Of a stretch of 64,000 nucleotides of DNA, positions 1 through 64,000 are shown one piece after another. The DNA comes from Couchioplanes caeruleus (GTDB lineage: Bacteria > Actinomycetota > Actinomycetes > Mycobacteriales > Micromonosporaceae): the NCBI RefSeq assembly GCF_023499255.1, contig NZ_CP092183.1:3220501-3284500 (forward strand). The letters are read 5' to 3'. Below the pieces are notes generated by a model. The model worked only from the letters and a program-made list of their open reading frames with translations. It did not search any database and was not told where the DNA came from. The position numbers were made by a program, and so were the translations under genes. The stretch's first letter is position 1. Every line of letters begins with the position of its first letter.

Positions 1-367
1 CGAGGCCAGTGATCGGCGGGAGCGCGGGTAGCGCGCCGGTGCCGACGACGAGCCGGTCGTAGTCCAGGGTCACCGGGCCGCCGTCCGGGGTGGTGGCGGT
101 GACGGTGTGGGCCTGCGGGTCGATGGTGGTGGCGCGGTGTTCCAGGCGCAGGTGCAGGCCAGCATTCTTGAGGTCGTCGGCGCTGCGGTGGGCCAGGTGC
201 CGCCACTGCGGAACGTCACCGGAGACGTGGTACGGGATACCGCAGATGCTGAAGTTCGGGTACCGGTCGGCGACCAGCAAGGTGACCTCAGCGGTGGGGT
301 CGTACTCGCGGGCGGCCAGGCCGGCGCTGATGCCGGCGTCGCTGCCCCCGATGACCAGCAGCCGCAT
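1..367 (-). CDS. FAD-dependent NAD(P) oxidoreductase, CoA-disulfide-reductase-like (3' end outside window)
   Basis: The N-terminal 122 residues are present; the rest lies beyond the left edge. A dinucleotide-binding glycine motif (LVIGGSDAGISAG) starts at residue 4. At about residue 43 comes NFSICGIPYHVSG, the SxxxC-G-xPY signature of CoA-disulfide reductase/NADH oxidase-type flavoproteins, which supplies a redox cysteine. The ATG overlaps the TGA of the upstream arsC (TGATG), so it is translationally coupled to the second ars unit. The family reduces disulfides or persulfides with NAD(P)H. A role in arsenic redox or thiol supply is inferred from position only. Confidence 0.75.
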   Translation of the reverse strand, partial: MRLLVIGGSDAGISAGLAAREYDPTAEVTLLVADRYPNFSICGIPYHVSGDVPQWRHLAHRSADDLKNAGLHLRLEHRATTIDPQAHTVTATTPDGGPVTLDYDRLVVGTGALPALPPITGL

Positions 368-1040
368 CAGACGGACTGACCGGTCGCGGGGACGTCGAGC
401 TGGTCGAGCAGGGCCCGGACGCGGCGCTCGAGTTCGTCGCGGATCGGGCGGACGTCGGCGACGTCGAGACCAGCGGGGTCGTCGAGGTCCCAGTTCTCGT
501 AGCGGGTACTGGGAAACACCGGGCAGGCGTCGCCGCAGCCCATGGTGATGACCACGTCGGCCGCCCGGACGACCTCGTCGGTCCACGGCTTCGGGTACTC
601 ACCGGCGATGTCGATGCCGCGTTCGGTCATCGCCGCGATGGCGGCGGCGTTGATCTGGCTGCCGGGTTCGGAACCGCCGGACCAGGCCGTGGCCCGGTCG
701 CCGGCGAGGGCGGTGAAGAAGCCGAGGGCCATCTGGGAGCGCCCGGCGTTGTGGGTGCACAGGAACAGCACGACGGGTTTGCCGTCGTCGCGGCGGCCTT
801 CCACTTGGCCAGGGCCTGCAGGCGTTGCCGGGCGAAGCGTTCGGCCAGCAGCGGCAGGAAGTTCGGGACGCTGCTCAGGCTGGCGAACTGGTCGTAGCTG
901 GTGTGCAGGAACCGTTCGATGGTCTCCGCGCCGTAGACCCCGGCGAAGTCGCGGCCGAGGTTGACTGCTGCGGTGCGCAGGGCGAGTTGCTGATCGATGG
1001 ACAGGTCCTGGTGGGCGTACGGCGGGGCAAGGTCAGTCAT
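367..1040 (-). pseudogene. arsC: Arsenate reductase with N-terminal three-helix domain, split by a frameshift
   Basis: The ATG at 1040 opens a frame encoding about 75 residues of a helical domain (MTDLAPPYAHQDLSIDQQLA...) like that of the intact ArsC at 3810-4424. The catalytic half (VVLFLCTHNAGRSQ P-loop with CX5R, then MGCGDACP) lies in the frame that can open only at a GTG at 804. One extra G near 806 would join them as a normal 224-residue protein. In the upstream frame an A AAC CCG heptamer (780-774) has the X XXY YYZ form used in -1 frameshifting and would also join the halves. The start overlaps the stop of the ArsR-ArsC fusion by 8 bp. It may be a true mutation, a sequencing indel or recoding. 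Confidence 0.75.
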
Positions 1041-1719
1041 GGCTGTTCTCCGTGGTGTGCAGGGCGGGGGCGAGGCGTTCGACCCGGGCGGCGATCTCGG
1101 CGAACGCGGTCTCGAACGCCGCGTCGGTGTCGGCCGGGACCGGGTCGGGAATCGACCAGTGCAGCCGGGCCCGGTCGGCGAGTTCCTCATGGGCGTTGTC
1201 GCAGACGGCGATGACCAGATCGTCATCGCCGATGACGGCACCGATGTGCGCGGTGGCCGTCGGGTCGAGGGTGATGCCGTGCTGACGCGCGACCTGCACC
1301 GCGCGGGGATGTATCCGCGTGGCGGGGTGGGTGCCGGCGGACGCGGCGGGCATCCCGGTGCGCTGGTGCAGCAGCGCGGCGGCCAGCTGGGAGCGGGCAG
1401 AGTTGCGCGTGCAGACGAACACCACGCGGCGGGTGTTCTGCAGCGCCGCCGGTGCCAGCGCGGCGAGGGCCTCGGGTCGCAGTTGCAGGTAAGTACGCCG
1501 CCGGTCGCCCTCGGAGCGGGTACGCACCAGCAGGCCGGCAGTTTCGAGGACTTTGACGTGGTGGGCGACCAGGTTGGTCGGCATGCCCAGGGAGTGGGCG
1601 ATCTCCCCCGGGGAGGCGTCCCCGAGCGTCAGGGTGTCGACGATCGCCAACCGTGCCGGGTCCCCGAGCGCGGCGTGGATCCGCGCGCGCCCCTCAACGG
1701 TCATTGCGTCAGTACTCAT
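1033..1719 (-). CDS. ArsR-ArsC fusion: arsenic-responsive repressor fused to arsenate reductase
   Basis: 228 residues. The first ~90 are an ArsR/SmtB winged helix (IHAALGDPARLAIVDTL, recognition region SLGMPTNLVAHHVKVLE). Residues ~100-225 are a low-molecular-weight phosphatase-type arsenate reductase with P-loop CTRNSARS and a second Cys in VCDNAHEEL. The start is taken at the ATG at 1719, not the in-frame codon at 1755, because a -35/-10 pair ends 7 nt upstream of it and implies a leaderless mRNA. The classic CVC metalloid site of ArsR is absent from the HTH half, so arsenic may be sensed elsewhere. First gene of the second leftward ars unit. Confidence 0.85.
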   Translation of the reverse strand: MSTDAMTVEGRARIHAALGDPARLAIVDTLTLGDASPGEIAHSLGMPTNLVAHHVKVLETAGLLVRTRSEGDRRRTYLQLRPEALAALAPAALQNTRRVVFVCTRNSARSQLAAALLHQRTGMPAASAGTHPATRIHPRAVQVARQHGITLDPTATAHIGAVIGDDDLVIAVCDNAHEELADRARLHWSIPDPVPADTDAAFETAFAEIAARVERLAPALHTTENSHD

Positions 1720-1755
1720 TGAGTCAATGATGACTGAGCTAGATGAGGGTGTCAA
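1716..1755 (-). promoter_or_regulatory. Leaderless promoter with ArsR-type dyad operator
   Basis: Reading leftward, TTGACA (1755-1750), a 17-bp spacer and CATCAT (1732-1727) are followed 7 nt later by the ATG of arsR-arsC, so transcription should begin at or next to the start codon. A perfect dyad TCATTGA-c-TCAATGA (1730-1716 on the coding strand) covers the -10 to the start codon, where a bound ArsR would block RNA polymerase. Autoregulation is inferred. Confidence 0.7.
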
Positions 1756-1799
1756 TCACGAGCTGGGTCGCACCCTGCGCGTCGTCTGGAGCGGCGGAC

Positions 1800-1848
1800 A
1801 TGACGACACCGCCGGCCGACAGGTGGTGTCGGCCGACGGTGTCGTCAT
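1800..1848 (-). terminator. Strong hairpin terminator after trxB
   Basis: A 12-bp arm (1800-1811) pairs with 1837-1848 and an 8-bp arm (1814-1821) with 1827-1834. They are separated by a 2x2 mismatch and close a 5-nt loop. The hairpin lies between the end of trxB and the promoter of arsR-arsC, so it separates the two leftward transcription units. There is no clear U-tract, as is usual in actinobacteria. Confidence 0.7.
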
Positions 1849-1873
1849 GGGTGACGCGGTCTGTGACTCCCGC

Positions 1874-2830
1874 TCAGAGCTCGAGGAACGAGGCGATGAA
1901 GCGTTCCGCGTCCAGCGCGGCGGCGCAGCCCGTACCGGAGGCGGTGATGGCCTGGCGGTAGGTGTGGTCGACCACGTCACCGGCGGCGAACACCCCGGGG
2001 ACGTTGGTGCGGGTGCTCGGGGCGTCAACCTTGACGTAGCCCTCGTCGTCGAGGTCGATCTGGCCCTTGAACAGTTCGCTGCGCGGGTCGTGCCCGATGG
2101 CGATGAACACTCCGGTGACGTCGAGGACCTTGGTGTCACCGGTCTTGAGGTTGCGCAGCCGCGCGCCGACGACTGCGCCGTCCTGGCCGAGGATCTCCTC
2201 GGCCTCGCTGTCCCATTCGACGCTGATCTTCGGGTTGTTCAACGCGCGGGCGGCCATGACTTTGCTGGCCCGGAACGTGTCCCGGCGGTGCACGATGGTG
2301 ACGGTCTCGGCGAAGCGGGTGAGGAAGGTGGCTTCCTCCATGGCGGTGTCACCGCCGCCGACCACGATGATGTGGTGGTTACGGAAGAAGAACCCGTCGC
2401 ACGTGGCACACGAGGACACACCGTGGCCGAGCAGTTCCTGCTCGCCGGGCACGCCCAGGGGCTTCCAGGCGGAGCCGGTGGACAGGATGACCGCGCGGGC
2501 GAAGTACTCGGTCTCGCCGGCGTACACCGCTTTGAGTCCTTCGGCGCCGACCTCGTCGTTACCGGTCAGCTCGACGCGTGTGACGTCGTCGGTGAGGAAC
2601 TCGGCGCCGAACCGCTCGGCCTGGCGGCGCATGTTGTCCATCAGCTCAGGGCCCATGATGCCGTCGGGGAAGCCCGGGAAGTTCTCGACCTCGGTGGTGG
2701 TCATCAGGGCGCCGCCGGACTGCACACCCTCGATCACGAGGGGCTTGAGGTTCGCCCGGGCCGCGTAGAGAGCCGCGGTGTAGCCGGACGGACCGGAGCC
2801 GATGATGATCAGGTTGCGGATCTCGTCCAC
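1874..2830 (-). CDS. trxB: Thioredoxin reductase
   Basis: 318 residues, normal length for NADPH-dependent TrxB. It has an FAD motif near the N-terminus ([20 protein letters not shown]), the redox pair CATC at about 140, the NADPH motif [12 protein letters not shown] and the C-terminal FAD signature [16 protein letters not shown]. The GTG start at 2830 is preceded by AAAGG at 7 nt; the open frame runs further upstream but lacks family similarity there. It is the last gene of the main ars operon, 56 bp after the short arsC. It probably recycles the thioredoxin that re-reduces three-cysteine ArsC enzymes. No thioredoxin gene adjoins it, so the partner would come from the chromosome. Confidence 0.95.
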
Positions 2831-2886
2831 GTCAGAGCCTTTCGAGGGTCGGCCGCGCTGCGGCGGCCGGCGGTGGCCTGCTGGTT

Positions 2887-3294
2887 TCAGGCGGCGGGGA
2901 CGAGGTCGGCGAGCAGTTTCTCGATCCGGGCCTTGATGTCGTCGCGGATCGGGCGTACCGACTCGACGCCCTTGCCGGCCGGGTCTTCGAGTTTCCAGTC
3001 CTCGTAGCGTTTGCCGGGGAAGTACGGGCAGGCGTCGCCGCAGCCCATGGTGACGATGACGTCGGAGGACTGCACGGTGTCGTACTCGAGGATCTTGGGG
3101 GTCTGGTCGGTGATGTCGATGCCGACCTCGCGCATGGCCTCGACCGCGGCCGGGTTGATCTGGTCGGCGGGTTCGGACCCGGCGGAGCGGACCTCGACGG
3201 TGTCGCCGGCGAGGTGGCGCAGCCAGCCGGCGGCCATCTGCGAGCGGCCGGCGTTGTGGACGCAGACGAACAGGACGCTGGGCTTGTCGGACAC
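2887..3294 (-). CDS. arsC: Arsenate reductase, short low-molecular-weight phosphatase type
   Basis: 135 residues. The P-loop CVHNAGRS (CX5R-S) near residue 11 is followed by MGCGDACP, giving one nucleophilic and two resolving cysteines, and by the acid DPAGK loop. Three cysteines are the hallmark of thioredoxin-coupled enzymes, matching trxB immediately downstream. It lacks the N-terminal helical domain of its two relatives here. The GTG start has GGAG at about 9 nt. It reduces arsenate to arsenite for export by Acr3. Confidence 0.93.
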
Positions 3295-3309
3295 GGTGGG
3301 TGCTCCTTC

Positions 3310-3813
3310 TCAGGTGATGGTGGGGCTGCGGCGTTCGAGCAGGATGACGTCGCGCCACACCTCATCGTGCTTGCCGACGCGCTCGCGGACGCCGATCTGC
3401 CGGAACCCGCACCGGCGGTGCAGGGCGAGACTGGCGGTGTTCTCGGGGAAGATGCCGGACTGAATCGTCCAGATCCCGGCGGCCTCGCTCGAGGCGATCA
3501 GGGCTTCGAGCAGGACCCGCCCGATACCGCGGCCACCGTGCGCCGGGTCGACATACACGGAGTGCTCGACGACCCCGGCGTAGACGGGCCTGGCGGACAC
3601 CGGGGAACACGCGATCCAGCCGGTGACCGTGTCGCCGTCGAGGGCGACGTATCGGTGGCCCGGCAGCCGGGCCGCGTCGAACGCGACCCAGGCCGGGGGA
3701 GCGGTCTCGAAGGTGGCGTTGCCGGTGGCGATCCCGGCCGCGTAGATGGCCAGGACCGCTTCGGCGTGGGCGGACGTCATGGGCGCCACGGTCAGTCGGG
3801 GTGTGTCCGTCAC
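3310..3813 (-). CDS. arsN1: GNAT acetyltransferase, ArsN1-like (arsinothricin/phosphinothricin acetyltransferase family)
   Basis: 167 residues with one GNAT domain. [15 protein letters not shown] and the acetyl-CoA loop [14 protein letters not shown] are typical of the PAT/ArsN1 branch, which acetylates the amino group of arsinothricin or glutamine analogues. The C-terminal [26 protein letters not shown] is also characteristic. The GTG start overlaps the arsC stop (GTGA). The place inside an acr3-arsC-trxB operon favours arsinothricin over phosphinothricin as substrate, but this is an inference from context. Confidence 0.8.
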
Positions 3814-4424
3814 GCGGTGAGCTCCGCGAGCAGCTTCTGGACCCGGGCGTCGATGTCGTCGCGGACCGCGCGTACGGCGTCCAGATCACTGCCGGGCGGG
3901 TGGGGCAGGTCCCACGCGTCGTAGCGGGGGCCGGGTACCCGGGGGCAGGCGTCACCGCCGCCGGCGATGACGACCACGTCAGCGGCGCGCAGGACGTCAT
4001 CGGTCAACGGTTTCGGGAACGCGCCGGCCAGGTCGACGCCGATCTCCGCCAGGACCGCCGTGGCGGACTTCGACACGGTCGCGTCGGGCTGGGACCCGGC
4101 GGAGCGGACATTGACCCGGCCGCGGCCGTGGTGGGCCATCAACGCGGCGGCCATCTGGGAACGGCCGGCGTTGTGGATGCACAAGAACAACACTTCCGGC
4201 ACCGGTTTGCCCAGTGCCCCGGTGGCCTGTCCCAGCGCGGTGAGCCGGTCGACGGTGAACCGGCGTGCCTTGTCCGGCAGCTGCTGGTCAGCGTGCGCTG
4301 TGCGGTACAGCGCCACGTACGACTCGTTGACGTAGCGGCCGACCGTCTCCGCGCCCACCGTCCCGGCGAACTGCGTGGTCAGGCTGGTGCGGACCTGATC
4401 GAGGAACGCGTCGAGGTCGCTCAT
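3810..4424 (-). CDS. arsC: Arsenate reductase with N-terminal three-helix domain
   Basis: 204 residues. Residues 1-70 form the helical domain (DAFLDQVRTSLTTQFAG...) found in actinobacterial ArsC. The catalytic domain follows, with P-loop CIHNAGRS at about 82. The second motif reads AGGGDACP, not MGCGDACP as in the other two copies, so one resolving Cys is replaced by Gly. This copy may therefore depend on mycothiol rather than an internal disulfide. The start overlaps the acr3 stop (ATGA) and its own stop overlaps arsN1. Confidence 0.92.
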   Translation of the reverse strand: MSDLDAFLDQVRTSLTTQFAGTVGAETVGRYVNESYVALYRTAHADQQLPDKARRFTVDRLTALGQATGALGKPVPEVLFLCIHNAGRSQMAAALMAHHGRGRVNVRSAGSQPDATVSKSATAVLAEIGVDLAGAFPKPLTDDVLRAADVVVIAGGGDACPRVPGPRYDAWDLPHPPGSDLDAVRAVRDDIDARVQKLLAELTA

Positions 4425-5527
4425 ACCCGCTCCGAGGCCGGCGCGACGGCGGGGGACTGGCCGAAGAGCCGGCGCCGCAACGCCAGGCTGACATAGACCA
4501 GGCCGACCAGGACCGGCACTTCGATGAGCGGGCCGACGACACCAGCGAGGGCTTGACCGCTGGTGACGCCGAACGTGCCGATGGCCACGGCGATGGCCAG
4601 CTCGAAGTTGTTGCCCGCGGCGGTGAAGGCGAGGGTGGTGGTGCGTTCGTAGTTCAGGCCGATGGCCTTGCCGAGGGCGTACGAGCCGCCCCACATGACC
4701 GCGAAGTACACCAGCAGCGGCACCGCGATGAGCACGACGTCCCACGGCTTGCTGGTGATGGCGTCACCCTGGAGCGCGAACAGGATGACGATGGTGAACA
4801 GCAGCCCGTAGAGGGCCACGGGCCCGATGCGGGGGATGAACTTCTCCTCGTACCAGGTGCGGCCCTTGGCCTTCTCGCCGAAGCGGCGGGTGAGGAAGCC
4901 GGCCAGCAGCGGGATGCCGAGGAAGATGAGCACGTTGCGGGCGATGTCCCAGCCCGACACGTCGAGTTCGGCGCCGGACAGGTTGAGCCAGCCCGGCAGG
5001 ACCGTCAGGTAAAACCAGCCGAGCACGCCGAAGGCGATGACCTGGAACACGGAGTTGAGGGCGACCAGGACGGCGGCGGCTTCGCGGTCGCCGCAGGCCA
5101 GGTCGTTCCAGATGATGACCATGGCGATGCACCGGGCCAGCCCGACGATGATCAGCCCGGTGCGGTACTCGGCGTGATCGGCCAGGAAGATCCAGGCCAA
5201 GGCGAACATGACGGCCGGGCCGATCAGCCAGTTGATGACCAGCGAGGAGATCAGCAGGCGCTTGTCACCGGTGACCGTGTCCAAGCGGTCGTAGCGGACC
5301 TTGGCCAGGACCGGATACATCATGATCAGCAGACCCAGGGCGATCGGCAGGGAGATCCCGGTGACCTTCACCGCCTCCAGGGCGGTGTTCAAGCCAGGGA
5401 TGAGCCGGCCCAGCAGCAGCCCGGCGACCATGGCCAGGCCGATCCACAGGGGCAGGAACTGGTCGAGGCGCGACAGGCGCCCGACGACCGCCGGCGAGGA
5501 GTCGCCGGCCGTGGTGGTACTGGTCAT
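4421..5527 (-). CDS. acr3: Arsenite efflux permease, ACR3 family
   Basis: 368 residues and about ten hydrophobic helices. The ACR3/BASS hallmarks are FALAWIFLADHAEYRTG and GLARCIAMVIIWNDLACGD, which carries the conserved Cys of the pore, plus TLAFTAAGNNFELAIAVAIG near the end. It exports As(OH)3 or As(III) from the cytoplasm, driven by the proton gradient. It starts 3 bp after the arsR stop and overlaps arsC by 4 bp, so it belongs to one operon. This copy is intact, unlike the related transporter at 13.0-14.0 kb. Confidence 0.95.
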   Translation of the reverse strand: MTSTTTAGDSSPAVVGRLSRLDQFLPLWIGLAMVAGLLLGRLIPGLNTALEAVKVTGISLPIALGLLIMMYPVLAKVRYDRLDTVTGDKRLLISSLVINWLIGPAVMFALAWIFLADHAEYRTGLIIVGLARCIAMVIIWNDLACGDREAAAVLVALNSVFQVIAFGVLGWFYLTVLPGWLNLSGAELDVSGWDIARNVLIFLGIPLLAGFLTRRFGEKAKGRTWYEEKFIPRIGPVALYGLLFTIVILFALQGDAITSKPWDVVLIAVPLLVYFAVMWGGSYALGKAIGLNYERTTTLAFTAAGNNFELAIAVAIGTFGVTSGQALAGVVGPLIEVPVLVGLVYVSLALRRRLFGQSPAVAPASERV

Positions 5528-5530
5528 GAG

Positions 5531-6256
5531 TCAGCAGTCCCGGAAGGTCTCGGAGTGGGCAGCCGCATCAGCGGCCAGGTCGGCAAGATGCAAGGCCGCA
5601 CCCTGCAAGGATTCCGGCACAAGCCGGTAGTACGTAAAACGGCCCCGCGGCTCGGTGGTGACCACGCCCGCCTCACGGAGCTGCTTGAGGTGCCCGGACA
5701 CGTTCGGCTGCTTCGCGCCGGTGTCAGCCACCAGATGCGAAGTCGTCGCCGGACCATCGGCCAGCAGCCGAACAATCTGCGCCCGCAGCGGGTCGCCCAG
5801 CAACCGCACCACATCAGGATTGGCTGATATCAGTTGGCTCTGATGGGTGGCGGTGATCGGCATCTGCCTTTTCGGCGCCTCGGCGTCCGCGTTTGCAGGC
5901 CGGTCCTGTGGCTCCGCCGAGCCGGTCAGCAGTGCTCCGAGCAGGTCGAGGGCTTCGCGCTTGACCCGGTAGTAGGCCCACGTGCCGCGGCGCTCGACGT
6001 CGACCATGCCGGCCTCGCGCAACACCCGCAGGTGATGCGAGATCGTGGCCCCGGTGACCTCGAACGCGTCGGTCAGATCGCAGACACACACCTCGGACGT
6101 CGAGGCGATCAACGACAACAGCCGCAACCGGATCGGATCGCTGAGCGCTTTGAACATCGGCGCCAACTGACCCGCGGTCTGCGTGGCCAGCGCTTCCACC
6201 TGCAGCGGCGGGCAGCAGACCGGACCCGAACGGTCGACGACCGGAAGAACAGACAT
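5531..6256 (-). CDS. arsR: Double-domain ArsR repressor
   Basis: 241 residues holding two ArsR winged helices in tandem. Domain 1 (about 25-110) carries the arsenite site SEVCVCDLTDAF plus an upstream CCPPL pair. Domain 2 (about 145-220, GDPLRAQIVRLLADG...KQPNVSGHLKQLRE) has no cysteines at the metal-binding helix. A linker rich in Ala/Pro/Glu joins them. The ATG at 6256 is chosen over the codon 10 residues upstream as it best fits the family start. An internal ATG at 5863 could give domain 2 alone. Two abutting operators lie in the DNA at the start of domain 2, which suggests fusion of two regulator genes. It presumably represses its own operon and the divergent flavoprotein gene. Confidence 0.9.
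   Translation of the reverse strand: MSVLPVVDRSGPVCCPPLQVEALATQTAGQLAPMFKALSDPIRLRLLSLIASTSEVCVCDLTDAFEVTGATISHHLRVLREAGMVDVERRGTWAYYRVKREALDLLGALLTGSAEPQDRPANADAEAPKRQMPITATHQSQLISANPDVVRLLGDPLRAQIVRLLADGPATTSHLVADTGAKQPNVSGHLKQLREAGVVTTEPRGRFTYYRLVPESLQGAALHLADLAADAAAHSETFRDC
5813..5844. promoter_or_regulatory. Two abutting ArsR-type operators inside arsR
   Basis: ATCAG-N6-CTGAT occurs twice with no gap (5813-5828 and 5829-5844). The layout is the ATCAA-N6-TTGAT arrangement known for ArsR/SmtB sites with one base changed per arm. The pair lies in coding sequence at the beginning of the second ArsR domain. Two further exact copies are at 6328 and 6578. Confidence 0.6.
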
Positions 6257-6327
6257 GCGTTTAGCTTGACAGTGGTCTAACCGCATTGCAAGGTAGAACC
6301 AGCAGTTCGACCAAAATCTAGGTAAGC

Positions 6328-6343
6328 ATCAGGCGGAACTGAT
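6328..6343. promoter_or_regulatory. ArsR-type operator between arsR and the divergent flavoprotein gene
   Basis: ATCAG-GCGGAA-CTGAT lies about midway in the 223-bp divergent region, where it could control both directions. It has the same arms and spacing as the pair inside arsR. I could not assign convincing -35/-10 elements around it. The intergenic DNA otherwise shows only a TTGACA at 6266-6271. Confidence 0.55.
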
Positions 6344-6479
6344 ACCCACAGCGTTCCCGGCGTGGGGGTGGCGGCAATTCGACCCGCTCCGACCCGGCCC
6401 GCTTTCCACTCTAGCTCCGGTTGACCTGCACCTACAGCTTCCGCGCACCTGCCGTCCACCATTCAAGGAGATCCGTTCG

Positions 6480-8057
6480 ATGAGCGAGAACCCTGACGCC
6501 ACCAGCACCGAGTGCTGCACCCCGGCCGCCAAGGCCGAGGCGGTCGACGCCGGTGCCGGCTGCTGCACCGACAACGCATCAGTCGAAACTGATGACAGCG
6601 TGACGGCCGTTGCCCGCCCGGCCAGATCACCGATCGAGCACGCCGATGAACCGCTGCCCGTGGTGGTCGTCGGTGCGGGGCCGGTCGGTCTGGCCGCCGC
6701 CGCGCAGCTGACCGAGCGTGGCCTGCGCTTCCTGGTCCTCGAGGCCGGTGAGCACCCGGCTGCCGCCGTTCGTCAGTGGGGTCACGTCCGGTTGTTCTCC
6801 CCGTGGCGGTTCAACATCGACGCCGCCGCGGCCCGGCTGCTCACTGACGCCGGCTGGGTACGCCCCGACGACGACAAGCTGCCCACCGGCGCCCAGCTCG
6901 CCGCCGATTACCTGCAGCCCTTGGCCGATCTGCCGGCGATCAAGTCGAACCTTCGTTACGGCGCCCGGGTCGTTGCGATCACCCGGCTTGGTCTCGACCG
7001 GGTCCGCACCGTCGGACGCGACACCACCCCGTTCCTGGTCCGCCTTGCGAACGGCGAGGACATCTTGGCCGCCGCGGTCATCGACGCGTCCGGCACCTGG
7101 GGCACCCCTAACGTTCTCGGCGCGTCCGGCATCCTCGCGCACGGCGAGACCGACGCTTCCGCGTACGTGGAATCAGCACTGCCGGACGTCCTGGGTCGCG
7201 ACCGGGACCGGTTCGCCGGCCGCCGCACCCTGGTCGTCGGGGCCGGTCACTCCGCCGCCAACACCCTGCTCAACCTGGCCGAACTCGCCGAGCAGGCACC
7301 CGGCACCACCGTGACCTGGGCCATCCGCGCGGCCAGCCCGGCCCGCGCCTACGGCGGCGAATCCGCCGACGCCCTCCCGGCCCGCGGTGCCCTCGGCTCG
7401 AGGCTGCGCGCCCACGTCGACAACGGCACCATCACCCTGCTCACCAGCTTCGGCGTCCGCAGCCTCGCTGTAGGCCCGGACGGCGTCGAGGTCTCCGACG
7501 GCGCCCAGAGCGTCGTTGTCGACCGGATCGTGTCCGCGACCGGTTTCCGACCGGATCACTCGATCGCCGGCGAGCTGCGCCTGGACCTTGACCCGATCCT
7601 CGGCTCGACCCGGCTGCTGGCCCCGGTGATCGACCCGAACGAGCATTCCTGCGGCACCGTCCCGCCGCACGGCGTTGACGAGCTCACCCACCCCGAGCCC
7701 GGCTTCTACGCCCTTGGCGTCAAGTCCTACGGCCGGGCCCCGACGTTCCTGCTGGCCACCGGTTACGAGCAGGCCCGCTCCGTGGTCGCCGCCCTGGCCG
7801 GGGACTGGGCCGCCGCCCGTGACGTGCAGCTCGACCTGCCGGAGACCGGGGTGTGCAACAGCAACCCGGTCGAGGGCGACGACACCATCGCCGCCGGTGG
7901 CGGGTGCTGCGGCGCACCCGCCGCCGAAGCCGAGCCGGTCGCGGCCGGCCGTGGTCTGGCGACCGGGATCGCCGGGGGTCTGCTGTCCGCGCCGCTGACC
8001 CTGGTCACCATCGGCGGCGGCGCCGAGGACAGCCAGGCCGGCGGCTGCTGCAGCTGA
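6480..8057 (+). CDS. ArsO-like FAD/NAD(P)H monooxygenase with cysteine-pair tails
   Basis: 525 residues. An FAD motif (VVVVGAGPVGLAAAAQL) starts near residue 60, and a second dinucleotide motif (LVVGAGHSAANTLL) near 250. SATGFRPDHS and the closing ATGYEQ motif complete a class B flavin-monooxygenase-like fold. The family is found in ars operons as ArsO. The ends are odd: ECC and GCC in the first 30 residues, GGGCCG near 480 and CC before the last residue, which could bind As(III). AAGGAGAT sits 8 nt before the ATG. It is followed by an MFS gene and a paralogue. Substrate unknown; oxidation of an organoarsenical or arsenite-thiol is an inference. Confidence 0.8.
   Translation: MSENPDATSTECCTPAAKAEAVDAGAGCCTDNASVETDDSVTAVARPARSPIEHADEPLPVVVVGAGPVGLAAAAQLTERGLRFLVLEAGEHPAAAVRQWGHVRLFSPWRFNIDAAAARLLTDAGWVRPDDDKLPTGAQLAADYLQPLADLPAIKSNLRYGARVVAITRLGLDRVRTVGRDTTPFLVRLANGEDILAAAVIDASGTWGTPNVLGASGILAHGETDASAYVESALPDVLGRDRDRFAGRRTLVVGAGHSAANTLLNLAELAEQAPGTTVTWAIRAASPARAYGGESADALPARGALGSRLRAHVDNGTITLLTSFGVRSLAVGPDGVEVSDGAQSVVVDRIVSATGFRPDHSIAGELRLDLDPILGSTRLLAPVIDPNEHSCGTVPPHGVDELTHPEPGFYALGVKSYGRAPTFLLATGYEQARSVVAALAGDWAAARDVQLDLPETGVCNSNPVEGDDTIAAGGGCCGAPAAEAEPVAAGRGLATGIAGGLLSAPLTLVTIGGGAEDSQAGGCCS
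6578..6593. promoter_or_regulatory. ArsR-type operator within the flavoprotein reading frame
   Basis: ATCAG-TCGAAA-CTGAT lies 98 bp inside the 6480 gene, in the low-complexity N-terminal segment. Its arms are identical to the other three copies. It may serve as a roadblock or looping site for the regulator. Confidence 0.45.
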
Positions 8058-8062
8058 ACCGG

Positions 8063-9358
8063 ATGACATCACCGCGCACGGTGGCCGCCGACCCTGAGGT
8101 CGGCGGCCACCTCGGCGTGCACCGCGGTCGGGCCCGGCGCATCGTCGCTGCTCTGGCCGTCACTCAGACGGTCGGGTACGGCACCTTGTACTACGCGTTT
8201 GCGGTGTTCCTGACCCCGTTGGCCACCGACCTGCACACCACGACCACCGCGGTCACGGGCACGTTCACCGCTTCCGTGCTGGTGTCCGCCGCCCTGGCCG
8301 TACCGGTCGGGCGGTGGCTCGACCGCCGCGGCGGACGCGCCCTGATGACCGCCGGCTCACTGCTCGGCGTGCTGATGCTGCTTGCCTGGTCGCAGGTGGA
8401 CAGCCTGTGGCAGCTCTACGCCGTCCAGGTCGGCATCGGTATCGCCTCGGCGGCCAGCCTGTACGAAGCCGCGTTCGCCGTCATCATCGCCTGGCACACC
8501 CCCGCCGCCCGCGCCAACGCCCTGCTCGCGCTTACGGTCGTCGCCGGGTTCGCCAGCACCATCTTCCTGCCCCTGACCGGGTGGCTCGTCGCCGCCCACG
8601 GCTGGCGCACCGCGCTGCTGGTCCTCGCCGCCATCCTGGCCCTGCTCACCGTGCCGCTGGACGCCCTGGTCATCCGCCCAGCCCCGCACACCACCGGCAC
8701 CACCACCCCTGCGCCGGGCTCCCCACCGATCTCCTGGAGGACGGTCTTCACCGACCGGGTGTTCTGGCTGCTGGCGGTCAGCTTCACCGCCAACATGGCC
8801 GCCATCAGCGTCGTCACCGTCCACCTCGTGGCCGCTCTGACCAGCTGGGGACACACCCCCACCTTCGCCGCCGGCACCGCCGGGCTGTTCGGGGTCCTGT
8901 CGGTCGCCGGGCGCCTGGCCACCACCGGCCTGCAACGCCGCTACCGCACCAGCACCGTGGTCGCGGTCCTGTTCGCCGTCCAAGGCGTTGCCGTCGGCCT
9001 GCTTCCCTTCATCGGCCGCAACGCCATCGCCGTGATCGCCGCGGTGATCGGGTTCGGGCTGGGCTTCGGCGTCGCCGCCATCGCGAAGCCGGTGCTGATC
9101 GCCGACCGGTACGACACCCGCCGGTACGCCACCATCGCCGGCACGATCGTGGTCCCCATGACCATCGCCAAAGCCGGCGCGCCGCTGGCCGCCGCTGCCC
9201 TGCACACCGCATCCGGCACCTACACCAGCGTTCTGCTGGCCACCGCAGCCCTGTGTGCCTTGGCCGCAGCGAGCCTATGGGCAACCAGCGCCTACCCACG
9301 CTCGGTCAGCCTGCCGCCAGACACGCGCACCGCCGACCTTCAGGAGAAGACCTCATGA
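8063..9358 (+). CDS. Major facilitator superfamily transporter
   Basis: 431 residues with 12 probable membrane helices in two halves. The motif-A-like loop VGRWLDRRGGRALM follows helix 2. The start is the ATG at 8063, five bases after the previous stop; the open frame extends into the flavoprotein gene but is a shadow there. The stop overlaps the next start (ATGA), so the transporter sits between two ArsO-like enzymes. It most likely exports their product or an arsenic species, by analogy with other MFS proteins in ars clusters. The substrate is unproven. Confidence 0.88.
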   Translation: MTSPRTVAADPEVGGHLGVHRGRARRIVAALAVTQTVGYGTLYYAFAVFLTPLATDLHTTTTAVTGTFTASVLVSAALAVPVGRWLDRRGGRALMTAGSLLGVLMLLAWSQVDSLWQLYAVQVGIGIASAASLYEAAFAVIIAWHTPAARANALLALTVVAGFASTIFLPLTGWLVAAHGWRTALLVLAAILALLTVPLDALVIRPAPHTTGTTTPAPGSPPISWRTVFTDRVFWLLAVSFTANMAAISVVTVHLVAALTSWGHTPTFAAGTAGLFGVLSVAGRLATTGLQRRYRTSTVVAVLFAVQGVAVGLLPFIGRNAIAVIAAVIGFGLGFGVAAIAKPVLIADRYDTRRYATIAGTIVVPMTIAKAGAPLAAAALHTASGTYTSVLLATAALCALAAASLWATSAYPRSVSLPPDTRTADLQEKTS

Positions 9359-10881
9359 GCGCCTACAGTCCCGACCTGGCCACGTCGCCGCCCGCACGGC
9401 AAGACATCCCTGTCGTCATCATCGGCGGCGGCCCCGTCGGACTGGCCGCCGCAGCCCACCTGCACGAACGCGACGTGCCGTTCCTCATCCTCGAAGCCGG
9501 CGACACCATCGCCACCTCCGTACGCGCCTGGGCACACGTGTCGCTGTTCAGCGCCTGGCGGTACAACATCGACAGCGCCGCCCGCCGACTGCTCGACATC
9601 GCCGGCTGGGCCGCCCCCGACGACGACACCGTGCCCACCGGCCGGCAACTCATCGAGGAATACCTGCAACCACTGGCCAAAACCCCCGCCATCGCCGCCT
9701 ACTTGCGGTGCAACGCCCGCGTGGCCGCGATCAGCCGGGTCAGCGTCGACAGGGTCCGCACCGATGGCCGCGCCGACCTGCCTTTCGTCGTACGCCTCAC
9801 CGACGGCACCGACATCCTCGCCAGCGCCGTCATCGACGCCTCCGGCACCTGGAACACCCCCAACCCGCTCGGCGTCAACGGCCTGCCCGCCCACGGCGAA
9901 CACGACCTCGCCGACCTCATCAACCACGCCCTGCCCGACATCCTCGGCGCCGACAGCGACACCCACACCGGCCGGCACACCCTCGTGGTCGGCGCCGGCC
10001 ACTCCGCCGCCAACACACTGCTCAACCTCGCCCGCCTCGCCGAAACCACCACCGGCACCCGCATCACCTGGGCACTGCGCGGCACCGCCGAACACGCCTT
10101 CGGCGACGAGGACACCGACGAACTACCCGCCCGCGGCGCACTGGGCAGCGGCCTGCGGACCCTGCTCGACACCGGCGCCATCACCGTCCTCGAAGGCTTC
10201 GGCGTCCACACCGTGCACCGCCACGACACCGGCATCCAGCTCACCGCCACCGACGGCCGCACCATCACCGCCGACCGCGTCGTCGCCGCCACCGGGTTCC
10301 GGCCCGACCACAGCATCGCCAGCGAACTGCGCCTCGACCTCGACGCCATCCTGGGCTGCACCCGCACCCTCGCCGAGCTCATCGACCCGAACGAGAACCC
10401 GCGCAGCGCCATCGTCCCGCACGGCTACGCCGAACTGGCCCACCCCGAACCGAACTACTACACCGCCGGAATGAAGTCCTACGGACGCGCCCCGACATTC
10501 CTCATGGCCACCGGCTACGAACAGGTCCGCTCGATCGCCGCCGCACTGGTCGGAGACTTCGACGACGCCGACGACATCCAGCTCAACCTGCCCGAAACCG
10601 GGTTCTGCGGCACCGGCATCAGCGCCGAACAAGCCGGCCGCGACATCGCCGCCCGCCTCGGCATCGACCCCGAGCTGCCCGGCGCCCTGGCCGCCGCCAC
10701 CATCGCCCTGCTCCCCACCACAGCCAGTACCACCGACGCCGTACGCGCCGCCGCCGCCCAGATCGGCCTGGACCCCGAGCTCGCCATGCGGATCGCCACC
10801 ATCTCCGACGAACCCGGCGCCTTGCCGAGCGTCGCAGGACTGATCACACTCACGCCCTCCGCGGCAGGACGGTGCTGTTGA
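9355..10881 (+). CDS. Second ArsO-like FAD/NAD(P)H monooxygenase
   Basis: 508 residues, a clear paralogue of the 6480 gene over its whole core (VIIGGGPVGLAAAAHL, LVVGAGHSAANTLL, ATGFRPDHSIASELRLDL). It lacks the N-terminal cysteine tail. The end differs too: a helical domain of about 100 residues follows the flavin core and finishes in GRCC. A GGAG lies before the ATG, which overlaps the MFS stop. The two enzymes may act in sequence or on different substrates. The C-terminal CC suggests metalloid binding. Confidence 0.8.
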   Translation: MSAYSPDLATSPPARQDIPVVIIGGGPVGLAAAAHLHERDVPFLILEAGDTIATSVRAWAHVSLFSAWRYNIDSAARRLLDIAGWAAPDDDTVPTGRQLIEEYLQPLAKTPAIAAYLRCNARVAAISRVSVDRVRTDGRADLPFVVRLTDGTDILASAVIDASGTWNTPNPLGVNGLPAHGEHDLADLINHALPDILGADSDTHTGRHTLVVGAGHSAANTLLNLARLAETTTGTRITWALRGTAEHAFGDEDTDELPARGALGSGLRTLLDTGAITVLEGFGVHTVHRHDTGIQLTATDGRTITADRVVAATGFRPDHSIASELRLDLDAILGCTRTLAELIDPNENPRSAIVPHGYAELAHPEPNYYTAGMKSYGRAPTFLMATGYEQVRSIAAALVGDFDDADDIQLNLPETGFCGTGISAEQAGRDIAARLGIDPELPGALAAATIALLPTTASTTDAVRAAAAQIGLDPELAMRIATISDEPGALPSVAGLITLTPSAAGRCC

Positions 10882-10949
10882 TTCGCGGGCCAGTTCGTTT
10901 CAGCGTCATCAACACCGACTGAAGGTTGAAGCCCACCAACCCACGGCAT

Positions 10950-11130
10950 GCAGCAGCAGGCCCTCGCGGTGATCGCTTTCAACGAGTCGCTCCGGCTGGA
11001 CCAAGGTGTTCACCGATCCGCAGCTCTGTGCCGCGATCGTGGGCCGGTCACGTTCGGCGGCAACATCAAGAACCGCACCGCCTTCTACGTCTCGCCCACA
11101 ACCGCTGGGAACAGCAAGCCGTCGTCTGAA
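10950..11130 (+). pseudogene. Remnant of an IS21-family istB ATPase
   Basis: Pieces of a typical IstB C-terminus are visible in changing frames: SGWTKVFTDPQLCAAIV, then VTFGGNI, then RLAHNRWEQQAVV. At least two frameshifts interrupt them and the rest of the gene is absent. Together with the istA remnant near 15.8 kb it brackets the cadmium/MerR block. Confidence 0.6.
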
Positions 11131-11165
11131 TGACCCCGCAGGCACGGCACAACGTCTGGAACGGC

Positions 11166-11213
11166 ATGACATCCATCTACCAAACCCGCTATCATCGCCT
11201 AATGGCGATGATA
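11166..11213 (+). promoter_or_regulatory. Leaderless promoter with perfect dyad operator for the CmtR-like gene
   Basis: ATGACA (11166-11171), an 18-bp spacer and TATCAT (11190-11195) lie 6 nt before the ATG at 11202, so the mRNA should be leaderless. TATCATCGCC-taat-GGCGATGATA (11190-11213) is a perfect 10+10 inverted repeat from the -10 into the first codons, the usual place for ArsR/SmtB repression. Confidence 0.75.
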
Positions 11214-11579
11214 CAAAAGGGGCTAGTCACAACACCTCCAAGACCGGAGCTGGCTCCGGCCGCAGCCTTGTTCCGCAGCCTGGGTGACCCGACCCGCCTG
11301 GCGATCCTGCGCCGGCTCGCCCAAGGAGAAGTTCGGGTGGTCGACCTGACCGTCCAGCTGGGCATGGCCCAGTCCACCGTCTCGGCGCATCTGGCCTGCC
11401 TGCGCGACTGCGCACTGATCACCGGCCGCCCGCAAGGCCGGCAGATGTTCTACGCCCTGGCCCAGCCGCAGCTACTCGACCTGCTCACCGCCGCCGAAAG
11501 CCTGCTGGCAGCCACCGGGCACGCCGTCGCTCTCTGCCCCACCTACGGCACCGACACCTGTGAGGACACCTGCCGATGA
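11202..11579 (+). CDS. ArsR/SmtB repressor, CmtR-like Cd/Pb sensor
   Basis: 125 residues. The winged helix (LFRSLGDPTRLAILRRLAQG, recognition helix MAQSTVSAHLACLRDCALI) has the CLRxC pair that in CmtR of Mycobacterium supplies two cadmium ligands. A third Cys could come from the tail (ALCPTYGTDTCEDTC). The start at 11202 is set by the promoter. The stop overlaps the next gene, a CDF-like transporter, and CadD follows, which fits cadmium or lead sensing. Confidence 0.85.
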   Translation: MAMIQKGLVTTPPRPELAPAAALFRSLGDPTRLAILRRLAQGEVRVVDLTVQLGMAQSTVSAHLACLRDCALITGRPQGRQMFYALAQPQLLDLLTAAESLLAATGHAVALCPTYGTDTCEDTCR

Positions 11580-12220
11580 GCGCCCACCCGCTGCCCGATG
11601 TCACCGGCCCCGCCGCGCGCCGGGCGATCCGCTACGGCTGGTTCACCATCGGCTACAACCTCATCGAAGGCGTCATCGCCGTCACCGCCGGCCTGGCCGC
11701 ATCCGCGGTCTCCCTGATCGGGTTCGGCGTCGATTCCGGAATCGAGGTCGCCGCCGCCGCAGTGGTGCTGACCCGGCTCACCGCAGAGCTACGCGGCGGG
11801 CACGCCGACGAAGCCAAGGAACGCCGGGCGCTGAAGTTCATCGCGTTCACGTTCTTCGCACTCGCGGCTTATGTGATCGTCGAAGGCATCCGCGACCTGG
11901 TCCTCGGCGAGAAGCCCGAGGCCAGCGTTGTCGGCATCATCCTGACCGGCGCGTCGATCATCATCATGCCGTGGCTGGCCCACGCGAAACGCAAAGCCGG
12001 CCTGGCCATGAACTCCCGGCTGGTCATCGCCGACGCCGCCGAGACAAAGCTCTGCGCCTGGCTGTCGGTCTCCACCTTCGCCGGCCTGCTCGCCTACGCC
12101 CTGCTCGGCTGGACCTGGCTGGACCCGGTCGCCGGGTTCGTCATCGCCGGGTTTGCGATCATGGAGGGCAGAGAAGCCTGGGAAGGCGAACTCGTCTGCG
12201 ACGACGACGATGACGACTGA
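11576..12220 (+). CDS. Cation diffusion facilitator-like heavy-metal transporter
   Basis: 214 residues with five or six membrane helices. FGVDSGIEVAAAAVVL matches the metal-site helix of CDF proteins (the D-x3-E/D pattern), with a second charged site in NSRLVIADAAETKLC. It is shorter than classical CDF proteins because the cytoplasmic C-terminal domain is missing and replaced by an acidic tail of seven Asp after a Cys. The start overlaps cmtR (ATGA). Probably exports Cd, Zn or a similar divalent ion in exchange for protons. Confidence 0.75.
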   Translation: MSAHPLPDVTGPAARRAIRYGWFTIGYNLIEGVIAVTAGLAASAVSLIGFGVDSGIEVAAAAVVLTRLTAELRGGHADEAKERRALKFIAFTFFALAAYVIVEGIRDLVLGEKPEASVVGIILTGASIIIMPWLAHAKRKAGLAMNSRLVIADAAETKLCAWLSVSTFAGLLAYALLGWTWLDPVAGFVIAGFAIMEGREAWEGELVCDDDDDD

Positions 12221-12258
12221 CCGCCCGCGCCAGCGCTGACACACCCCGAAGGAGACTC

Positions 12259-12858
12259 GTGAGCTTGTCGCTGCTCGGCTAAGCCGCCGGCATGTTCGCC
12301 GTCACCAACATCGACGACCTGCTCGTGCTGGCCGTGTTCTTCGGCCAGACCCGCGGCCACAAGGCCGGAGCCTGGCGCGTGGTCGCCGGTCAGTACCTCG
12401 GCTTTGTCGCCATTTTGGCTGCTGCGATCGTCGGTGCCCTCGGCGCCGGTCTGCTCCCCGAAGCGGTGATCCCGTACCTCGGTTTGCTTCCGCTCGCGCT
12501 CGGCGTCCGCGCCGGGGTGAACGCCTGGCGGCACCGCAACGACTCCGATGACGACGCTGAGCACGAACACGACGCCGGGCCGGCAGTACTGCAAGTCGCT
12601 GCCGTGACGTTCGCCAACGGCGGTGACAACGTCGGCGTCTACGTCCCCGTCTTCACCGTCGCGGGTACCAGCGGCATGACCGTCTACACGATCGTCTTCC
12701 TCATCGGCGTCGCGATCTGGTGCGCCGCCAGCTGGTTCCTCGCTACCCGGCCCGTGATTGCGAGAAGCCTCTCCCGCTGGGGCCACATCATCCTGCCGGT
12801 CGTCCTGATCGGCATCGGCCTGACCATCCTCGTCGAAGGCGGCGCGTTCGGCCTCTGA
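12259..12858 (+). pseudogene. cadD: CadD-type cadmium resistance transporter with a stop at codon 8
   Basis: The expected start is the GTG at 12259 after GAAGGAG. The frame reads MSLSLLG, then TAA (12280-12282), then AAGMFAVTNIDDLLVLAVFFGQ in the same frame, which is the usual CadD N-terminus with one codon turned into a stop. The remainder (189 residues from an ATG at 12292, five hydrophobic helices, VTFANGGDNVGVYVPVF) is intact. Re-initiation at 12292 would lose only 11 residues of the first helix, so function may persist. Confidence 0.8.
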
Positions 12859-12927
12859 GCCTACGGCCGTAGCCGCGACAACGGATAGACACCCTCGCGG
12901 CCACGCCGCAGCGTCGCCCGTGACGCC

Positions 12928-13044
12928 GTGGTGGCGTGCCCCGACAATGGCTACTCCTGCCGCACCGAATGCGCCCTCCTCACCGACCGGCGGCTGAACT
13001 GCACGACCATCAGCCCCGCACACGAGACAACCCGAACACGATGA
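12928..13044 (+). CDS. Possible small cysteine-rich ORF
   Basis: 38 codons from a GTG, with four cysteines in CPDNGYSC and RTEC...NC contexts. Its TGA overlaps the ATG of the following transporter (ATGA), which hints at coupling. No ribosome binding site or family is recognised, and it may be a fragment of a decayed gene in a region full of broken genes. Confidence 0.25.
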   Translation: MVACPDNGYSCRTECALLTDRRLNCTTISPAHETTRTR

Positions 13045-14043
13045 CCATGCGCCGCACCGTCGAATGGTGGGACGCCCAGCAGATCCCGCTCTACCTCGCC
13101 GCGATCGCCGTCGGCGCGATCGCCGGACTGACCGCCCCGCAATGGGCCCCGGGGCTCACCCACGCGAACAACCCGGTCCTGGCGCTGCTGCTGTTCGCCA
13201 CGTTCCTCGGCGTCCCGCTGGTCGAGGTCGGTCGGGCGTTACGCGACATCCGCTTCCTGGGCACCGTCCTGGCGGTGAACTTCCTCGTCATGCCCACCGT
13301 CACCTTCGGGGCTGTCGCGCTTCGTCGCCGGCGACCGGGGCCTGCTCCTCGGCGTACTGCTGGTCCTGCTCACGCCCTGCGTCGACTACGTCATCGTGTT
13401 CACCGGTCTGGCCGGCGGCCCTCGCGCCCGGCTGCTCGCGGCCGCGCCCCTGCTCATGGCCACCCAGATGCTGCTGCTTCCGGTCTACCTGTACCTGTTC
13501 GCGGGATCCGACGTCCTCGCTGTTATCGACATCGCACCGTTCCTCGAGGCGTTCCTCGTCCTGATCGCCGTGCCGCTGGCCGCTGCGGCGCTTGTGCAGG
13601 CAGCCGCACGCCTGCACCGGGCCGGACGTGCTGTCGAGGACGTCATGGCCGCGGCGATGGTGCCGCTGATGATGGCCACCCTTGCCGTGGTCATCGGCTC
13701 CCAGATCGCCGCGGTCGGCGCCGAAGCCGTCGCTCTGCTGCGGGTGGTTCCCCTGTACGCGGCCTTCGTCGTGATCGCCGTACTGATCGGCAGGCTGGCC
13801 AGCCGGATCGCCCGGCTCGATGTGCCCGCCACTCGGGCGATCATGTTCTCCGTCGCCACCCGCAACTCCCTGGTCGTGCTCCCGCTCGCCCTTGCCCTAC
13901 CTGCGGCGCTGCACATCGCACCCCTGGCCGTGGTGACCCAAACCTTGGTCAAACTGATCGCGATGGTCGTCCTCGTCCGCGTCGTCCCGGTGATCGCCCG
14001 CGAACCAGATAGTTCCCAGCTCGTGGCACCATCACCCGCATAG
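13041..14043 (+). pseudogene. ACR3/BASS-family metalloid transporter, frameshifted
   Basis: Two frames together give a complete transporter of about 333 residues. The first (MTMRRTVEWWDAQQIPLYLA to NFLVMPTVTFG) carries three to four helices. The second (LSRFVAGDRGLLLGVLLVL then LTPCVDYVIVFTGLAGG to the end) carries the rest, including the conserved TPCVDYV and SVATRNSLVVLPLAL. Removing one G from the GGGG run at 13308-13311 restores one frame. The family exports arsenite or related oxyanions. Its place after CadD suggests a second metalloid pump that is dead or miscalled. Confidence 0.75.
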
Positions 14044-14145
14044 CCCCGCCCACCACAGGAGGCTACGGACGGATCTTCCGGCGGCGACCGCAGCAAAGAT
14101 CGCCGGTGAACCGGCTCGGTCGCCAAAACGGATCACCGCAAGGAC

Positions 14146-14177
14146 TTGCATCCTGTGCCCGGGTACAGGCTTACCGT
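14146..14177 (+). promoter_or_regulatory. MerR-type promoter with long spacer and dyad
   Basis: TTGCAT (14146-14151) is followed by exactly 19 bp, then TTACCGT. The spacer holds CCTGTgCCCGGGtACAGG, an 18-bp palindrome with one mismatched pair. A 19-20 bp spacer with a centred dyad is the signature of promoters untwisted by MerR-family activators. The downstream ATG at 14184 lies about 6 nt past the -10, so the transcript is again probably leaderless. Confidence 0.75.
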
Positions 14178-14183
14178 CATGAC

Positions 14184-14508
14184 ATGACCAGCGATGACCA
14201 GGCCTGGGTGCCCGCGGCCTGCACCCTGCAACCGTGGAGCAGCCACTGCGGCTCGCCGAGTTCGACGACCTGTTCGCCACCGCCGTACACGGCCAGCAGC
14301 GGCTTTCTGCCACGGCACTGCGATGGTCCCTCGACCCAGCGGCTGAAGCCACCGCCCGGACCTGACCAGCCGGGAAAGCTCCTGCTGCTCCTTCTTCTCC
14401 TTCACCACAACAGACGCGGTCCTGCAGCTGGATGTCGAGGTCCCGGCCGCGCACGTCGAGGTCCTGGACGCACTCGCCGCCCGCGCAGCCGCCACGGCGG
14501 CAATATGA
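14184..14508 (+). pseudogene. Conserved small protein upstream of merR, two frameshifts
   Basis: The product can be pieced together from three frames: WVPAACTLQP, then VEQPLRLAEFDDLFATAVHG, then DLTSRESSCCSFFSFTTTD to AARAAATAAI. Each junction is repaired by one extra G (near 14230 and 14362). It would be about 108 residues, with a CC pair in SCCSFF. The TGA overlaps the merR start (ATGA), as in an intact operon. I know the type as a small protein often next to MerR-family metal genes; its function is unknown to me. Confidence 0.65.
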
Positions 14509-14939
14509 GCGGGCTGCGCAGCAGCCAGGTCGCCGCCGCAGCCGGGGTCAACCTGCAGACGCTGCGCTACTACGAACGCCGTGGCCTGCTGACCGAACCG
14601 GAACGCAGCCTGGGCGGGCACCGCCTGTACCCGCCGGACACCGTAGCCCTGCTCAACGTCATCAAAGCCGCACAGCGCCTTGGCTTCACCCTCGACGAAG
14701 TCGCCGAACTGCTCGACACCGGACGCCGCCGGCACCTCACCACCGATCTCCGGCAACGCGCCATCGACAAGTTCACCGAAATCGACACCCGGATCGCCGA
14801 CCTGATGGCCATCCGCGCCGCCCTCACCGACGTCGTCGATGCCCGCTGCGACAGCCTCACCAACTGCACCTGCGCCGACTGCCCCATCCCGTTCCTGACC
14901 ATCGGCACCGCCGACCGCTCCCAGGGGGAACCCGCATGA
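14505..14939 (+). CDS. MerR-family heavy-metal-responsive regulator
   Basis: 144 residues. The N-terminal winged helix is typical (SSQVAAAAGVNLQTLRYYERRGLL), followed by the dimerisation helix and a metal-binding tail with four cysteines (ARCDSLTNCTCADCPIPF). The Cys near residue 80 used by mercury-type MerR is missing (LLDTGRRRHL), so the metal may not be mercury. It probably activates the 19-bp-spacer promoter at 14146, which would make it autoregulated. Start and stop both overlap neighbours by ATGA, giving a three-gene operon whose other two genes are frameshifted. Confidence 0.88.
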   Translation: MSGLRSSQVAAAAGVNLQTLRYYERRGLLTEPERSLGGHRLYPPDTVALLNVIKAAQRLGFTLDEVAELLDTGRRRHLTTDLRQRAIDKFTEIDTRIADLMAIRAALTDVVDARCDSLTNCTCADCPIPFLTIGTADRSQGEPA

Positions 14940-15272
14940 ACCTGCCCACGCCAGCCCCCATCTCGCCACCGGCTACGCCCACTCACGACGTTGCCCCGGC
15001 CGCGGACAACACCCCACCGACGCGCAGCAAGATCACCGGCGGACTCGCCGCACTCGCCTGCGCGGCATGCTGCGCCATCCCGCTGCTGATCACCGCCGGC
15101 GTACTGACCGGCGCGGGCGCTGCCCTGCTGGAGCAAACCGTGCTCGCCATCGCAGCCGGCTTGGCCGTAACCGCTGGGGATGTGGTGGCTGCACCGGCGC
15201 CGCAGCTTCCACCGGGCTACGACTGCCGGCGGCTCGACCACTGGGTGCGGCAGCGGGAGCTGCGACTGCTGA
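14936..15272 (+). pseudogene. Small MerT-like metal transport protein, frameshifted
   Basis: The first ~80 residues carry two hydrophobic helices with a CAACC motif (LAALACAACCAIPLLITAG), like the vicinal-cysteine helix of MerT-type importers. After about 15170 the reading frame is wrong. One frame over, the natural end appears: LGMWWLHRRR and a cysteine-rich tail GCGSGSCDC with a stop at 15270-15272. The unshifted frame would run to 15325 without similarity. ATGA overlap with merR. Metal uptake or sensing support is inferred. Confidence 0.65.
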
Positions 15273-15759
15273 ACGGCATACCAGACCAACCCGATCTCAT
15301 AGCTTGTCTGGCTGGATCGACGTAAAGAGGGCATTTACCCCTGTGACGGATTCGCTGCTGGTGGGCGCAGCGGGTCGAAAGACTGCCTGGAGGTCGACGG
15401 TCACACGCATCACTTTCGGGTGCCTGCGGACTCGGCGACCTCTGCGCGCTTCTGTTGCAGTGAGAATGCTGAAGCACGACCTCATCGCGGTCGCGTACAC
15501 CTGGACTCGGAACCAGGGCATCATGTGCCTCGCCGAGATGCCGCACGTCCAGTCACGACGTTCCTAGGACGCTTTAGGCAACGTGGCCCCCGTCTTGTGC
15601 GAGCCTTCAACCGCCGCAGCGACCATCGGCGAGGCGTCTGCCTTCGGGCGCTCTCGGAGCGTCAGAGGGATGCGCCGCCGGGCGGTGCGGCAGACGATCG
15701 ATTCGGTGTTGATCAATGTGATGCTGACCGCGAATCTGAATGCGCTTCGTAAACAGCAG
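15273..15759. other. Non-coding stretch before the istA remnant
   Basis: No convincing gene. Short open frames on both strands lack ribosome sites and similarity. At 15562-15586 lies a 25-bp motif beginning TCCTAGGACG that recurs at 23571-23595 with three mismatches. Read leftward, both copies end an open frame in a similar way (ATLPKAS and PTLRRPS before a TAG). They may be ends of related decayed mobile genes. Confidence 0.4.
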
Positions 15760-16005
15760 TACACGGGCGCACCGGGTCCGGGCGCGGCTGGTCCCGGAGA
15801 ACGGCGCGGGTGGCTCGTCGTACGCGGCGGTGCGCGATTACGTCGCGTGCGGCACCGCGAGCTGGTCACCCAAGCGGGCGCAGAGCCGGCGGAGGTGTTC
15901 ATCGTCCAGACGCATCGTCCAGGTGAAAAGGCCGAGGTCGACTTTGGCGAGTTGTGGGTCCGGCTGGCCGGCGTGTCGACGAAGATCTACTTGCCCCGCA
16001 CCATG
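15760..16005 (+). pseudogene. Remnant of an IS21-family istA transposase
   Basis: RLVPENGAGGSSYAAVRDYVA in one frame passes, after a shift near 15845, into RRELVTQAGAEPAEVFIVQ and then THRPGEKAEVDFGELWVRL. This is the start of the IstA catalytic region (the D of AEVDFGE). The rest of the gene is absent. With the istB remnant at 10.95 kb it marks the edges of the metal block. Confidence 0.75.
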
Positions 16006-16099
16006 GCCCGACGACAGCGATGAATGAACCTCCAGCGTCAGCAGGCCCGCCAGCCACCAACCCGAAGGACAACGCTGAGGCTCCTCAGGTTCGGGCAAA

Positions 16100-16678
16100 T
16101 CAATCGTGGGCGATCGGGCTGCCGATCCGGACCTGGTTGCCGTCAGGATCGACCAGGGTGAAGTCCCGCAGGCCGTACTCCCGGTCGGCGATATCCCCGA
16201 CGCCGGCGATGTCGTCCCCGCGCAGCCGTTTCCAGACCGCGGAAGCATCGGTGACTAGGACGAGACACTGACCAGCCGCCGGCGTGTTGTTCACGGCGAA
16301 ATGCAGCTCGACGTCCCCGCTGCCGAGTACGAGATACTGCTCGGAATGTTCTTGCTGTGCGAACCCGATGGCGACGAAGAAGGCAGCGGTGCGGTTCAGG
16401 TCTGTGCTGGCCAGGACCGGGATTGTGTTGTGCACAGCCGGCTCCCCGGTCACCCGGGGCCGCCGCAGGCGTGAGCGGAGCCTTCGCAGCGCAACCGGAA
16501 GTTGTGACAGCCCTGACAAAGGGCCAGCACGACGGGCCGCCCACAGGGCGCACGGCGCGCAAATATAGACACCGGGCGTCTGGCCGAGTTCCGCGAGCCG
16601 GTCGGCTACCCGCTGACGACCGCAGCACCCGCAACGATGCAGGCCAGTGTGTGGCGGGGTCTCGGCGATCGGTGTCAT
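16100..16678 (-). CDS. Zinc-ribbon plus glyoxalase/bleomycin-resistance (VOC) domain protein
   Basis: 192 residues in two parts. Residues ~15-45 form a CxxC...CxxC ribbon (RCGCCGRQR...ICAPCALW) like that of ClpX N-terminal fingers. Residues ~80-190 are a VOC domain (IPVLASTDLNRTAAFFVAIGF to DFTLVDPDGNQVRIG) with the Glu/His-type metal pocket of bleomycin-binding proteins (ELHFAVN). The ATG overlaps the stop of the upstream thioredoxin-like gene, so the two form an operon. A role in binding a drug or organometal is possible; no substrate can be named. Confidence 0.75.
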   Translation of the reverse strand: MTPIAETPPHTGLHRCGCCGRQRVADRLAELGQTPGVYICAPCALWAARRAGPLSGLSQLPVALRRLRSRLRRPRVTGEPAVHNTIPVLASTDLNRTAAFFVAIGFAQQEHSEQYLVLGSGDVELHFAVNNTPAAGQCLVLVTDASAVWKRLRGDDIAGVGDIADREYGLRDFTLVDPDGNQVRIGSPIAHD

Positions 16679-16989
16679 AGCCCGATCCTTTCCTCGAGTT
16701 TCGCGACCAAGTCGGCAAGCGTGGGCACACGGGAAAGCCCGCTCTCGGTCGGATACACCCGGCAGGTCAACGCCCCGGCAGATGACGGCGGCCCGAACAG
16801 ATCCACCTCGTCGACCAGGAACGTCGGTGACCCCCCGAAGCCCACCGCGGCGGCTTCCTCCACCGTTTCCACGGCAAGGAACTGAACCTCGACTTCATCG
16901 AGGCCGATCGTGTCGAGGGCCGTGCGCATACGTTGCCCCGCATCGACCCAGTTGGGACACTCCGCGAAGTACAAGACCGAGACCTGCAT
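16675..16989 (-). CDS. Thioredoxin-like protein (CPNW type)
   Basis: 104 residues. The first strand and active-site-like loop read VSVLYFAECPNW, where CxxW replaces CxxC, and GGSPTFLVDEVDLFG carries the cis-proline of the thioredoxin fold. A conserved Cys occurs in LTCRVYPTESG. Start at the ATG at 16989; six upstream codons are open but lack a start signal. This family often sits in heavy-metal loci of actinobacteria. One active Cys argues against ordinary disulfide reduction. Confidence 0.75.
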   Translation of the reverse strand: MQVSVLYFAECPNWVDAGQRMRTALDTIGLDEVEVQFLAVETVEEAAAVGFGGSPTFLVDEVDLFGPPSSAGALTCRVYPTESGLSRVPTLADLVAKLEERIGL

Positions 16990-17463
16990 AGGTTCATACT
17001 GCCCCACCAGCCCGACCAGGAACTGTTCGCCGTCGGTAACCAGGCACGCATCGAACCGACAGCACCGTCAATGACCGTCAACGACCGGCTGTCCCGCGCG
17101 GTCGCCGCCAGCACTGCCCCGGGGGTTCACACCACAACACCACATGAACGGCCCTGAACCGCGCCGAGGCCCAAGTCAAGCCGTCACCCCTGCGTGGTCC
17201 CCAGAGGCCGGGGTCAAGTCAGACCATCAAGTGCCGCCGTATCTGCCGAGTGAACCGGGATCCCGGAAACGACGAGCCGGGCGCTGCCCCCTGAACAGCT
17301 GGAAATCAACGTTCGTGTAGCCCAAGAGCCTGCTTGCTGGGTCCCTACGCGAGGAGGCTCAACTGAGATGGCGCCCCTAGCAGCTCATTAGCTGAGCCCC
17401 TGCCCGTTCAGCCGATTGATAGAGGTGGCGTCCCGCAACGGCCCGAAGCTCAGAAGGATGCCG
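16990..17463. other. Intergenic stretch without a recognisable gene
   Basis: Only short frames without start signals. Just upstream of the thioredoxin-like gene, the same frame reads RFDACLVTDGEQFLVGLVGQ without a start codon. It may be the tail of a lost gene or an unrecognised N-terminal extension. No hairpin or repeat of note. Confidence 0.4.
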
Positions 17464-18009
17464 TCACAGGTCACCGCGCTGCTTCAATAGCCAGTCCGGC
17501 AGTACCCCGCCGTGTCTGGCAACGTGGGGACAGAACTTCCGGGGAAGATAGCCTCCCTCGACACCGTCACCGACTTTCACCCAGAACGCCTTCGACGAGC
17601 TCACGTGTCCGCTACCGGTGTGCCACGCCACCGAGGGATGTTCGGCACGCAGTGCGCGATGGGCAGCTGCTGCGAGCCCGCTGTGTTGGTATCGCTCGAT
17701 GGTGTACGGCTTATCGACCCAGCCGATCCGGCAACGTGGGCAGACGATGTATTCCATGACGAAGGCTTGGCCGCCGTTGAGGTTGGCTCGTCGGCATCGC
17801 CAGCCGAAGTATCTGCCGGAGTCGGTGTCCTGCCATGGACTGTTCAACGTCGGCAGCTGCCCGGTGTTGTATCGCGGTCGCCGGTCGATGCGCCCTCGGG
17901 TGAGGTCGTATACCGCGGTCCAGATCGGTTCGCGGCTGGGCCAGCGAACGACATGGGTGGTCGCTTGCTCTCGTAGCCGCCGCAGTTCGCTTTGAAGGTC
18001 GACGTTTAT
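17464..18009 (-). CDS. Conserved CxxC protein, copy 1, with ATA at the start position
   Basis: 181 residues if counted from ATA at 18009. The tandem neighbour begins MDADLESELRQLREQ and this one (I)NVDLQSELRRLREQ, so the ATA aligns with that gene's ATG. GGAGG lies 9 nt upstream, and ATAA overlaps the neighbour's stop as ATGA would. One G-to-A change explains both. The protein has VMEYIVCPRCRIGWVDKPYT, a region resembling a GNAT acetyl-CoA loop (RYQHSGLAAAAHRALRAEHP) and a late C/H pair. It may be weakly expressed or silent. Confidence 0.65.
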   Translation of the reverse strand: MNVDLQSELRRLREQATTHVVRWPSREPIWTAVYDLTRGRIDRRPRYNTGQLPTLNSPWQDTDSGRYFGWRCRRANLNGGQAFVMEYIVCPRCRIGWVDKPYTIERYQHSGLAAAAHRALRAEHPSVAWHTGSGHVSSSKAFWVKVGDGVEGGYLPRKFCPHVARHGGVLPDWLLKQRGDL

Positions 18010-18572
18010 GCTGCTCGGCCTCCTTCGGCCGGACCCAGCCGTTTTAGCGCCCAACCCGGTAACACGCCACCCTGATGAGCGACGTGCGCGCACAGTTCCT
18101 GCGAGCTGTAGCCGCCGGGAACACCGGCACCGACGGCTGCCCAGAAGGCTTTCGAGTCGGGCATGAGCCCGCTCGCGGCGTACCAGGCCGTCACCTCGGG
18201 ATGCGCGGCGCGAAGAGCTCGAAAGCCTGCGGTGGCCAGTCCGCTGCGCTGATACCGCTCATCGGTGTACGGCCGGTCGACCCAGCCGATCGAGCAGCGC
18301 GGGCACACGATGTACTCCACGACGAACGCCTCGCCACCTCGCAGGTTCGCCTGCCGGCACCGCCACCCGAAGTACCGGCCGGAGTCGGTGTCCTGCCATG
18401 GGCTGTTCAACGTGGGCAGGTCTCCAAGAGTGGGTCGGGGCCTGCGGTCGATACGACCGCGCGTCAGGTGGTACAGCATGGTTTTGATCGGCGTCCGCAG
18501 GGACCATCGAGCGACGTGCGTCGCCGCCTGCTCGCGCAGCTGCCGCAGCTCACTTTCAAGATCGGCGTCCAT
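18006..18572 (-). CDS. Conserved CxxC protein, copy 2
   Basis: 188 residues, clearly paralogous to copy 1 throughout (TLNSPWQDTDSGRYFGWRCR, VEYIVCPRCSIGWVDRPYT, RYQRSGLATAGFRALRAAHP). The CPRC plus a distant LCAHVAHQGG may bind zinc. The RYQxSGLA stretch suggests a divergent GNAT fold, which I could not confirm. ATG at 18572 with GGGAGG about 10 nt upstream. It lies 112 bp after the STAND gene on the same strand and could be co-transcribed with that defence-like operon. Confidence 0.75.
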   Translation of the reverse strand: MDADLESELRQLREQAATHVARWSLRTPIKTMLYHLTRGRIDRRPRPTLGDLPTLNSPWQDTDSGRYFGWRCRQANLRGGEAFVVEYIVCPRCSIGWVDRPYTDERYQRSGLATAGFRALRAAHPEVTAWYAASGLMPDSKAFWAAVGAGVPGGYSSQELCAHVAHQGGVLPGWALKRLGPAEGGRAA

Positions 18573-18684
18573 GCTAACTTCGCCTCCCGTCGCTCGATAG
18601 GTTCTGATGGGCTGCGCTGGTACCGCTCCCGCCTGCTTGCCGGTGGCTCGCGGGCCGTGCACTGCGTCCGTCAATTTCGCTGCT

Positions 18685-21657
18685 CTACTCGAGGTGGATA
18701 GTGGCGAGTCGCAGTTGCTGCCATAGGGTGAGCCATCCGCGGTTTTCAGTCCCTTCGCTTCGCAGGTCGGCAGGCGTGTAGGAGCGGAGGAATTTCTCGG
18801 CCGATGCGTAGTCCTCGTAGGCGAGGCCCTTGATTGCCGTCAGCAATCGCATCCGCGCTCGGTATTCGTTGGTCACGTAAACGTGTGCGACTCGGACTGC
18901 TGGCCATTCGATGACGTCCGTCAGCAGTTCGGCAGCTAGCTCATCCTTTGTTAGCAATATTGCTATAGAGCAGTGCATGCCGACGTTGTGCACGAGGTCA
19001 GAGACGACGTCGTAGTGCATGGCGCTGGGTCCGAAAGCGGCTTTCAGCTGTTCGAATTCTGTTGCCGCACTGCTCCAGCGGTGCTGGGCGGCGAGGGACT
19101 CGATGAGCAGCCGGCGTGCGAGAAGCTCAGGTTGGCCGGTGAGAACTCCTTGATCCAAGGTGGTGCGGCACAGTCGTTCGGCACGGCCGGGCTCTGCGCT
19201 GGACAACGCTTCGTTCGCGGTGTAGACGGCATCGAGTGCGGCGGTGTACGTGCTGGATCCGAGTTCGGCAAGCCGATCGTCGCAGGTGTTCTTGAGCTGG
19301 TGCAGGCGGGCGTTGGCGAGCGCTGAGAGGTAAGGCGTGTCCAACAGTTTCGAAGCCTGATAAAGGAGCCTGACCGTGGCGTCACGAGATCGATCGACAA
19401 TCTCTTGCGCGAAAGTTACGGCATGTTCCAGGTACGCGGTCAGAAGGGCCAAGTCGATCGGTGCTTTGCTGATGTCGTGCGCTGCGAACTCGACGAGTGT
19501 GAGTTCGGCTTGCACGATGAGTAGCTCGTTGGGTTGGCTCGCCTGGCGCAGGACGTCGATCTCGAGCCGGAGCAGGTCTTCCGCGGCGGCAGGCTCGCCC
19601 CGTACGAGATATGCACCTGCCAGATTGCCGAACAACAGAGCGATGCGTTCGCTGCCGATACCGACGGATACCAGATGGTGGGCCAGCGTGTTGGCATGGC
19701 TGAAGAGCACGGCGGCGCGATGTAGAAGGTTCAGTTCTGCGGCTGCGGTGTGCCATCGCTCGACGTGGTTGGCCAGCCGGTCGAAAGCGTCGGGCGTGCC
19801 GTCATGAAACGGGATCGACGCCCGCAGTACGTCCTGGATGACCGTATTGACGGCGATGGTGCGTTCGGAACCGACCTGCAGTGAATCTGTCTTCTGGGGC
19901 AGGTCTGCGTCGTAGGTGACCAGCGAGAAGCGGCGTAGTTCCCGCGTCGCCTCGTCAACGGGGTAGGCCGCCGGGTCGAGCAAAAGCGGTCCCATCGGAC
20001 GGCCGGTACTGTCGGGATCGATGACGACCGCGGCAGCGAGCAAGTGGACAGGCTGCTGACGGGAGGCCAGGTAGGCGGCATATCCGATCATCCCCAACGC
20101 CAGGTGAGCCGCCTCTCCACCGTCGCTGCCGGCCCGGGTGGTGAGCCGCTCCAGACATAGCGACACCGCGGCGACGAGAGAACGCGGGTAATCCGCCGGG
20201 ATGGATTGCTCGTCGGCGAGCGACCGCATCTTCAGCCGTTCGAGGTAGGCGTCGAGGTCGCGCAGGCCCAGGCCGAGGCTATCGAGGTAGCCGGCGGCAA
20301 GCTCCAATGCGAGGGGATAGTTCCCCAGGGCGCCGGCGAGCTGACGTAGTCCCGCTCGCTGTTCGAGCGCCAGTCCGCTCATTGGCAGGAGGTTGAACCG
20401 GCGGGCCAGCAGTGCCATGGCTTGCTCGTCTGTCATCGCGCCGACGTCGAGGACGGTGGCCGACCGGTATCGGGCTGTGGCGTCGATGGCGGTGAGGATG
20501 ATGTGGCCGTCGCCGGTCGCGGGGATCCAGGATTGCGCGAGGCGTGGGTCGGAGACGTTGTCGATGACCAGTGCCCACCGGCCGGGGAAGCGGCTGAGCT
20601 CGGTGTGCACCTCGGCGCGAAGAGCGGCCTCCGTGGCACTGCTTGCGGCGTCGGGGGAGCCTGTGCGCAGGTACGCCGAGACTTGCCGGAACGCGGCCAG
20701 AAGCGTGAACGGGGTTTCGCCGTCGACCCAGAAGATGACGTCGTAGGTGTCGGCCCGGTCTGCCAGGTAGTCGGCAGCGAGGCTGGACTTGCCGATCCCT
20801 GATGGTCCGGTAAGTACCGCCCGTGTCGGATGTCGACGATCGGTGTGCCGCAGGGCTGCGACCAGGGGCTCCAGCAGATCAGGTCGGCCGACGTCCGGGA
20901 TGGGCGGCATGGTGCCCACCACGACGCCCCAGTCGCGAACGCCTGTGGCCAGGGACAATGTCGAGCCGTCCACGAGCAGCAGCTCCCGGAACCGTTCCAG
21001 GGTGAAGACCGATTCCGCTGCTTCAGCAGCGCGATCGAACACCTCAGCGGTGAGGGCGCGCGTCAGAAGACCTGCGGACTGCGAGCCGAGACCTTCGCGG
21101 TGGGTGTTGCGGAGGCTGCGAATCCTTTCGCGTAAGGCCTCGCGTAGCTCGCTGACGTCGCGCAGGTCGAACACCACCCGGGCCCGGGCCAGCCGCCGCA
21201 GCTGCTCATCGTTGAAAGCGGTGAGCTGTTCGCGTCGAGCAGGAGCGTTCGCCAGAACCGTCATCAGGGCTGTGCGTATGTCGTCTGGTTGAGCGGTTGA
21301 GGCCAGGACAGCGGCGAACTGTTGCGCGCTCAGTTCTGGGACTGCATTGGTCAGCAACTGGTATCTCTCAGCGTCGTGCTCGCTGATCAGCTGCGCCAGT
21401 TGCCCGAAGGCGGTGGCGGCGCTGACCGTACCGCCGGGGGCGACACTCTTGACCTGCGCCGCCAGCATGACCCGGTCGTCGCCGGCGACCACGTCGAAGT
21501 CCACGGCATTGACCTGTTCGGCACCGTGCGGGCCCTCGATACGCACTGCGGCGACGGCATCGTCGTCGAGAGCATCAAGCAGCGCTTCCAGCGTCCGGAG
21601 GTACTGGTAGCGCAGACCACGCGCGGCGATACGGCCGCCGTCATTCTCGCGGCTCAC
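18685..21657 (-). CDS. Nuclease-STAND(NB-ARC)-TPR protein, probable anti-phage sensor
   Basis: 990 residues in three parts. Residues ~10-75 look like a Cap4/DUF4297-type PD-(D/E)xK nuclease (GGRIAARGLRYQYLRTLEAL, VDFDVV then AAQVKS with the Q-x-K core). An NB-ARC-like STAND ATPase spans ~260-520, with P-loop LTGPSGIGKSSL near 285, Walker B WALVIDNVSD near 362 and a GNYPLALELAAGYL winged-helix lead-in. Helical TPR-like repeats run from ~640 to the end. Such proteins detect phage proteins through the C-terminus and release nuclease activity. The start overlaps the GNAT-domain gene (ATGA), so both act as a pair. Confidence 0.75.
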   Translation of the reverse strand: MSRENDGGRIAARGLRYQYLRTLEALLDALDDDAVAAVRIEGPHGAEQVNAVDFDVVAGDDRVMLAAQVKSVAPGGTVSAATAFGQLAQLISEHDAERYQLLTNAVPELSAQQFAAVLASTAQPDDIRTALMTVLANAPARREQLTAFNDEQLRRLARARVVFDLRDVSELREALRERIRSLRNTHREGLGSQSAGLLTRALTAEVFDRAAEAAESVFTLERFRELLLVDGSTLSLATGVRDWGVVVGTMPPIPDVGRPDLLEPLVAALRHTDRRHPTRAVLTGPSGIGKSSLAADYLADRADTYDVIFWVDGETPFTLLAAFRQVSAYLRTGSPDAASSATEAALRAEVHTELSRFPGRWALVIDNVSDPRLAQSWIPATGDGHIILTAIDATARYRSATVLDVGAMTDEQAMALLARRFNLLPMSGLALEQRAGLRQLAGALGNYPLALELAAGYLDSLGLGLRDLDAYLERLKMRSLADEQSIPADYPRSLVAAVSLCLERLTTRAGSDGGEAAHLALGMIGYAAYLASRQQPVHLLAAAVVIDPDSTGRPMGPLLLDPAAYPVDEATRELRRFSLVTYDADLPQKTDSLQVGSERTIAVNTVIQDVLRASIPFHDGTPDAFDRLANHVERWHTAAAELNLLHRAAVLFSHANTLAHHLVSVGIGSERIALLFGNLAGAYLVRGEPAAAEDLLRLEIDVLRQASQPNELLIVQAELTLVEFAAHDISKAPIDLALLTAYLEHAVTFAQEIVDRSRDATVRLLYQASKLLDTPYLSALANARLHQLKNTCDDRLAELGSSTYTAALDAVYTANEALSSAEPGRAERLCRTTLDQGVLTGQPELLARRLLIESLAAQHRWSSAATEFEQLKAAFGPSAMHYDVVSDLVHNVGMHCSIAILLTKDELAAELLTDVIEWPAVRVAHVYVTNEYRARMRLLTAIKGLAYEDYASAEKFLRSYTPADLRSEGTENRGWLTLWQQLRLATIHLE

Positions 21658-23291
21658 CGGTCACCCGCCGAGGTCCACAGGTGGTTCGCGCGCTGCGTCA
21701 TTACGGCACGCAGATGGGGGAACCGGGTATGCATGGGTGCCAGGTCGACGTAGCAGTCGGCGGCGAGCAGCAGATCAACGGCGGCGTCAGCCAACACTTC
21801 CCCGCCCCGGCGGATGGCGTCTGCATCGGTTCCGTGCGTCGGCGGGGTTACAACGGCGCCGAACAGCTGCCACCCGATGCGGATGGGACCTCGCTCAATC
21901 GCCGGCATCGCCCCAGCCGCAACAAACGGCTCGAGGCTGGCTAAAGGCACGATCGCCGGTGAGGCGATCAACTCTTGCAACCCGTCCGCGGCTAGATCAC
22001 GAATCCGCTCGTCGAAGAACGCCATAACATCCACTAGCGCCCCGAGCGACTTGGTCCACACTATGGTGTGCCCTCCCGCCACCGCAGCAGCATGCGAGCC
22101 CGCAGCTGTCACCGTGACCGGGGCATCGTCCGGGCTGTCCTCTCGCCAAGCGGTCACCTGCGCGGCGAACACCTGGGCGTGGAAGCCGAGACGACGAAGC
22201 GCTGACACCACGACATGATGCAGCCGTGCACGGGCTTCAGCGCTCGCTCGGTGGCCGGCCTGGCAAGCGGCGGCCGCCACCAGGTTCAGTGGTGCCGTGC
22301 GAGGGTCCTCGGCGGCGCCGATCACGAGCGGAACCGTGCCGGAATTGACCGGCGGAAGTGGTCTCTTCTCCTGATACGACGGCTGCCCGGCGGGATGTTG
22401 CGACGCTGAACCCGCCTTTGCCAGGCCGTCACGGCTGTCGCGCGGGCGTGATCGGGGCGCTGTGACTTGACGGTGGTGGCCACGGCGCCACAGGAAGGTC
22501 CGCTGGCCGACATCAGGCCGAACGTCGGCGTGCACGCCGACGATCACCCATGGATCGAAGCCGCTGTCGGGTTCGAGCATCACGAAACCGTGCCGGCGGA
22601 AGAACCGCGACAAGGCAGGCGAGTCGTCCGCCTGGCCGAAGATGATCGTGTGGCCGTTGCGTTCGAAGATCTGCCAGCAGCGCAGCAGCAAAGCGCCGCC
22701 GACCCCGTTGCGCCGCAGGGGCTCGTCGACGGCGATCGTCTTTATCCGCGTCATACCCATAACCGCGGAGTAGAGAAGCTGGGTCATCTGCAGTCCATTG
22801 GCACCCGTCCTGCGCAGGTGTTCCAGCAGGCTCTCAATTACCCTGGTCGGTGGGAACGCGACCAGCGCGCCGACGACTCCTCGCACGGCATGGTCAGCGA
22901 CGAGAACCAGTGTGGCGTGTTGCAGGGTGACGGTCTGATCCCCGGTCTGGTTGGCGAAAAATTGCTCGGCCAGGTGCTCGACGAACGCCTCTTTGCCGCC
23001 CTCAAGTCCAGCTCTCAGGGCGGCGGCCACGGCACCTGTGATGACGGCCTGGACGACTTCTTCGTCCAGATCCACGCCTGCAGCGGCCGACAGTCTCTCA
23101 AGGGCGGGTATGTCGTCTGGCCGAGCCAAGCGAACCCGCATTTGGTTGTCGATCGGCCAGCCCTCCACGGCATGCCGATCAGTAAGGTCCGAGCTGGCGA
23201 TGGAGGGTGGATCAGCTGCTGGGCGGGACGGCGGGATGCTGCGGCGAATTGGTTCTCTGCGCTTGCTTCGGCTGCTCCGCCGTTTAGCCAT
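21654..23291 (-). CDS. GNAT-domain protein partnered with the STAND nuclease
   Basis: 545 residues. A basic, Arg/Ser-rich N-terminus (MAKRRSSRSKRREP) is followed by a GNAT domain at ~50-230 (MRVRLARPDDIPALERL; IAVDEPLRRNGVGGALLLRC as acetyl-CoA loop; ALSRFFRRHGF). A linker rich in Arg and Pro and an unrecognised C-terminal domain of about 230 residues follow. GGAGG lies 7 nt before the ATG at 23291; 19 upstream codons are open but look non-coding. It is the first gene of a two-gene operon with the STAND nuclease. An acetylated target that sets or relieves the sensor is a guess. Confidence 0.65.
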   Translation of the reverse strand: MAKRRSSRSKRREPIRRSIPPSRPAADPPSIASSDLTDRHAVEGWPIDNQMRVRLARPDDIPALERLSAAAGVDLDEEVVQAVITGAVAAALRAGLEGGKEAFVEHLAEQFFANQTGDQTVTLQHATLVLVADHAVRGVVGALVAFPPTRVIESLLEHLRRTGANGLQMTQLLYSAVMGMTRIKTIAVDEPLRRNGVGGALLLRCWQIFERNGHTIIFGQADDSPALSRFFRRHGFVMLEPDSGFDPWVIVGVHADVRPDVGQRTFLWRRGHHRQVTAPRSRPRDSRDGLAKAGSASQHPAGQPSYQEKRPLPPVNSGTVPLVIGAAEDPRTAPLNLVAAAACQAGHRASAEARARLHHVVVSALRRLGFHAQVFAAQVTAWREDSPDDAPVTVTAAGSHAAAVAGGHTIVWTKSLGALVDVMAFFDERIRDLAADGLQELIASPAIVPLASLEPFVAAGAMPAIERGPIRIGWQLFGAVVTPPTHGTDADAIRRGGEVLADAAVDLLLAADCYVDLAPMHTRFPHLRAVMTQRANHLWTSAGDR

Positions 23292-23907
23292 GTGCAGTCC
23301 TCCGTCGCGAACGGTACCGAAGGTAACCGTAGCGTTGCCGTACGACATCTTCGATGGACGGGTCGCATCCGCTCAAGATCACTTCTACCGGCGGATAGGT
23401 AACCCGCGGGGGCTCGCCGCCGTGGCCTGCCCATCCTTCCGAAGGCGCCTCTCGACAGTGGAGTTCAGCCGCCGACGAGCGGTCGACCGTGACTCGCTGT
23501 GCCGGGGGTCCGTCTATACCGAACGGGGAGGGCTCCTCCGCGCGGGTGGTATAGCGACGGAAGCCGAGGATCCTAGGACGGTCTACGCAACGTGGGTAGG
23601 ACCATCAATCGCCAGCGGTTGCGCCGACGTTTGCCATCGCAACGGTGGTGCACCCGCTCGAGGGATTCCGATCAACGAGAGGGTGACCTTGCCGAGTTTC
23701 GCCGGATTCCTGAAAGATCGGCCGTACATTTGCCCGGCAGGCCAGGGAGAGGTCTGCCGTCAGCGCACCGCCCCGGAGCGGCGCCACCGCGACGACAAGG
23801 GTTGGAGCCCAATCTCCTGCAACCACTGAACTCCGAACACACACGAGACTTGTCGCGTCCGCACCTGGCGGCCGCGGTCCGGGACGCGGCTCAGCTGGAG
23901 ATGCATC
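23292..23907. other. Divergent intergenic region, with hairpin and a repeated motif
   Basis: This should hold the promoter of the leftward GNAT-STAND operon, though I cannot assign it firmly. Features: CTATACC (23514-23520) pairs with GGTATAG (23548-23554), enclosing an inner GGAGG-gct-CCTCC hairpin. The motif TCCTAGGACG... (23571-23595) matches one at 15562-15586. Short frames toward 23908 show no credible start. Confidence 0.4.
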
Positions 23908-24855
23908 ATGCCCCACGTCTCTGACCGGCGCCGTCGCGCAGAACGACGCCACCTCACTTATGAGCCGGCACGCCTCGCCGCAGCCGGCCTGCCCCCACGC
24001 GACCAGACGATCACCATGCCCACAGGTCAAAAGGCCTTGCAAAGCGTGCTCATCCGGCTGTTCGCGAACGGCGGAAGCCACGACTGGGATGCACTGAAGG
24101 GCCGCCACCTGGCCAGCCTGTTCGACTACTACGGCGCCTGGGTTTCCCCGCAGCCCGACCGCATCGCCATGGGCTCCACCGTCGCCCACCGCATGTGCGC
24201 TTACCTGCTGCCCTACACCGATCCCGACAAACAGTACCCCCGCTGCGCTGGGATTCCCGGGCTGCGGCTCGATGCCTGCACCACCTACGGTTACCGGCTC
24301 ATCCACCTACCGACCGCGACAACGGTCGAGATCCACGACGACAGCGGTTGGCCGCCGCGATTCCGCGAGGAGCTGCTGTCGACTGAAAGGCGGATGCACC
24401 GCGGCGACGAAGAACGCTCCTACCGGCCGGTCTGGCACGAACCGTCGCTGACCGATCTCGAGAAGCGGTGGGCGCCGGTCTGGCAATTGCAGCCACATAC
24501 CGAGATCACTAGCGCGCTATTCTGCGTTCAGCCGGTGTTCCTGCACGATCCCAAGGGCACCCGCCACGGCTCAGGCCATTGGGCGAGACACCTGCAGCTG
24601 GCATGCTCATCGGATGCCGAGACGCCGTCGGTGCTCACCTGGTGTTCAGGGCTGCGGCCCGGCCAGATCGCCGGCCACCTCGAAGCGCTCGGCCTGGCCG
24701 CTGCCGGTTCCATCCGTACCGATGAGGCGAGCGCCAACTACGCCACCATGACCCTCGGCGAAGCGGCCCTTGAGATGCACCGGCGACATCTCTGCACTCG
24801 ATGCGACTTCGACAGCACCTTCGCGCCGACGCGGCCGGACCGCGTCGCAGCTTGA
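23908..24855 (+). CDS. Hypothetical protein
   Basis: 315 residues, not recognised. The N-terminus is basic (SDRRRRAERRHLTYEP) and the rest is soluble and mixed, with motifs such as LFDYYGAWVSPQPDRIAMG and YGYRLIHLPTATTVEIHDDSGWPP. A CTRC pair lies near the C-terminus (HRRHLCTRCDFDSTF). There are no membrane segments or signal peptide. Codon use fits the host, which supports a real gene, but its ribosome site (GGAGATGCATC before the ATG) is only moderate. It stands alone between two defence-like loci. Confidence 0.6.
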   Translation: MPHVSDRRRRAERRHLTYEPARLAAAGLPPRDQTITMPTGQKALQSVLIRLFANGGSHDWDALKGRHLASLFDYYGAWVSPQPDRIAMGSTVAHRMCAYLLPYTDPDKQYPRCAGIPGLRLDACTTYGYRLIHLPTATTVEIHDDSGWPPRFREELLSTERRMHRGDEERSYRPVWHEPSLTDLEKRWAPVWQLQPHTEITSALFCVQPVFLHDPKGTRHGSGHWARHLQLACSSDAETPSVLTWCSGLRPGQIAGHLEALGLAAAGSIRTDEASANYATMTLGEAALEMHRRHLCTRCDFDSTFAPTRPDRVAA

Positions 24856-24922
24856 CCAGGACCTTACTGGGTCGGGTGGAGTCAGTCTCCGTCAAGCTCG
24901 ACATCAGTGGGGTTACAGCGAT

Positions 24923-24956
24923 ACAACCGCGCGTAGGTGCACCTACGCGCGGTTGT
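24923..24956. terminator. Perfect 34-bp palindrome, probable bidirectional terminator
   Basis: Each 17-nt arm (24923-24939 and 24940-24956) is the exact reverse complement of the other, with no loop bases. It lies 67 bp after the hypothetical gene and 180 bp before the Avs-like gene. As RNA it would fold into a very GC-rich hairpin; as DNA it could extrude a cruciform or bind a dimeric protein. Confidence 0.6.
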
Positions 24957-25137
24957 TCAAGCAGAACGCGCTGCGGCTGGCAGGGCGGGCCCTGAGGTTG
25001 ACCCAGGAGAGCTCGGATACCGTCGGTTAGCCCGGTAGATGGGCTGGCAAGTTTGCGTCGTCGATAGCCTCGAACAGGCCGGCATGACGCCGGAGGTCAG
25101 AGGCCCGCATGCACGCAGCGGTAAGGAAGCCGAGGCA

Positions 25138-28100
25138 GTGACAGTGCAACCCCCACAGAATCAAGTATCTCCGGAGGCTACCGGAGGCTCTGGCACCATT
25201 GAGGAATACAGCCTCGGTGCGGTAGCGCTCGCTCGACTTTTGACTGGCGATCTGCTCCCAGGGCTCAGCGGACCGCCCACGACAGTGGCTCTTCAGCGCC
25301 GCGTGGCGGGGAACGCCCTTGATGATCTAGTGCTGCGGTCGCGCACCGATACGGCTGAGACTGGCATCGACTTCCAGATTAAGCGAACAGCCTCTCCCAC
25401 TGCCGCGGACGGGGCCTTCATCGATGTACTTCACCAGTGCCTCGATACCATGCGGCAGCAATCCGTGGCATTGGCCGAGGGCAGATTGCAGCTCGGGTTT
25501 GCAGCCTCGGGTCCCCGCGGCCCGCTGGAACAACTCAAGCGCTTGACCGATCTGGCCCGATCGCACGCCACAGCCGAAACCTTTTTGGGCGTACTGGTTC
25601 CCGGGGCCGTAGCGCGTGATGTTCGAGATCGGCAAAAACATGTCCAGGACGCGGTGAGCAAGGTACTGACGGCACGTGGCGAGAGTTTGGGAGAAGCGGA
25701 GACCGAGGAGCTGACGTTTGAGCTTCTCAAATTCTTACGAGTATGGATATTTGAGGTAGGGGACGACGGACGTGACGTGCTGGAGGCTCAGAGTCGACTG
25801 GCAACGATGCTGCCTGCCGGAGGGCCAGGAGTGCACGCCGTCTTTTCCGAGCTGAGAACGCTTGCGGAAACCTGGGGACCGAGTGCAGGAGTTATCGAGG
25901 CCCCAATGGTGCGAGCCGCACTCTTCGCCCGTCAGATTCCTTTAACGGCCGACCCGCGCCACCGAGCGGACCTCGATCGCGTCCTAAAGGCGTCCCGCCA
26001 GGAGCTGGCCCACACCGTGGACCGCATGGGCGGAAAGCTACGACTGGAGCGAGTTGCGGCAGCTGAGGAACTCGTTGAGGCCATCGGCGAAGGCATTGTG
26101 CTCGTGTCGGGAGCGGCTGGTGTAGGCAAGTCGGTCCTGGCCCGCCGTGCAGTCAAGCGACTCGGGGATGACGCGACCGTCGTGGCCGTCGACTTAACGA
26201 CGCGTAGTGGAGACACGCTAGCCACAATCCAGCAGGAATTCGGTGTGACGCATCTTGAAACAGTGCTAGCTGCGGCGCCTACGACCAGTCCGCGGATATT
26301 GCTCATCGACGGCGCCGAACATGCACTGACAGACTCGGGTCGGCTGCTCGAGTCACTACTTCGGGCCGCTCCAACGGGCGGATCCAGCTCACCGCCGTGG
26401 ATGGTCGTCATCACGTGCCGGACAGACGCAGCTGGCCCCCTCACCGAGCACTTGGGGAATCGGCTCTCAACTCACATCAAACTCGACGAGCTGTCTGACG
26501 CTGAGGTCGCCGAGGTCAGCATCGCTTTCCCCACCCTGGCACCATTGGTACGCCACCCGCGCAGCAAGCGGCTGCTGCGCCGGCCATTCCTAGTCGATCT
26601 CATGGTCCGTTCTCACACTGAACCCGCTGAAGGCGACGCACTCGGCGAGGAGGACATTCTCGCTGTGGTCCACGATAAGGTCGTACGCCGGAGCGAGGGT
26701 TTGACGCCCGGGCACGGCTCGCCGCATGACCGCGGCGTCGTTTGGAGCACGCTCGCCGAAGCGGTCATCGAAGGTAAAGGGAACAGTCGCCTATCACTGA
26801 TGAACGGTGCGGCTGTAAGCGGCCTCGTCAGCGACGACATTCTTAGGCGTAAAAGCTCGACGTATCGTTTCGCCCACGACGTCCTAGCGGACTACGCAAC
26901 TGCCATGCGACTGACCGATGACGACGGTGCCGCCCTTCTGACCGCAGCCAGTAATGCGCGGTCGCTCATACGGGCGGTAAGGCTGGCCTCGCAACGAAAG
27001 CTTGCCGACGCCGACGGCGACCCAGCTGAGATCCGGCGCGTATGGGCCGAGATTCTTGAATCTTGTCGAGACCTTGCCGGTCGCGACGGAAGCCGTTGGA
27101 CTGAGGTGCCGTTCGAGGCACTGGTTTCGATGGGCAGTCCAGACGGCGTGTTGGCGGCGCTGACATCCAGACTGCTGGCGGACGATGGCGCGGCCCTCGG
27201 AACACTGATCGGCATCACTGGTCGCTATGCCACCACGTCACGCTACGAGCCGGACGGCGCGCAGCTTTTGATCGATGACGTGCTGGCTGCGCCGGTGGTG
27301 GCGCTCGTCGGAGTGCTCGCTGACCGCGTACCCGAACGGCTGACCGGCGCTGCGACCCGTCTGATCCATCGGTGGCTCGTCAGTGTTGAGCTCAACGGCC
27401 ACCGGGTGGCCGCATTCATCGCCAATCCCACACGATTGAGCGCGTCAGTAGCCAGGTGGGCGGGTGAGGACCGGTACGGCGACCGATACGAATCGGCTCT
27501 GGCAGCGGTAGGGCTGCTTGGGAAACACCTCTCAGAGGAGGGCCGCATACTGATGGACCGCGCAGACGGGCAGGATCTCGACGCTGTGGCCGAGGACCCC
27601 CAGGCAGCTTCGGCACTAGCCCGCGACAGCCCCGACCTCCTGCTTGAGCTCGCTGGTCGCTACTACCTGGATCTGCCCTTGACTCTTGATCCTGATGTTC
27701 CAGAGCGCCGACCGGCCCGCCAGGGCCGGCGGAGACGTAGGAGGGAACTGTCGGGATACGAGGAAGAGGAAGGTGTCCGCGACCACTCCAGTAGGACGTC
27801 GTTCCGCATGAACTTCGGGCTGGCGGGACCGGACTGGGGACCCTTCGCGACGCTCCTGGCAAACTCACCTCGGCATGGCCTACGCCTGGTCGGAGAAGTC
27901 GTAGACGCAGCTACGGCCGCGCGGATACGAGTCGAGCAGTCCTTCAACGAACCATCGGAGGTCGTACTCCTTCGACTGAAACTGCCGCACTGGGCTGAGT
28001 CCATCACCTACGACGGACCCGCTACCGCGTGGGCCTGGTACCGGAAATCAGGCAACGGTGCCTGGGTCGCGATGTCGGCTCTCTTGGCGTTGCGCGGATG

Positions 28101-30102
28101 GGCGAAGGCGGAAACCGCAAGTCGCCCCCTGCCCGATGTACTCGATGATGTACTGGGAGCCGGTGCGAGCGTGGCCTTTCCCGCAGTGGCCTACTCCCTG
28201 CTTGTCTCGGACCTCGCAGCGGCCGGTAATTATATCGACGCGTTCCTCGAACACCCTGACGTTTGGGACCTGGAGATCGGCCGGGTAGTCATCGAGACCA
28301 GCTTCAGCCAGCCGTCCGAGGACGAAGCAGCCCTTCGTGTGACTCCGGACCGCGTAGCCGCATGGCTTGCACTAACAGCTGATACCAAGCGCCAAGCAGC
28401 ATTGAACACTGTCGGCGAACGGCTCTTAGTAGCGGCGCGCGAAGTCCTAGGCGACCCGCCGGACGACGACCCTAGGTTGTCAGTTCCGCGCCGCCGGGCA
28501 CTCGCCCTCGACGCTGCGGCATACCAATCCACCCCATCTCGAGAACAACCAGGCGCCGTGGAAATCTCACTCGACGTACCGGCCGACGTGCAAGAAGAAC
28601 TCGAACGCGGTGGCGGCCGGGCAGCGACGCTGAGCCTGACCCTGAACCACGTGATGTTCAGCGCCATGAAGATCCGCGATGGACAAGCAAACGACCGATC
28701 AGCGGCGCAGATCTACGCCCACACTATGAAGACCTTGCAATCGATCGCTGAAACACCCGGCGCCTACTCGATCCACACAGCCGACGACGCGCGGGCAATA
28801 GCTGCCGCCGCAGTCGCGACGCAGGCCGCCACAGGCGACGACGACGACCGAGCACTGCTCCCTGAAGCCGTCAGGGTACTCGTCCAGATTGCGAACACCA
28901 GCACCGCGAAGCCGGAAACCTACCTCTCTGAGCGCGACACCAGTTGGGACATGGGCGCCGACCGGTCAGCCGCCACGGCACTACCCACAGTCCTCCTAAA
29001 TCAGGACTTGCTGGCCGCAAGCGGTGCTGCGCACTCTGACGTAGCCACAGCACTCAAACGGCTGGCGGGACGCAAAGCCCGCGAGGTCCGGCACCGCCTC
29101 ACACGGGCCCTTGAGCCAACGTGGATGCAAAGCTGCCAAGACAACAAGTCCCACACGGCGAACCACGCGACGGCCTTGACGGTGTATCGCGAACTGCTTC
29201 TGGACGCTGGGATCGGGCCACGCAGCGGACAGAAGCGGCTACAGGTGCGACTGACGGAACCGTTCGAAGCTGCACTCGACGAGCCTGCTGCCAGCATCGA
29301 TCTGCGTATGGCTGCCGACGCCTTACCCGGTCTCAAGACTGCGGCCGGTTGCGACTGCGAACACGCAACGGAGGGCCGCGCCATGCTCGCTGCGCTCGTG
29401 ACTCACGATTTGCGAGCCTGGCCAGCAGCGTGGGGGCGTCACCGTGACAGCAGTTCTGGCGCCTGGCGTCAACAGATGGACGCCTGGGTCGCGACTGAGA
29501 TCTTGTCCGGCGACGGCGGCCTGCTTGAGCGCTACGTAAACAATTTCGCCAAGATGCCAGAGCAGCTGACCGGTCTGATAGCCGCCCTCTCGGAACATGC
29601 AACCTCACCGGAGATGGGCCGGCAGCTGTTCATGATCTGGCCCACGATCCTGGACCGTCTTCTGCCCGCTGCCCGACACGTGCCTGGACCCGGCGAAAGC
29701 CGACCGCGCACACGTCAGGAGGCAGACCTCGATAAGGCGCTACTTCCTAAGCCCTCGGATCTCTCGGTCTGGCCAGGCCGCGAGTGGATGCGGACGATGG
29801 TGCGATGGGTAGACGCATACGCGCCACGGCCAAAGCTTTGCGACAGACTCATCGTTTGCCTGGCGCCAACAGGGCTGACGTTCACTCCAACCGGGACACA
29901 GATGATCTTGCGAATGTTGGGAAACAATCCGGCCCGCATTCCGCGCGATAGCCAGTACATCGCTGCATGGCTGCGTCTAGCCCTGCTGGAACAGCAGGAA
30001 AATCTGGAGGCTCAGCAACCGGCCCTGCGGCAACTAGTCGATGACCTGTCCGCTCTGGGATCAACCGAAGCGGTTTTGATTCAGCGCGAACTAGAGGCGT
30101 AG
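25138..30102 (+). CDS. Giant nuclease-STAND protein, Avs-like anti-phage sensor
   Basis: 1654 residues from the GTG at 25138, preceded by AAGGA; the frame is open for 33 more codons with other possible starts. The N-terminus (~20-130) resembles a Cap4/Mrr-like PD-(D/E)xK nuclease: NALDDLVLRS, then GIDFQIKRT with the D...QxK core. A STAND ATPase follows with P-loop VSGAAGVGKSVL near 326, RILLIDGAEH near 388 and a winged-helix YRFAHDVLADYATAMRL. About 1000 residues of helical C-terminal sensor come next. Size and order match Avs (AVAST) proteins, which recognise phage terminase or portal and activate the nuclease. It is less GC-biased than the ars genes. No partner gene overlaps it. Confidence 0.75.
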   Translation: MTVQPPQNQVSPEATGGSGTIEEYSLGAVALARLLTGDLLPGLSGPPTTVALQRRVAGNALDDLVLRSRTDTAETGIDFQIKRTASPTAADGAFIDVLHQCLDTMRQQSVALAEGRLQLGFAASGPRGPLEQLKRLTDLARSHATAETFLGVLVPGAVARDVRDRQKHVQDAVSKVLTARGESLGEAETEELTFELLKFLRVWIFEVGDDGRDVLEAQSRLATMLPAGGPGVHAVFSELRTLAETWGPSAGVIEAPMVRAALFARQIPLTADPRHRADLDRVLKASRQELAHTVDRMGGKLRLERVAAAEELVEAIGEGIVLVSGAAGVGKSVLARRAVKRLGDDATVVAVDLTTRSGDTLATIQQEFGVTHLETVLAAAPTTSPRILLIDGAEHALTDSGRLLESLLRAAPTGGSSSPPWMVVITCRTDAAGPLTEHLGNRLSTHIKLDELSDAEVAEVSIAFPTLAPLVRHPRSKRLLRRPFLVDLMVRSHTEPAEGDALGEEDILAVVHDKVVRRSEGLTPGHGSPHDRGVVWSTLAEAVIEGKGNSRLSLMNGAAVSGLVSDDILRRKSSTYRFAHDVLADYATAMRLTDDDGAALLTAASNARSLIRAVRLASQRKLADADGDPAEIRRVWAEILESCRDLAGRDGSRWTEVPFEALVSMGSPDGVLAALTSRLLADDGAALGTLIGITGRYATTSRYEPDGAQLLIDDVLAAPVVALVGVLADRVPERLTGAATRLIHRWLVSVELNGHRVAAFIANPTRLSASVARWAGEDRYGDRYESALAAVGLLGKHLSEEGRILMDRADGQDLDAVAEDPQAASALARDSPDLLLELAGRYYLDLPLTLDPDVPERRPARQGRRRRRRELSGYEEEEGVRDHSSRTSFRMNFGLAGPDWGPFATLLANSPRHGLRLVGEVVDAATAARIRVEQSFNEPSEVVLLRLKLPHWAESITYDGPATAWAWYRKSGNGAWVAMSALLALRGWAKAETASRPLPDVLDDVLGAGASVAFPAVAYSLLVSDLAAAGNYIDAFLEHPDVWDLEIGRVVIETSFSQPSEDEAALRVTPDRVAAWLALTADTKRQAALNTVGERLLVAAREVLGDPPDDDPRLSVPRRRALALDAAAYQSTPSREQPGAVEISLDVPADVQEELERGGGRAATLSLTLNHVMFSAMKIRDGQANDRSAAQIYAHTMKTLQSIAETPGAYSIHTADDARAIAAAAVATQAATGDDDDRALLPEAVRVLVQIANTSTAKPETYLSERDTSWDMGADRSAATALPTVLLNQDLLAASGAAHSDVATALKRLAGRKAREVRHRLTRALEPTWMQSCQDNKSHTANHATALTVYRELLLDAGIGPRSGQKRLQVRLTEPFEAALDEPAASIDLRMAADALPGLKTAAGCDCEHATEGRAMLAALVTHDLRAWPAAWGRHRDSSSGAWRQQMDAWVATEILSGDGGLLERYVNNFAKMPEQLTGLIAALSEHATSPEMGRQLFMIWPTILDRLLPAARHVPGPGESRPRTRQEADLDKALLPKPSDLSVWPGREWMRTMVRWVDAYAPRPKLCDRLIVCLAPTGLTFTPTGTQMILRMLGNNPARIPRDSQYIAAWLRLALLEQQENLEAQQPALRQLVDDLSALGSTEAVLIQRELEA

Positions 30103-30311
30103 CTGACGCATTTGGCGTCGACGTACGGCCTGAATTGCAGAGCCACGAACGCCACGGAAGACACAGCAGCCCTCGACGTCGGTACGTCTGCGGAAGTGGC
30201 TGCAAGCGTGGTCGACTGCAATGGGTTCTCATCGCCGGGCGCTGGATACGCGGTTGTGGCGCCCCCTGCTTAGGTTGAGAGGATGCTGCTGACGCAATCG
30301 GGAGCGCAACG

Positions 30312-30410
30312 GTGCAGGTCAGGTACGATAAGCACGTCGAAGAAGGAGTGCTAGCGTTGGACACCTTTACTCGGCCGAGTATACTTTCCAGTGACCTGGT
30401 AAAACGTTAG
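30312..30410 (+). CDS. Possible 32-residue ORF beside attL
   Basis: The GTG follows GGGAG at 7 nt and the short product (QVRYDKHVEEGVLALDTF...) has good codon use. It stops 27 bp before the att site, so it may be a gene cut by past integration or a chance frame. The flanking DNA (30103-30311) shows only a weak GACGC-atttg-GCGTC hairpin just after the Avs-like gene. Confidence 0.3.
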   Translation: MQVRYDKHVEEGVLALDTFTRPSILSSDLVKR

Positions 30411-30437
30411 TTAGCACGTCGCTGGGGCCGCCAAATG

Positions 30438-30480
30438 CTGGGGGTCAAGGGGTCGCAGGTTCAAATCCTGTCAGCCCGAC
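30438..30480 (+). repeat. attL of the AICE: 3' part of a tRNA-Pro gene
   Basis: 43 bp identical to 42988-43030. Read as tRNA it runs from the anticodon loop (CTGGGGG, anticodon GGG), through TCAAG of the stem and the T-arm GCAGG-TTCAAAT-CCTGT, to the acceptor strand CAGCCCG plus discriminator A. The sequence before it cannot form the 5' half of a tRNA, so this is a partial copy. pSAM2-type AICEs are known to use tRNA-Pro. Confidence 0.85.
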
Positions 30481-30487
30481 GATCATG

Positions 30488-30529
30488 AAGGGCCGCTAGC
30501 TAGGGTGTAAACCCTGGTTAGCGGCCCTT
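30488..30529 (+). terminator. Hairpin terminator following the tRNA-Pro 3' copy
   Basis: AAGGGCCGCTA (30488-30498) pairs with TAGCGGCCCTT (30519-30529), enclosing a second pairing CTAGGGT/ACCCTGG. A diverged version follows the other att copy at 43039-43078. It is probably the original tRNA terminator, copied with the att site. Confidence 0.65.
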
Positions 30530-30697
30530 CTGGCATTTTGCTAGATCAGGATATTCCTACCGGGTAGCTGTGAGTGGGGGACCGTTTAGGGACCGGCGGG
30601 TGCCGGGCATGCGCAGGACGCAATCCGACACCGGAGTGACCAACAGGTCACGGTGAATGTCCTTGACCCTCTACATTGCTCACGAGAGTATCTATGG

Positions 30698-31684
30698 ATG
30701 GGATTGCTAAGAGTTAAGACTCCTGCGCAGGGCGCGAGGGGTCCGCGGAGAAAGCGCCTGGTGATGGGCGTCGGCGTCAGCGCTGTGTTGGTTCTTGCAA
30801 GCGCTGGACTGACGACAGCCGCACAGGCTGATGACCAGCCCTCCCCCACGTCAAGCCCTACATCATTTCCTGCGCCGGTCGGATCGACTCTGCCGGCACC
30901 GACCTCCACGGCGACGGGCTCACCGGATCCCGTCTCTCCGGAGAAGCTGGCGCAGCTCAAGGCGGAGGCTGAGGCGGCGCCTGCTCGAACCCCCGGTGCC
31001 ATGGAGAGCCCGAGCGCTTTCCCGTCTCCTGCGGGGTCCGCCCTCCCGCCTCCGCCAGCCCCTACCCCGGCGGTTACAGGGGCGGCGAATGCTAAAGCGG
31101 GACAGCGCGCGGCCGACTCCTCCGAAGAGTTCATCGACGTACCACAGGCAGAAATTGATCGCCTGAAGGCCAAGGCGGAGGCGGAAAGCGCCAATGCGCC
31201 GAAAGCCGGACATGGGTCGGGTGGCGCTCAAGTGGCGGCGTCATCATACGCGGCAGATTGGTGGTATCAATACACCACCCAAGGTGCTACGCAGGCCACT
31301 TACAAGGGCGTGAATACCTGGCGGGTCGCGGGGGACAGCTGGTTTTTCAGTGACCTTTCCAACGAGCCCTTCGTGCAGTGGGGCAAGGCCTGCCTGCTCA
31401 TGCAGCACGACGGCAACCTCGTGCTTTACGACGAGAGAGGCATTCACAACCCCGCCTACGCTCGGTGGGACTCCGGGACCTGGGGACACCCTGGCGCTTA
31501 TGCACGTTTTCAACCCGACGGCAATTTTGTCGTCTACAGCGCCAGCGGCGCCGTAATCCGCAAACGCCTGCCGTCTAACACGAGCGGCGGAAGTGGGAGG
31601 AATTTGCACGTCCAGGCTGACGGAAACATGGTGATCTACGCCCCGACGTGGAACCCGATCTGGGCGACCAACACTCAGCACTAG
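30698..31684 (+). CDS. Secreted or anchored bulb-type (B-type) lectin-domain protein
   Basis: 328 residues. A basic segment (RGPRRKR) and a hydrophobic helix ending TTAAQADD form a signal peptide in the first ~45 residues. A Ser/Thr/Pro-rich region of about 120 residues with two QLKAEAE/RLKAKAE pieces follows. The C-terminal ~115 residues form a monocot-mannose-lectin domain with three QxDGNxVxY-type motifs (QHDGNLVLY, QPDGNFVVY, QADGNMVIY), the mannose-binding signature. ATG at 30698 with GAGAG 9 nt upstream. It is cargo at the left end of the AICE. A role in surface contact, mating or glycan binding outside the cell is inferred. Confidence 0.8.
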   Translation: MGLLRVKTPAQGARGPRRKRLVMGVGVSAVLVLASAGLTTAAQADDQPSPTSSPTSFPAPVGSTLPAPTSTATGSPDPVSPEKLAQLKAEAEAAPARTPGAMESPSAFPSPAGSALPPPPAPTPAVTGAANAKAGQRAADSSEEFIDVPQAEIDRLKAKAEAESANAPKAGHGSGGAQVAASSYAADWWYQYTTQGATQATYKGVNTWRVAGDSWFFSDLSNEPFVQWGKACLLMQHDGNLVLYDERGIHNPAYARWDSGTWGHPGAYARFQPDGNFVVYSASGAVIRKRLPSNTSGGSGRNLHVQADGNMVIYAPTWNPIWATNTQH

Positions 31685-31699
31685 TAGAACAGCGCCTTT

Positions 31700-31750
31700 G
31701 CTTCGAGGGCTTGCCAAGCGGCGTTTGGTCGCCTGGCAAGCCCTCGAAGC
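31700..31750. terminator. Bidirectional terminator between lectin gene and integrase
   Basis: A perfect 17-bp stem (31700-31716 with 31734-31750) encloses a 17-nt loop that can itself pair GGCG with CGCC. It lies between the convergent ends of the lectin and int genes. Confidence 0.8.
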
Positions 31751-31796
31751 GGTTATCTATGGCCTGCCGCAGTTGCTTGCGCAGACCGAGAGTCGA

Positions 31797-32996
31797 CTAG
31801 CTCGCTCGGTTCGACACCCCGCGGGGGGCCTTCAGGTGGGCGCTGAGGGCGTCTCCCGCTTCGCTGATCGAGCGCTGATCCGGGTGCAGGTATCGCTGTG
31901 TGGTAGTCAGCGAACCATGCCCGGCGATCTTCCGTAGCACGTGCACGTGAACTCCGGCGTCGGCGAGCCATGTCAGGCCGGTGTGTCGTAGGTCGTGCCG
32001 CCGCAGGTGCTCGTAGCCCAGATCGGTGACCACCTCGTCCCAGTGCGTGGCGTCTCGCAACACGGCAGTACTGATCCGGCCGCCGCGCGGGCCAGTGAAC
32101 AGCCTGGCGTCCGGCCTGGCGGCCGAGTCGAGACGCTCGATCAGCATCGGCCGCACCTCTTCGATGATCGGCACCTTGCGGGCGCGCTTGCCCTTGGTGC
32201 CCTTGTCGATCAGCCCGCCCGGTCCCGGTGTGGTCTGCCTCCGCACAGTCCACGTCCACGTTGCACGGTCGATGTCTCCGGCCCGGACGCCGGACACCTC
32301 GCCGATGCGGGCTGCGGTGCACGCGGCGAACGTGACGATGTGCCCCCATCCGGTGAACTGACCGTGCGACCGGGCGACGAGCGCATCCGCGAGCGTGGTC
32401 AGTGCATCCCAGCTCGGCAGGGCGAGCGAGCGAGGGTCATCCAACTCGTCCTCGGCACGCTGGTACTCGCGCTGCCAGCCCGTGACCCGTCCGACGTTGC
32501 GGTCCACCACGCCATCACGCACGGCCTGTTCCAGCACCCTGACCAGGATGGCAAGTGTGTTCTTGACCGTCGAGCGGCTGCACTCGTCCTCGATCCACGA
32601 GTAGACGGCCCGGTCCACCACACCGTTGGTGATCATCCGCATGGGGATGTGGCCGAGGGTGGGTACGACGCGCAGCCGCCAGCCGGCGAGGTAGGGATCG
32701 AGCGTCTTGCGCTCCAGCCCCCGGGTAGCCAGCGGCATCACGTCGGTGCCGTACTCGGCGAGTCGCTGCGTGGCCGCGACCGGGTTGAGCCCGCCGTTGG
32801 CCGCGCGGATCATGCCGTCGATCCACTCCTGAGCATCCTCGGGCGTCGCCGTCGAGTGCGACTTGGACCGCCGGTCGCCGGTCGCCGGATCCGTCCAGCG
32901 CACGCGAGCCTTGTAGGGCTTGGGCCGCCCGGCGCGGTACTCCACGTCCGACTTGACTGAAACACTGAGAGGCGGGTGCTGCGCTGTGCTGGTCAC
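31797..32996 (-). CDS. int: Tyrosine recombinase (AICE integrase)
   Basis: 399 residues. An N-terminal arm-binding region and a SAM-like core-binding domain precede the catalytic domain. The visible catalytic residues are Arg in TAARIGEVSGV (~228), His-x-x-Arg in HDLRHTGLTWL (~332), His in AGHGSLTTTQRYLHP and the nucleophile Tyr at ~367. It integrates the element into tRNA-Pro by recombining attP with attB. The GTG start overlaps the xis stop (GTGA), the usual AICE arrangement. Confidence 0.95.
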   Translation of the reverse strand: MTSTAQHPPLSVSVKSDVEYRAGRPKPYKARVRWTDPATGDRRSKSHSTATPEDAQEWIDGMIRAANGGLNPVAATQRLAEYGTDVMPLATRGLERKTLDPYLAGWRLRVVPTLGHIPMRMITNGVVDRAVYSWIEDECSRSTVKNTLAILVRVLEQAVRDGVVDRNVGRVTGWQREYQRAEDELDDPRSLALPSWDALTTLADALVARSHGQFTGWGHIVTFAACTAARIGEVSGVRAGDIDRATWTWTVRRQTTPGPGGLIDKGTKGKRARKVPIIEEVRPMLIERLDSAARPDARLFTGPRGGRISTAVLRDATHWDEVVTDLGYEHLRRHDLRHTGLTWLADAGVHVHVLRKIAGHGSLTTTQRYLHPDQRSISEAGDALSAHLKAPRGVSNRAS

Positions 32997-33229
32997 GCTG
33001 CCTCCGGGGTGACTCGACGGCTGGCCAGCCAAGCTCGCACGTCCTCGATCGAATACATGATCACGCGCTCGGACAGGGCGATGAACGGCGGACCTTGCAG
33101 CGGCCGGGCGGTCCGCCAACGGCGCACGCTGGACGGATCCACACGCAGCATCCGCGCCAGCTCCTCAGTAGTGATCAATTCATGCTCAGCGGCGGTCGTG
33201 TCGATGCTGTCTACGGCCCTGAGTCGCAC
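32993..33229 (-). CDS. xis: Excisionase, MerR-like helix-turn-helix
   Basis: 78 residues. A winged HTH of the excisionase/MerR type reads LITTEELARMLRVDPSSVRRW, followed by the wing and YSIEDVRAWLASRRV. The GTG at 33229 has GGGAGG 8 nt upstream and gives the normal Xis length; the open frame extends 60 codons further without similarity. It directs Int toward excision. The 182 bp upstream, up to repA, hold no gene. Confidence 0.85.
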   Translation of the reverse strand: MRLRAVDSIDTTAAEHELITTEELARMLRVDPSSVRRWRTARPLQGPPFIALSERVIMYSIEDVRAWLASRRVTPEAA

Positions 33230-33411
33230 GGTGACGGCCTCCCGGTGCTGCGGTGCGGTACTGGCGAGGGTGTGGGGGTCGATGTCTCTGCGGCCCTGTG
33301 CGCGGCCCGCTGAGAGCCGTTCTGAGCCAAGATCCCAGCTTGCCTGGTGTGTCCCTATGCGTATCGCCCTGATGATGCGGCTATCTCCCTGTTTCAGCAG
33401 GTTCTTCAAGG

Positions 33412-34530
33412 TCAGTCGGCCCTCTCGATGTCACTCGCTCTGTCACCGTCGTTTCCGCTGGTCAGCGCGGGTTGAGTGACACCAGTTACAGGAGTGACAG
33501 CCGTGACACCAGGTACGCGGTACCGGCCGCCCGGTTCGGCGGCGAGCTGCCCATCGGCGAGCATCCGCGAGCAGGTCTGCCGCACGGTCGCGGCCTTGAG
33601 GCCCACGGCACCGGCGATGGCGGCCGGTGTGCTGCCCGGCGTGGTCCGCAGGAACCGCAGGATCGCGGCGCGGGTTTCGCCGACCTGGTGGTCCTCGGCC
33701 GGGCCGTCGAGCATCTGCCACGCTCCGGCGTCGGAGTCGAAGGTCAGCGCGTACTCGTTCTCGTCGACGTCGCGGCCGGTCACGTGCAGCACGCCGTCGC
33801 CCTGGTTGCGCGCCCGCTTGAGCACCAACGTGGCGTCGGCGGCCCCGGCGAGGCCGTTGGTGCCGGACACTTCGGTGAGGAAGTCGTCGGATCCGGCCTT
33901 GCGGACGTGGTGGACAAGGACGAACGCGACGCCGTAGTCGTCGGCGACTTTCTTCGCCCGGCCCACGGCGGCGTAGTCGGCGTCGTAGGCCGAGGCGCCG
34001 GGGGCGGAGTTGCCCCTGAGCTTGGCGAAAACGTCGATGATGACCATCCGTGCGTCCGGGTTGCGGTCGAGCCATACGGCGATGGCCTTGTCGCCGCCCT
34101 GCGGCAGGGGCGGGCATTCGGTGGCCAGGGTCAGCCCGGCGGGTGCCTTGCGCTGGCCGAGGACCTTGCCGAGGCGGGACTGGAGGCGCCGGGCGGTGTC
34201 CTCCAGGGCGAGGTAGAGCACTGGGCCGCGCTCGACGGGGATGGAGCCGAACGCTTTGCCGCCGAGGGCGACGTCGACGCCGAGGCCGAGCGACATCCAG
34301 GACTTGCCGACCTTGGGCGGCCCGCAGAGCAGGTTGACGCCCTCGGACAGCACGCCCGGTACGGCCCACTTCGGCGGCGCGAAGGTCATTGCCATGATGT
34401 CGGCGGCGGTCCACGCGGTGCGGATCCGGGCGGGCCGCTCTTGCTCTCCGGAGAGCAGTTCGGCGGCGTCGTCCGGGCCTGCGACGTGCAGGTTCGCTCG
34501 TTCGGGCCGGTCGGCCGGCATCCCGGTCAT
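33412..34530 (-). CDS. RepA-like AAA/RecA-fold replicative ATPase
   Basis: 372 residues. P-loop LLCGPPKVGKSWMSLGLGVD near 70, Walker B-like MVIIDVFAKLRG near 170 and FVLVHHVRK at ~205 mark the hexameric RepA/RegA-type helicase fold. The C-terminal ~90 residues contain a winged helix (TPAAIAGAVGLKAATVRQTCSRML) and a repetitive VTxVTx tail encoded by an iteron array. Its start overlaps the prim-pol stop (ATGA). Together they form the element's replication module, needed for AICE copy number and transfer. Confidence 0.8.
   Translation of the reverse strand: MTGMPADRPERANLHVAGPDDAAELLSGEQERPARIRTAWTAADIMAMTFAPPKWAVPGVLSEGVNLLCGPPKVGKSWMSLGLGVDVALGGKAFGSIPVERGPVLYLALEDTARRLQSRLGKVLGQRKAPAGLTLATECPPLPQGGDKAIAVWLDRNPDARMVIIDVFAKLRGNSAPGASAYDADYAAVGRAKKVADDYGVAFVLVHHVRKAGSDDFLTEVSGTNGLAGAADATLVLKRARNQGDGVLHVTGRDVDENEYALTFDSDAGAWQMLDGPAEDHQVGETRAAILRFLRTTPGSTPAAIAGAVGLKAATVRQTCSRMLADGQLAAEPGGRYRVPGVTAVTPVTGVTQPALTSGNDGDRASDIERAD
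33476..33508. repeat. Iteron array (4 x 9 bp) in the 3' end of repA
   Basis: GTGACA starts at 33476, 33494 and 33503, with GTTACA at 33485, an exact 9-bp period. In repA codons this makes the VT-x-VT-x tail. Two looser TGTCAC copies lie at 33429 and 33441. A second four-copy array of the same motif and period lies near attR. Origin iterons or a regulator's binding sites. Confidence 0.65.
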
Positions 34531-35711
34531 GCGGCCACCGTCCGAGGCCGCTTGGCACCGGCGGCGAGGCCGGAGCGGATCGTGCGCAGCATCTCGAACT
34601 GGCCGAGGCCGATCGACAGCGCGGCCTCTTCGAGCAGCGCGGCGGCCTGGTCGACGGGCAGGGCGCCTCCGGCGGCGAGCTGTCCGAGGGCGACCGACGA
34701 GACGTAGAGCGCGTAGTTGCGCTCGCCCTGCGCGGCCTGCCGGAGGTGCTCGAGCTGGCGGTCGATCGCGGCGTCCAGGTAGGCACCGGCCCGGCCGGTC
34801 GGCAGGTCGACGACGACGGGGCGTTGCGGCGGCAGCGGCGGCGGGGTGAGGCGTTTGGCGAGCCAGCCGGGCAGGGCGGCGACCTCGGCGTCACGGGCGA
34901 TCGTGTACGGGCGTCCGGCGACGGTCGAGCCTGCGGCGACGACGTAGCCGCCGTGGGCGCGGGTGTCGACCAGCCAGCCGAGGCCGTTGCCGCGCTCCCC
35001 GGCGGTGTTGCGCAGGGCCGGACCGGCGCCCGGGTGCCGGTAGTACAGGTGGGTTCCGCCCCGCCCGGTCGTCACGGTGTAGGTGTTCCACGCCTCGGGT
35101 GCGCCGTCGGTGTCGTGGCGGGCGCAGAGCAGCCCGAACACGTCGGATCCGTTGCGGCACAACGGATCCGACCACTCGGCGGGCGCGGTCTGCCCGTCCT
35201 TCGGGGTGTCCAGGTCGACCACAACGAGGCCGGACGGTCCGCAGGCGATGCCGACCCCGTACGGGGTGCTGGCCCAGCCTCGGCGGATCCGGTCGGGGTC
35301 GGTGGTGGCGCGGGCCTGCCAGCCGGTGTGTCCGTTGCGGCAGCGCGGGTCTGTGCCGGTGCAGGCGTCGGCGGGGTGGTCGGGGAAGGCGGGCCGCTTG
35401 TCGTCCGGGCGCAGCGGGAAGACGTGCCAGCCGCGCGCGGCGGCGGCGAGAGCGACCGCGCGGAGGTTTTCGTTGCTGTGCATGGGTTCCGGCCTCCGGG
35501 TGTCGGGTGTGGATGGATAGGCCTTGCGGTGCTTGTTGTGAGCGCATGCGGCGCAGTAGCGGTCCTTCTCGCCCTGCCGGGTGACGGTGAGGGGCTGGGC
35601 GGAGAGGGTGTCTTCGGCGGCGACCGTCGCGCGGCAGATGTGCGGGTAGGGCAGATCGGCCGGCACGAGGCGGCCGAGGGCCTTGCTGGCGGCGATCCAG
35701 TGGCCGTTCAT
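34527..35711 (-). CDS. Bifunctional DNA primase/polymerase (prim-pol)
   Basis: 394 residues from the ATG at 35711, which overlaps the upstream stop (ATGA). Residues 1-76 include a cysteine cluster (CRATVAAED...YCAACAHNKH). The prim-pol domain follows (ALAAAARGWHVFPLRPDDKRP; VVVDLDTPKDG with the catalytic acidic pair; YTVTTGRGGTHLYYRHPG). A strong GGAGG lies 9 nt before an internal ATG at 35483 that would give a 318-residue prim-pol alone, so two products are possible. It primes replication of the excised element with the RepA-like ATPase. Confidence 0.85.
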   Translation of the reverse strand: MNGHWIAASKALGRLVPADLPYPHICRATVAAEDTLSAQPLTVTRQGEKDRYCAACAHNKHRKAYPSTPDTRRPEPMHSNENLRAVALAAAARGWHVFPLRPDDKRPAFPDHPADACTGTDPRCRNGHTGWQARATTDPDRIRRGWASTPYGVGIACGPSGLVVVDLDTPKDGQTAPAEWSDPLCRNGSDVFGLLCARHDTDGAPEAWNTYTVTTGRGGTHLYYRHPGAGPALRNTAGERGNGLGWLVDTRAHGGYVVAAGSTVAGRPYTIARDAEVAALPGWLAKRLTPPPLPPQRPVVVDLPTGRAGAYLDAAIDRQLEHLRQAAQGERNYALYVSSVALGQLAAGGALPVDQAAALLEEAALSIGLGQFEMLRTIRSGLAAGAKRPRTVAA

Positions 35712-36070
35712 CGCGGGTCGGCGCAGGTCAGGCACTCGCCGAGCGAGCGCGGGATGTAGTAGTCGCAGACGGAGCGGCAGGTCGGGCAGGTGCGCCGGGC
35801 GCGCAGCGCGGCGGCGATCGCGCGTCGTTGTGCCGCGCTGGCGGGGCGCTTCGGGCGGGCGAGGTCGAGCCGGTACAGGTACGCCGCCCGGGTGCCGCCC
35901 ACGCCCTGCCAGAGGATCTGCGCGGCGATCGGCTGGCGGCCCGGCCGCAGCCCGTCTGCGGCGAGCTGGCGGCGGGTGGCGTAGCCGTCCGGGGCGCCGT
36001 GCCACCAGAAGGTGGGCAGGCCGTAGCGGGTGCCCTCCGGATCGAAGAACCGGGCGCGGATGCGGCCCAT
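35708..36070 (-). CDS. RRQRL-type zinc-binding small protein
   Basis: 120 residues, matching the AICE family named for its RRQRL-like motif (here YATRRQLAADGLRPGRQP). It ends in two CxxC pairs (RRTCPTCRSVC and LGECLTCADPR) that should hold a zinc ion. ATG at 36070 with a TGATG overlap to the upstream gene; the stop overlaps prim-pol. Function unknown; always in replication/transfer operons of actinomycete elements as far as I know. Confidence 0.75.
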   Translation of the reverse strand: MGRIRARFFDPEGTRYGLPTFWWHGAPDGYATRRQLAADGLRPGRQPIAAQILWQGVGGTRAAYLYRLDLARPKRPASAAQRRAIAAALRARRTCPTCRSVCDYYIPRSLGECLTCADPR

Positions 36071-36411
36071 CAGGCGGCCCTCCACCCGATCGCGGGCCGC
36101 TCGGCGCGGCTGGGCATCGCGGCCGGGCGGACGATGACCGCGTCCAGGAGCTGGCCGAGCAGCCGCAGCAGCGTGGCGAGCTGAGTGCGGGCGGTGTCCG
36201 GGCGGCGGCTGAGCGGGATCCGGATGAGCACTTCGGCGTACTCAGTCTCCCCGGCGCGGACGCGGGTCATGACCGAGCGGCCGGAGCCGCGGGCGGTCAC
36301 GACCGGGGCGGCCCGGTGCTCGTTGACGCCGCACCGGTGGTCGCGGGTGCACCAGTCGGTGTGGTGGGTGGTCTGGCGGGTGAGGCGGGCCATCGTCCGG
36401 GTGGTGATCAC
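36070..36411 (-). CDS. Small conserved AICE protein
   Basis: 113 residues from a GTG that overlaps the upstream stop (GTGA). A short Cys/His stretch (WCTRDHRCGVNEH) precedes a region (YAEVLIRIPLSRRPDTARTQL) with alternating strand and helix. No catalytic motif, membrane segment or named family that I can assert. Part of the tightly overlapped replication/transfer operon. Confidence 0.65.
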   Translation of the reverse strand: MITTRTMARLTRQTTHHTDWCTRDHRCGVNEHRAAPVVTARGSGRSVMTRVRAGETEYAEVLIRIPLSRRPDTARTQLATLLRLLGQLLDAVIVRPAAMPSRAERPAIGWRAA

Positions 36412-36659
36412 TTGGTCCCCTTGGTGTGCTCGCGACGGATGACGTTGTAGGCGTGGCGGCCGAACCGGATCCGGCGTCCGGTGCCCTGGCAGCGGCGGCA
36501 GAGCCGGAACACCCGGCCGAGCGGGGCGCGCTTCTTGCCGGTTCCGGAGCAGGTGCGGCAGACCTTGAACGGCCAGATCATGCAGGTCAGCAGGTAACAG
36601 ACGGTGACGGCGGGGACGGCGAGGCAGAGCAGGCTAGCGATTACTGCGGACGAGTCCAC
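36408..36659 (-). CDS. Small membrane protein with DnaJ-like zinc knuckle
   Basis: 83 residues from the GTG at 36659, with GGAGG 5 nt upstream. One transmembrane helix (VIASLLCLAVPAVTVCYLL) is followed by two CxxCxGxG motifs (CRTCSGTG, CRRCQGTG), the zinc-binding pattern of DnaJ cysteine-rich domains. Such proteins occur beside Tra/Spd genes. A link to the translocase at the membrane is inferred from position. Confidence 0.7.
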   Translation of the reverse strand: MDSSAVIASLLCLAVPAVTVCYLLTCMIWPFKVCRTCSGTGKKRAPLGRVFRLCRRCQGTGRRIRFGRHAYNVIRREHTKGTK

Positions 36660-36702
36660 GGGTGCCTCCACAGGCGGTTTCAGGCAGTACGGGGATAAGG
36701 CC

Positions 36703-36789
36703 GCTAGCGCGCTAGCGTCCTGATCACGGTTCGGATGGGGTGCTATCGGGGGTGCTAGCGCTAGCGGGGGTCAGCCGCTAGCGCTAGCG
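36703..36789. repeat. Cluster of six GCTAGCG repeats, candidate clt/transfer recognition site
   Basis: GCTAGCG begins at 36703, 36711, 36754, 36760, 36777 and 36783, arranged in three palindromes, the last being CCGCTAGCGCTAGCGG. The cluster is the non-coding DNA directly 3' of the FtsK/TraB-like gene. TraB-type translocases bind short repeats in a clt locus. Assignment is inferred from position and repeat form. Confidence 0.55.
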
Positions 36790-36801
36790 GCCCAGGTCGG
36801 C

Positions 36802-39003
36802 CTACCCGGCGCGCCGCTTGCGGTCACGCTCGGTAATCGCGGCGGTGATGTCGGCGGCGGCGACGCCGCGCCGGTTGACCGTCTTGCCCTCGATGCGCCG
36901 GCCGATCTGCATGGTGTCCACGCCCAGGGGGTTGAGCAGGGTGGCCAGTTCCTCCGGGGCGAGGCCGCTGTAGGTCTCGGGCCGCAGGTCGGCGAGGCGG
37001 GCGACGATGGTCTCGGACCAGACCTTGGTCTCCCCGGCGTGCAGGACGGCGGCGATGTCGTCCAGCAGTTGCGCTCCCGCGCTGGCGGCGGGGACCTCGG
37101 GTGCCTCGCCGATGGCCGCGCCGGTCAGCGTCCCGGCCTTGGCGCGCATGGCATACGCCCGCTCGATCACGACTTCGACATGCTTGGCGGCAGCGACGTT
37201 GGTCCGCACCGTCAGGGCTTCCTCGACCGCGCCGGAGTCGTCGGCGCCGAGAAGGATGCCGACACCCTTGTGGGAGCGCTGGAACCGCGACGAGTCGTAC
37301 CCGGCCGGGTACGAGCCCGCGCCGAGCACGGCCTCGGAGGACTGCCAGGTCATCGTCTTGAGCGCGAACCGGGTGCCGATGTTGTCGCGCAGGTCGGTCG
37401 GCACGGCCTTGCCGTCGGGCTTCTGCGTGTGCAGCGAGATCATGATCCCGACCGCCGGGCCGACCTTGCACAGCTCGGTCAGCAGCTCCACGATCTCCTT
37501 GCCGAACTCCGCGTGGCTGGAGTAGCGCTGGAACTCATCGATCGAGACCAGGACCGGCCAGAGCTTCAGGGACCGCTTGTCGGCGATCTGCCGGGTCACC
37601 TTCGACTCAGGGCAGATCTCCGGCGGCAGCGTGGCGATCGTGTCGTAACGACGGTTCATGTCGTCCACCAGCGCGCGCAGGTCCTCCACCAGGGCCTCAA
37701 CCACCTCGGTGCGCACACCGAAACCGGTGCGGTGCGCGATGCGGGTGAACGGCCGCCAGTCCTGGCCGCCCTTGCCGTCGTAGATGTGCAGCTCCACCGA
37801 CGGGTCCAGGGCGCAGGCCAGGCCCGGGATGCGGGCCGCGTTGGTCTTGCCCATACGCGGGATCGACCCGACCAGCAGCGACGTGAACATCATGACCAGC
37901 GGGACGACCCGGCCGCGCTGGTCCAGGCCGAACGGGAACGGGGAGAACACGTCCACGCTGCCCTTGGCGACCAGCGGCCACACCTCGGACGGCTTGGCGT
38001 ACGGGTCCTCGTCGGCGACCCACAGGGCGATCCGGCGGGCGGATCCGGCGGTGCCGCGTACCCGGTCGGGCCACACCTGCACCTCGTCCAGGTCGAGACC
38101 GGCGGCGATCTCGGTGCGCTTCTTGACCGCCTTGTCCGCCGTGGTCGAGTACGGCAGGTCCACGATGGCGAGCCACCCGTCACCGTCACGCATGATGGGC
38201 TTCGGGATGCTGATCATGTCGTCGGGCTTGCACAGCCCGGCCGACAGGAACGCCCGCTCGATCACGTCCAGGGTCAGCTTGCGCACCCGGGGCTTGACCA
38301 CAGCCGTGTCCACGATCGGGGTATCCCGGTCGGTGCCGACCCGGCCGAACAGGATCACAGCGGCGGCCAGGGCGAGCCACCGCTGCCACGATCCGGCCAG
38401 CGTCATCAGGACGGCGACGGTGGGTGCGCCGAGCAGCAGCAGGGCGGCGGTGACGATGCCGCGCCACCGGACCCGGGCGTCACGCTGACGCGACAGCTTC
38501 AGGTACAGCTCGGCGTCCTCGGCCCGGACCGAGGCCAGCCGGACCGGGATGCCCTCGGCGTCGGAGGTCCAGCGGGTCAGCGCGCCGATCGTGCGGGCCA
38601 CGCCGAACGGTGCCCGCCAGCCCAGCTTGGCGGCGTACTTCGGGGAGCGGGTCAGGTGGTACACGCTGACGTGGGTGTAGTGGCCGAACACCCACCGCGT
38701 CGCCGAACGGAACTCGGTGCGGCTGGTCAGCCACGGCGGCAGGATCGGCCGTCGGTCGGTCACCTTCCCGGCCGCTGCCAGGGCGAACATCGACGGGTCC
38801 GGGGTGGCCGGCGGGTTCACTGGCACCGGGGCGTCGGTGTCCAGCTCGTCGGTCTCGTCGTCCACCTCGGCGGCGAACGACCGGTTCACCTCGGGCTCGG
38901 TACGGCGGGTGCGGGCAGCGTCCAGGTCGACCACGTTGTCGTCGGCGACGTCGGCCTCGGCGGCGGTCCAGTCGAAGTTCTCGGGTCCGGTGGGGGTGTT
39001 CAC
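36802..39003 (-). CDS. FtsK/SpoIIIE-type conjugative DNA translocase (TraB/TraSA-like)
   Basis: 733 residues. An acidic N-terminus is followed by two membrane helices near 200-245 (GIVTAALLLLGAPTVAVLMTL, ALAAAVILFG). The motor domain has Walker A GSIPRMGKTNAARI near 381 and Walker B PVLVSIDEFQRY near 485. The C-terminal ~90 residues form a winged domain (LLDDIAAVLHAGETKVWSETIV...) that may act as the gamma-like DNA-recognition domain. GTG start with GGAGG 8 nt upstream. A hexameric pump moves double-stranded element DNA between mycelia. It sits just upstream of the GCTAGCG cluster. Confidence 0.9.
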   Translation of the reverse strand: MNTPTGPENFDWTAAEADVADDNVVDLDAARTRRTEPEVNRSFAAEVDDETDELDTDAPVPVNPPATPDPSMFALAAAGKVTDRRPILPPWLTSRTEFRSATRWVFGHYTHVSVYHLTRSPKYAAKLGWRAPFGVARTIGALTRWTSDAEGIPVRLASVRAEDAELYLKLSRQRDARVRWRGIVTAALLLLGAPTVAVLMTLAGSWQRWLALAAAVILFGRVGTDRDTPIVDTAVVKPRVRKLTLDVIERAFLSAGLCKPDDMISIPKPIMRDGDGWLAIVDLPYSTTADKAVKKRTEIAAGLDLDEVQVWPDRVRGTAGSARRIALWVADEDPYAKPSEVWPLVAKGSVDVFSPFPFGLDQRGRVVPLVMMFTSLLVGSIPRMGKTNAARIPGLACALDPSVELHIYDGKGGQDWRPFTRIAHRTGFGVRTEVVEALVEDLRALVDDMNRRYDTIATLPPEICPESKVTRQIADKRSLKLWPVLVSIDEFQRYSSHAEFGKEIVELLTELCKVGPAVGIMISLHTQKPDGKAVPTDLRDNIGTRFALKTMTWQSSEAVLGAGSYPAGYDSSRFQRSHKGVGILLGADDSGAVEEALTVRTNVAAAKHVEVVIERAYAMRAKAGTLTGAAIGEAPEVPAASAGAQLLDDIAAVLHAGETKVWSETIVARLADLRPETYSGLAPEELATLLNPLGVDTMQIGRRIEGKTVNRRGVAAADITAAITERDRKRRAG

Positions 39004-39022
39004 GGTGTTGTCCTCCGGGGTC

Positions 39023-39469
39023 TCAGGCGGCGATCACGAGGGCGGCGACGAACAGGAACAGGTAGTGGAAGGACTGATCGAGGGCGTACGAGCCGGTGCC
39101 GAGCGACGGGTTGTCGTCGCGGCCGGGACGCGGGATGCCGAGGGCGTAGAAGCGGCCCGCGCCGCACAGGTCGGCGAGGCGCTTGAGCGGGGTGCGCCGG
39201 TCGGCGATGTAGTGCGTGACCGCGCTGACCGCCAGCCCGGCGGCGACGCGGCCGGGGCCGAGCGGCAGCCCGAGCGACAGCGCGAGGGCGGCGAGCGCGA
39301 CCAGCGCGGTCAGGGTGTAGGTGGTGACGTGCGCGGCGCAGGCGATGCGGCCGGGCCAGCCGGGGCGGCCCTTGCAGTCGGCTTGGTGCTGGGTCTGGAT
39401 CCAGTGGTCGGCGAGCTGGTGGGCGACGTAGAGGGCGACGAACACGGCGGCGAAGGTGGCGGCGGTCAT
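39023..39469 (-). CDS. Integral membrane protein, DUF3307-like or Spd-like
   Basis: 148 residues with three or four hydrophobic helices. FAAVFVALYVAHQLADHWIQTQHQA carries the H/D pattern of DUF3307 proteins, and AVSAVTHYIADRRTPLKRLADL follows later. ATG at 39469. It lies 20 bp before the translocase gene on the same strand. A place in the inner membrane with a role in plasmid spread is likely by context. Confidence 0.65.
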   Translation of the reverse strand: MTAATFAAVFVALYVAHQLADHWIQTQHQADCKGRPGWPGRIACAAHVTTYTLTALVALAALALSLGLPLGPGRVAAGLAVSAVTHYIADRRTPLKRLADLCGAGRFYALGIPRPGRDDNPSLGTGSYALDQSFHYLFLFVAALVIAA

Positions 39470-39483
39470 GGCGTGGGCCCCGA

Positions 39484-39630
39484 TCAGGAAGCGCTCGACG
39501 TGACGGCCTTGCGGCAGTCCGGGCAGTAGGTCGGGGCCTTGGCGTTGCCGTGCAGGGTGACCTGGCAGCCGCACGACAGCAGGATCCAGCGGGCGGCGAG
39601 GGTGACGCGGCGGGCGAGGTGCGAGAACAT
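39484..39630 (-). CDS. Small zinc-ribbon protein
   Basis: 48 residues: MFSHLARRVTLAARWILLS, then CGC and, 20 residues later, CPDC in a ribbon-like layout. GGAGAGG lies just before the ATG. Too short for automatic calls, but it fits neatly between operon genes and has host-like codons. Probably a structural zinc protein of the element. Confidence 0.65.
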   Translation of the reverse strand: MFSHLARRVTLAARWILLSCGCQVTLHGNAKAPTYCPDCRKAVTSSAS

Positions 39631-39730
39631 GGGTGCCTCTCCTTGAGGTCGTGAGAGATCAGGGCCGAAGGGATGGGGACCGGCGGCACGGCGTCTGCTT
39701 GGCGGTAGGTGGCCGTGCCGCCGGGCGTAT

Positions 39731-39907
39731 CTAGCGGCGGGTGCGGCGCTCGTGATCGCGCAGCGTGCGGTCGACCGCGTCGCGCTGCTGCGGGGTCATC
39801 AGCGCGCGGATGGCCTTGTCGTCACCACGGCTCTTGAACACCTGGTCGAGGGCGGCGACGGTGGTCTCGGCGGCGGCTTGCTCGTCGGTGAGGTGGTGCT
39901 TGGCCAT
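39731..39907 (-). CDS. Small acidic-basic AICE protein
   Basis: 58 residues (MAKHHLTDEQAAAETTVAAL...RTLRDHERRTRR), predicted all-helical with a charged C-terminus. GGAG lies 9 nt upstream of the ATG. No family is recognised. It sits between the Spd-like genes on the same strand. Confidence 0.65.
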   Translation of the reverse strand: MAKHHLTDEQAAAETTVAALDQVFKSRGDDKAIRALMTPQQRDAVDRTLRDHERRTRR

Positions 39908-39935
39908 GACGTTGTGCTCCTTCTCGGTGGTCGGA

Positions 39936-40697
39936 TCAGGCAGCGGCGAGAGCGGGCGTTTCCGCAGGAACTGGGGCAGATGGTGACGCATCGGTGACGC
40001 GCAGGGCGGCGAGATGACGCCGGGCGGTCGAGACCGAAACCCCGGCCTTCGCGGCGATTTCCGAGACCGGCGCGGCGGGCATCTTGGCGGCGACCTTGGC
40101 GACCTTCTCCGCCGACGCGGCACGAGGCGTGACGCGCTTGACGGGCGCTTTTTTGACCGGCGGAGTCGGCGCGGGCGCCTCTGCCCGGACCGGCTCAGCG
40201 GGCGTCTGCGGCGCCTCGAGCTCGGCGGCGACCGGCGCGGGCGATTCGGCCGGCACGGCGTCCTCGGCGACGGCCGCGACGTGGCGGGCGGTCGCCAGCA
40301 GCGCACCGGTCGCCATGACCATCAAGCCATCGACCGCGAGCGGGCCGAGGTGCGAGGTAACCGCGTCCTCGCCGTAGAAGTGCAGCAGACCGGCGAGGTG
40401 CTTGTACGACACCAGCGCGGCGACCAGGGCGACCGGCAGCAGACCGGCGAACCGTAGCGCGGCCCAGCCCCGGCCGGACGGCCACGCTACGCGGGCCAGG
40501 ATCTCGGTAGCCACGAACAGGGCGACGGGCCAGAAGATCGCGCCGACCACCGCGCCGGTCTGCGGCGACCAGTCGGCCGGAGCATCGGTGGGCGGGACGT
40601 AGGAGTGAGCGACGTTCGCGGAGATCGAGACCGTGCCGCCCAGAGCGGCGCCGATGTAGGCCCAGCCACGGCCAGAGACGGAAGGCTTCCGCATCAC
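39936..40697 (-). CDS. SpdB-like DUF2637 membrane protein with C-terminal HTH
   Basis: 253 residues (252 from the ATG at 40694). Four hydrophobic helices in the first 140 residues match DUF2637/SpdB proteins (GWAYIGAALGGTVSISANVAHSY; AVVGAIFWPVALFVATEIL; LAGLLHFYGEDAVTSHLGPL). An Ala/Pro/Glu linker leads to a basic helix-turn-helix (KMPAAPVSEIAAKAGVSVSTARRHLAAL). Spd proteins help plasmids spread along mycelium after transfer. The HTH tail suggests DNA contact at the membrane. The start overlaps the upstream stop. Confidence 0.8.
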   Translation of the reverse strand: MMRKPSVSGRGWAYIGAALGGTVSISANVAHSYVPPTDAPADWSPQTGAVVGAIFWPVALFVATEILARVAWPSGRGWAALRFAGLLPVALVAALVSYKHLAGLLHFYGEDAVTSHLGPLAVDGLMVMATGALLATARHVAAVAEDAVPAESPAPVAAELEAPQTPAEPVRAEAPAPTPPVKKAPVKRVTPRAASAEKVAKVAAKMPAAPVSEIAAKAGVSVSTARRHLAALRVTDASPSAPVPAETPALAAA

Positions 40698-40939
40698 GCC
40701 ACCGCCTTCAGGGAGCCGGGACGCCCAGCCAGCTCGGCAGCGACGCGGGTAACGCGGGCCTCGGCCCGGCGCAGCCGCCGCCAGTCCAGCGGCGACGGGC
40801 CGCCCTGGTCAGCGGCATTGATCAGGACGATCTCCGCGTCGACAACGTCGATCTCAGCGGCGATCAGCGGCCACTCGGCCTCAATCGCTGACAGGTCGCC
40901 CGGAGCGGGCTCGATGGGCGAGGGAACCTTGAAGTTCAC
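40694..40939 (-). CDS. DUF6284-like small protein
   Basis: 81 residues from the GTG at 40939, with GGAGG 7 nt upstream. The motif LSAIEAEWPLIAAEIDVVDAEI and the closing DWRRLRRAEARVTRVAAELA are typical of DUF6284 proteins at the head of AICE transfer operons. Helical, cytoplasmic, function unknown. First gene of the leftward transfer/replication operon, controlled from the operator region at 40968-41045. Confidence 0.75.
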   Translation of the reverse strand: MNFKVPSPIEPAPGDLSAIEAEWPLIAAEIDVVDAEIVLINAADQGGPSPLDWRRLRRAEARVTRVAAELAGRPGSLKAVA

Positions 40940-40967
40940 CGGAAGTCCTCCAACTTTGATGGTTTGT

Positions 40968-41045
40968 AGGTTTGCCCACAAACTTGCGATGGACCGACCG
41001 TAGGGCACGTGACGGCGACCGCGCAAGAGGTTTGCCCACAAACCT
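40968..41045. promoter_or_regulatory. Twin operators between the transfer operon and the GntR regulator
   Basis: AGGTTTG-CCCA-CAAACTT (40968-40985) and AGGTTTG-CCCA-CAAACCT (41028-41045) are near-identical dyads exactly 60 bp apart, about six helical turns. They lie between divergent starts, one close to each gene. A GntR dimer bound at both could loop the DNA and repress both directions, as KorSA does in pSAM2. A weak -35/-10 (TTGCCC, 17 bp, GATACG) overlaps the right site. Confidence 0.75.
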
Positions 41046-41068
41046 GCAAACTGCGATACGGTGGTGAC

Positions 41069-41881
41069 ATGAAACCGCAGCCCACGGCCGTCGCCGCGCC
41101 GATTCACCTACGCATCGCCGATGACTTGCGCATGAGGATCGAACGAGGAGAGCTAGAGCCCGGCGATCCTCTGCCTACGTTGCAGATCCTCTGCGACGAC
41201 TACGACTGCTCCCTCAACTCAGCGCGAGCCGCCATAGCCCTGTTGAAGCAGCAAGGACTTATCACAGGCGGCCGAGGCAAGGCGGCCACCGTCCGAACAC
41301 CGGTGCCTCGCGTCTGCCGTTCCTCCGAGCGTCATCAGGCGGAGAAGGACCTGGCACTCCAGCCTCAGGACGTTCGAGCGTCAACCGGCGTCGCAGAAAC
41401 CGACATGGGAAGCAGGATTGAAGAACTATCCTTCTTAACCCAATATGACAAAATCGCGCCTTCGCGCAAGCTTGCTGCCGACCTCGGAGTCGCAGTCGAT
41501 ACTGAGGTTTTGCAGCGGCTCTACGAAATGCGTGACAGGAGAGACGGTCGACGTCTCTCGTGGAGTATCTCCTACATTCCCATACCGTTGATTGAGGGAA
41601 ATCCTAAGCTTTTGGATGCAGCTAACGAGCCCTGGCCGGGCGGCACGCTGCACCAACTTCACACGGTGGGAATCGAAGTTATGAAGGTGGTCGATCAGGT
41701 CTCGGCATCAATGCCGACTACGGCAGAAGCGCACGAATGGCGACTTGACGACGGAGTGCCGATGCTGCACGTTCGCCGAATCTCGTACGACGAGGGAGAG
41801 AGAGTCGTCGAAATATCGGATGCGAACTTCCCAGCCGATCGCACAGAGCTTAGTTTCACTACCCATCTCAAGAAATGGTGA
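41069..41881 (+). CDS. GntR/HutC-family transcriptional regulator
   Basis: 270 residues. The N-terminal winged helix is typical (HLRIADDLRMRIERGELEPGDPLPTLQILCDDYDCSLNSARAAIALL; shown here only as the family match). A UTRA ligand domain follows (~125-265: RLYEMRDRRDGRRLSWSISY to MLHVRRISYDEGERVVEISD). The ATG at 41069 lies 23 bp after the right operator. It is the AICE master repressor candidate, equivalent to KorSA. The ligand is unknown. Confidence 0.85.
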   Translation: MKPQPTAVAAPIHLRIADDLRMRIERGELEPGDPLPTLQILCDDYDCSLNSARAAIALLKQQGLITGGRGKAATVRTPVPRVCRSSERHQAEKDLALQPQDVRASTGVAETDMGSRIEELSFLTQYDKIAPSRKLAADLGVAVDTEVLQRLYEMRDRRDGRRLSWSISYIPIPLIEGNPKLLDAANEPWPGGTLHQLHTVGIEVMKVVDQVSASMPTTAEAHEWRLDDGVPMLHVRRISYDEGERVVEISDANFPADRTELSFTTHLKKW

Positions 41882-42717
41882 GCAGAATGCCGACTGTGTC
41901 AATCATTACCGCCGCATACGCCCCAAGTGCTGCCTTCATGCCGGAAACGATAGCAAGCGTCGCCGCGTTGGAGGTACCGGCCGGGTGGGACGTTGAATGG
42001 GTTGTGCAGGAAGACGGCGATACTCCGGTTCTGTCTGGGCACTTTACCGGTGTGCCCGGGGTCAGTTACGCCGCCAATGGTCGCCAGCTCGGCATCGCCG
42101 GAACGAGGAATCTAGCCCTGGAACGCGCGTCGGGCAGCCTGCTCCGGGTTCTTGACTCCGATGACGTACTTCTTCCCAATGCAATCTCGGCTTTGATCCA
42201 TCATTTCGAGGTCTTGTCGATTCACTGGGCAGTTGGCCAGGCGGACGACCTGATGACAGATGGACGGCGAGTCAGTTGGGATCCTTTGATTCCTACCGGG
42301 ATTGTCAAGGCTGGAGCGGTGAACAATTATGCTATCGAGCACGGTGGAAATTGGCCGATCCATTGTGCCGGGTTGATGCTAAGAACGGATACTGTACGAG
42401 CGCTAGGCGGATGGGTTGGAGTGCCGAGCGATGAGGACATAATCATGTTTTCCGCTCTGGCCGATTTTTGCGATGGCTACAACGAACCAGCTGTGACATG
42501 GCTGTATAGGCAGCACACTGGCCAAGTCACGCGTACGAGTATCTGGCGTCAGCAAAGCGCAATCGGACGGCGTATTGCATTGCAACGACTTAAGAGCGTG
42601 CGGGCGCTGGGCATGGGATTCAACGCGAATCCTCTACCATCGCTAGAAAAGCCGGTCACCGATGATCTGCGTGTTGCGCCACCCATGAAGGATCGCGACA
42701 CGCATGAGTACTTGTGA
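41875..42717 (+). CDS. Family 2 glycosyltransferase
   Basis: 280 residues from 41875; GTG at 41878 (GTGA overlap with gntR) or ATG at 41887 are equally possible starts. The GT-A fold shows in PTVSIITAAYAPSAAFMPET, EWVVQEDGD, GIAGTRNLALERASGSLLRVLDSDDVLLP (the DxD motif) and VPSDEDIIMFSALADF. It transfers a sugar from a nucleotide donor to an unknown acceptor. Visibly richer in A/T than the transfer genes, so probably later cargo, co-transcribed with the regulator. With the lectin, it makes glycan biology a theme of the element's cargo. Confidence 0.8.
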   Translation: MVSRMPTVSIITAAYAPSAAFMPETIASVAALEVPAGWDVEWVVQEDGDTPVLSGHFTGVPGVSYAANGRQLGIAGTRNLALERASGSLLRVLDSDDVLLPNAISALIHHFEVLSIHWAVGQADDLMTDGRRVSWDPLIPTGIVKAGAVNNYAIEHGGNWPIHCAGLMLRTDTVRALGGWVGVPSDEDIIMFSALADFCDGYNEPAVTWLYRQHTGQVTRTSIWRQQSAIGRRIALQRLKSVRALGMGFNANPLPSLEKPVTDDLRVAPPMKDRDTHEYL

Positions 42718-42765
42718 TTGCATTTCCGTTGCGGCCGTCGAAGGTTGGGCGTCTGACACGAGGCA

Positions 42766-42798
42766 TGTCACGGCTGTCACCCGTGTCACCGCTGTCAC
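42766..42798. repeat. Iteron array (4 x 9 bp) near attR
   Basis: TGTCAC begins at 42766, 42775, 42784 and 42793, an exact 9-bp period, in inverse orientation to the array in repA. A GTGACA (about 42831) and another TGTCAC (42847) follow. Further right, GGGGACC occurs twice (42874, 42885), and a similar pair lies just inside attL (30577, 30589), possible integrase arm sites. No gene is seen between 42718 and the att site. Confidence 0.65.
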
Positions 42799-42987
42799 CA
42801 GAGTGGTCTTCAGCTGCGGAAAGGCGAGTGACAGCCTTGGCAGGGGTGTCACTCATTTCCGACGGTGACCGCCGGGGACCATCCGGGGACCACACGGTAT
42901 GCGCGCCATGCGCGGACCTGCACACTTGACCCGGTGCGGGCACGCAGCGCATCGCGCTTGACGTGCGGAAACGTCTACGCCCACGGC

Positions 42988-43030
42988 CTGGGGGTCAAGG
43001 GGTCGCAGGTTCAAATCCTGTCAGCCCGAC
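42988..43030 (+). repeat. attR of the AICE: 3' part of a tRNA-Pro gene
   Basis: Identical over 43 bp to the copy at 30438-30480, with the T-arm and acceptor strand of tRNA-Pro(GGG). The preceding DNA (ACGTCTACGCCCACGG) is not a tRNA 5' half. It marks the right end of the 12.5-kb element. Confidence 0.85.
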
Positions 43031-43391
43031 CGATTTTTTAGGCCGTTGGCTAGGGTGAAAATCCTGGTCAGCGGCTTTTCCAATGGACTGATATCACTCG
43101 ACAAGATCGCTGCAATGGATCTTGTGGTCACAGGCGTGGTCACAGCCTCGAAGAGGCGTGGTCACATAGATGACGGACAAAACATCTCGAGTTACCCTGC
43201 TGGGCCGTGTCAGGTGGCAGCTTTGCGAGCTTTGCTCTCAGCGCACTTGACTGTCTTCAGTGTGCTGACTTGTGGCGTCTGGTGATGCCTTGTCTTAACG
43301 AAGACGCCGACACGCCTTAGATGACGCGCCGTCGTGCCGAACCAAAGGTGTGGCTGGGGCTACGCTGTGCGACACGGAGAGGTAGGTGTGG
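43031..43391. other. Junction region right of attR, with repeats
   Basis: A diverged copy of the tRNA terminator hairpin lies at about 43039-43078. GTGGTCACA occurs at 43124, 43136 and 43158 as tight direct repeats, which could be integrase arm sites left by another element. An open frame across it (43046-43285) has no start signal or similarity. The remainder is the leader of the helicase gene. Confidence 0.45.
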
Positions 43392-46136
43392 ATGTCTTCG
43401 CCCAACGCAATCCCACAGCTCACCGGCATGGCGCTCGCCGCCGTTCAACACCGTGGGAGTCACCTGCAGATCATCGCTTCGGCCGGGTCAGGCAAGACCG
43501 AGGTGGTCTCCCAGCGCGTTGTTGATCTGCTTGCGGACGGTGTCGATCCCGAGGGCATCGTGGCGTTCACCTTCACCGAGCGCGCGGCCGAGGAGCTGAA
43601 GACTCGCATCGTTCAGCGAGTCGAGGGCCGGCTCGGTCGAGGAGTAGTCGATCGACTCAACGGCTTGTTCGTAGGCACGATCCACGCCTTCTGCTTTCGC
43701 CTGCTCCAGCAGCGAGTACCCCGCTTCGAGACCTATGACGTGCTGGACGACAACCAGCTCACGGCCTTCATGGCCCGCGAGGCGAACCGGCTCAATATCC
43801 GGGCGCTGGACGCGGGCAACCGGCTCTTTGCCTCGATCGAGGCGTTCGGCAAGGGCGTTGACGTCGTTGAGAACGAACTGCTCGACCCGGCATCTATATC
43901 TGAACCCCTTGGGCCGGTACTGCGCGACTACTACGCGACCCTCGAACGGTACCGACTTCTGACCTATGGCCAGCAGGTTGTCCGAGCTGTGCGGGAACTC
44001 GAACGGCCGGAATTCGCGGCCGAGGTCCACGCTACGCTTCGTCACCTGATTGTGGATGAGTATCAGGACGTCAACCCTGCCCAGGAGCGGCTCATCGAGC
44101 TTCTCACTGGCCCTCAGGTCGAACTGTGCGTGGTCGGAGATGACCAGCAGGCGATCTATCAGTGGCGAGGTTCGGACGTGGCGAACATCGTGACGTTCGC
44201 AGAGCGCTATCCGAACGTGGCGACTTTCGAGATTACGGTGAACCGGCGCAGCCGGCCCCAGATCATCGCCACGGCCAATCGGTTCGCGCAGACGATCCCG
44301 GACCGCATCGACAAGGAGATGCTTCCGTATCGCGAATCCGGGACCATTCCGCAATCCGAAGTGGCCGTCTGGTGTGGCTCCGATGAGGAAGAGGAAGCCG
44401 GCTGGATAACGTCATACATCCTCGACCTGGTCGAGCGGGGACTGCGGTACCGCGATATCGCCGTGCTCGTGCGCAGTCGGGCCGCCTATGGCCGCCTGGT
44501 CGAGCAACTCGCGACGTTCGGCGTTCCCGTGCAACCCGGTGGGCGATCTGGTCTGTTCGAGATGCCGGAAGCGCGCGTGCTGGGCCGCGTGTTCGCCTGG
44601 CTGACCGACACTGATTGGCGGGACTACCGCCAGGCACCGCAACCAGTCACCGACGCGGCAATCTTTGGCGAGCTGATCCAGGTCTTTGAGCTGGACGCCG
44701 TACGACGCGCTGCCGTCGTTCGCTTGCTGCGCGAGTGGAAGACGTTTGTACCCAGAGAGACGCGAACCGCCAACCTGGTGGGGGAACTCTACGAGCTGTT
44801 CGCAGAGTTGGGCGTACGCCATTGGGATTTGAACGAGCCCGGGGTGATTAACCGGCTCGGTACGTTGGCTCGGGTCTCTGCATTGCTCGCCGACTACGAG
44901 TCGGTGCGCCGGCGAGCCCGGCCAGATGCGGCCGCTCCTGGCGAACAGGTGGGCGGACAGGACCGTGGCACCTGGTACTACCGGAACCTGGCGCTGCACA
45001 CCATCAACTACGCCCAGAACGCGTATGAGGGGTTCGATGGTGAGGGAGACTTCACGCTCGATGCCATCGATCTGACGACGGTGCATCGGGCGAAGGGTCT
45101 CGAGTGGCCAGTCGTCTTCGTGCCGTCGATGACCAAGGGGCGCTTCCCCTCTTCACGCACCGGTAAGCCGCAAGAGTGGCTCGTACCCCGGACGAAGTTT
45201 GACGCAGCCCGATACGAAGGATCGGACGCCGACGAGCGACGGCTCTTCTATGTTGCTATGACTCGAGCCCGCGACTGGCTTTCTGTCTCCCGGCACGAGC
45301 GCGTAACGACGCGGCGAGTTGCGCGAAGCCCGTATCACCAGGAGATCTGTCCTGTTGAGGTCAAGCCGGACGATGTCGGCTTTCCGTCGATCGAGCGAAG
45401 GGGAGCCGATAGCGACGAGGCCATCACCCTGACGTACAGCCAGATGGCGGCGTTCATGGATTGTGGGCAGGCATTCCGGCTGCGCGAGATGATCGGCTTC
45501 CAGCCGCGGCTGGCGCCCGAGCTCGGTTACGGCAAGGCCGTGCACCACGTTTTGCGGTCGGTGGCCGAGTCGACGAAGGAGACCGGAAAGGTTCGGTCGC
45601 CCGCAGAGATCGATGCGCTTCTCGACGCCAGCTTTTTCTTGCCCACCGCTAACAAGGCTGCACACCGGCAGCTGAAAGACGCGGCTCGACGGCTTGTCGG
45701 CACCTACACCGACAAGTATGCGAGCGATCTGCACCGCGTGTGGGAGACGGAACGGCCGTTCGAGCTGCACCTTGACGGCGTGATCGTAACCGGTCGAGCG
45801 GATGTGATTCTCGACCGCGAAGGCGGTGTCACGGAGGCGTTGGCGATCGTCGACTACAAAACCTCAACGTCCGGCGATCACGAGCAGCATGCGCTTCAGC
45901 TGCAGGTCTATGCCGACGCCGGGCGTCGAGAGGGACTGGACGTGCGAGCCGCATACGTGCATGACCTCAAACATGCGACGCGTATGCCGATCGAGGTGGA
46001 CGCCGAGGCCATCGCACGAGCGGAGGCGACGGTCACCGAAGCGGCTGAGCGTGTCAAGGCGCGTGACTATCGGCCCAATCCCGGTGCGCGATGCCGCGGA
46101 TGCGAGGTACGAACAATCTGCGGCTCCGCGCGTTGA
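43392..46136 (+). CDS. UvrD/Rep-family helicase fused to a RecB-like Fe-S nuclease
   Basis: 914 residues. SF1A helicase motifs are in order: ASAGSGKTEVV (I, ~31), AFTFTERAAEELKTRI (Ia), VDEYQDVN (II, ~223), GDDQQAIYQWRGS (III), TVHRAKGLEWPVVFV (V) and LFYVAMTRARDWL (VI). A C-terminal PD-(D/E)xK nuclease follows (GRADVILDREGG, LAIVDYKTS), with four cysteines placed as in Fe-S RecB/AddB/Cas4 nucleases (MDCGQAF and CRGCEVRTIC). ATG at 43392 after GAGAGG. It resects or degrades DNA ends. It converges on the Mod gene and may belong to the same defence block. Confidence 0.9.
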   Translation: MSSPNAIPQLTGMALAAVQHRGSHLQIIASAGSGKTEVVSQRVVDLLADGVDPEGIVAFTFTERAAEELKTRIVQRVEGRLGRGVVDRLNGLFVGTIHAFCFRLLQQRVPRFETYDVLDDNQLTAFMAREANRLNIRALDAGNRLFASIEAFGKGVDVVENELLDPASISEPLGPVLRDYYATLERYRLLTYGQQVVRAVRELERPEFAAEVHATLRHLIVDEYQDVNPAQERLIELLTGPQVELCVVGDDQQAIYQWRGSDVANIVTFAERYPNVATFEITVNRRSRPQIIATANRFAQTIPDRIDKEMLPYRESGTIPQSEVAVWCGSDEEEEAGWITSYILDLVERGLRYRDIAVLVRSRAAYGRLVEQLATFGVPVQPGGRSGLFEMPEARVLGRVFAWLTDTDWRDYRQAPQPVTDAAIFGELIQVFELDAVRRAAVVRLLREWKTFVPRETRTANLVGELYELFAELGVRHWDLNEPGVINRLGTLARVSALLADYESVRRRARPDAAAPGEQVGGQDRGTWYYRNLALHTINYAQNAYEGFDGEGDFTLDAIDLTTVHRAKGLEWPVVFVPSMTKGRFPSSRTGKPQEWLVPRTKFDAARYEGSDADERRLFYVAMTRARDWLSVSRHERVTTRRVARSPYHQEICPVEVKPDDVGFPSIERRGADSDEAITLTYSQMAAFMDCGQAFRLREMIGFQPRLAPELGYGKAVHHVLRSVAESTKETGKVRSPAEIDALLDASFFLPTANKAAHRQLKDAARRLVGTYTDKYASDLHRVWETERPFELHLDGVIVTGRADVILDREGGVTEALAIVDYKTSTSGDHEQHALQLQVYADAGRREGLDVRAAYVHDLKHATRMPIEVDAEAIARAEATVTEAAERVKARDYRPNPGARCRGCEVRTICGSAR

Positions 46137-46141
46137 CCGGC

Positions 46142-46171
46142 CCTTGGGTGGCCGGAGCCGGCCACCCAAGG
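46142..46171. terminator. Bidirectional terminator
   Basis: CCTTGGGTGGCCGG pairs perfectly with CCGGCCACCCAAGG, separated by AG. It lies in the 40-bp gap between the convergent helicase and methyltransferase genes. Confidence 0.85.
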
Positions 46172-46176
46172 ATGCC

Positions 46177-48870
46177 TCAGACAGTGAATACCTTCATCAC
46201 CTCGTCGCCGTAGTCGTTGATCACCTTGACCGCGATCTTTCCCGTGTCCGGCCGGGCGAACGGGCGTGACTCCGTGGAGTAGAGACTCGCCCAGGCGTCC
46301 GGTTCGATCTCGGCCTTGAGGGCCGCCTTGAGACGCTTGTACGGGTCTTGCCCGCCGGTGAAGTGGCAATGCCGGACGAAGAACGACTCGCCGTTGTACG
46401 CCGTGTCGATCATCCACAGAGCGATCTGGTCGGTGCTGTTGCTGCGCAGCTCGCCCGTGTTTGGGTCGTACACATCGACGCCGTGCAGCAGCACGCGCAG
46501 CTCGTCGTCCTCGGTCTTGATCTCGATGTCCGGTTCGCCGAACACGGTGAACAGGTTGCCGGCGCCGGTCTTCTTCAGTTCTTCGCCCATCACCAGGTCG
46601 GCGTTCATGCGGACGAGCAGTACCGGTACGCGGCCGAGTCGCCGCTCGGCGGCCACGTTCGCAAAGCCATCCGCCGAGGTGACGTATTCCTCCTCCGCCG
46701 TTCCGAGCACTGAGGGATCGAATGCGAACGCGAGAACGCACAGCAGGTCGATGTCCTTGGCGCGGATCGCCTCGCGAGCAGCGTCCTTGATGAACTGCGG
46801 ACCCACCGTCCCGTACTGCGGGCCGACGGTAATGCCGATCCTCTTCGCGGTGCCGTTGCTAGCCTCGTCCCTCAGTCCGACAGCTTGGATGTACGGGGAT
46901 GCGTAGGGCTCCACTGAGCTGAAGCTCATGCGTTCATTCTTGCGACCGTTTTGAATGCCGGCGTTGCGTAGGTTCGCGAGAATATTCTGTTCGAAGCGCG
47001 CGTCACCGTCGGAGGTCTCCTCGCCGGCGACCGTGGTGTTGCCCGTTTGGTCGACAGCGCTACCTGCGAAGGCCAGCGAACGATGTGGCGACAAGCTCTC
47101 AACGGTGAACGGGCCGGCTACGCGGACTCTGCGTTGGTCCTCGTATGGCTTGTCGACTAAGAGCTCGTAGTCGGCGTGCCGTTTGATCGCAGCCTCAATC
47201 TCCGCATGGGACATTCCCTCGTTGATGTCAGGATTGTTCGCTATAGAACTGAGAAGAATTCGCTGTGCGCGTTCGTAGACAAACCCCTGTCGTATGTCTC
47301 GCGATGTCTCTACGGGCGGTAGCGGTCGACCTGAGACTTCCGACTCTTTCGCCCTGCCCTCGGGGCTGTCCGCCAGTAAGTACCATGGGTATCGCGCTCC
47401 CATGATTCGCTGTCGGGCGAGCGCTAGCGCGACTCGTGATGTATCGATGGTAATCCATCTCCGGCCCCATTGTTCGGCCACGAGTGCTGTGGTTCCGGAT
47501 CCGCAAGTTGGGTCAACGACTAAATCCCCCGGATCCGTCGTCATAAGCATGCAGCGTTGGATCACCGAGGTTGTAGTTTGTACAACGTATAGCTTCTCAG
47601 TTCCGAATCCGGTGGCGTTAACGTCGGACCAAAAGTTCGTTAGCGGCCGGAATGGAAATTCGTCTCGATATGACTTCCACGTTAGAGTTTTTCCTACCGC
47701 GACGATGCGGCCACTCATGCACGCTCGCTGCACCCCGGCAGCGGTTACACTCCAGTGCCTACCTCTAGGCGGAAAAAATTCACGGCCGCCCAGGATGACA
47801 GGGTTTGCGGAATCCGGAGTTGCTCCTTGGGAGTCTGTAGCTTGTAAGCGCAGTATCCTTCCTTCTGGAATCGGCTCGAGTCCCGACTTCTGCGCTAGCG
47901 AGAGGTCAATGAGCTGACCATCTGATGTCTCGACGCAGACGAATCTTTCTTTTGGGTTCTCGATCGGCTTACGGGGCTGGTAGAGGTCGCGTTTCTTGAC
48001 AATCTTCCGATCCTTTGAATACCAGAGTAGGTAGTCGAAGACGGCAGGCACTAGAGAAGACGTCGCGCCGCTCGTTTTGGTGAAAACGATTTGGGCACAA
48101 AAGTTCTCTGCTCCGAACACCTCGTCCATAACGCTGCGTACTAGATGCACATTTTCGTCTCCAATTTGGACGAAACAAGAACCTGTGTCGGTTAAGAGTT
48201 CGCGTCCGGCGAGTAGGCGATCTCGCAGGTACGATAAGTAGGAATTGATTCCAAGTTCCCAAGTATCACGGAATGCCTTGATCTGTTCGACTTCCCGCGT
48301 AGCATGCTCAATCTTGCCATCCGTGACTTCAGGCTTTCGAGCCGATACTTGCCAGTTAGAGCCAAACTTGATGCCGTATGGCGGATCGATATAAATCATC
48401 TGGACTTTGCCACGTAGCCGTTCCCGCTCCGCCAAGCTCGCCATGACGTTCAGCGAGTCGCCGAGGATCATGCGGTTCGACCAGTTGGCTTCGTGCTGGT
48501 AAAAGTCCACCATGTCGAGCTCGTCGAGGCCGTCGAAGGCGTCGAAGAGCGTCAACTCAGGCTCTTCCTCCGGCGACGCCGCAGTGTTTCGCAGGTTCTC
48601 GATCAGCACCCGAGGGTCGATCTTTTCCTGGATGTAGATGGGCGGGACCTTGCCCTCCAGATATTCGGCGAGGTCTTGCTCCTCCTTGCCGCGCCAGACG
48701 AGCTGTGGGCTGTGAAGCGGCCGCGGATATCGGAATGTAAACGGGTTCTCCATATCCGGATCAACGAAGTCGTGGGCGTCGGCGGTCGGCAGGTTGACGC
48801 GCTTGTCGGGGTGCGTGATCGCGTCGACCGGGGTGGGGCCGGCCGGGGCGGCCTTCTTCCTCGGGGGCAT
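46177..48870 (-). CDS. Type III-like DNA methyltransferase (Mod)
   Basis: 897 residues. Motif IV IYIDPPYGIKFG near 168 precedes motif I DPTCGSGTTALVAEQWGRRW near 455, the beta-class order of type III Mod subunits; DPPY predicts N6-adenine methylation. The region between holds the target recognition domain. Its DNA (about 47.3-48.4 kb) is visibly richer in A/T than the gene ends, which suggests domain exchange. About 300 residues of extra C-terminus follow, unusual for Mod. It is the last gene of the leftward six-gene operon, 21 bp after Res. Confidence 0.9.
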   Translation of the reverse strand: MPPRKKAAPAGPTPVDAITHPDKRVNLPTADAHDFVDPDMENPFTFRYPRPLHSPQLVWRGKEEQDLAEYLEGKVPPIYIQEKIDPRVLIENLRNTAASPEEEPELTLFDAFDGLDELDMVDFYQHEANWSNRMILGDSLNVMASLAERERLRGKVQMIYIDPPYGIKFGSNWQVSARKPEVTDGKIEHATREVEQIKAFRDTWELGINSYLSYLRDRLLAGRELLTDTGSCFVQIGDENVHLVRSVMDEVFGAENFCAQIVFTKTSGATSSLVPAVFDYLLWYSKDRKIVKKRDLYQPRKPIENPKERFVCVETSDGQLIDLSLAQKSGLEPIPEGRILRLQATDSQGATPDSANPVILGGREFFPPRGRHWSVTAAGVQRACMSGRIVAVGKTLTWKSYRDEFPFRPLTNFWSDVNATGFGTEKLYVVQTTTSVIQRCMLMTTDPGDLVVDPTCGSGTTALVAEQWGRRWITIDTSRVALALARQRIMGARYPWYLLADSPEGRAKESEVSGRPLPPVETSRDIRQGFVYERAQRILLSSIANNPDINEGMSHAEIEAAIKRHADYELLVDKPYEDQRRVRVAGPFTVESLSPHRSLAFAGSAVDQTGNTTVAGEETSDGDARFEQNILANLRNAGIQNGRKNERMSFSSVEPYASPYIQAVGLRDEASNGTAKRIGITVGPQYGTVGPQFIKDAAREAIRAKDIDLLCVLAFAFDPSVLGTAEEEYVTSADGFANVAAERRLGRVPVLLVRMNADLVMGEELKKTGAGNLFTVFGEPDIEIKTEDDELRVLLHGVDVYDPNTGELRSNSTDQIALWMIDTAYNGESFFVRHCHFTGGQDPYKRLKAALKAEIEPDAWASLYSTESRPFARPDTGKIAVKVINDYGDEVMKVFTV

Positions 48871-48891
48871 GTCTCGTTCCCTTTCGCAGCG

Positions 48892-51800
48892 TCAGTCGGG
48901 CAGACCGATGATCGGCCGGTCGGCATACAGGTTCTCGATGGCGTCGTGCAGCACTTCGCGGAACTGCATAGGGTGGGTGGCTTCTACGTAGCCCCAGCGG
49001 CCGTACTGGCCCCAGTTGTTCACGGCAGCGCACCACTCGTGCCTGGCGGTGTGCGCCTTGGCGGCGGTTGGCCCGGGGGACTTGCGGCTTCCAGAAACTT
49101 CGACGATGAGCGTCCGTTCGACGTCGTCTGCGTCTCGCGGAACCAGTCGCACAATGAAGTCGGGCACGTAGTCGTGCTGGCGGCCTTCATGAACGTACGG
49201 GATGGTGAAGCCGAGGCGTTCGTTCTTGACGTAGGCGTGGACCCGCGAGTCTCCCTCAAGGATCTCGGCGAGACCCTCTTCCCAGGTGTTGCCGCGCTGG
49301 CCGTCGAGCACGACCTCGGTCAGGTGCGATTTCTGTGGCGGTGGCGCCATGACTACCTTGCGGGTAACGAAGTCGACATCGTCCGTCGAGCCTTCGGGAT
49401 CAAATCGGCGCAGGACCGGCATCAGCACCTTGGCGCGGTTGCCGAGCTGGCGGATGATCGATCCGAAGACCTTTTCAGCTGCCCGCGAGGTTGCCTGAAC
49501 CAGCAGAAGGTTGCCCTTCGACACGTCGGGGTCGGTGGTCACCCACTCCTTCAGCCACTGCCGGCAGATTTCGACGACCTGCGGGAAGAGCCAGGGCCTT
49601 TCTACGCCGTCCGCGGCGGCTAGGTACTTCTCGTCTTCCATGAGCCGCTTGGCGATGGTGTAGGCGATGCGTTGGTCACGGGCGCCCCGGATGTCGGCCA
49701 GCTCAATCTGCAGCCGCTCGCCTACGACACCCTGGTTTTCCACCCACAGCGCCACGAACTCCTGGGTGACGTGCAGACGTGACTTTTCATCGAAGTCTGC
49801 GATCAGCGTCTCGTCCGGGAGTTCGACGCGATAGCCGTCCAGCTTTGGCCACCGGATCGCAAGGTCGGCTCGCTCGGATACCGCGTACACCCGAATCGCC
49901 GGCCGGATGTCCTTCTGCGGCGGCGGGGTAGCGCGGTCGGAGGGGATAAAGGCGAACGGCACGCCGTACACCTCGGCGTACTCCGGCTCGAACTTGCCGT
50001 CTGCGTTCGCAGCGTAGCTGCGGCGGCGTAGACCGCGGCCGACCACCTGCTCGCACAGCAGCTGACTGCGGAATGGCCGCACGCCGAGGATGTGGGTGAC
50101 GGTGTTGGCGTCCCACCCCTCAGTGAGCATGGCCACCGAGACGACACAGCGGATGTGCTCGCCGAGCTTGCCCTTTTTGCCGATGGTGTTCATCGCCTCG
50201 CGGAGCAAGTCGGCGTCGTTGATCTTTTCCACGTCAGCGCCCGGGTTACGCAGTCGAAACTCCTGCTTGAATGCCTCGATCTCGCGAGCCGCGGCCTGCT
50301 TAAAGTCAGGCCCAAGTGGATCCCCGGACTCCAACGCGACCGAGTCGACCAGGATGGTCCGTTGCCGGGTCGTCCAGACGCCATCCTCGATGTTGCTCAG
50401 CAGTGACAGGTTGCCTGGACGCAGCCGCTTCTCACCGTCCTGGTCGACCTCCCAGCCGGCAATCCACTCGTAAACCAACTTGGACACGACCGTATTCGGG
50501 CAAACGATGATCATCACGGGTGGAGGCTCGCCGAGTCCCGCTAGGTCCTTCTCATAGCGGACGTGGTTCTGCTCGTACGAGCGATACAGACTGCGAATCG
50601 CGCCCTCGAGGGTTTCCGGCATCACCCACCCCTGCGAGGTGATCGGTGCGCCCTTGGAAGACTGGCGCTGGGGCAGCGGTGGCCGGATGTTGTCCCACAG
50701 GTTGAGGTACACCGGTTGCTGAGCGACGGCGTCGTCGTCCACGGGGATGCGCGGGATCTTGACGATGCCGGACTCGATGGCGTCCATCAGCGAGAAATCG
50801 CTGACCACCCAGGGGAAGATGTGCCCCTCGTTATAGCCGGAACCCTTGAGGTAGTACGGGGTCGCCGATAGGTCATAGACCGTCTTGACTGAGGTCCGGC
50901 GCGAGACGTCCTGCAGTCCGCGGAACCACACGCGTGCCTCGCGGTTTCGCTCCTTGTCGGATTTATCAGCGACGTCTTCCGGGTGCTCCAGCAGTTTGTC
51001 CTGGTAGCAGTGATGTGCCTCGTCATTGAAGACAACAAGGCCACCCTCGGTCGACCCGAACGCGCCGAGCACTCGGTCCGCGACCATATCCGGGGTTTCT
51101 TGGAATGCGTCGGCGTCACCGGGCGGTCGGTTCCCGCGCAGCAGCTTGCGGGTGTTGGCGTTGACTCCCTTAATTTCCTTGGCGTCTCTAGGGAGGAATG
51201 TGTGGTAGTTGACCACCTTGACGTTGGCCTGGAGGACGACCTCCCAGAGATCCGGCGGTACCAGGTTCCGTTCGTCGTAGTAGTTGTCGTCCCGCTCCGG
51301 CTGCAGGACGCCGAGTCGGTCGCGAATGGTGATTCCCGGGGCCACGATCAGAAATCGCTTTGCGAACCGCGCGTCCCGAGGGGTCATCACCTTGTTGACG
51401 GTTTGCCAGGCGATCAACATCGCCATCACGACGGTCTTGCCGCTGCCAGTGGCCATCTTTAGTGCCACGCGCGGCAGGCCGTCGCTGTGCATGCGATTTT
51501 CCGGCTCCAGCCGTCGGCGGTAGTCCGTCGTCCCATGCCGACCCGCTACTTCGGCGAGGAAGATGGCGGTCTCCACCGCCTCCCGTTGGCAGAACAGCAC
51601 CGGGTCCTCCCGATGCGGTCCGGGAGCCCAGTGGGCCAACAGCTTCCGGGTGTACGGCGTCACACCGGTCCAGTTGTTCGCCCGCCATCTCTCAACCTCG
51701 CGGCGGATGTCGTTGACGAGGCTGTTGACTTCCCGCCGTTCGCCGGTGATGTCAAAGTCGAGTGCCTCTTGCACATGCTTCTGCCGTGTCTTGCGACTTG

Positions 51801-51963
51801 GCGGCAAGGGGATGAACGACTCGCTTGGCCGACGGCCCGGCTTGAGGGCGCCGGTCGGGCCGTGTGGTCCGATCTCGAAGTGCTGCTGCGGCGGCTCGTA
51901 CGGCGAGTTGATGATCGGGTTGCTGAGGTCGGGCGCCTCTGCCGCGACTTCGGACAAAGTCAT
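48892..51963 (-). CDS. Type III-like restriction subunit (Res), SF2 helicase
   Basis: 1023 residues. SF2 motifs: ALKMATGSGKTVVMAMLI (I, ~173), VVFNDEAHHCYQ (II, ~314), YDLSATPYYLKGSG (III), a MLTEGWDANTVTHILGVRPF-type motif V and EQVVGRGLRRRSY (VI). The C-terminus has the endonuclease-like pattern YVPDFIVRL, then LIVEVSGSRKS. Where type III enzymes have E-x-K this one has E-x-S, so the catalytic Lys is missing or displaced. It translocates on DNA with ATP. If the nuclease is dead, cutting could be done by the RecB-like protein encoded upstream. Confidence 0.88.
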   Translation of the reverse strand: MTLSEVAAEAPDLSNPIINSPYEPPQQHFEIGPHGPTGALKPGRRPSESFIPLPPSRKTRQKHVQEALDFDITGERREVNSLVNDIRREVERWRANNWTGVTPYTRKLLAHWAPGPHREDPVLFCQREAVETAIFLAEVAGRHGTTDYRRRLEPENRMHSDGLPRVALKMATGSGKTVVMAMLIAWQTVNKVMTPRDARFAKRFLIVAPGITIRDRLGVLQPERDDNYYDERNLVPPDLWEVVLQANVKVVNYHTFLPRDAKEIKGVNANTRKLLRGNRPPGDADAFQETPDMVADRVLGAFGSTEGGLVVFNDEAHHCYQDKLLEHPEDVADKSDKERNREARVWFRGLQDVSRRTSVKTVYDLSATPYYLKGSGYNEGHIFPWVVSDFSLMDAIESGIVKIPRIPVDDDAVAQQPVYLNLWDNIRPPLPQRQSSKGAPITSQGWVMPETLEGAIRSLYRSYEQNHVRYEKDLAGLGEPPPVMIIVCPNTVVSKLVYEWIAGWEVDQDGEKRLRPGNLSLLSNIEDGVWTTRQRTILVDSVALESGDPLGPDFKQAAAREIEAFKQEFRLRNPGADVEKINDADLLREAMNTIGKKGKLGEHIRCVVSVAMLTEGWDANTVTHILGVRPFRSQLLCEQVVGRGLRRRSYAANADGKFEPEYAEVYGVPFAFIPSDRATPPPQKDIRPAIRVYAVSERADLAIRWPKLDGYRVELPDETLIADFDEKSRLHVTQEFVALWVENQGVVGERLQIELADIRGARDQRIAYTIAKRLMEDEKYLAAADGVERPWLFPQVVEICRQWLKEWVTTDPDVSKGNLLLVQATSRAAEKVFGSIIRQLGNRAKVLMPVLRRFDPEGSTDDVDFVTRKVVMAPPPQKSHLTEVVLDGQRGNTWEEGLAEILEGDSRVHAYVKNERLGFTIPYVHEGRQHDYVPDFIVRLVPRDADDVERTLIVEVSGSRKSPGPTAAKAHTARHEWCAAVNNWGQYGRWGYVEATHPMQFREVLHDAIENLYADRPIIGLPD

Positions 51964-52000
51964 GCTCTAGGTCCCCCGGAGGTTCGGTCGGCTGGTGACA

Positions 52001-53314
52001 TCATGCACTCATGGGGATGCGGTGCGTCTCAAGGTGGGTCATTACAGTCTGATTTGCCGCCCAGCCGTCTGGGAACTTGACCGTCTCGTAAAGGTGAACA
52101 GGTTCCGTCGATGGGTGGGCGTCGAGCAGCTCGTGAATGCCTACCCGGCCTACGATGACGCAGGCCTGGCGGTGGCGGGACGTCAGCACACACAAGCGGC
52201 CCGCTTCGAGGTGGAAGGCGGTTGCGTCTCGGCGGCCCGACAGCGGATGCAGCACCACCGTCACGTCGTACTCTCGGCCCTGCAGGCGGTTCGCGGTGTC
52301 CACCGTGATGTCGGGCTGATCGGCCAAGGCAGTCCGCAGTGCGGAGACCTGGTCTCGGTGGGCGGCTCCGACGGCGATGCGCGACGGCGTCACCGGGCCT
52401 GACGTCGAGCCCGACCGGGCGACGGGACCTCGTTCCACGAAGCGCCGGGCCACGGCGGCCACGGCGTCGACCGCCTCGGCGTCGGTCCGCATGGTGTGCC
52501 GGGCGGGCAGCTCGAGGTAGCCCCAGCCGGAAGTCGCGGCTTCCTCGAGCACGGCGTCCACGGGCGTCCGGCCGAGGGCCCGTGTCGTGAACGTCAGCTC
52601 CCGCTCACCTGGGCCAGTCCCGGTGCGGAAACCGGTGAACGGGTAGAACGCCGAGGCGATCACATCCTGCGCGGTGCGCGGCAGGCGCCACGAGACAGGT
52701 AGCTGGTGCTCGGGTACGCCGTCGTTGTTGCGGAGCAGGCCGGCCACCGCCGACTGCATCGGGTCCCAGGTGAGTCCCCGCCAGCGATCGTTCTCCACGA
52801 CCGAGAAGGGGTCGAGCTGCCCGGGGTCGCCGACGAACAGGGCTCGCTCGAACAGGCGGGCGATGGCGAGCAGGGCGTCGGAACGCATCTGGTACGCCTC
52901 GTCGACGATGGCCCACTCCCAGGAGCGGTCCTTGACGTACGCCCACTTCGCCGCGGTGGCAATAGTGACCGGGCACCCGGCAAGGTTGCCGGCGTCCTTG
53001 TCGCAGGCGACGTTAGTGAGGCCTGCGACGCGCGCTGACGGTACATAGTCGGCGCTGCTCAAACGCCCGATCAGGGTGGACGGGAGCCGGCCGGCGAGCG
53101 AAGCGGTCAGGTCGTCGACCTGCTCGTTCGTCTGGGCGACGATCATCAGGCGCTCGCCGTCCTCGACCAGTTCGGCCGCGGCGCGCACCACCAAGGTGGA
53201 CTTGCCGGCGCCGGGCGGCGAGTTGACGACCACGCCGCGGTGTTTGCCGGAGCGAAAGTCTTCCAGGATGCGCAGCGTCGCCTGCGAAGCCTCGTAGGCG
53301 GGGTCGAAGGTCAT
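52001..53314 (-). CDS. SF1B (Upf1/Dna2-like) helicase or ATPase
   Basis: 437 residues. P-loop VVNSPPGAGKSTLVVRAA near 35, Walker B WAIVDEAYQM near 138, GDPGQLDPF (motif III), SWRLPRTAQDVI and a C-terminal VDTANRLQGREYDVTVV followed by RLCVLTSRHRQACVIVG are the AAA_11/AAA_12 helicase motifs. Small for this class: the OB-fold 1B/stalk insert is missing. The adjacent upstream protein, rich in beta-strand near its end, may supply it. The start overlaps that gene's stop (ATGA). Confidence 0.85.
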   Translation of the reverse strand: MTFDPAYEASQATLRILEDFRSGKHRGVVVNSPPGAGKSTLVVRAAAELVEDGERLMIVAQTNEQVDDLTASLAGRLPSTLIGRLSSADYVPSARVAGLTNVACDKDAGNLAGCPVTIATAAKWAYVKDRSWEWAIVDEAYQMRSDALLAIARLFERALFVGDPGQLDPFSVVENDRWRGLTWDPMQSAVAGLLRNNDGVPEHQLPVSWRLPRTAQDVIASAFYPFTGFRTGTGPGERELTFTTRALGRTPVDAVLEEAATSGWGYLELPARHTMRTDAEAVDAVAAVARRFVERGPVARSGSTSGPVTPSRIAVGAAHRDQVSALRTALADQPDITVDTANRLQGREYDVTVVLHPLSGRRDATAFHLEAGRLCVLTSRHRQACVIVGRVGIHELLDAHPSTEPVHLYETVKFPDGWAANQTVMTHLETHRIPMSA

Positions 53315-54777
53315 TCCCACACCTCGCGGGCGTCGTCTTCGGTCGGCGTGTAGGGCTTCGGCGGGCCGCCGTGGGTCCACGGGGTTTCCTCGGGCGCCGG
53401 CAGTTCCGGTGAGCGCATGCCATCCGGGAACACGCTGGTGTAGGTCAGTTCTTCGCCGAGCGACGGGACGGTGCCCGGAGCGGCAGTCCCGCCGCGGCCC
53501 ATGCTGTTCTCGATCTGCAGCTCCACGCGGTCGCCGGTGACGCTCAGAATGGTGACGTCCTGCTTCGGGCGGCTGGGGGAGCGAAGTTTCGTCGTGGCGA
53601 GGAGCCGGACCGGGTCACCTGTTCGGACGACGACGCGCGGCCGCAGAATGCGGCGACCCTTGTCAGACACAATCTTGCGATCGGGCTCGACCTCGACCAC
53701 GGTGCCAAAGAAGGCTTCGCCGGTCACTCGGAAGCTCGCCATCACCAACGGGTCGTCGAGAGCGCGCGTGGCGTCATACTCGTTCTGCTCGCGCTCCAGG
53801 CGCTGCAGTCGGCGCGCCGCGGCGACCGCCCCGTCACGACGGGCCTGCGGGAAGCCGCCCCCGCTGACGTACTGGTGGTAGTTGGTGAAATCGGCGCGGT
53901 CGATGGCCCAGCGGTCGGGCACCGTGTCGCCCGGAGGCAGGGTGCGCAGCAGATCGATCGCCTGCCACATCAGCCGCCAGGTGGGCTCGAGCTGCGAGCG
54001 AAGATCGCGTTGCAGTACGGCCAAAGCCCGCTCGTGCTTGCCTTCGTCGTAGAGCCGGATCGCTGGCGCCAGAACCTCGTTGTCGAAGGTGGGGTCCGTG
54101 CTGGGCCCAGCCGGCGGCCAGATCGTCGGATCCTCCGCTTCGAGCGCGGCCACTGGTGCAGGCACGCCAGCAGGCGGCTGAATCCACGCCAACAGGGCAG
54201 CGAGGTTGGCGTCCTCCAACGCGCTCTGCCCAGTCGCCCAGTGCTGGCCCAGGGCGGAAGTCATGGCGACCAGCGCCGATGAGCCGGGGTGCTCCGACCG
54301 CTCACCGAGCCAAGTCAGCCAGCGGCCGAGCAGCGGCACCTGCGGCGAAACGGCATACTCGCCGGTCGTGCGCCGGAAGCGAGTGGACCGGCCGAAGAGG
54401 CGCACGAAGCCGGCGCCAGTAGGGCTGGGCACCAGCATTTGCGGCGCGTCCAAGTAGCGTGTCCTGGATTGCTTGCCGTATGTCTCGACACCCTGGCGCG
54501 GGCGCTCCTCGATGTACTGCAAAATGATGGCGGCGAGCTGATCAGCGAAGGTGAACCGCAGGGTGCGGTTGCGCGGCTGCGGCACGAACAGCATCGTCGG
54601 GTTGTCCCGGTCGGTGCCGATCATTGCTGCGAGCGGCGCGTTGGCTTCGCCGGCCATGGTGAGGGGCACGAAGACCAGGGGATGGTCGCTCAAGTGCAGA
54701 TGGCGGCGGGTGGCGATGGGGTACGCCCGTCCGCCGTCCACGGCGAGGGCTCGGGCGTACGAGGAGATCGCGCTCAT
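53311..54777 (-). CDS. Unknown protein of the Mod/Res operon
   Basis: 488 residues, no recognised family. The first ~270 residues are mixed (DGGRAYPIATRRHLHLSDHPL; FADQLAAIILQYIEERPRQG; LLGRWLTWLGERSEHPG). After a helical section (~290-330) comes a beta-rich region (~345-430: FFGTVVEVEPDRKI, RPRVVVRTGDPVRLLATTKL, VTILSVTGDRVELQIE) that reads like an OB-fold or SH3 barrel. It overlaps both neighbours by ATGA and adjoins a small SF1 helicase. A helicase cofactor or split domain is plausible. No catalytic motif is visible. Confidence 0.7.
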   Translation of the reverse strand: MSAISSYARALAVDGGRAYPIATRRHLHLSDHPLVFVPLTMAGEANAPLAAMIGTDRDNPTMLFVPQPRNRTLRFTFADQLAAIILQYIEERPRQGVETYGKQSRTRYLDAPQMLVPSPTGAGFVRLFGRSTRFRRTTGEYAVSPQVPLLGRWLTWLGERSEHPGSSALVAMTSALGQHWATGQSALEDANLAALLAWIQPPAGVPAPVAALEAEDPTIWPPAGPSTDPTFDNEVLAPAIRLYDEGKHERALAVLQRDLRSQLEPTWRLMWQAIDLLRTLPPGDTVPDRWAIDRADFTNYHQYVSGGGFPQARRDGAVAAARRLQRLEREQNEYDATRALDDPLVMASFRVTGEAFFGTVVEVEPDRKIVSDKGRRILRPRVVVRTGDPVRLLATTKLRSPSRPKQDVTILSVTGDRVELQIENSMGRGGTAAPGTVPSLGEELTYTSVFPDGMRSPELPAPEETPWTHGGPPKPYTPTEDDAREVWE

Positions 54778-55856
54778 GCCGCCACCGACCCGTAGATCTG
54801 CGCCGTGATCTGCAGCATCGCGGCTGCTTCTTCTTCCTCGACCGACGCCATCGCCTTTCCGTGTGCCAGGTCGAGAGCCCGGGCGACGTGCTCGACGCCA
54901 CCGAGTTCCTCACGGACCGTCGTGCCCAGCGCGGACGTGCAACCAGCGGCTTCGTGTCGGCAGAAGTAGGCCATCTCGCAGCTGTTGAGGCACGACGGCG
55001 CGTATCGGGCCTCCATGGTCGAGAGTGCTGTCATGAGCTCGTCGGGGGAGTGGGTGGCGAGATCGAGGCTGAGCCCGTCCGGCAACTGGTCGACGAGAGT
55101 TTCGATCCGGGCGAGGCGGGTGAGCTGGTGGTCCAGGGTGATCAGCTGCTTGCGGACGTCGATCTTGACCGCGGTGGGTTGGTTCGAGAAGTCTTTCGGG
55201 CAGACGAGCACTACCTCGTGCGAGACCGCGGCGTCGCCGAGCAGCCGCCGCAGCGCCAGCACGTAGACCGCCGACTGCCGGGCCGCTGCAGCGGTTTTGG
55301 TGCCGTCAGCCTGGTCGTCGATGATGGCAAACGATTTGATCTCGACGACGTGCAGGACGCCGTTGTGGTGGAAGGCGACCAGATCGGGCTCGAGGTAGAC
55401 GTCGTTGCCGCCGACGTCCAGCCGCAGCAGCGGGTGATCGAGGAAGGTGAGCGGTTCCCGGCCTTCGACGGCGGCCTTCAGAGCTTGACGAGCGCGGGTG
55501 TGCCGCACCTCCTGGCTCGCGTTGCCGCCGACGTCGTTGAGGTCGGTGCTGCCCACCTCTTCGATCTCCAGGCCGAGCACCTCGCGCAGCAGACGCAGAA
55601 GCTCGGCGTATCCGTTGGCCTTGACTTGGGCCTCGAACGAGTTGCCCCGGGTGATGGCGAACTGGGACTGGCCGAATTTCGCCGGGAACCCGATCTGCTT
55701 GGCCAGTGCGTCCTTGTCAACGCCGGCTGCGTCGAGCACGGCCCGCCGTGCGCAGCCCGGGTTTCCGGTCAGAGCGGCCACCGTACGGGCGTTGTGTCGC
55801 TTCGCGGGAGCGGGGCCGCGCAGCTGGTGGAGTCGGTGCGGGGTGTCGTCGGGCAT
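54774..55856 (-). CDS. RecB-like PD-(D/E)xK nuclease with cysteine cluster
   Basis: 360 residues. The nuclease core is LEPDLVAFHHNGVLHVVEIKSF at ~152-172 (D then E-x-K), followed by QSAVYVLALRRLLG, the QxxxY helix of RecB-family nucleases. Cysteines in CLNSCEMAYFCRHEAAGC (~288-305) plus an N-terminal PGCARRAVLDAAG could form the Fe-S clamp of Cas4/AddB-type enzymes. AAGGA lies 7 nt before the ATG. Its stop overlaps the unknown gene. It is probably the nuclease effector of the operon. Confidence 0.8.
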   Translation of the reverse strand: MPDDTPHRLHQLRGPAPAKRHNARTVAALTGNPGCARRAVLDAAGVDKDALAKQIGFPAKFGQSQFAITRGNSFEAQVKANGYAELLRLLREVLGLEIEEVGSTDLNDVGGNASQEVRHTRARQALKAAVEGREPLTFLDHPLLRLDVGGNDVYLEPDLVAFHHNGVLHVVEIKSFAIIDDQADGTKTAAAARQSAVYVLALRRLLGDAAVSHEVVLVCPKDFSNQPTAVKIDVRKQLITLDHQLTRLARIETLVDQLPDGLSLDLATHSPDELMTALSTMEARYAPSCLNSCEMAYFCRHEAAGCTSALGTTVREELGGVEHVARALDLAHGKAMASVEEEEAAAMLQITAQIYGSVAA

Positions 55857-55887
55857 CGTTCGTTCCTTCGCGGAGAACGGAGACGGG

Positions 55888-56682
55888 TCAGGAGCCGGTG
55901 GCCGCGGCGCGGCCCAGCCGGGCGCCGAAAAGTTGTTGTGACGGAGTGAGCTGGTCGATGGCCCGCTTGGCGGCCGCTTCGCGGTGCGACCGATCGGCGT
56001 CGACATGGATGACCAGTTCGGCCTGAGCGGCCTCGGCGACGGCGGCCGGGGTCATAGCGTTGGCGCTGGTGGCGGCTCCCGGGATCGTGGCGGCGAAGCG
56101 CCACAGCAGCCGCCGGGCGTTCGGGCCCGTCTCGCCGAGCCTTTCCAGCTGTTCGGCAAGTCGGGTGGCGGCGGTGAGGAAATCGACCCGCAGGCTGAGC
56201 GGGCCGATGATCCGCGTGGCCATCGGCCACGACGAGACGGCGATCAGCCCGCGCGCAGGCGCGAGGTGGTCGGCCGTCAGAGCGGCGCAGAGATAGTACG
56301 GGCGGGAGTATGGCGCGGACTGGAACGAGCGCTCCTCGTCGCGCCGCAGACTCGTGAGCTTGGTCGGTGTCAGCTCCCCGGTGGCGAACGCTTCGTGTAC
56401 GGCGACGACGAGCTTGGGAGCGGCCGGAGCTCCGAGCAAGGTCAGCGCCTGGTGCACCTGTTCCCGTACGGGAAGAAGTGGCCCGGAAGCGAGCCGCGGA
56501 GCCGGAACCAACGGCGTCTCGTCCGCCAGTTCCTCATCGAGGAGCGCTTCCCACTCGCGCTGTGCCTGACGCAACTGTTTACGCAGGCTGGTAACGCGCT
56601 CGCGGTCGCCGGCGGTCAGCGCTCGCCGCACCTCGGTGCGCAGATCTTCGATCCGCCGATCGAGGGCCTCGACTTGATCCAT
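55888..56682 (-). CDS. Unknown coiled-coil protein heading the operon
   Basis: 264 residues. An N-terminal coiled coil (VEALDRRIEDLRTEVRRALTAG...KQLRQAQREWEALL) is followed by a helical domain beginning LLPVREQVHQALTLLGAPAAPKLVV. TPTKLTSLRRDEERSFQSAP resembles a winged helix that could bind DNA. No named family. First gene of the six-gene leftward operon, 104 bp from the divergent SMC-like start. The intergenic DNA contains TACCGTAC, similar to the dyad before the 59698 gene. Confidence 0.65.
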   Translation of the reverse strand: MDQVEALDRRIEDLRTEVRRALTAGDRERVTSLRKQLRQAQREWEALLDEELADETPLVPAPRLASGPLLPVREQVHQALTLLGAPAAPKLVVAVHEAFATGELTPTKLTSLRRDEERSFQSAPYSRPYYLCAALTADHLAPARGLIAVSSWPMATRIIGPLSLRVDFLTAATRLAEQLERLGETGPNARRLLWRFAATIPGAATSANAMTPAAVAEAAQAELVIHVDADRSHREAAAKRAIDQLTPSQQLFGARLGRAAATGS

Positions 56683-56786
56683 ACCAGTACCGTACAGTCT
56701 TCCAGCAGGTTCCAGCAATCCCCAGTAACTACTCAATGCTGTCCTTCCCCGGGCGGCCCACCGTAACGTCGGCATGGGAGCAGACG

Positions 56787-59219
56787 GTGAGCACGACTCA
56801 CGCACTTCTGGAGCATCTTTTCGACCGTTTGACCGAGCAGCGCACCTCCGATCAGACCGCCGAGGTGGTTCTGGGTGCCTTCGCCGGGGAGTGTCAGCTT
56901 CGCGCCGTGCTCGACGGCGCCTCCGCTGACCTGCCTGCCCGCGAAGGGCAGGCGGCCGAGCAGCGGCACGTTTTCCTCGAGCGCGTCACTGTGACGGGCT
57001 TTCGCGGCATCGGCGCCAAAGCCGCGCTGCACCTGCAGCCGCAACCCGGTCTCACCCTGGTCATCGGGCGCAATGGTTCTGGCAAGTCCAGCTTCGCCGA
57101 GGCCGTCGAGCTCTCTCTCACCGGCGACAGCAAGCGCTGGGCCGAGAACAACCGAATCTTCCGCGAGGGCTGGCGCAACCTGCACCATCCAAACCAGGCG
57201 ACCATTGAAGTCACGGCGCGCCTCGACGGCTCCCCTGTGCCCGTGCGCCTGCGCCGCCGCTGGCGCGACGACGCCACCGAACCCAGCGATGCGGCCGCCG
57301 ACGTCCGCCACGGCGACCAGACGTACGCCGACGTCGACGCTCTCGGCTGGCGCCAGCCCTTGGAGGCGTACCGCCCGCTGCTGACCGCCAACGATCTGGG
57401 CCGGCTCATCTCGTCGCGGCCCAGCGACCTGTTCGACGCGCTCGCGCCGCTGCTGGCCATCGAGCCGATCACCGACGCCGAGAGCCTGCTGAAGCGGATC
57501 AAGCGGGAGCTGGACACCCAGCTCAAGGCGGTGTCCGACCGGCGAAAGTCCCTCCGCCAGGCGCTCGGCGAGGTCGACGACGAGCGTGCCCGCGCGGCGG
57601 CCAAGCTGCTCGCGTCCGTTCGGCCTGCCCTCGACGCCGTGGACCGGCTGCTAGGCAACACGGACGACGTCGACCCTCAGGTGACGGCGTACCGGAGGCT
57701 GGTGAGCCTGCCGCCGTTGCCGCCGGCCGAGGAGATCACCGCGGTGGCGGACACGCTGACGGCGGCTGCGGTCCACGTCGGGGAAGCACCGGACAGCAAC
57801 GTCACCGAGGACATGGCCCGGCTGCTTGAAGCTGCCACCGAACACTACGACGCGCACGGTGGCGGCCCTTGCCCGTTGTGCCATGCCGGCGTGCTGGACC
57901 AGCATTGGCGTACCGACGCTCAAGCGGAACTGGATCGCATCCGCGACGATGCGGCTGCCCGCCGCTCCGCTATGGACGGCCTGGCCGTCGCCCGCCGGAA
58001 GGTTCAGGCACTTCCGGTCGGCGCGGGAGTGCCCACGACGCTGCCGGAGGACTTCCCAGCCGAACTCCGTGAGCGGCTCAGGACGGCATGGGCCGTCTGG
58101 TCGGGTCTCAGCGCCGATGCCGACCCGGAAGCGGTGGCCGCGCATCTCACCAGCACCTACCCACCCTTGCTGCAGACGGTCGCGGCGGTACGCGAAGCGG
58201 CCATCCTTTGGTTGCAGGCGCGTCATGACCAGTGGCGTGACCTCGCCGCCCAGCTGCAGCAATGGCACGCCGACGCCGTCGCGGCGCGTGTTCACGAGGC
58301 TCCGCTGGCGCGCGTCAAGGAGGCCCTCGACTGGTACAAGCCGCTGATCGAGAACCTTCGCACGGAGCAGCTGGCGCCGTTCGCCGCCCGGTCGCAGCAG
58401 ATCTGGGAGGAGCTGCGCCAGGAGAGCAACGTCGAGCTGGCGGGGATGAAACTCGACGGGTCGAGCACCCGGCGGCGGGTCGCGTTCCCGGCCACCGTGG
58501 ACGGCACGGCGACCAGCGCGATGTCGGTGATGAGCCAGGGGGAGATGCAGGCTCTCGGTCTGGCTGTGTTCCTGCCGCGCGCCAGCGCGGACGCCAGCCC
58601 GTTCCGGTTCCTCATCATCGACGACCCGGTGCAGAGCATGGACCCCGCTAAGGTGGACGGGCTCGCCCGGGTCTTCGCCGACCTGGCGCAGACCCGTCAG
58701 ATCATCGTCTTCACCCACGACGATCGGCTCCCGGAGGCCGTCCGTCGCCTCGAGATTGACGCGACCATCTGGGAGGTCGTCCGCCGGGAGAACTCGACGG
58801 TGGAGATCCGCAAGAACATCGACCCGGTGAAGCGCTACCTCGACGATGCTGCGGCTCTGGCTAAGACTCGGGATATGCCGGTCGAGGTCCGCACGCCCGT
58901 CGTCGTGACCTACTGTCGGTCGGCCCTCGAAGCTCGTTTCCACCAGATCATCCGTGCCCGTCGCATCGGGCGTGGCGAACCTCATCGCGATGTCGATGCA
59001 CTGATCGGCCGGGCCCGCACCACGATGCAGGTGGCTGCGCTTGCTCTCTTTGACGACATGGATGCCGGCGGTCAGGTTTTCGGCAAGCTCAACACCGCGC
59101 ACGGCGGGTGGGCGGCCACCGCCCTGCGCACCTGCAAAGAAGGCGCCCACGGCGCCGCCGTCAACGACCCCGAACAGCTTGTGGCCGATGTGGCTCGTCT
59201 CGTTGCGAGGCTGAAATGA
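56787..59219 (+). CDS. SMC/SbcC-like ATPase with zinc hook
   Basis: 810 residues from the GTG at 56787, chosen because GGAG lies 6 nt upstream; an ATG 17 codons earlier is possible. FLERVTVTGFRGIGAKAAL and LTLVIGRNGSGKSSFAEAVEL (Walker A, ~95) begin the head. Coiled coils flank CPLC (~361), a Rad50-like hook. VMSQGEMQALGLAVFLP is the ABC signature, FLIIDDPVQSMDP Walker B (~612) and IIVFTHDDRLPEAV the H-loop. Divergent from the Mod/Res operon and overlapping the next small gene. Probably scans or bridges DNA for the neighbouring nucleases. Confidence 0.85.
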   Translation: MSTTHALLEHLFDRLTEQRTSDQTAEVVLGAFAGECQLRAVLDGASADLPAREGQAAEQRHVFLERVTVTGFRGIGAKAALHLQPQPGLTLVIGRNGSGKSSFAEAVELSLTGDSKRWAENNRIFREGWRNLHHPNQATIEVTARLDGSPVPVRLRRRWRDDATEPSDAAADVRHGDQTYADVDALGWRQPLEAYRPLLTANDLGRLISSRPSDLFDALAPLLAIEPITDAESLLKRIKRELDTQLKAVSDRRKSLRQALGEVDDERARAAAKLLASVRPALDAVDRLLGNTDDVDPQVTAYRRLVSLPPLPPAEEITAVADTLTAAAVHVGEAPDSNVTEDMARLLEAATEHYDAHGGGPCPLCHAGVLDQHWRTDAQAELDRIRDDAAARRSAMDGLAVARRKVQALPVGAGVPTTLPEDFPAELRERLRTAWAVWSGLSADADPEAVAAHLTSTYPPLLQTVAAVREAAILWLQARHDQWRDLAAQLQQWHADAVAARVHEAPLARVKEALDWYKPLIENLRTEQLAPFAARSQQIWEELRQESNVELAGMKLDGSSTRRRVAFPATVDGTATSAMSVMSQGEMQALGLAVFLPRASADASPFRFLIIDDPVQSMDPAKVDGLARVFADLAQTRQIIVFTHDDRLPEAVRRLEIDATIWEVVRRENSTVEIRKNIDPVKRYLDDAAALAKTRDMPVEVRTPVVVTYCRSALEARFHQIIRARRIGRGEPHRDVDALIGRARTTMQVAALALFDDMDAGGQVFGKLNTAHGGWAATALRTCKEGAHGAAVNDPEQLVADVARLVARLK

Positions 59220-59584
59220 TCACTGCCGAGAACTACCTCGCCAGCGCCGCCGACCTCATGATTAAACCGGCCACCGGTACTCGCGGACTCTGGCCGCGGG
59301 CGAGTGCGTGGCTCCTTCGTCTCGCCTTGGAGGCGGCACTGGACCGCTACTGGGAGGCGATGGCCCCCAGCGTGGCGGAATGTCGTAATCGGCGGGCGCA
59401 GCTGATGATGTTGCGGGAGTACGCCGGTGCCGAGACCGCGCAGCGGGCAGCTTATCTGTGGTGGGCGTTGTCGCGGGCTGGACATCATCACGGATACGAA
59501 CTGGCTCTCACGGCCGGAGAGCTCCGGCACCTGCACACCGAGTCGCGTGCCATGGTCGCGACCCTCAGGCAGACGTCGAAGTGA
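59216..59584 (+). CDS. Small helical partner of the SMC-like ATPase
   Basis: 122 residues, nearly all helix (ENYLASAADLMIKPA, WLLRLALEAALDRYWEAM, ETAQRAAYLWWALSRAGHHH). HHHGYELALT recalls His-rich ends but no HEPN RxxxxH pair is clear. The ATG overlaps the SMC-like stop (ATGA), so the two are made together. Function unknown. Confidence 0.75.
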   Translation: MITAENYLASAADLMIKPATGTRGLWPRASAWLLRLALEAALDRYWEAMAPSVAECRNRRAQLMMLREYAGAETAQRAAYLWWALSRAGHHHGYELALTAGELRHLHTESRAMVATLRQTSK

Positions 59585-59643
59585 ACCGTGCTTGTCGCTT
59601 ATTGGACTTCACCAGACACGCCGCGGCCCAGCATAGCCATTGA

Positions 59644-59672
59644 TTGACTTGGACATACGGTTACCGTACGAA
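59644..59672 (+). promoter_or_regulatory. Promoter with operator dyad for the Wadjet-like operon
   Basis: TTGACT (59644-59649), 17 bp, TACGAA (59667-59672). The spacer holds TACGGT-t-ACCGTA (59656-59668), a perfect dyad where a repressor would block transcription. The GTG start follows 25 bp later. Confidence 0.6.
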
Positions 59673-59697
59673 TACGGAAGCGCATGGAAGAGGATAA

Positions 59698-61296
59698 GTG
59701 GACGACCTGTTCGACTTGCCCAGTGGCTCCACCGTGTCAGGGTCACCCGCACCAGCGGAGCTCTCCGTCTTCGACCCCACCTTCCCGGCGCGGGTTGCGG
59801 TGCTCATGCGGTCGCGCCCGATAACCGAAGCGATCATCGCCGCCAATCGGCAGGAGTGGCCAGCGGCCACCTACGACGTTGCGACGTTCGCTCTCGCCGC
59901 CATTGATCTCGTTATCGCCCAGCAGGGCTTCGCGGAGGAGGCCACCTACAACGACGTCGTAGGCGGACTCACCACACTCGCCCGGCGTACCGCACCGGAA
60001 CGGCCCGCTTCGGAACACCGCCGCATTGGCGAGCACACCGTCGACGCACTTCTCAACCGAGGCGAGCGCGAGGCGCCGTTCACCTACAGGATCAGCGACT
60101 TCACCGACAAGGCCCGGAGCCACCAGCGACGGCAGGTGCAGTTTCGGCTGCTGGTTGAACGAGAGGACCCGGTGCGGGGCGAGGTCGTGCTCTACGCAAC
60201 CCGAGACGCGATCAACGCACTGGTGGGTGGGCTCGAGTTCGATGTCGAGGACGAGCAGGTCGCGAACGAAGTGCTGCTGGAACGCCAGCTGGCGAAGGGC
60301 GCGTTCGATGCCGCGGAACGTGCCGCGGTCCGGGCTCGGCTGCTGTCGGTGTCGCTCGCCGAGGACCTTCACGAGCTGATCAAGAATACGCGCAGGGATC
60401 TGCGCGCCGTAATCCAGGAATGGGCGACAGCCGTTCCGCAACGCCTCACCACGGCTCGGGAACACATCGCCGGCCGGATGGAGGCCGAGCACCGCCTGCT
60501 CGCCAAGGTCCGCGAGTCACTGGAATCCGATGATCAGCAGGTGACCATGGCGGCGGCCCGGATCGCCGCGTTGCTCACCGAGTGCTCGCGCCGCCACGAG
60601 GCATTGCACCGGCAGGTCATCGCCGCCCGAGGAGTGTTCCTGGAGGAGCAAGACCGGCAGTCGTTCCGGCCGCCGGCGCTGGGGCACCTACCCGACATCA
60701 GCCGGGAGATCCTTGCCCCATTGCTCGCTCTGGACAGCGAAACTGCGCTGGCGGTCACCGACAGGTGGCTGTCGGACATCACGGGTCCGCGACCTCCGAA
60801 GTTGCCCCGGCTGTACCGGCTGGTCTACGACCTGTGGGCGGTGCGTGACTCCGCCGCCGATGATCGTGACCTCGACGACGATGACGAGGCGGGAGATCCA
60901 GATCCGCCGACGATCGGGCCGCACATTATGGACGCCGCCCGGCGAGTCGTCGTCAGGACTGGCTTGCCCGCTCGTCTGTCGGCCTTGCTTGTTGACGCAC
61001 TGACGGACCCTGGCCTCGACAGCAGCGCTGACCGGCAACGAGCTGCGGAGATCCTGGCGTTGGCCGCGCTGTGGTGCTTCGCACCCGAGGCGACCGACAC
61101 CGAACACACTGCATCGGTCGACTTGACCGCACGGATCTTCGGGCCGCGCGCCGTCGCGGACGCCGATGACCTGAAGGTCGATCTACCGGGCTGGGACGGC
61201 GACGACCTGATCATCGCCCCGCACCCCGAGGCCTTGGCAACCGCTGCCCCGCAACCGGTCACCGAGCATCCATGGAAACACGCGGAGGCGGTATGA
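59698..61296 (+). CDS. Kleisin-like subunit of an SMC (Wadjet JetA/MksF-like) complex
   Basis: 532 residues from a GTG behind GGAAGAGGA. An N-terminal winged-helix-like region (ARVAVLMRSRPITEAIIAANR, TYDVATFALAAIDLVIAQQ) with FTYRISDFTDKARSHQRRQVQFR leads to long helices (~200-330) typical of MukF/MksF middle regions. A C-terminal domain has an acidic stretch at ~400. Gene order kleisin-like, small subunit, SMC with 4-bp overlaps is that of Wadjet/MksBEF, which extrudes and cleaves plasmid DNA. Assignment rests on order, size and helical pattern more than on motifs. Confidence 0.55.
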   Translation: MDDLFDLPSGSTVSGSPAPAELSVFDPTFPARVAVLMRSRPITEAIIAANRQEWPAATYDVATFALAAIDLVIAQQGFAEEATYNDVVGGLTTLARRTAPERPASEHRRIGEHTVDALLNRGEREAPFTYRISDFTDKARSHQRRQVQFRLLVEREDPVRGEVVLYATRDAINALVGGLEFDVEDEQVANEVLLERQLAKGAFDAAERAAVRARLLSVSLAEDLHELIKNTRRDLRAVIQEWATAVPQRLTTAREHIAGRMEAEHRLLAKVRESLESDDQQVTMAAARIAALLTECSRRHEALHRQVIAARGVFLEEQDRQSFRPPALGHLPDISREILAPLLALDSETALAVTDRWLSDITGPRPPKLPRLYRLVYDLWAVRDSAADDRDLDDDDEAGDPDPPTIGPHIMDAARRVVVRTGLPARLSALLVDALTDPGLDSSADRQRAAEILALAALWCFAPEATDTEHTASVDLTARIFGPRAVADADDLKVDLPGWDGDDLIIAPHPEALATAAPQPVTEHPWKHAEAV

Positions 61297-62054
61297 CTCT
61301 GACACAGAACGATCACACCGACATCGGAACCCTGATCGCGTACGCGGTACAGCCCACCCAGCGTCCCGGACGCAGTCAGGAATACCGCAGGGTGCTCGGC
61401 CGATACCGTACCGAGTCCGACTTCCGGATCGCCGCCGATGCCGTTCTGCACGGTCTGTCCGCCCAGGTCCTATCCGACGGCGACTTCGGGCTTGTCCTCG
61501 GCGTCAGCCCCGAGTCGCCGTTCGCCTTCCGGGTCGGCGACATGCCCCACGCGGCGACTCGGATCGGGCGATTGGTGGCCGGTCTCGTCCTGGTCGGCGT
61601 GGCCGCCTACGCCTACCCCACACCGGCCGACCTGGAAGAAGAACGGATCCGCCGGATCACGGACGTCGAATTTGAGCAATGGATGCGCGCGATATGCGAG
61701 CGCATGCAGAAGCACGACGCCGCCGGCGAGCCCGTTCCCGACGACGGCTTGGACGAGGCGTGGCGCGCCTACCATGAGATGCCCTCCACGCTCGTCGGCG
61801 ACAGAGGCCGTGGCTCCGGACGGCTGTCACCCAAGTGCGCCCTGTACTGGGTTCGCAACATTTTGGGCTGGCTCGTGGAGCAAGGCATGGCCCGTGCCGA
61901 CAGCACCGGCGGAACCTGGATGCTCACCGAGCGATTCCGGATCCAGGTCAAGGACATGGCCAGCGAACCCGCCTACACCTTCCTGGCGGAGGTCGCCCGA
62001 CGGCCGCAGGCCGCCAACCGACCCTTCGCAGCCGACAACGGGGAGGAGGCGTGA
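61293..62054 (+). CDS. Small subunit of an SMC complex (Wadjet JetB/MksE-like)
   Basis: 253 residues. The ATG overlaps the previous stop (ATGA) and the TGA overlaps the SMC start (GTGA). RTESDFRIAADAVLHGLSAQVLSDGDFGLVLG and the following winged-helix-like section (LYWVRNILGWLVEQGMARADSTGGTWMLTERFR; family match only) fit the KITE-type subunits that bind kleisins. Length matches MksE. No catalytic residues expected. Confidence 0.55.
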   Translation: MTLTQNDHTDIGTLIAYAVQPTQRPGRSQEYRRVLGRYRTESDFRIAADAVLHGLSAQVLSDGDFGLVLGVSPESPFAFRVGDMPHAATRIGRLVAGLVLVGVAAYAYPTPADLEEERIRRITDVEFEQWMRAICERMQKHDAAGEPVPDDGLDEAWRAYHEMPSTLVGDRGRGSGRLSPKCALYWVRNILGWLVEQGMARADSTGGTWMLTERFRIQVKDMASEPAYTFLAEVARRPQAANRPFAADNGEEA

Positions 62055-64000
62055 CCTATCATCTGGCCGCGTTCCGGCTCCACTCGATCGGAGAACGATC
62101 CGCCCGCTTCACCGACGTCACGCTCGACCTCACAGCCCCGGACGGCGGTAGTAGCTACCCCGCCGATTCGGTCGTTTGGCTGCGCAACGGTGGCGGCAAA
62201 TCATCGCTGCTGTCACTGTTCTATGCGCTGCTGCTGCCAAGAGCGATCGACTTCATGGGTCGTACGGTCAAACGCAGCCTCACCGACTATGTCGACAGCG
62301 GCGACACCGCGCACACCGTTGCGGCATGGCATCCGGCCGCCTCGGACACCTTGGACGGCTCACCGGACCGTATCCTCATCACCGGCGTCGTCTATGAGTG
62401 GTCCGACCTGCGCCGGCCCGCCGACGCCGACAGGGCCCGCGACCGGCTCGACACGACCTTCTACGCGTTCTACGCGGTGCCGGGCGTACTCGACCTGCCA
62501 CGCCTTCCAATCCTCGATACCGCCGGTGAACCGCGTCGCCGGGCGGACTATGTCGCCGCTCTGAAGGAATTTGCGGCGACCTACCCGCAGGCCATGGATC
62601 TGGTCATCGCCGAGAAGCAACACGAGTGGACGGCCGCGCTGACCAGCCGAGGCCTCGACCCAGCCTTATTTCGCACGCAGAAACAGATGAATCACGTCGA
62701 GGGCGGCGTGGAGGACATGTTCCGATTTTCGTCGGCCCGCGAGTTCATCGACCTGCTCATCGATCTCACCGTCGCACCTGAAGACGCGATCGGCGTCGCG
62801 GATCGCCTGGCCTCGATCGCGTCGCTACTCGCGACCAAACCCGCTAAGACAGCCGAGCGTGATTTCTGCCTCGACTCGGCAACAGGCCTGGACCGCGTCC
62901 ACGTCTGCCAGCAGGAGGTCGGCGCGGCGGCGCTCGCCCTGCAGCAGGCCGTCCACGAGGCTGCCAAGCTGTCCGCAGCCTTCGCCGCGACCGTCTCCCA
63001 AGCGAACAGCCGAATCGAGGAGCTCGCCGAGCAGCGCGACGGCATCGAGAAGCGCCGCGCTGCTGCCGTGACCGAGGGCGGTGCCGCCTACGAGCTCGTC
63101 TACCTGTACGAGGAACGTGCCGCCCAGATGCGACTGCGCGCCGCGCAGGAGCAACTCAGCCGGGCCGATAACGACGCCAAGGATGCCGCCGGTCTCATCG
63201 AAGCATGGGAGGCAGCCGAACATTTGGTGCAGAAGCAGGAGCTGCAGGACGCGTTGGAGCGCACCCGGCGAGAGGCCGGTGAGGAACGCGAGCGCACCGC
63301 GCCATTGCGGCGCGAGCACGACGAGCACAGCGCGCGCCTGAGAACCCGGCTGCGCACCCTAGCTAGAGCACACCAGGCCGAAGCCGAAGCGGCTGCCGAA
63401 GCCGCCAAAGTGGCGAAGGCAGACGTGGTGGCCCACCGCGCCGCGGCGAAGGAAGCCGACCAGCAGGCTCAGGCAGCCGACAAGGACGCGGCGACCGCGA
63501 CAGCTCGGCTGGAGTCGCTGACCGCAGACCTGCGCACGGCCGTCCGCGACGGCGCGCTCCCGAGCGAACAGACCGATCCGGCCGAGCACGACGCCGTTCT
63601 CGCCGAACAGCACGTGACCCTCACGGGCGTTCTGGAAGAGATCCAGAGCCGTCGTGAACAGCGCCCGGCGGTTCGACGCTCACTGATGAGCACACTAACC
63701 ATGCAGACGGGCGAGCAGGTCCGGCTCGACGCGGAACACACCCGGCTTGCGGAGGAACGCGCCGCACTTGCCGAACGCGCTTCCAAGCTGGTCGCCCGCG
63801 AACGAGTGCAGGATCTGACCGAGGCAACCGGCGACGCCCCTGTTGATCTCTGGGCCGAGGCGGACACCCTGACCCGCCGGCTGTCAGACGCGATCGTCGA
63901 TACCGACATGGCCCTCGTCCGGCTTGAGGCCGAACGCATCGACGACCAGCGCATCCTCGACGTACACGCGCGCACCGGGCTCCTACCTACCACCCTCGAC
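62051..64000 (+). CDS. SMC-like ATPase (Wadjet JetC/MksB-like), truncated by the window end
   Basis: 650 codons are visible, open to the right edge. The head begins FRLHSIGERSARFTDVTLDL and the nucleotide loop VWLRNGGGKSSLLSLFYALLLP at ~42-63. The first Gly of the SMC GxNGxGKS motif is replaced (L-R-N-G-G-G-K-S). ALFRTQKQMNHVEGG and FIDLLIDLTVAPEDAIGVADRL follow. From about 290 on the protein is coiled coil rich in Ala, Glu and Arg. A JetD-type nuclease would be expected beyond the edge if this is Wadjet. Confidence 0.65.
   Translation, partial: MTYHLAAFRLHSIGERSARFTDVTLDLTAPDGGSSYPADSVVWLRNGGGKSSLLSLFYALLLPRAIDFMGRTVKRSLTDYVDSGDTAHTVAAWHPAASDTLDGSPDRILITGVVYEWSDLRRPADADRARDRLDTTFYAFYAVPGVLDLPRLPILDTAGEPRRRADYVAALKEFAATYPQAMDLVIAEKQHEWTAALTSRGLDPALFRTQKQMNHVEGGVEDMFRFSSAREFIDLLIDLTVAPEDAIGVADRLASIASLLATKPAKTAERDFCLDSATGLDRVHVCQQEVGAAALALQQAVHEAAKLSAAFAATVSQANSRIEELAEQRDGIEKRRAAAVTEGGAAYELVYLYEERAAQMRLRAAQEQLSRADNDAKDAAGLIEAWEAAEHLVQKQELQDALERTRREAGEERERTAPLRREHDEHSARLRTRLRTLARAHQAEAEAAAEAAKVAKADVVAHRAAAKEADQQAQAADKDAATATARLESLTADLRTAVRDGALPSEQTDPAEHDAVLAEQHVTLTGVLEEIQSRREQRPAVRRSLMSTLTMQTGEQVRLDAEHTRLAEERAALAERASKLVARERVQDLTEATGDAPVDLWAEADTLTRRLSDAIVDTDMALVRLEAERIDDQRILDVHARTGLLPTTLD

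Follow-up and report, generated by a model that had tools for sequence, protein, structure and literature searches.

A candidate three-gene DNA2-like helicase-nuclease in an actinobacterial defence island

Described DNA2-like enzymes and their likeness to the locus

An enzyme resembling DNA2 has been described in Geobacillus stearothermophilus as Bad, which joins a 5'-3' motor to a single-stranded DNA endonuclease in one chain (Wilkinson et al., 2020). In that study DNA2-like enzymes are said to be rare among bacteria, with a sporadic distribution and undefined roles; the authors also report a second class in Mycobacteria and Rhodococcus and assign no function to the central domain of Bad (PMC7430649). 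The gene next to Bad in Geobacilli encodes a type III Mod-like methylase, which led the authors to suggest a novel restriction enzyme.

Here we analyse a stretch of 64,000 nucleotides from Couchioplanes caeruleus (the window), whose host genome is a single 8.42 Mb contig. Three adjacent genes, NUC, UNK and HEL (the core; Table 1), resemble Bad in placing a predicted iron-sulphur RecB-type nuclease ahead of an SF1B-like helicase, with a region between. Bad is a single 1245-aa chain (PMC7430649), whereas the core has three genes.

The core also resembles the eukaryotic Upf1-like SF1B enzymes DNA2 and IGHMBP2, in which barrel 1B precedes the motor, with the nuclease first in DNA2; the predicted barrel of UNK and the motor of HEL match this order. 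Unlike those enzymes, the core has split subunits, an extra N-terminal domain on UNK and a further partner, CC, and it is actinobacterial. The helicase part of the TM0106 family of RecB-like putative nucleases aligns with HEL (hhalign, 98.4%), whereas TM0106 is a single chain, and neither NUC nor UNK matched the TM0106 protein used in the comparison (a single-sequence template). The motors of AddAB are SF1A, whereas HEL is SF1B-like. The likeness to AddAB lies in an iron-sulphur nuclease and SF1 motors acting on DNA ends (in part after PMC7430649).

Wadjet (JetABCD) is a repeated neighbour of the core in all three of its types, and no Jet subunit occurs within the core. Searches of open-licence papers gave no report of a three-gene DNA2 form or of its link to Wadjet, and no paper dedicated to the removal of plasmid DNA after Wadjet cutting.

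Gene content of the island and domains of the core

The first-pass annotation had proposed eight genes, from MOD to SML, as a candidate composite defence system. All eight are present in the directions it gave, with refined limits, and its domain guesses were recovered: N6_N4_Mtase in MOD, ResIII in RES and SF1 AAA_11/AAA_12 in HEL. Its zinc-hook SMC-like ATPase carries SMC_N/AAA_23 domains, and its RecB-like Fe-S nuclease, NUC, has RecB-type motifs and four conserved cysteines, the cluster itself being predicted from sequence. The grouping did not hold. The window is a defence island of several separable units, not one eight-gene system. A Wadjet type III operon after SML, a UvrD-PDDEXK gene and a second NUC-UNK copy in the genome were absent from that description.

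Table 1. Genes of the island in window coordinates
Gene	Position	Strand	Evidence
UvrD-type helicase with C-terminal PDDEXK nuclease	43386-46136	+	UvrD 180 bits, PDDEXK_1 98.6 bits; convergent with MOD
MOD, type III-like DNA methylase, 897 aa	46177-48870	-	Pfam N6_N4_Mtase 101 bits; PADLOC MTase_III 836 bits
RES, BPTD_3080-family restriction enzyme, 1023 aa	48892-51963	-	NCBIfam NF046055 1110.7 bits (cut-off 800); ResIII domain
HEL, SF1B-like helicase motor, 437 aa	52001-53314	-	AAA_11/AAA_12; PDB matches; alignment motifs
UNK, 488 aa, predicted N-terminal domain, long helices and C-terminal barrel resembling SF1B domain 1B	53311-54777	-	
NUC, RecB-family nuclease with iron-sulphur cysteine pattern, 360 aa	54774-55856	-	Conserved residues
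CC, 264 aa, predicted N-terminal helical hairpin and possible winged-helix domain	55888-56682	-	AlphaFold2 model
SMC, SMC-like ATPase with CxxC hook, 827 aa	56736-59219	+	SMC_N 57 bits; also AAA_23
SML, small SMC partner, 122 aa, HHH-x-YE motif	59216-59584	+	ATGA overlap with SMC
JetA, Wadjet type III	59698-61296	+	PADLOC JetA3 408 bits
Gene occupying JetB's place, 260 aa	61272-62054	+	Homologues beside JetA3/JetC3 elsewhere
JetC, start uncertain, extends past window end; JetD next	61835-64000	+	L004 C-terminal 770 aa: JetC3 451 bits; following gene JetD3 270 bits

Stop and start codons share an ATGA in the UNK/HEL, NUC/UNK and SMC/SML pairs. CC and SMC are divergent, their starts separated by 53 bp, and the other gaps are 37 bp (HEL-RES), 21 bp (RES-MOD) and 113 bp (SML to JetA). 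The Wadjet type III genes JetA, JetC and JetD are all present, with JetD_C at 24.4 bits (cut-off 22). The gene in JetB's place had no PADLOC or Pfam match, and its homologues adjoin JetA3 or JetC3 at four other loci (L006, L010, L123 and L153).

In NUC, the nuclease residues D158, E172, K174, Q194 and Y198 and the cysteines C35, C289, C293 and C299 are conserved. Pfam PDDEXK_1 was matched in 10 of 27 NUC members scanned (best E 0.00096), the window NUC not being among them, and there was no convincing match in NCBIfam. Over residues 15-46 the NUC profile hit engineered proteins in the PDB, which we put down to chance or coiled coil. Aligned with its homologues, HEL shows helicase motifs, with motif I at residue 33, which leaves no space ahead for domain 1B. 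Its profile gave six PDB matches, including IGHMBP2 (E 8e-7) and DNA2 (E 0.0037), and also matched one fungal DNA2 and one TM0106 protein by hhalign.

UNK matched nothing in Pfam, NCBIfam or PADLOC at E 0.01, and its sequence profile had no PDB match at E 1. Matches to Caa3_CtaG in UNK relatives (9 of 40, best E 0.0066) were judged chance or coiled coil. Measured against DNA2- and Bad-like enzymes, the locus has a predicted RecB-family nuclease with four cysteines, a predicted SF1B motor and, in the predicted fold, a barrel like domain 1B ahead of motif I, carried on UNK. It lacks the single chain of nuclease and motor, which are spread over three genes; the fusions found are partial, NUC-UNK and UNK-HEL. 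Apparent fusions of HEL to SbcC (P0142) and to GmrSD (P0140) have a truncated HEL and may be artefacts. With hhalign, none of NUC, UNK and CC matched the TM0106 protein, a fungal DNA2 or the PDDEXK domain of the window's UvrD-type protein; since these templates are single sequences, a missing match is no evidence of difference.

The AlphaFold2 model of CC has a pLDDT of 89.8 and a pTM of 0.74. No Pfam, NCBIfam or PADLOC family was found for it at E 0.01, and PDB matches were restricted to the helical hairpin and barely probed the remainder. A UVR motif was matched in one of 28 members (E 2.3e-6). Pfam matches at E up to 1 were coiled-coil-like or chance, and ABC_tran_CTD, seen in 14 of the 28 (best E 0.00097), was likewise put down to chance or coiled coil. 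CC probably binds DNA or serves for docking. At E 0.01, PADLOC-DB v2 gave no match for UNK or CC, one marginal match for NUC and six weak ones for HEL. It gives these four proteins no name, and no BREX, DISARM or Druantia model is among their matches; to this extent the first-pass annotation was right about a conserved set with a nuclease and a motor.

Distribution, two kinds of copy and SMC-type neighbours

We collected 55 loci via NUC and 93 via UNK; the latter comprise 88 of about 105 UNK places in a family sample (150 genomes of what we take to be the Micromonosporaceae, family and genus being assigned through loci identical to those on named contigs), four from a phylum sample and the host's second copy. 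UNK of at least 400 aa is present in 144 loci, of which 132 are distinct with the window excluded, 81 of these from UNK alone. Excluded from the 132 are loci with UNK missing or cut (L022, L041, L043 and L057), the short L001, L002 and L060-L090, and those retrieved with RES or SMC (L179-L186); loci on plasmids were distinguished from the rest.

NUC accompanies UNK in all 132 distinct loci, with an ATGA junction in 82. The two are fused in L174, L175, L176 and L178 and lie 3 kb apart in L099. HEL directly follows UNK on the same strand in 89/132, is farther away or inverted in 23, and is absent from the fetched stretch in 20, four of them at contig ends. Across the family sample, UNK (26 of 44 genera) and NUC each occur in 91/150 genomes, as does HEL at E 1e-40; 90 genomes have both UNK and HEL and 58 have neither. 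In the remaining two genomes, G173 (80% complete) and G242 (87% complete), the genes lie at or near contig edges. HEL was present in 18/18 genomes chosen for a UNK copy at least 8 kb from HEL and in 0/6 chosen for lacking UNK. Because related species are not independent, Fisher statistics on this co-occurrence are descriptive. UNK was found in 5/149 genomes of the thin phylum sample. CC of at least 240 aa is present in 52/132 distinct loci (57 at any length) and in 39/150 family genomes.

The host carries a second NUC-UNK at 7.23 Mb, with HEL 6.6 kb off, whose UNK is 53% identical to that of the window. In a UNK tree (quick method, SH-aLRT support only), this second copy groups with 15 other rows, 14 from its genus, and the window copy sits in a separate eight-row clade (support 96). 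UNK is present in each of the 15 genomes sampled from the window's genus, and the Streptomyces copies share one conserved neighbourhood, whose genes by eye are not defence-like. A divergent UNK clade of 13 rows keeps the cysteines, and 12 of the 13 have lost nuclease residues; these 12 and three others make up the 15/133 with such losses overall.

Some island copies recur beside SMC-type machines, namely Wadjet of three types, SbcCD and SMC-SML. Within the stretch read, Wadjet genes occur at 13/132 distinct loci (type I at one, type II at eight and type III at four), SbcC/SbcD at 11 and SMC at eight. The query proteins for Wadjet types I and II were confirmed as JetA1, JetD1 and JetA2, and the SbcC and SbcD of L032 have the expected Pfam domains. 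On two Streptomyces plasmids, SbcCD is divergent from CC-NUC-UNK-HEL and JetABCD comes immediately after HEL, the SbcCD of the second plasmid being fragmented. Close relatives differ in the Wadjet type found at this position, which is II in L005 and III in both L006 and the window; the six genes from SML to HEL are kept throughout.

Of 99 Wadjet markers in the 150 genomes (27 JetD_C and 72 JetA2), nine have UNK no more than 20 kb away, where random placement would give 0.34. For comparison, the best 150 N6_Mtase places gave two that close to UNK, both at one locus (Fisher p 0.008); when the g124 locus is counted as a single event, the figures become 5/95 for Wadjet and 1/149 for N6_Mtase (again from the best 150 places; p 0.034). 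There is no co-occurrence of Wadjet and UNK at the genome level (44/91 with UNK, 30/59 without; p 0.87), 119/132 distinct loci show no Wadjet in the stretch read, and some core loci are flanked by other defence genes too. Given this, we see a neighbourhood link in some copies and not dependence.

The SMC-SML pair is a separate two-gene unit that stands divergently beside CC in a subset of core loci. At E 1e-100 in the 150 genomes, 20 of 23 SMC homologues lie more than 20 kb from UNK, so that the pair, proposed earlier as a component of the composite, is separable from it. For 16 of the 23, one of the best 150 N6_Mtase places is no more than 20 kb away. SML adjoins SMC at each of the six loci without the core that were retrieved for SMC (L181-L186); in L185 the pair neighbours a complete type I system. 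The SMC homologues conserve Walker A, signature, Walker B, H-loop and CPxC, the last being invariant in 11/11 aligned. The best PADLOC matches of SMC are MADS mad3 (79 bits) and Lamassu LmuB (65 bits), and SML has no match; MOD and HEL match MADS mad2 (27.8 bits) and mad8 (18.5 bits) weakly. We make no claim that SML is a HEPN RNase, since its HHH is retained but the arginine is missing in L018, L181 and L182.

Proposed function and competing explanations

The most likely account, which we consider probable, is that NUC-UNK-HEL is a split DNA2-like helicase-nuclease whose genus-wide copies serve repair and whose island copies, set among SMC-type defence units, are wired to SMC-type sensors. 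NUC would be the iron-sulphur RecB-type nuclease and HEL the SF1B motor, with UNK supplying the stalk and the barrel (domain 1B) missing from HEL. By analogy with DNA2 and Bad, the three subunits would share one complex that loads onto a free 5' single strand, travels 5' to 3', unwinds and cuts. The genus-wide copies appear to be vertically inherited and probably act in DNA repair. Island copies may degrade DNA from ends made or presented by Wadjet, SbcCD or SMC-SML. Since most copies have no SMC-type neighbour in reach and Wadjet does not co-occur at the genome level, the defence role is a proposal. A stronger version we put forward tentatively: the three-subunit DNA2 would act in trans as the destruction arm of actinobacterial SMC-type immunity, with Wadjet of any type, SbcCD or SMC-SML locating and opening foreign DNA and the split DNA2 unwinding and degrading it.

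The core could instead be a housekeeping repair helicase-nuclease only, its island copy a paralogue among defence genes by chance. Its presence throughout the window's genus, the single Streptomyces neighbourhood and the missing genome-level link to Wadjet favour such a role. However, the window UNK belongs to a different clade from the genus copy, copies beside SMC, SbcCD or Wadjet recur (two on plasmids), and the Wadjet type changes while the genes from SML to HEL stay; we regard housekeeping alone as unlikely. That CC-NUC-UNK-HEL is a free-standing anti-phage system, independent of SMC machines, fits the 34 of 52 loci with CC of at least 240 aa where the stretch read holds neither Wadjet nor SbcCD nor SMC, but its occurrence in every sampled genome of one genus would be unusual for an anti-phage system, and we think it quite improbable. 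None of the phage records encodes UNK (E 1e-5) or HEL (E 1e-3), an observation neutral for that reading.

MOD and RES form a type III-like restriction pair of their own, with the two subunits adjacent as in type III restriction-modification. The NUC-UNK-HEL unit occurs in many actinobacteria without neighbouring restriction genes. RES is present at E 1e-100 in 3/150 family genomes, against 91 for UNK, and the core adjoins it in the window genome alone; the other two RES genes (L179 and L180) have MOD alongside and no core gene within the 20 kb read. Among the 132 distinct loci, RES was detected near three, upstream of the core in L011, as a 189-codon 5' remnant right after HEL in L013 and as a 44-bit match in L151, and MOD near one, together with that weak match in L151. 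The copies most closely related to that of the window are L005 and L006, and in both an HmaA-like helicase gene (635 bits to HmaA in L006) follows HEL in place of RES/MOD. The rarity of RES and the near-absence of both genes at core loci mean that a composite with Mod/Res is wrong. Regular occurrence of the extra genes without Mod/Res had been named beforehand as the refuting outcome, and the core is regularly found in this way. The neighbourhood counts of core, RES and SMC loci led us to reject the eight-gene system. Since Bad of Geobacillus is reported to adjoin a type III Mod-like methylase (PMC7430649), a link of DNA2-like enzymes with such methylases may exist. A methylation-marked composite, with Mod shielding the host's own DNA and the DNA2-like unit cleaving whatever is unmodified, can point to that neighbour and to the three RES cases, but with RES undetected in 129 and MOD in 131 of the 132 loci it is very improbable.

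If the split DNA2-like reading is right, a three-subunit form in 91/150 sampled family genomes would make DNA2-like enzymes common in one lineage, and a domain 1B on its own subunit would allow nuclease, barrel and motor to be separated genetically. The repeated pairing with Wadjet and SbcCD bears on what clears plasmid DNA after Wadjet cleavage. Should the more tentative role in SMC-type immunity be true, the system would be the bacterial equivalent of resection by Mre11-Rad50/DNA2, put to defensive use.

Core copies and their neighbouring genes

The second copy of the core (the RecB-family nuclease NUC, the barrel protein UNK and the SF1B-like helicase HEL, with CC in some copies) in the genome of the window has a short CC of 199 aa, and its HEL lies 6.6 kb downstream, with other genes intervening. 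In the L013 and L015 loci, UNK and HEL are split by an inserted GmrSD-type gene (GmrSD_N, 87.6 bits in L013). A Cas3 gene follows HEL in L014 and L029 (Cas3g match of 900 bits in L029), and an HmaA-like helicase gene is found 3′ of HEL in L005 and L006, the closest relatives of the window copy (635 bits in L006).

Divergent clade and fused proteins

In the divergent clade (L166-L178 and relatives), the nuclease residues are lost in 12 of 13 rows of the UNK tree, and the iron-sulphur cysteines are retained. NUC and UNK are fused in four loci of this clade. Separately, two metagenome proteins (P0140 and P0142) appear to join a truncated HEL with GmrSD-type and SbcC-type sequences, junctions that could be artefactual.

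Other candidate defence genes and a plasmid gene set

In L185, SMC-SML, the separable pair of a zinc-hook-type SMC-like ATPase and its small partner, is divergent from a type I restriction operon that is complete and has an extra 712-aa gene; a PADLOC search with this gene returned no match. Within the window, the 1687-aa protein with partial PADLOC matches is perhaps a STAND-type sensor.

Features and their positions
Feature	Position	Strand	Content or match
1687-aa protein	window 25039-30102	+	partial PADLOC matches: PDC-M54A 45 bits, Avs4 22 bits
733-aa protein	window 36802-39003	-	SspH, partial match, 49.5 bits
Second core copy (L003)	G000:C1:7222000-7241900		
Type I restriction operon with SMC-SML	L185 8627-19622		
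Plasmid set (L194-L196, L198)			AAA ATPase (not listed in L196), VWA protein, small gene, ~400-aa protein, HEL-like helicase

The plasmid set is common to plasmids of Rhodococcus, Mycolicibacterium and Xylanimonas. Its ~400-aa protein aligns with UNK colinearly but weakly (hhalign E 0.0015, probability 16.8%), and may be another barrel subunit.
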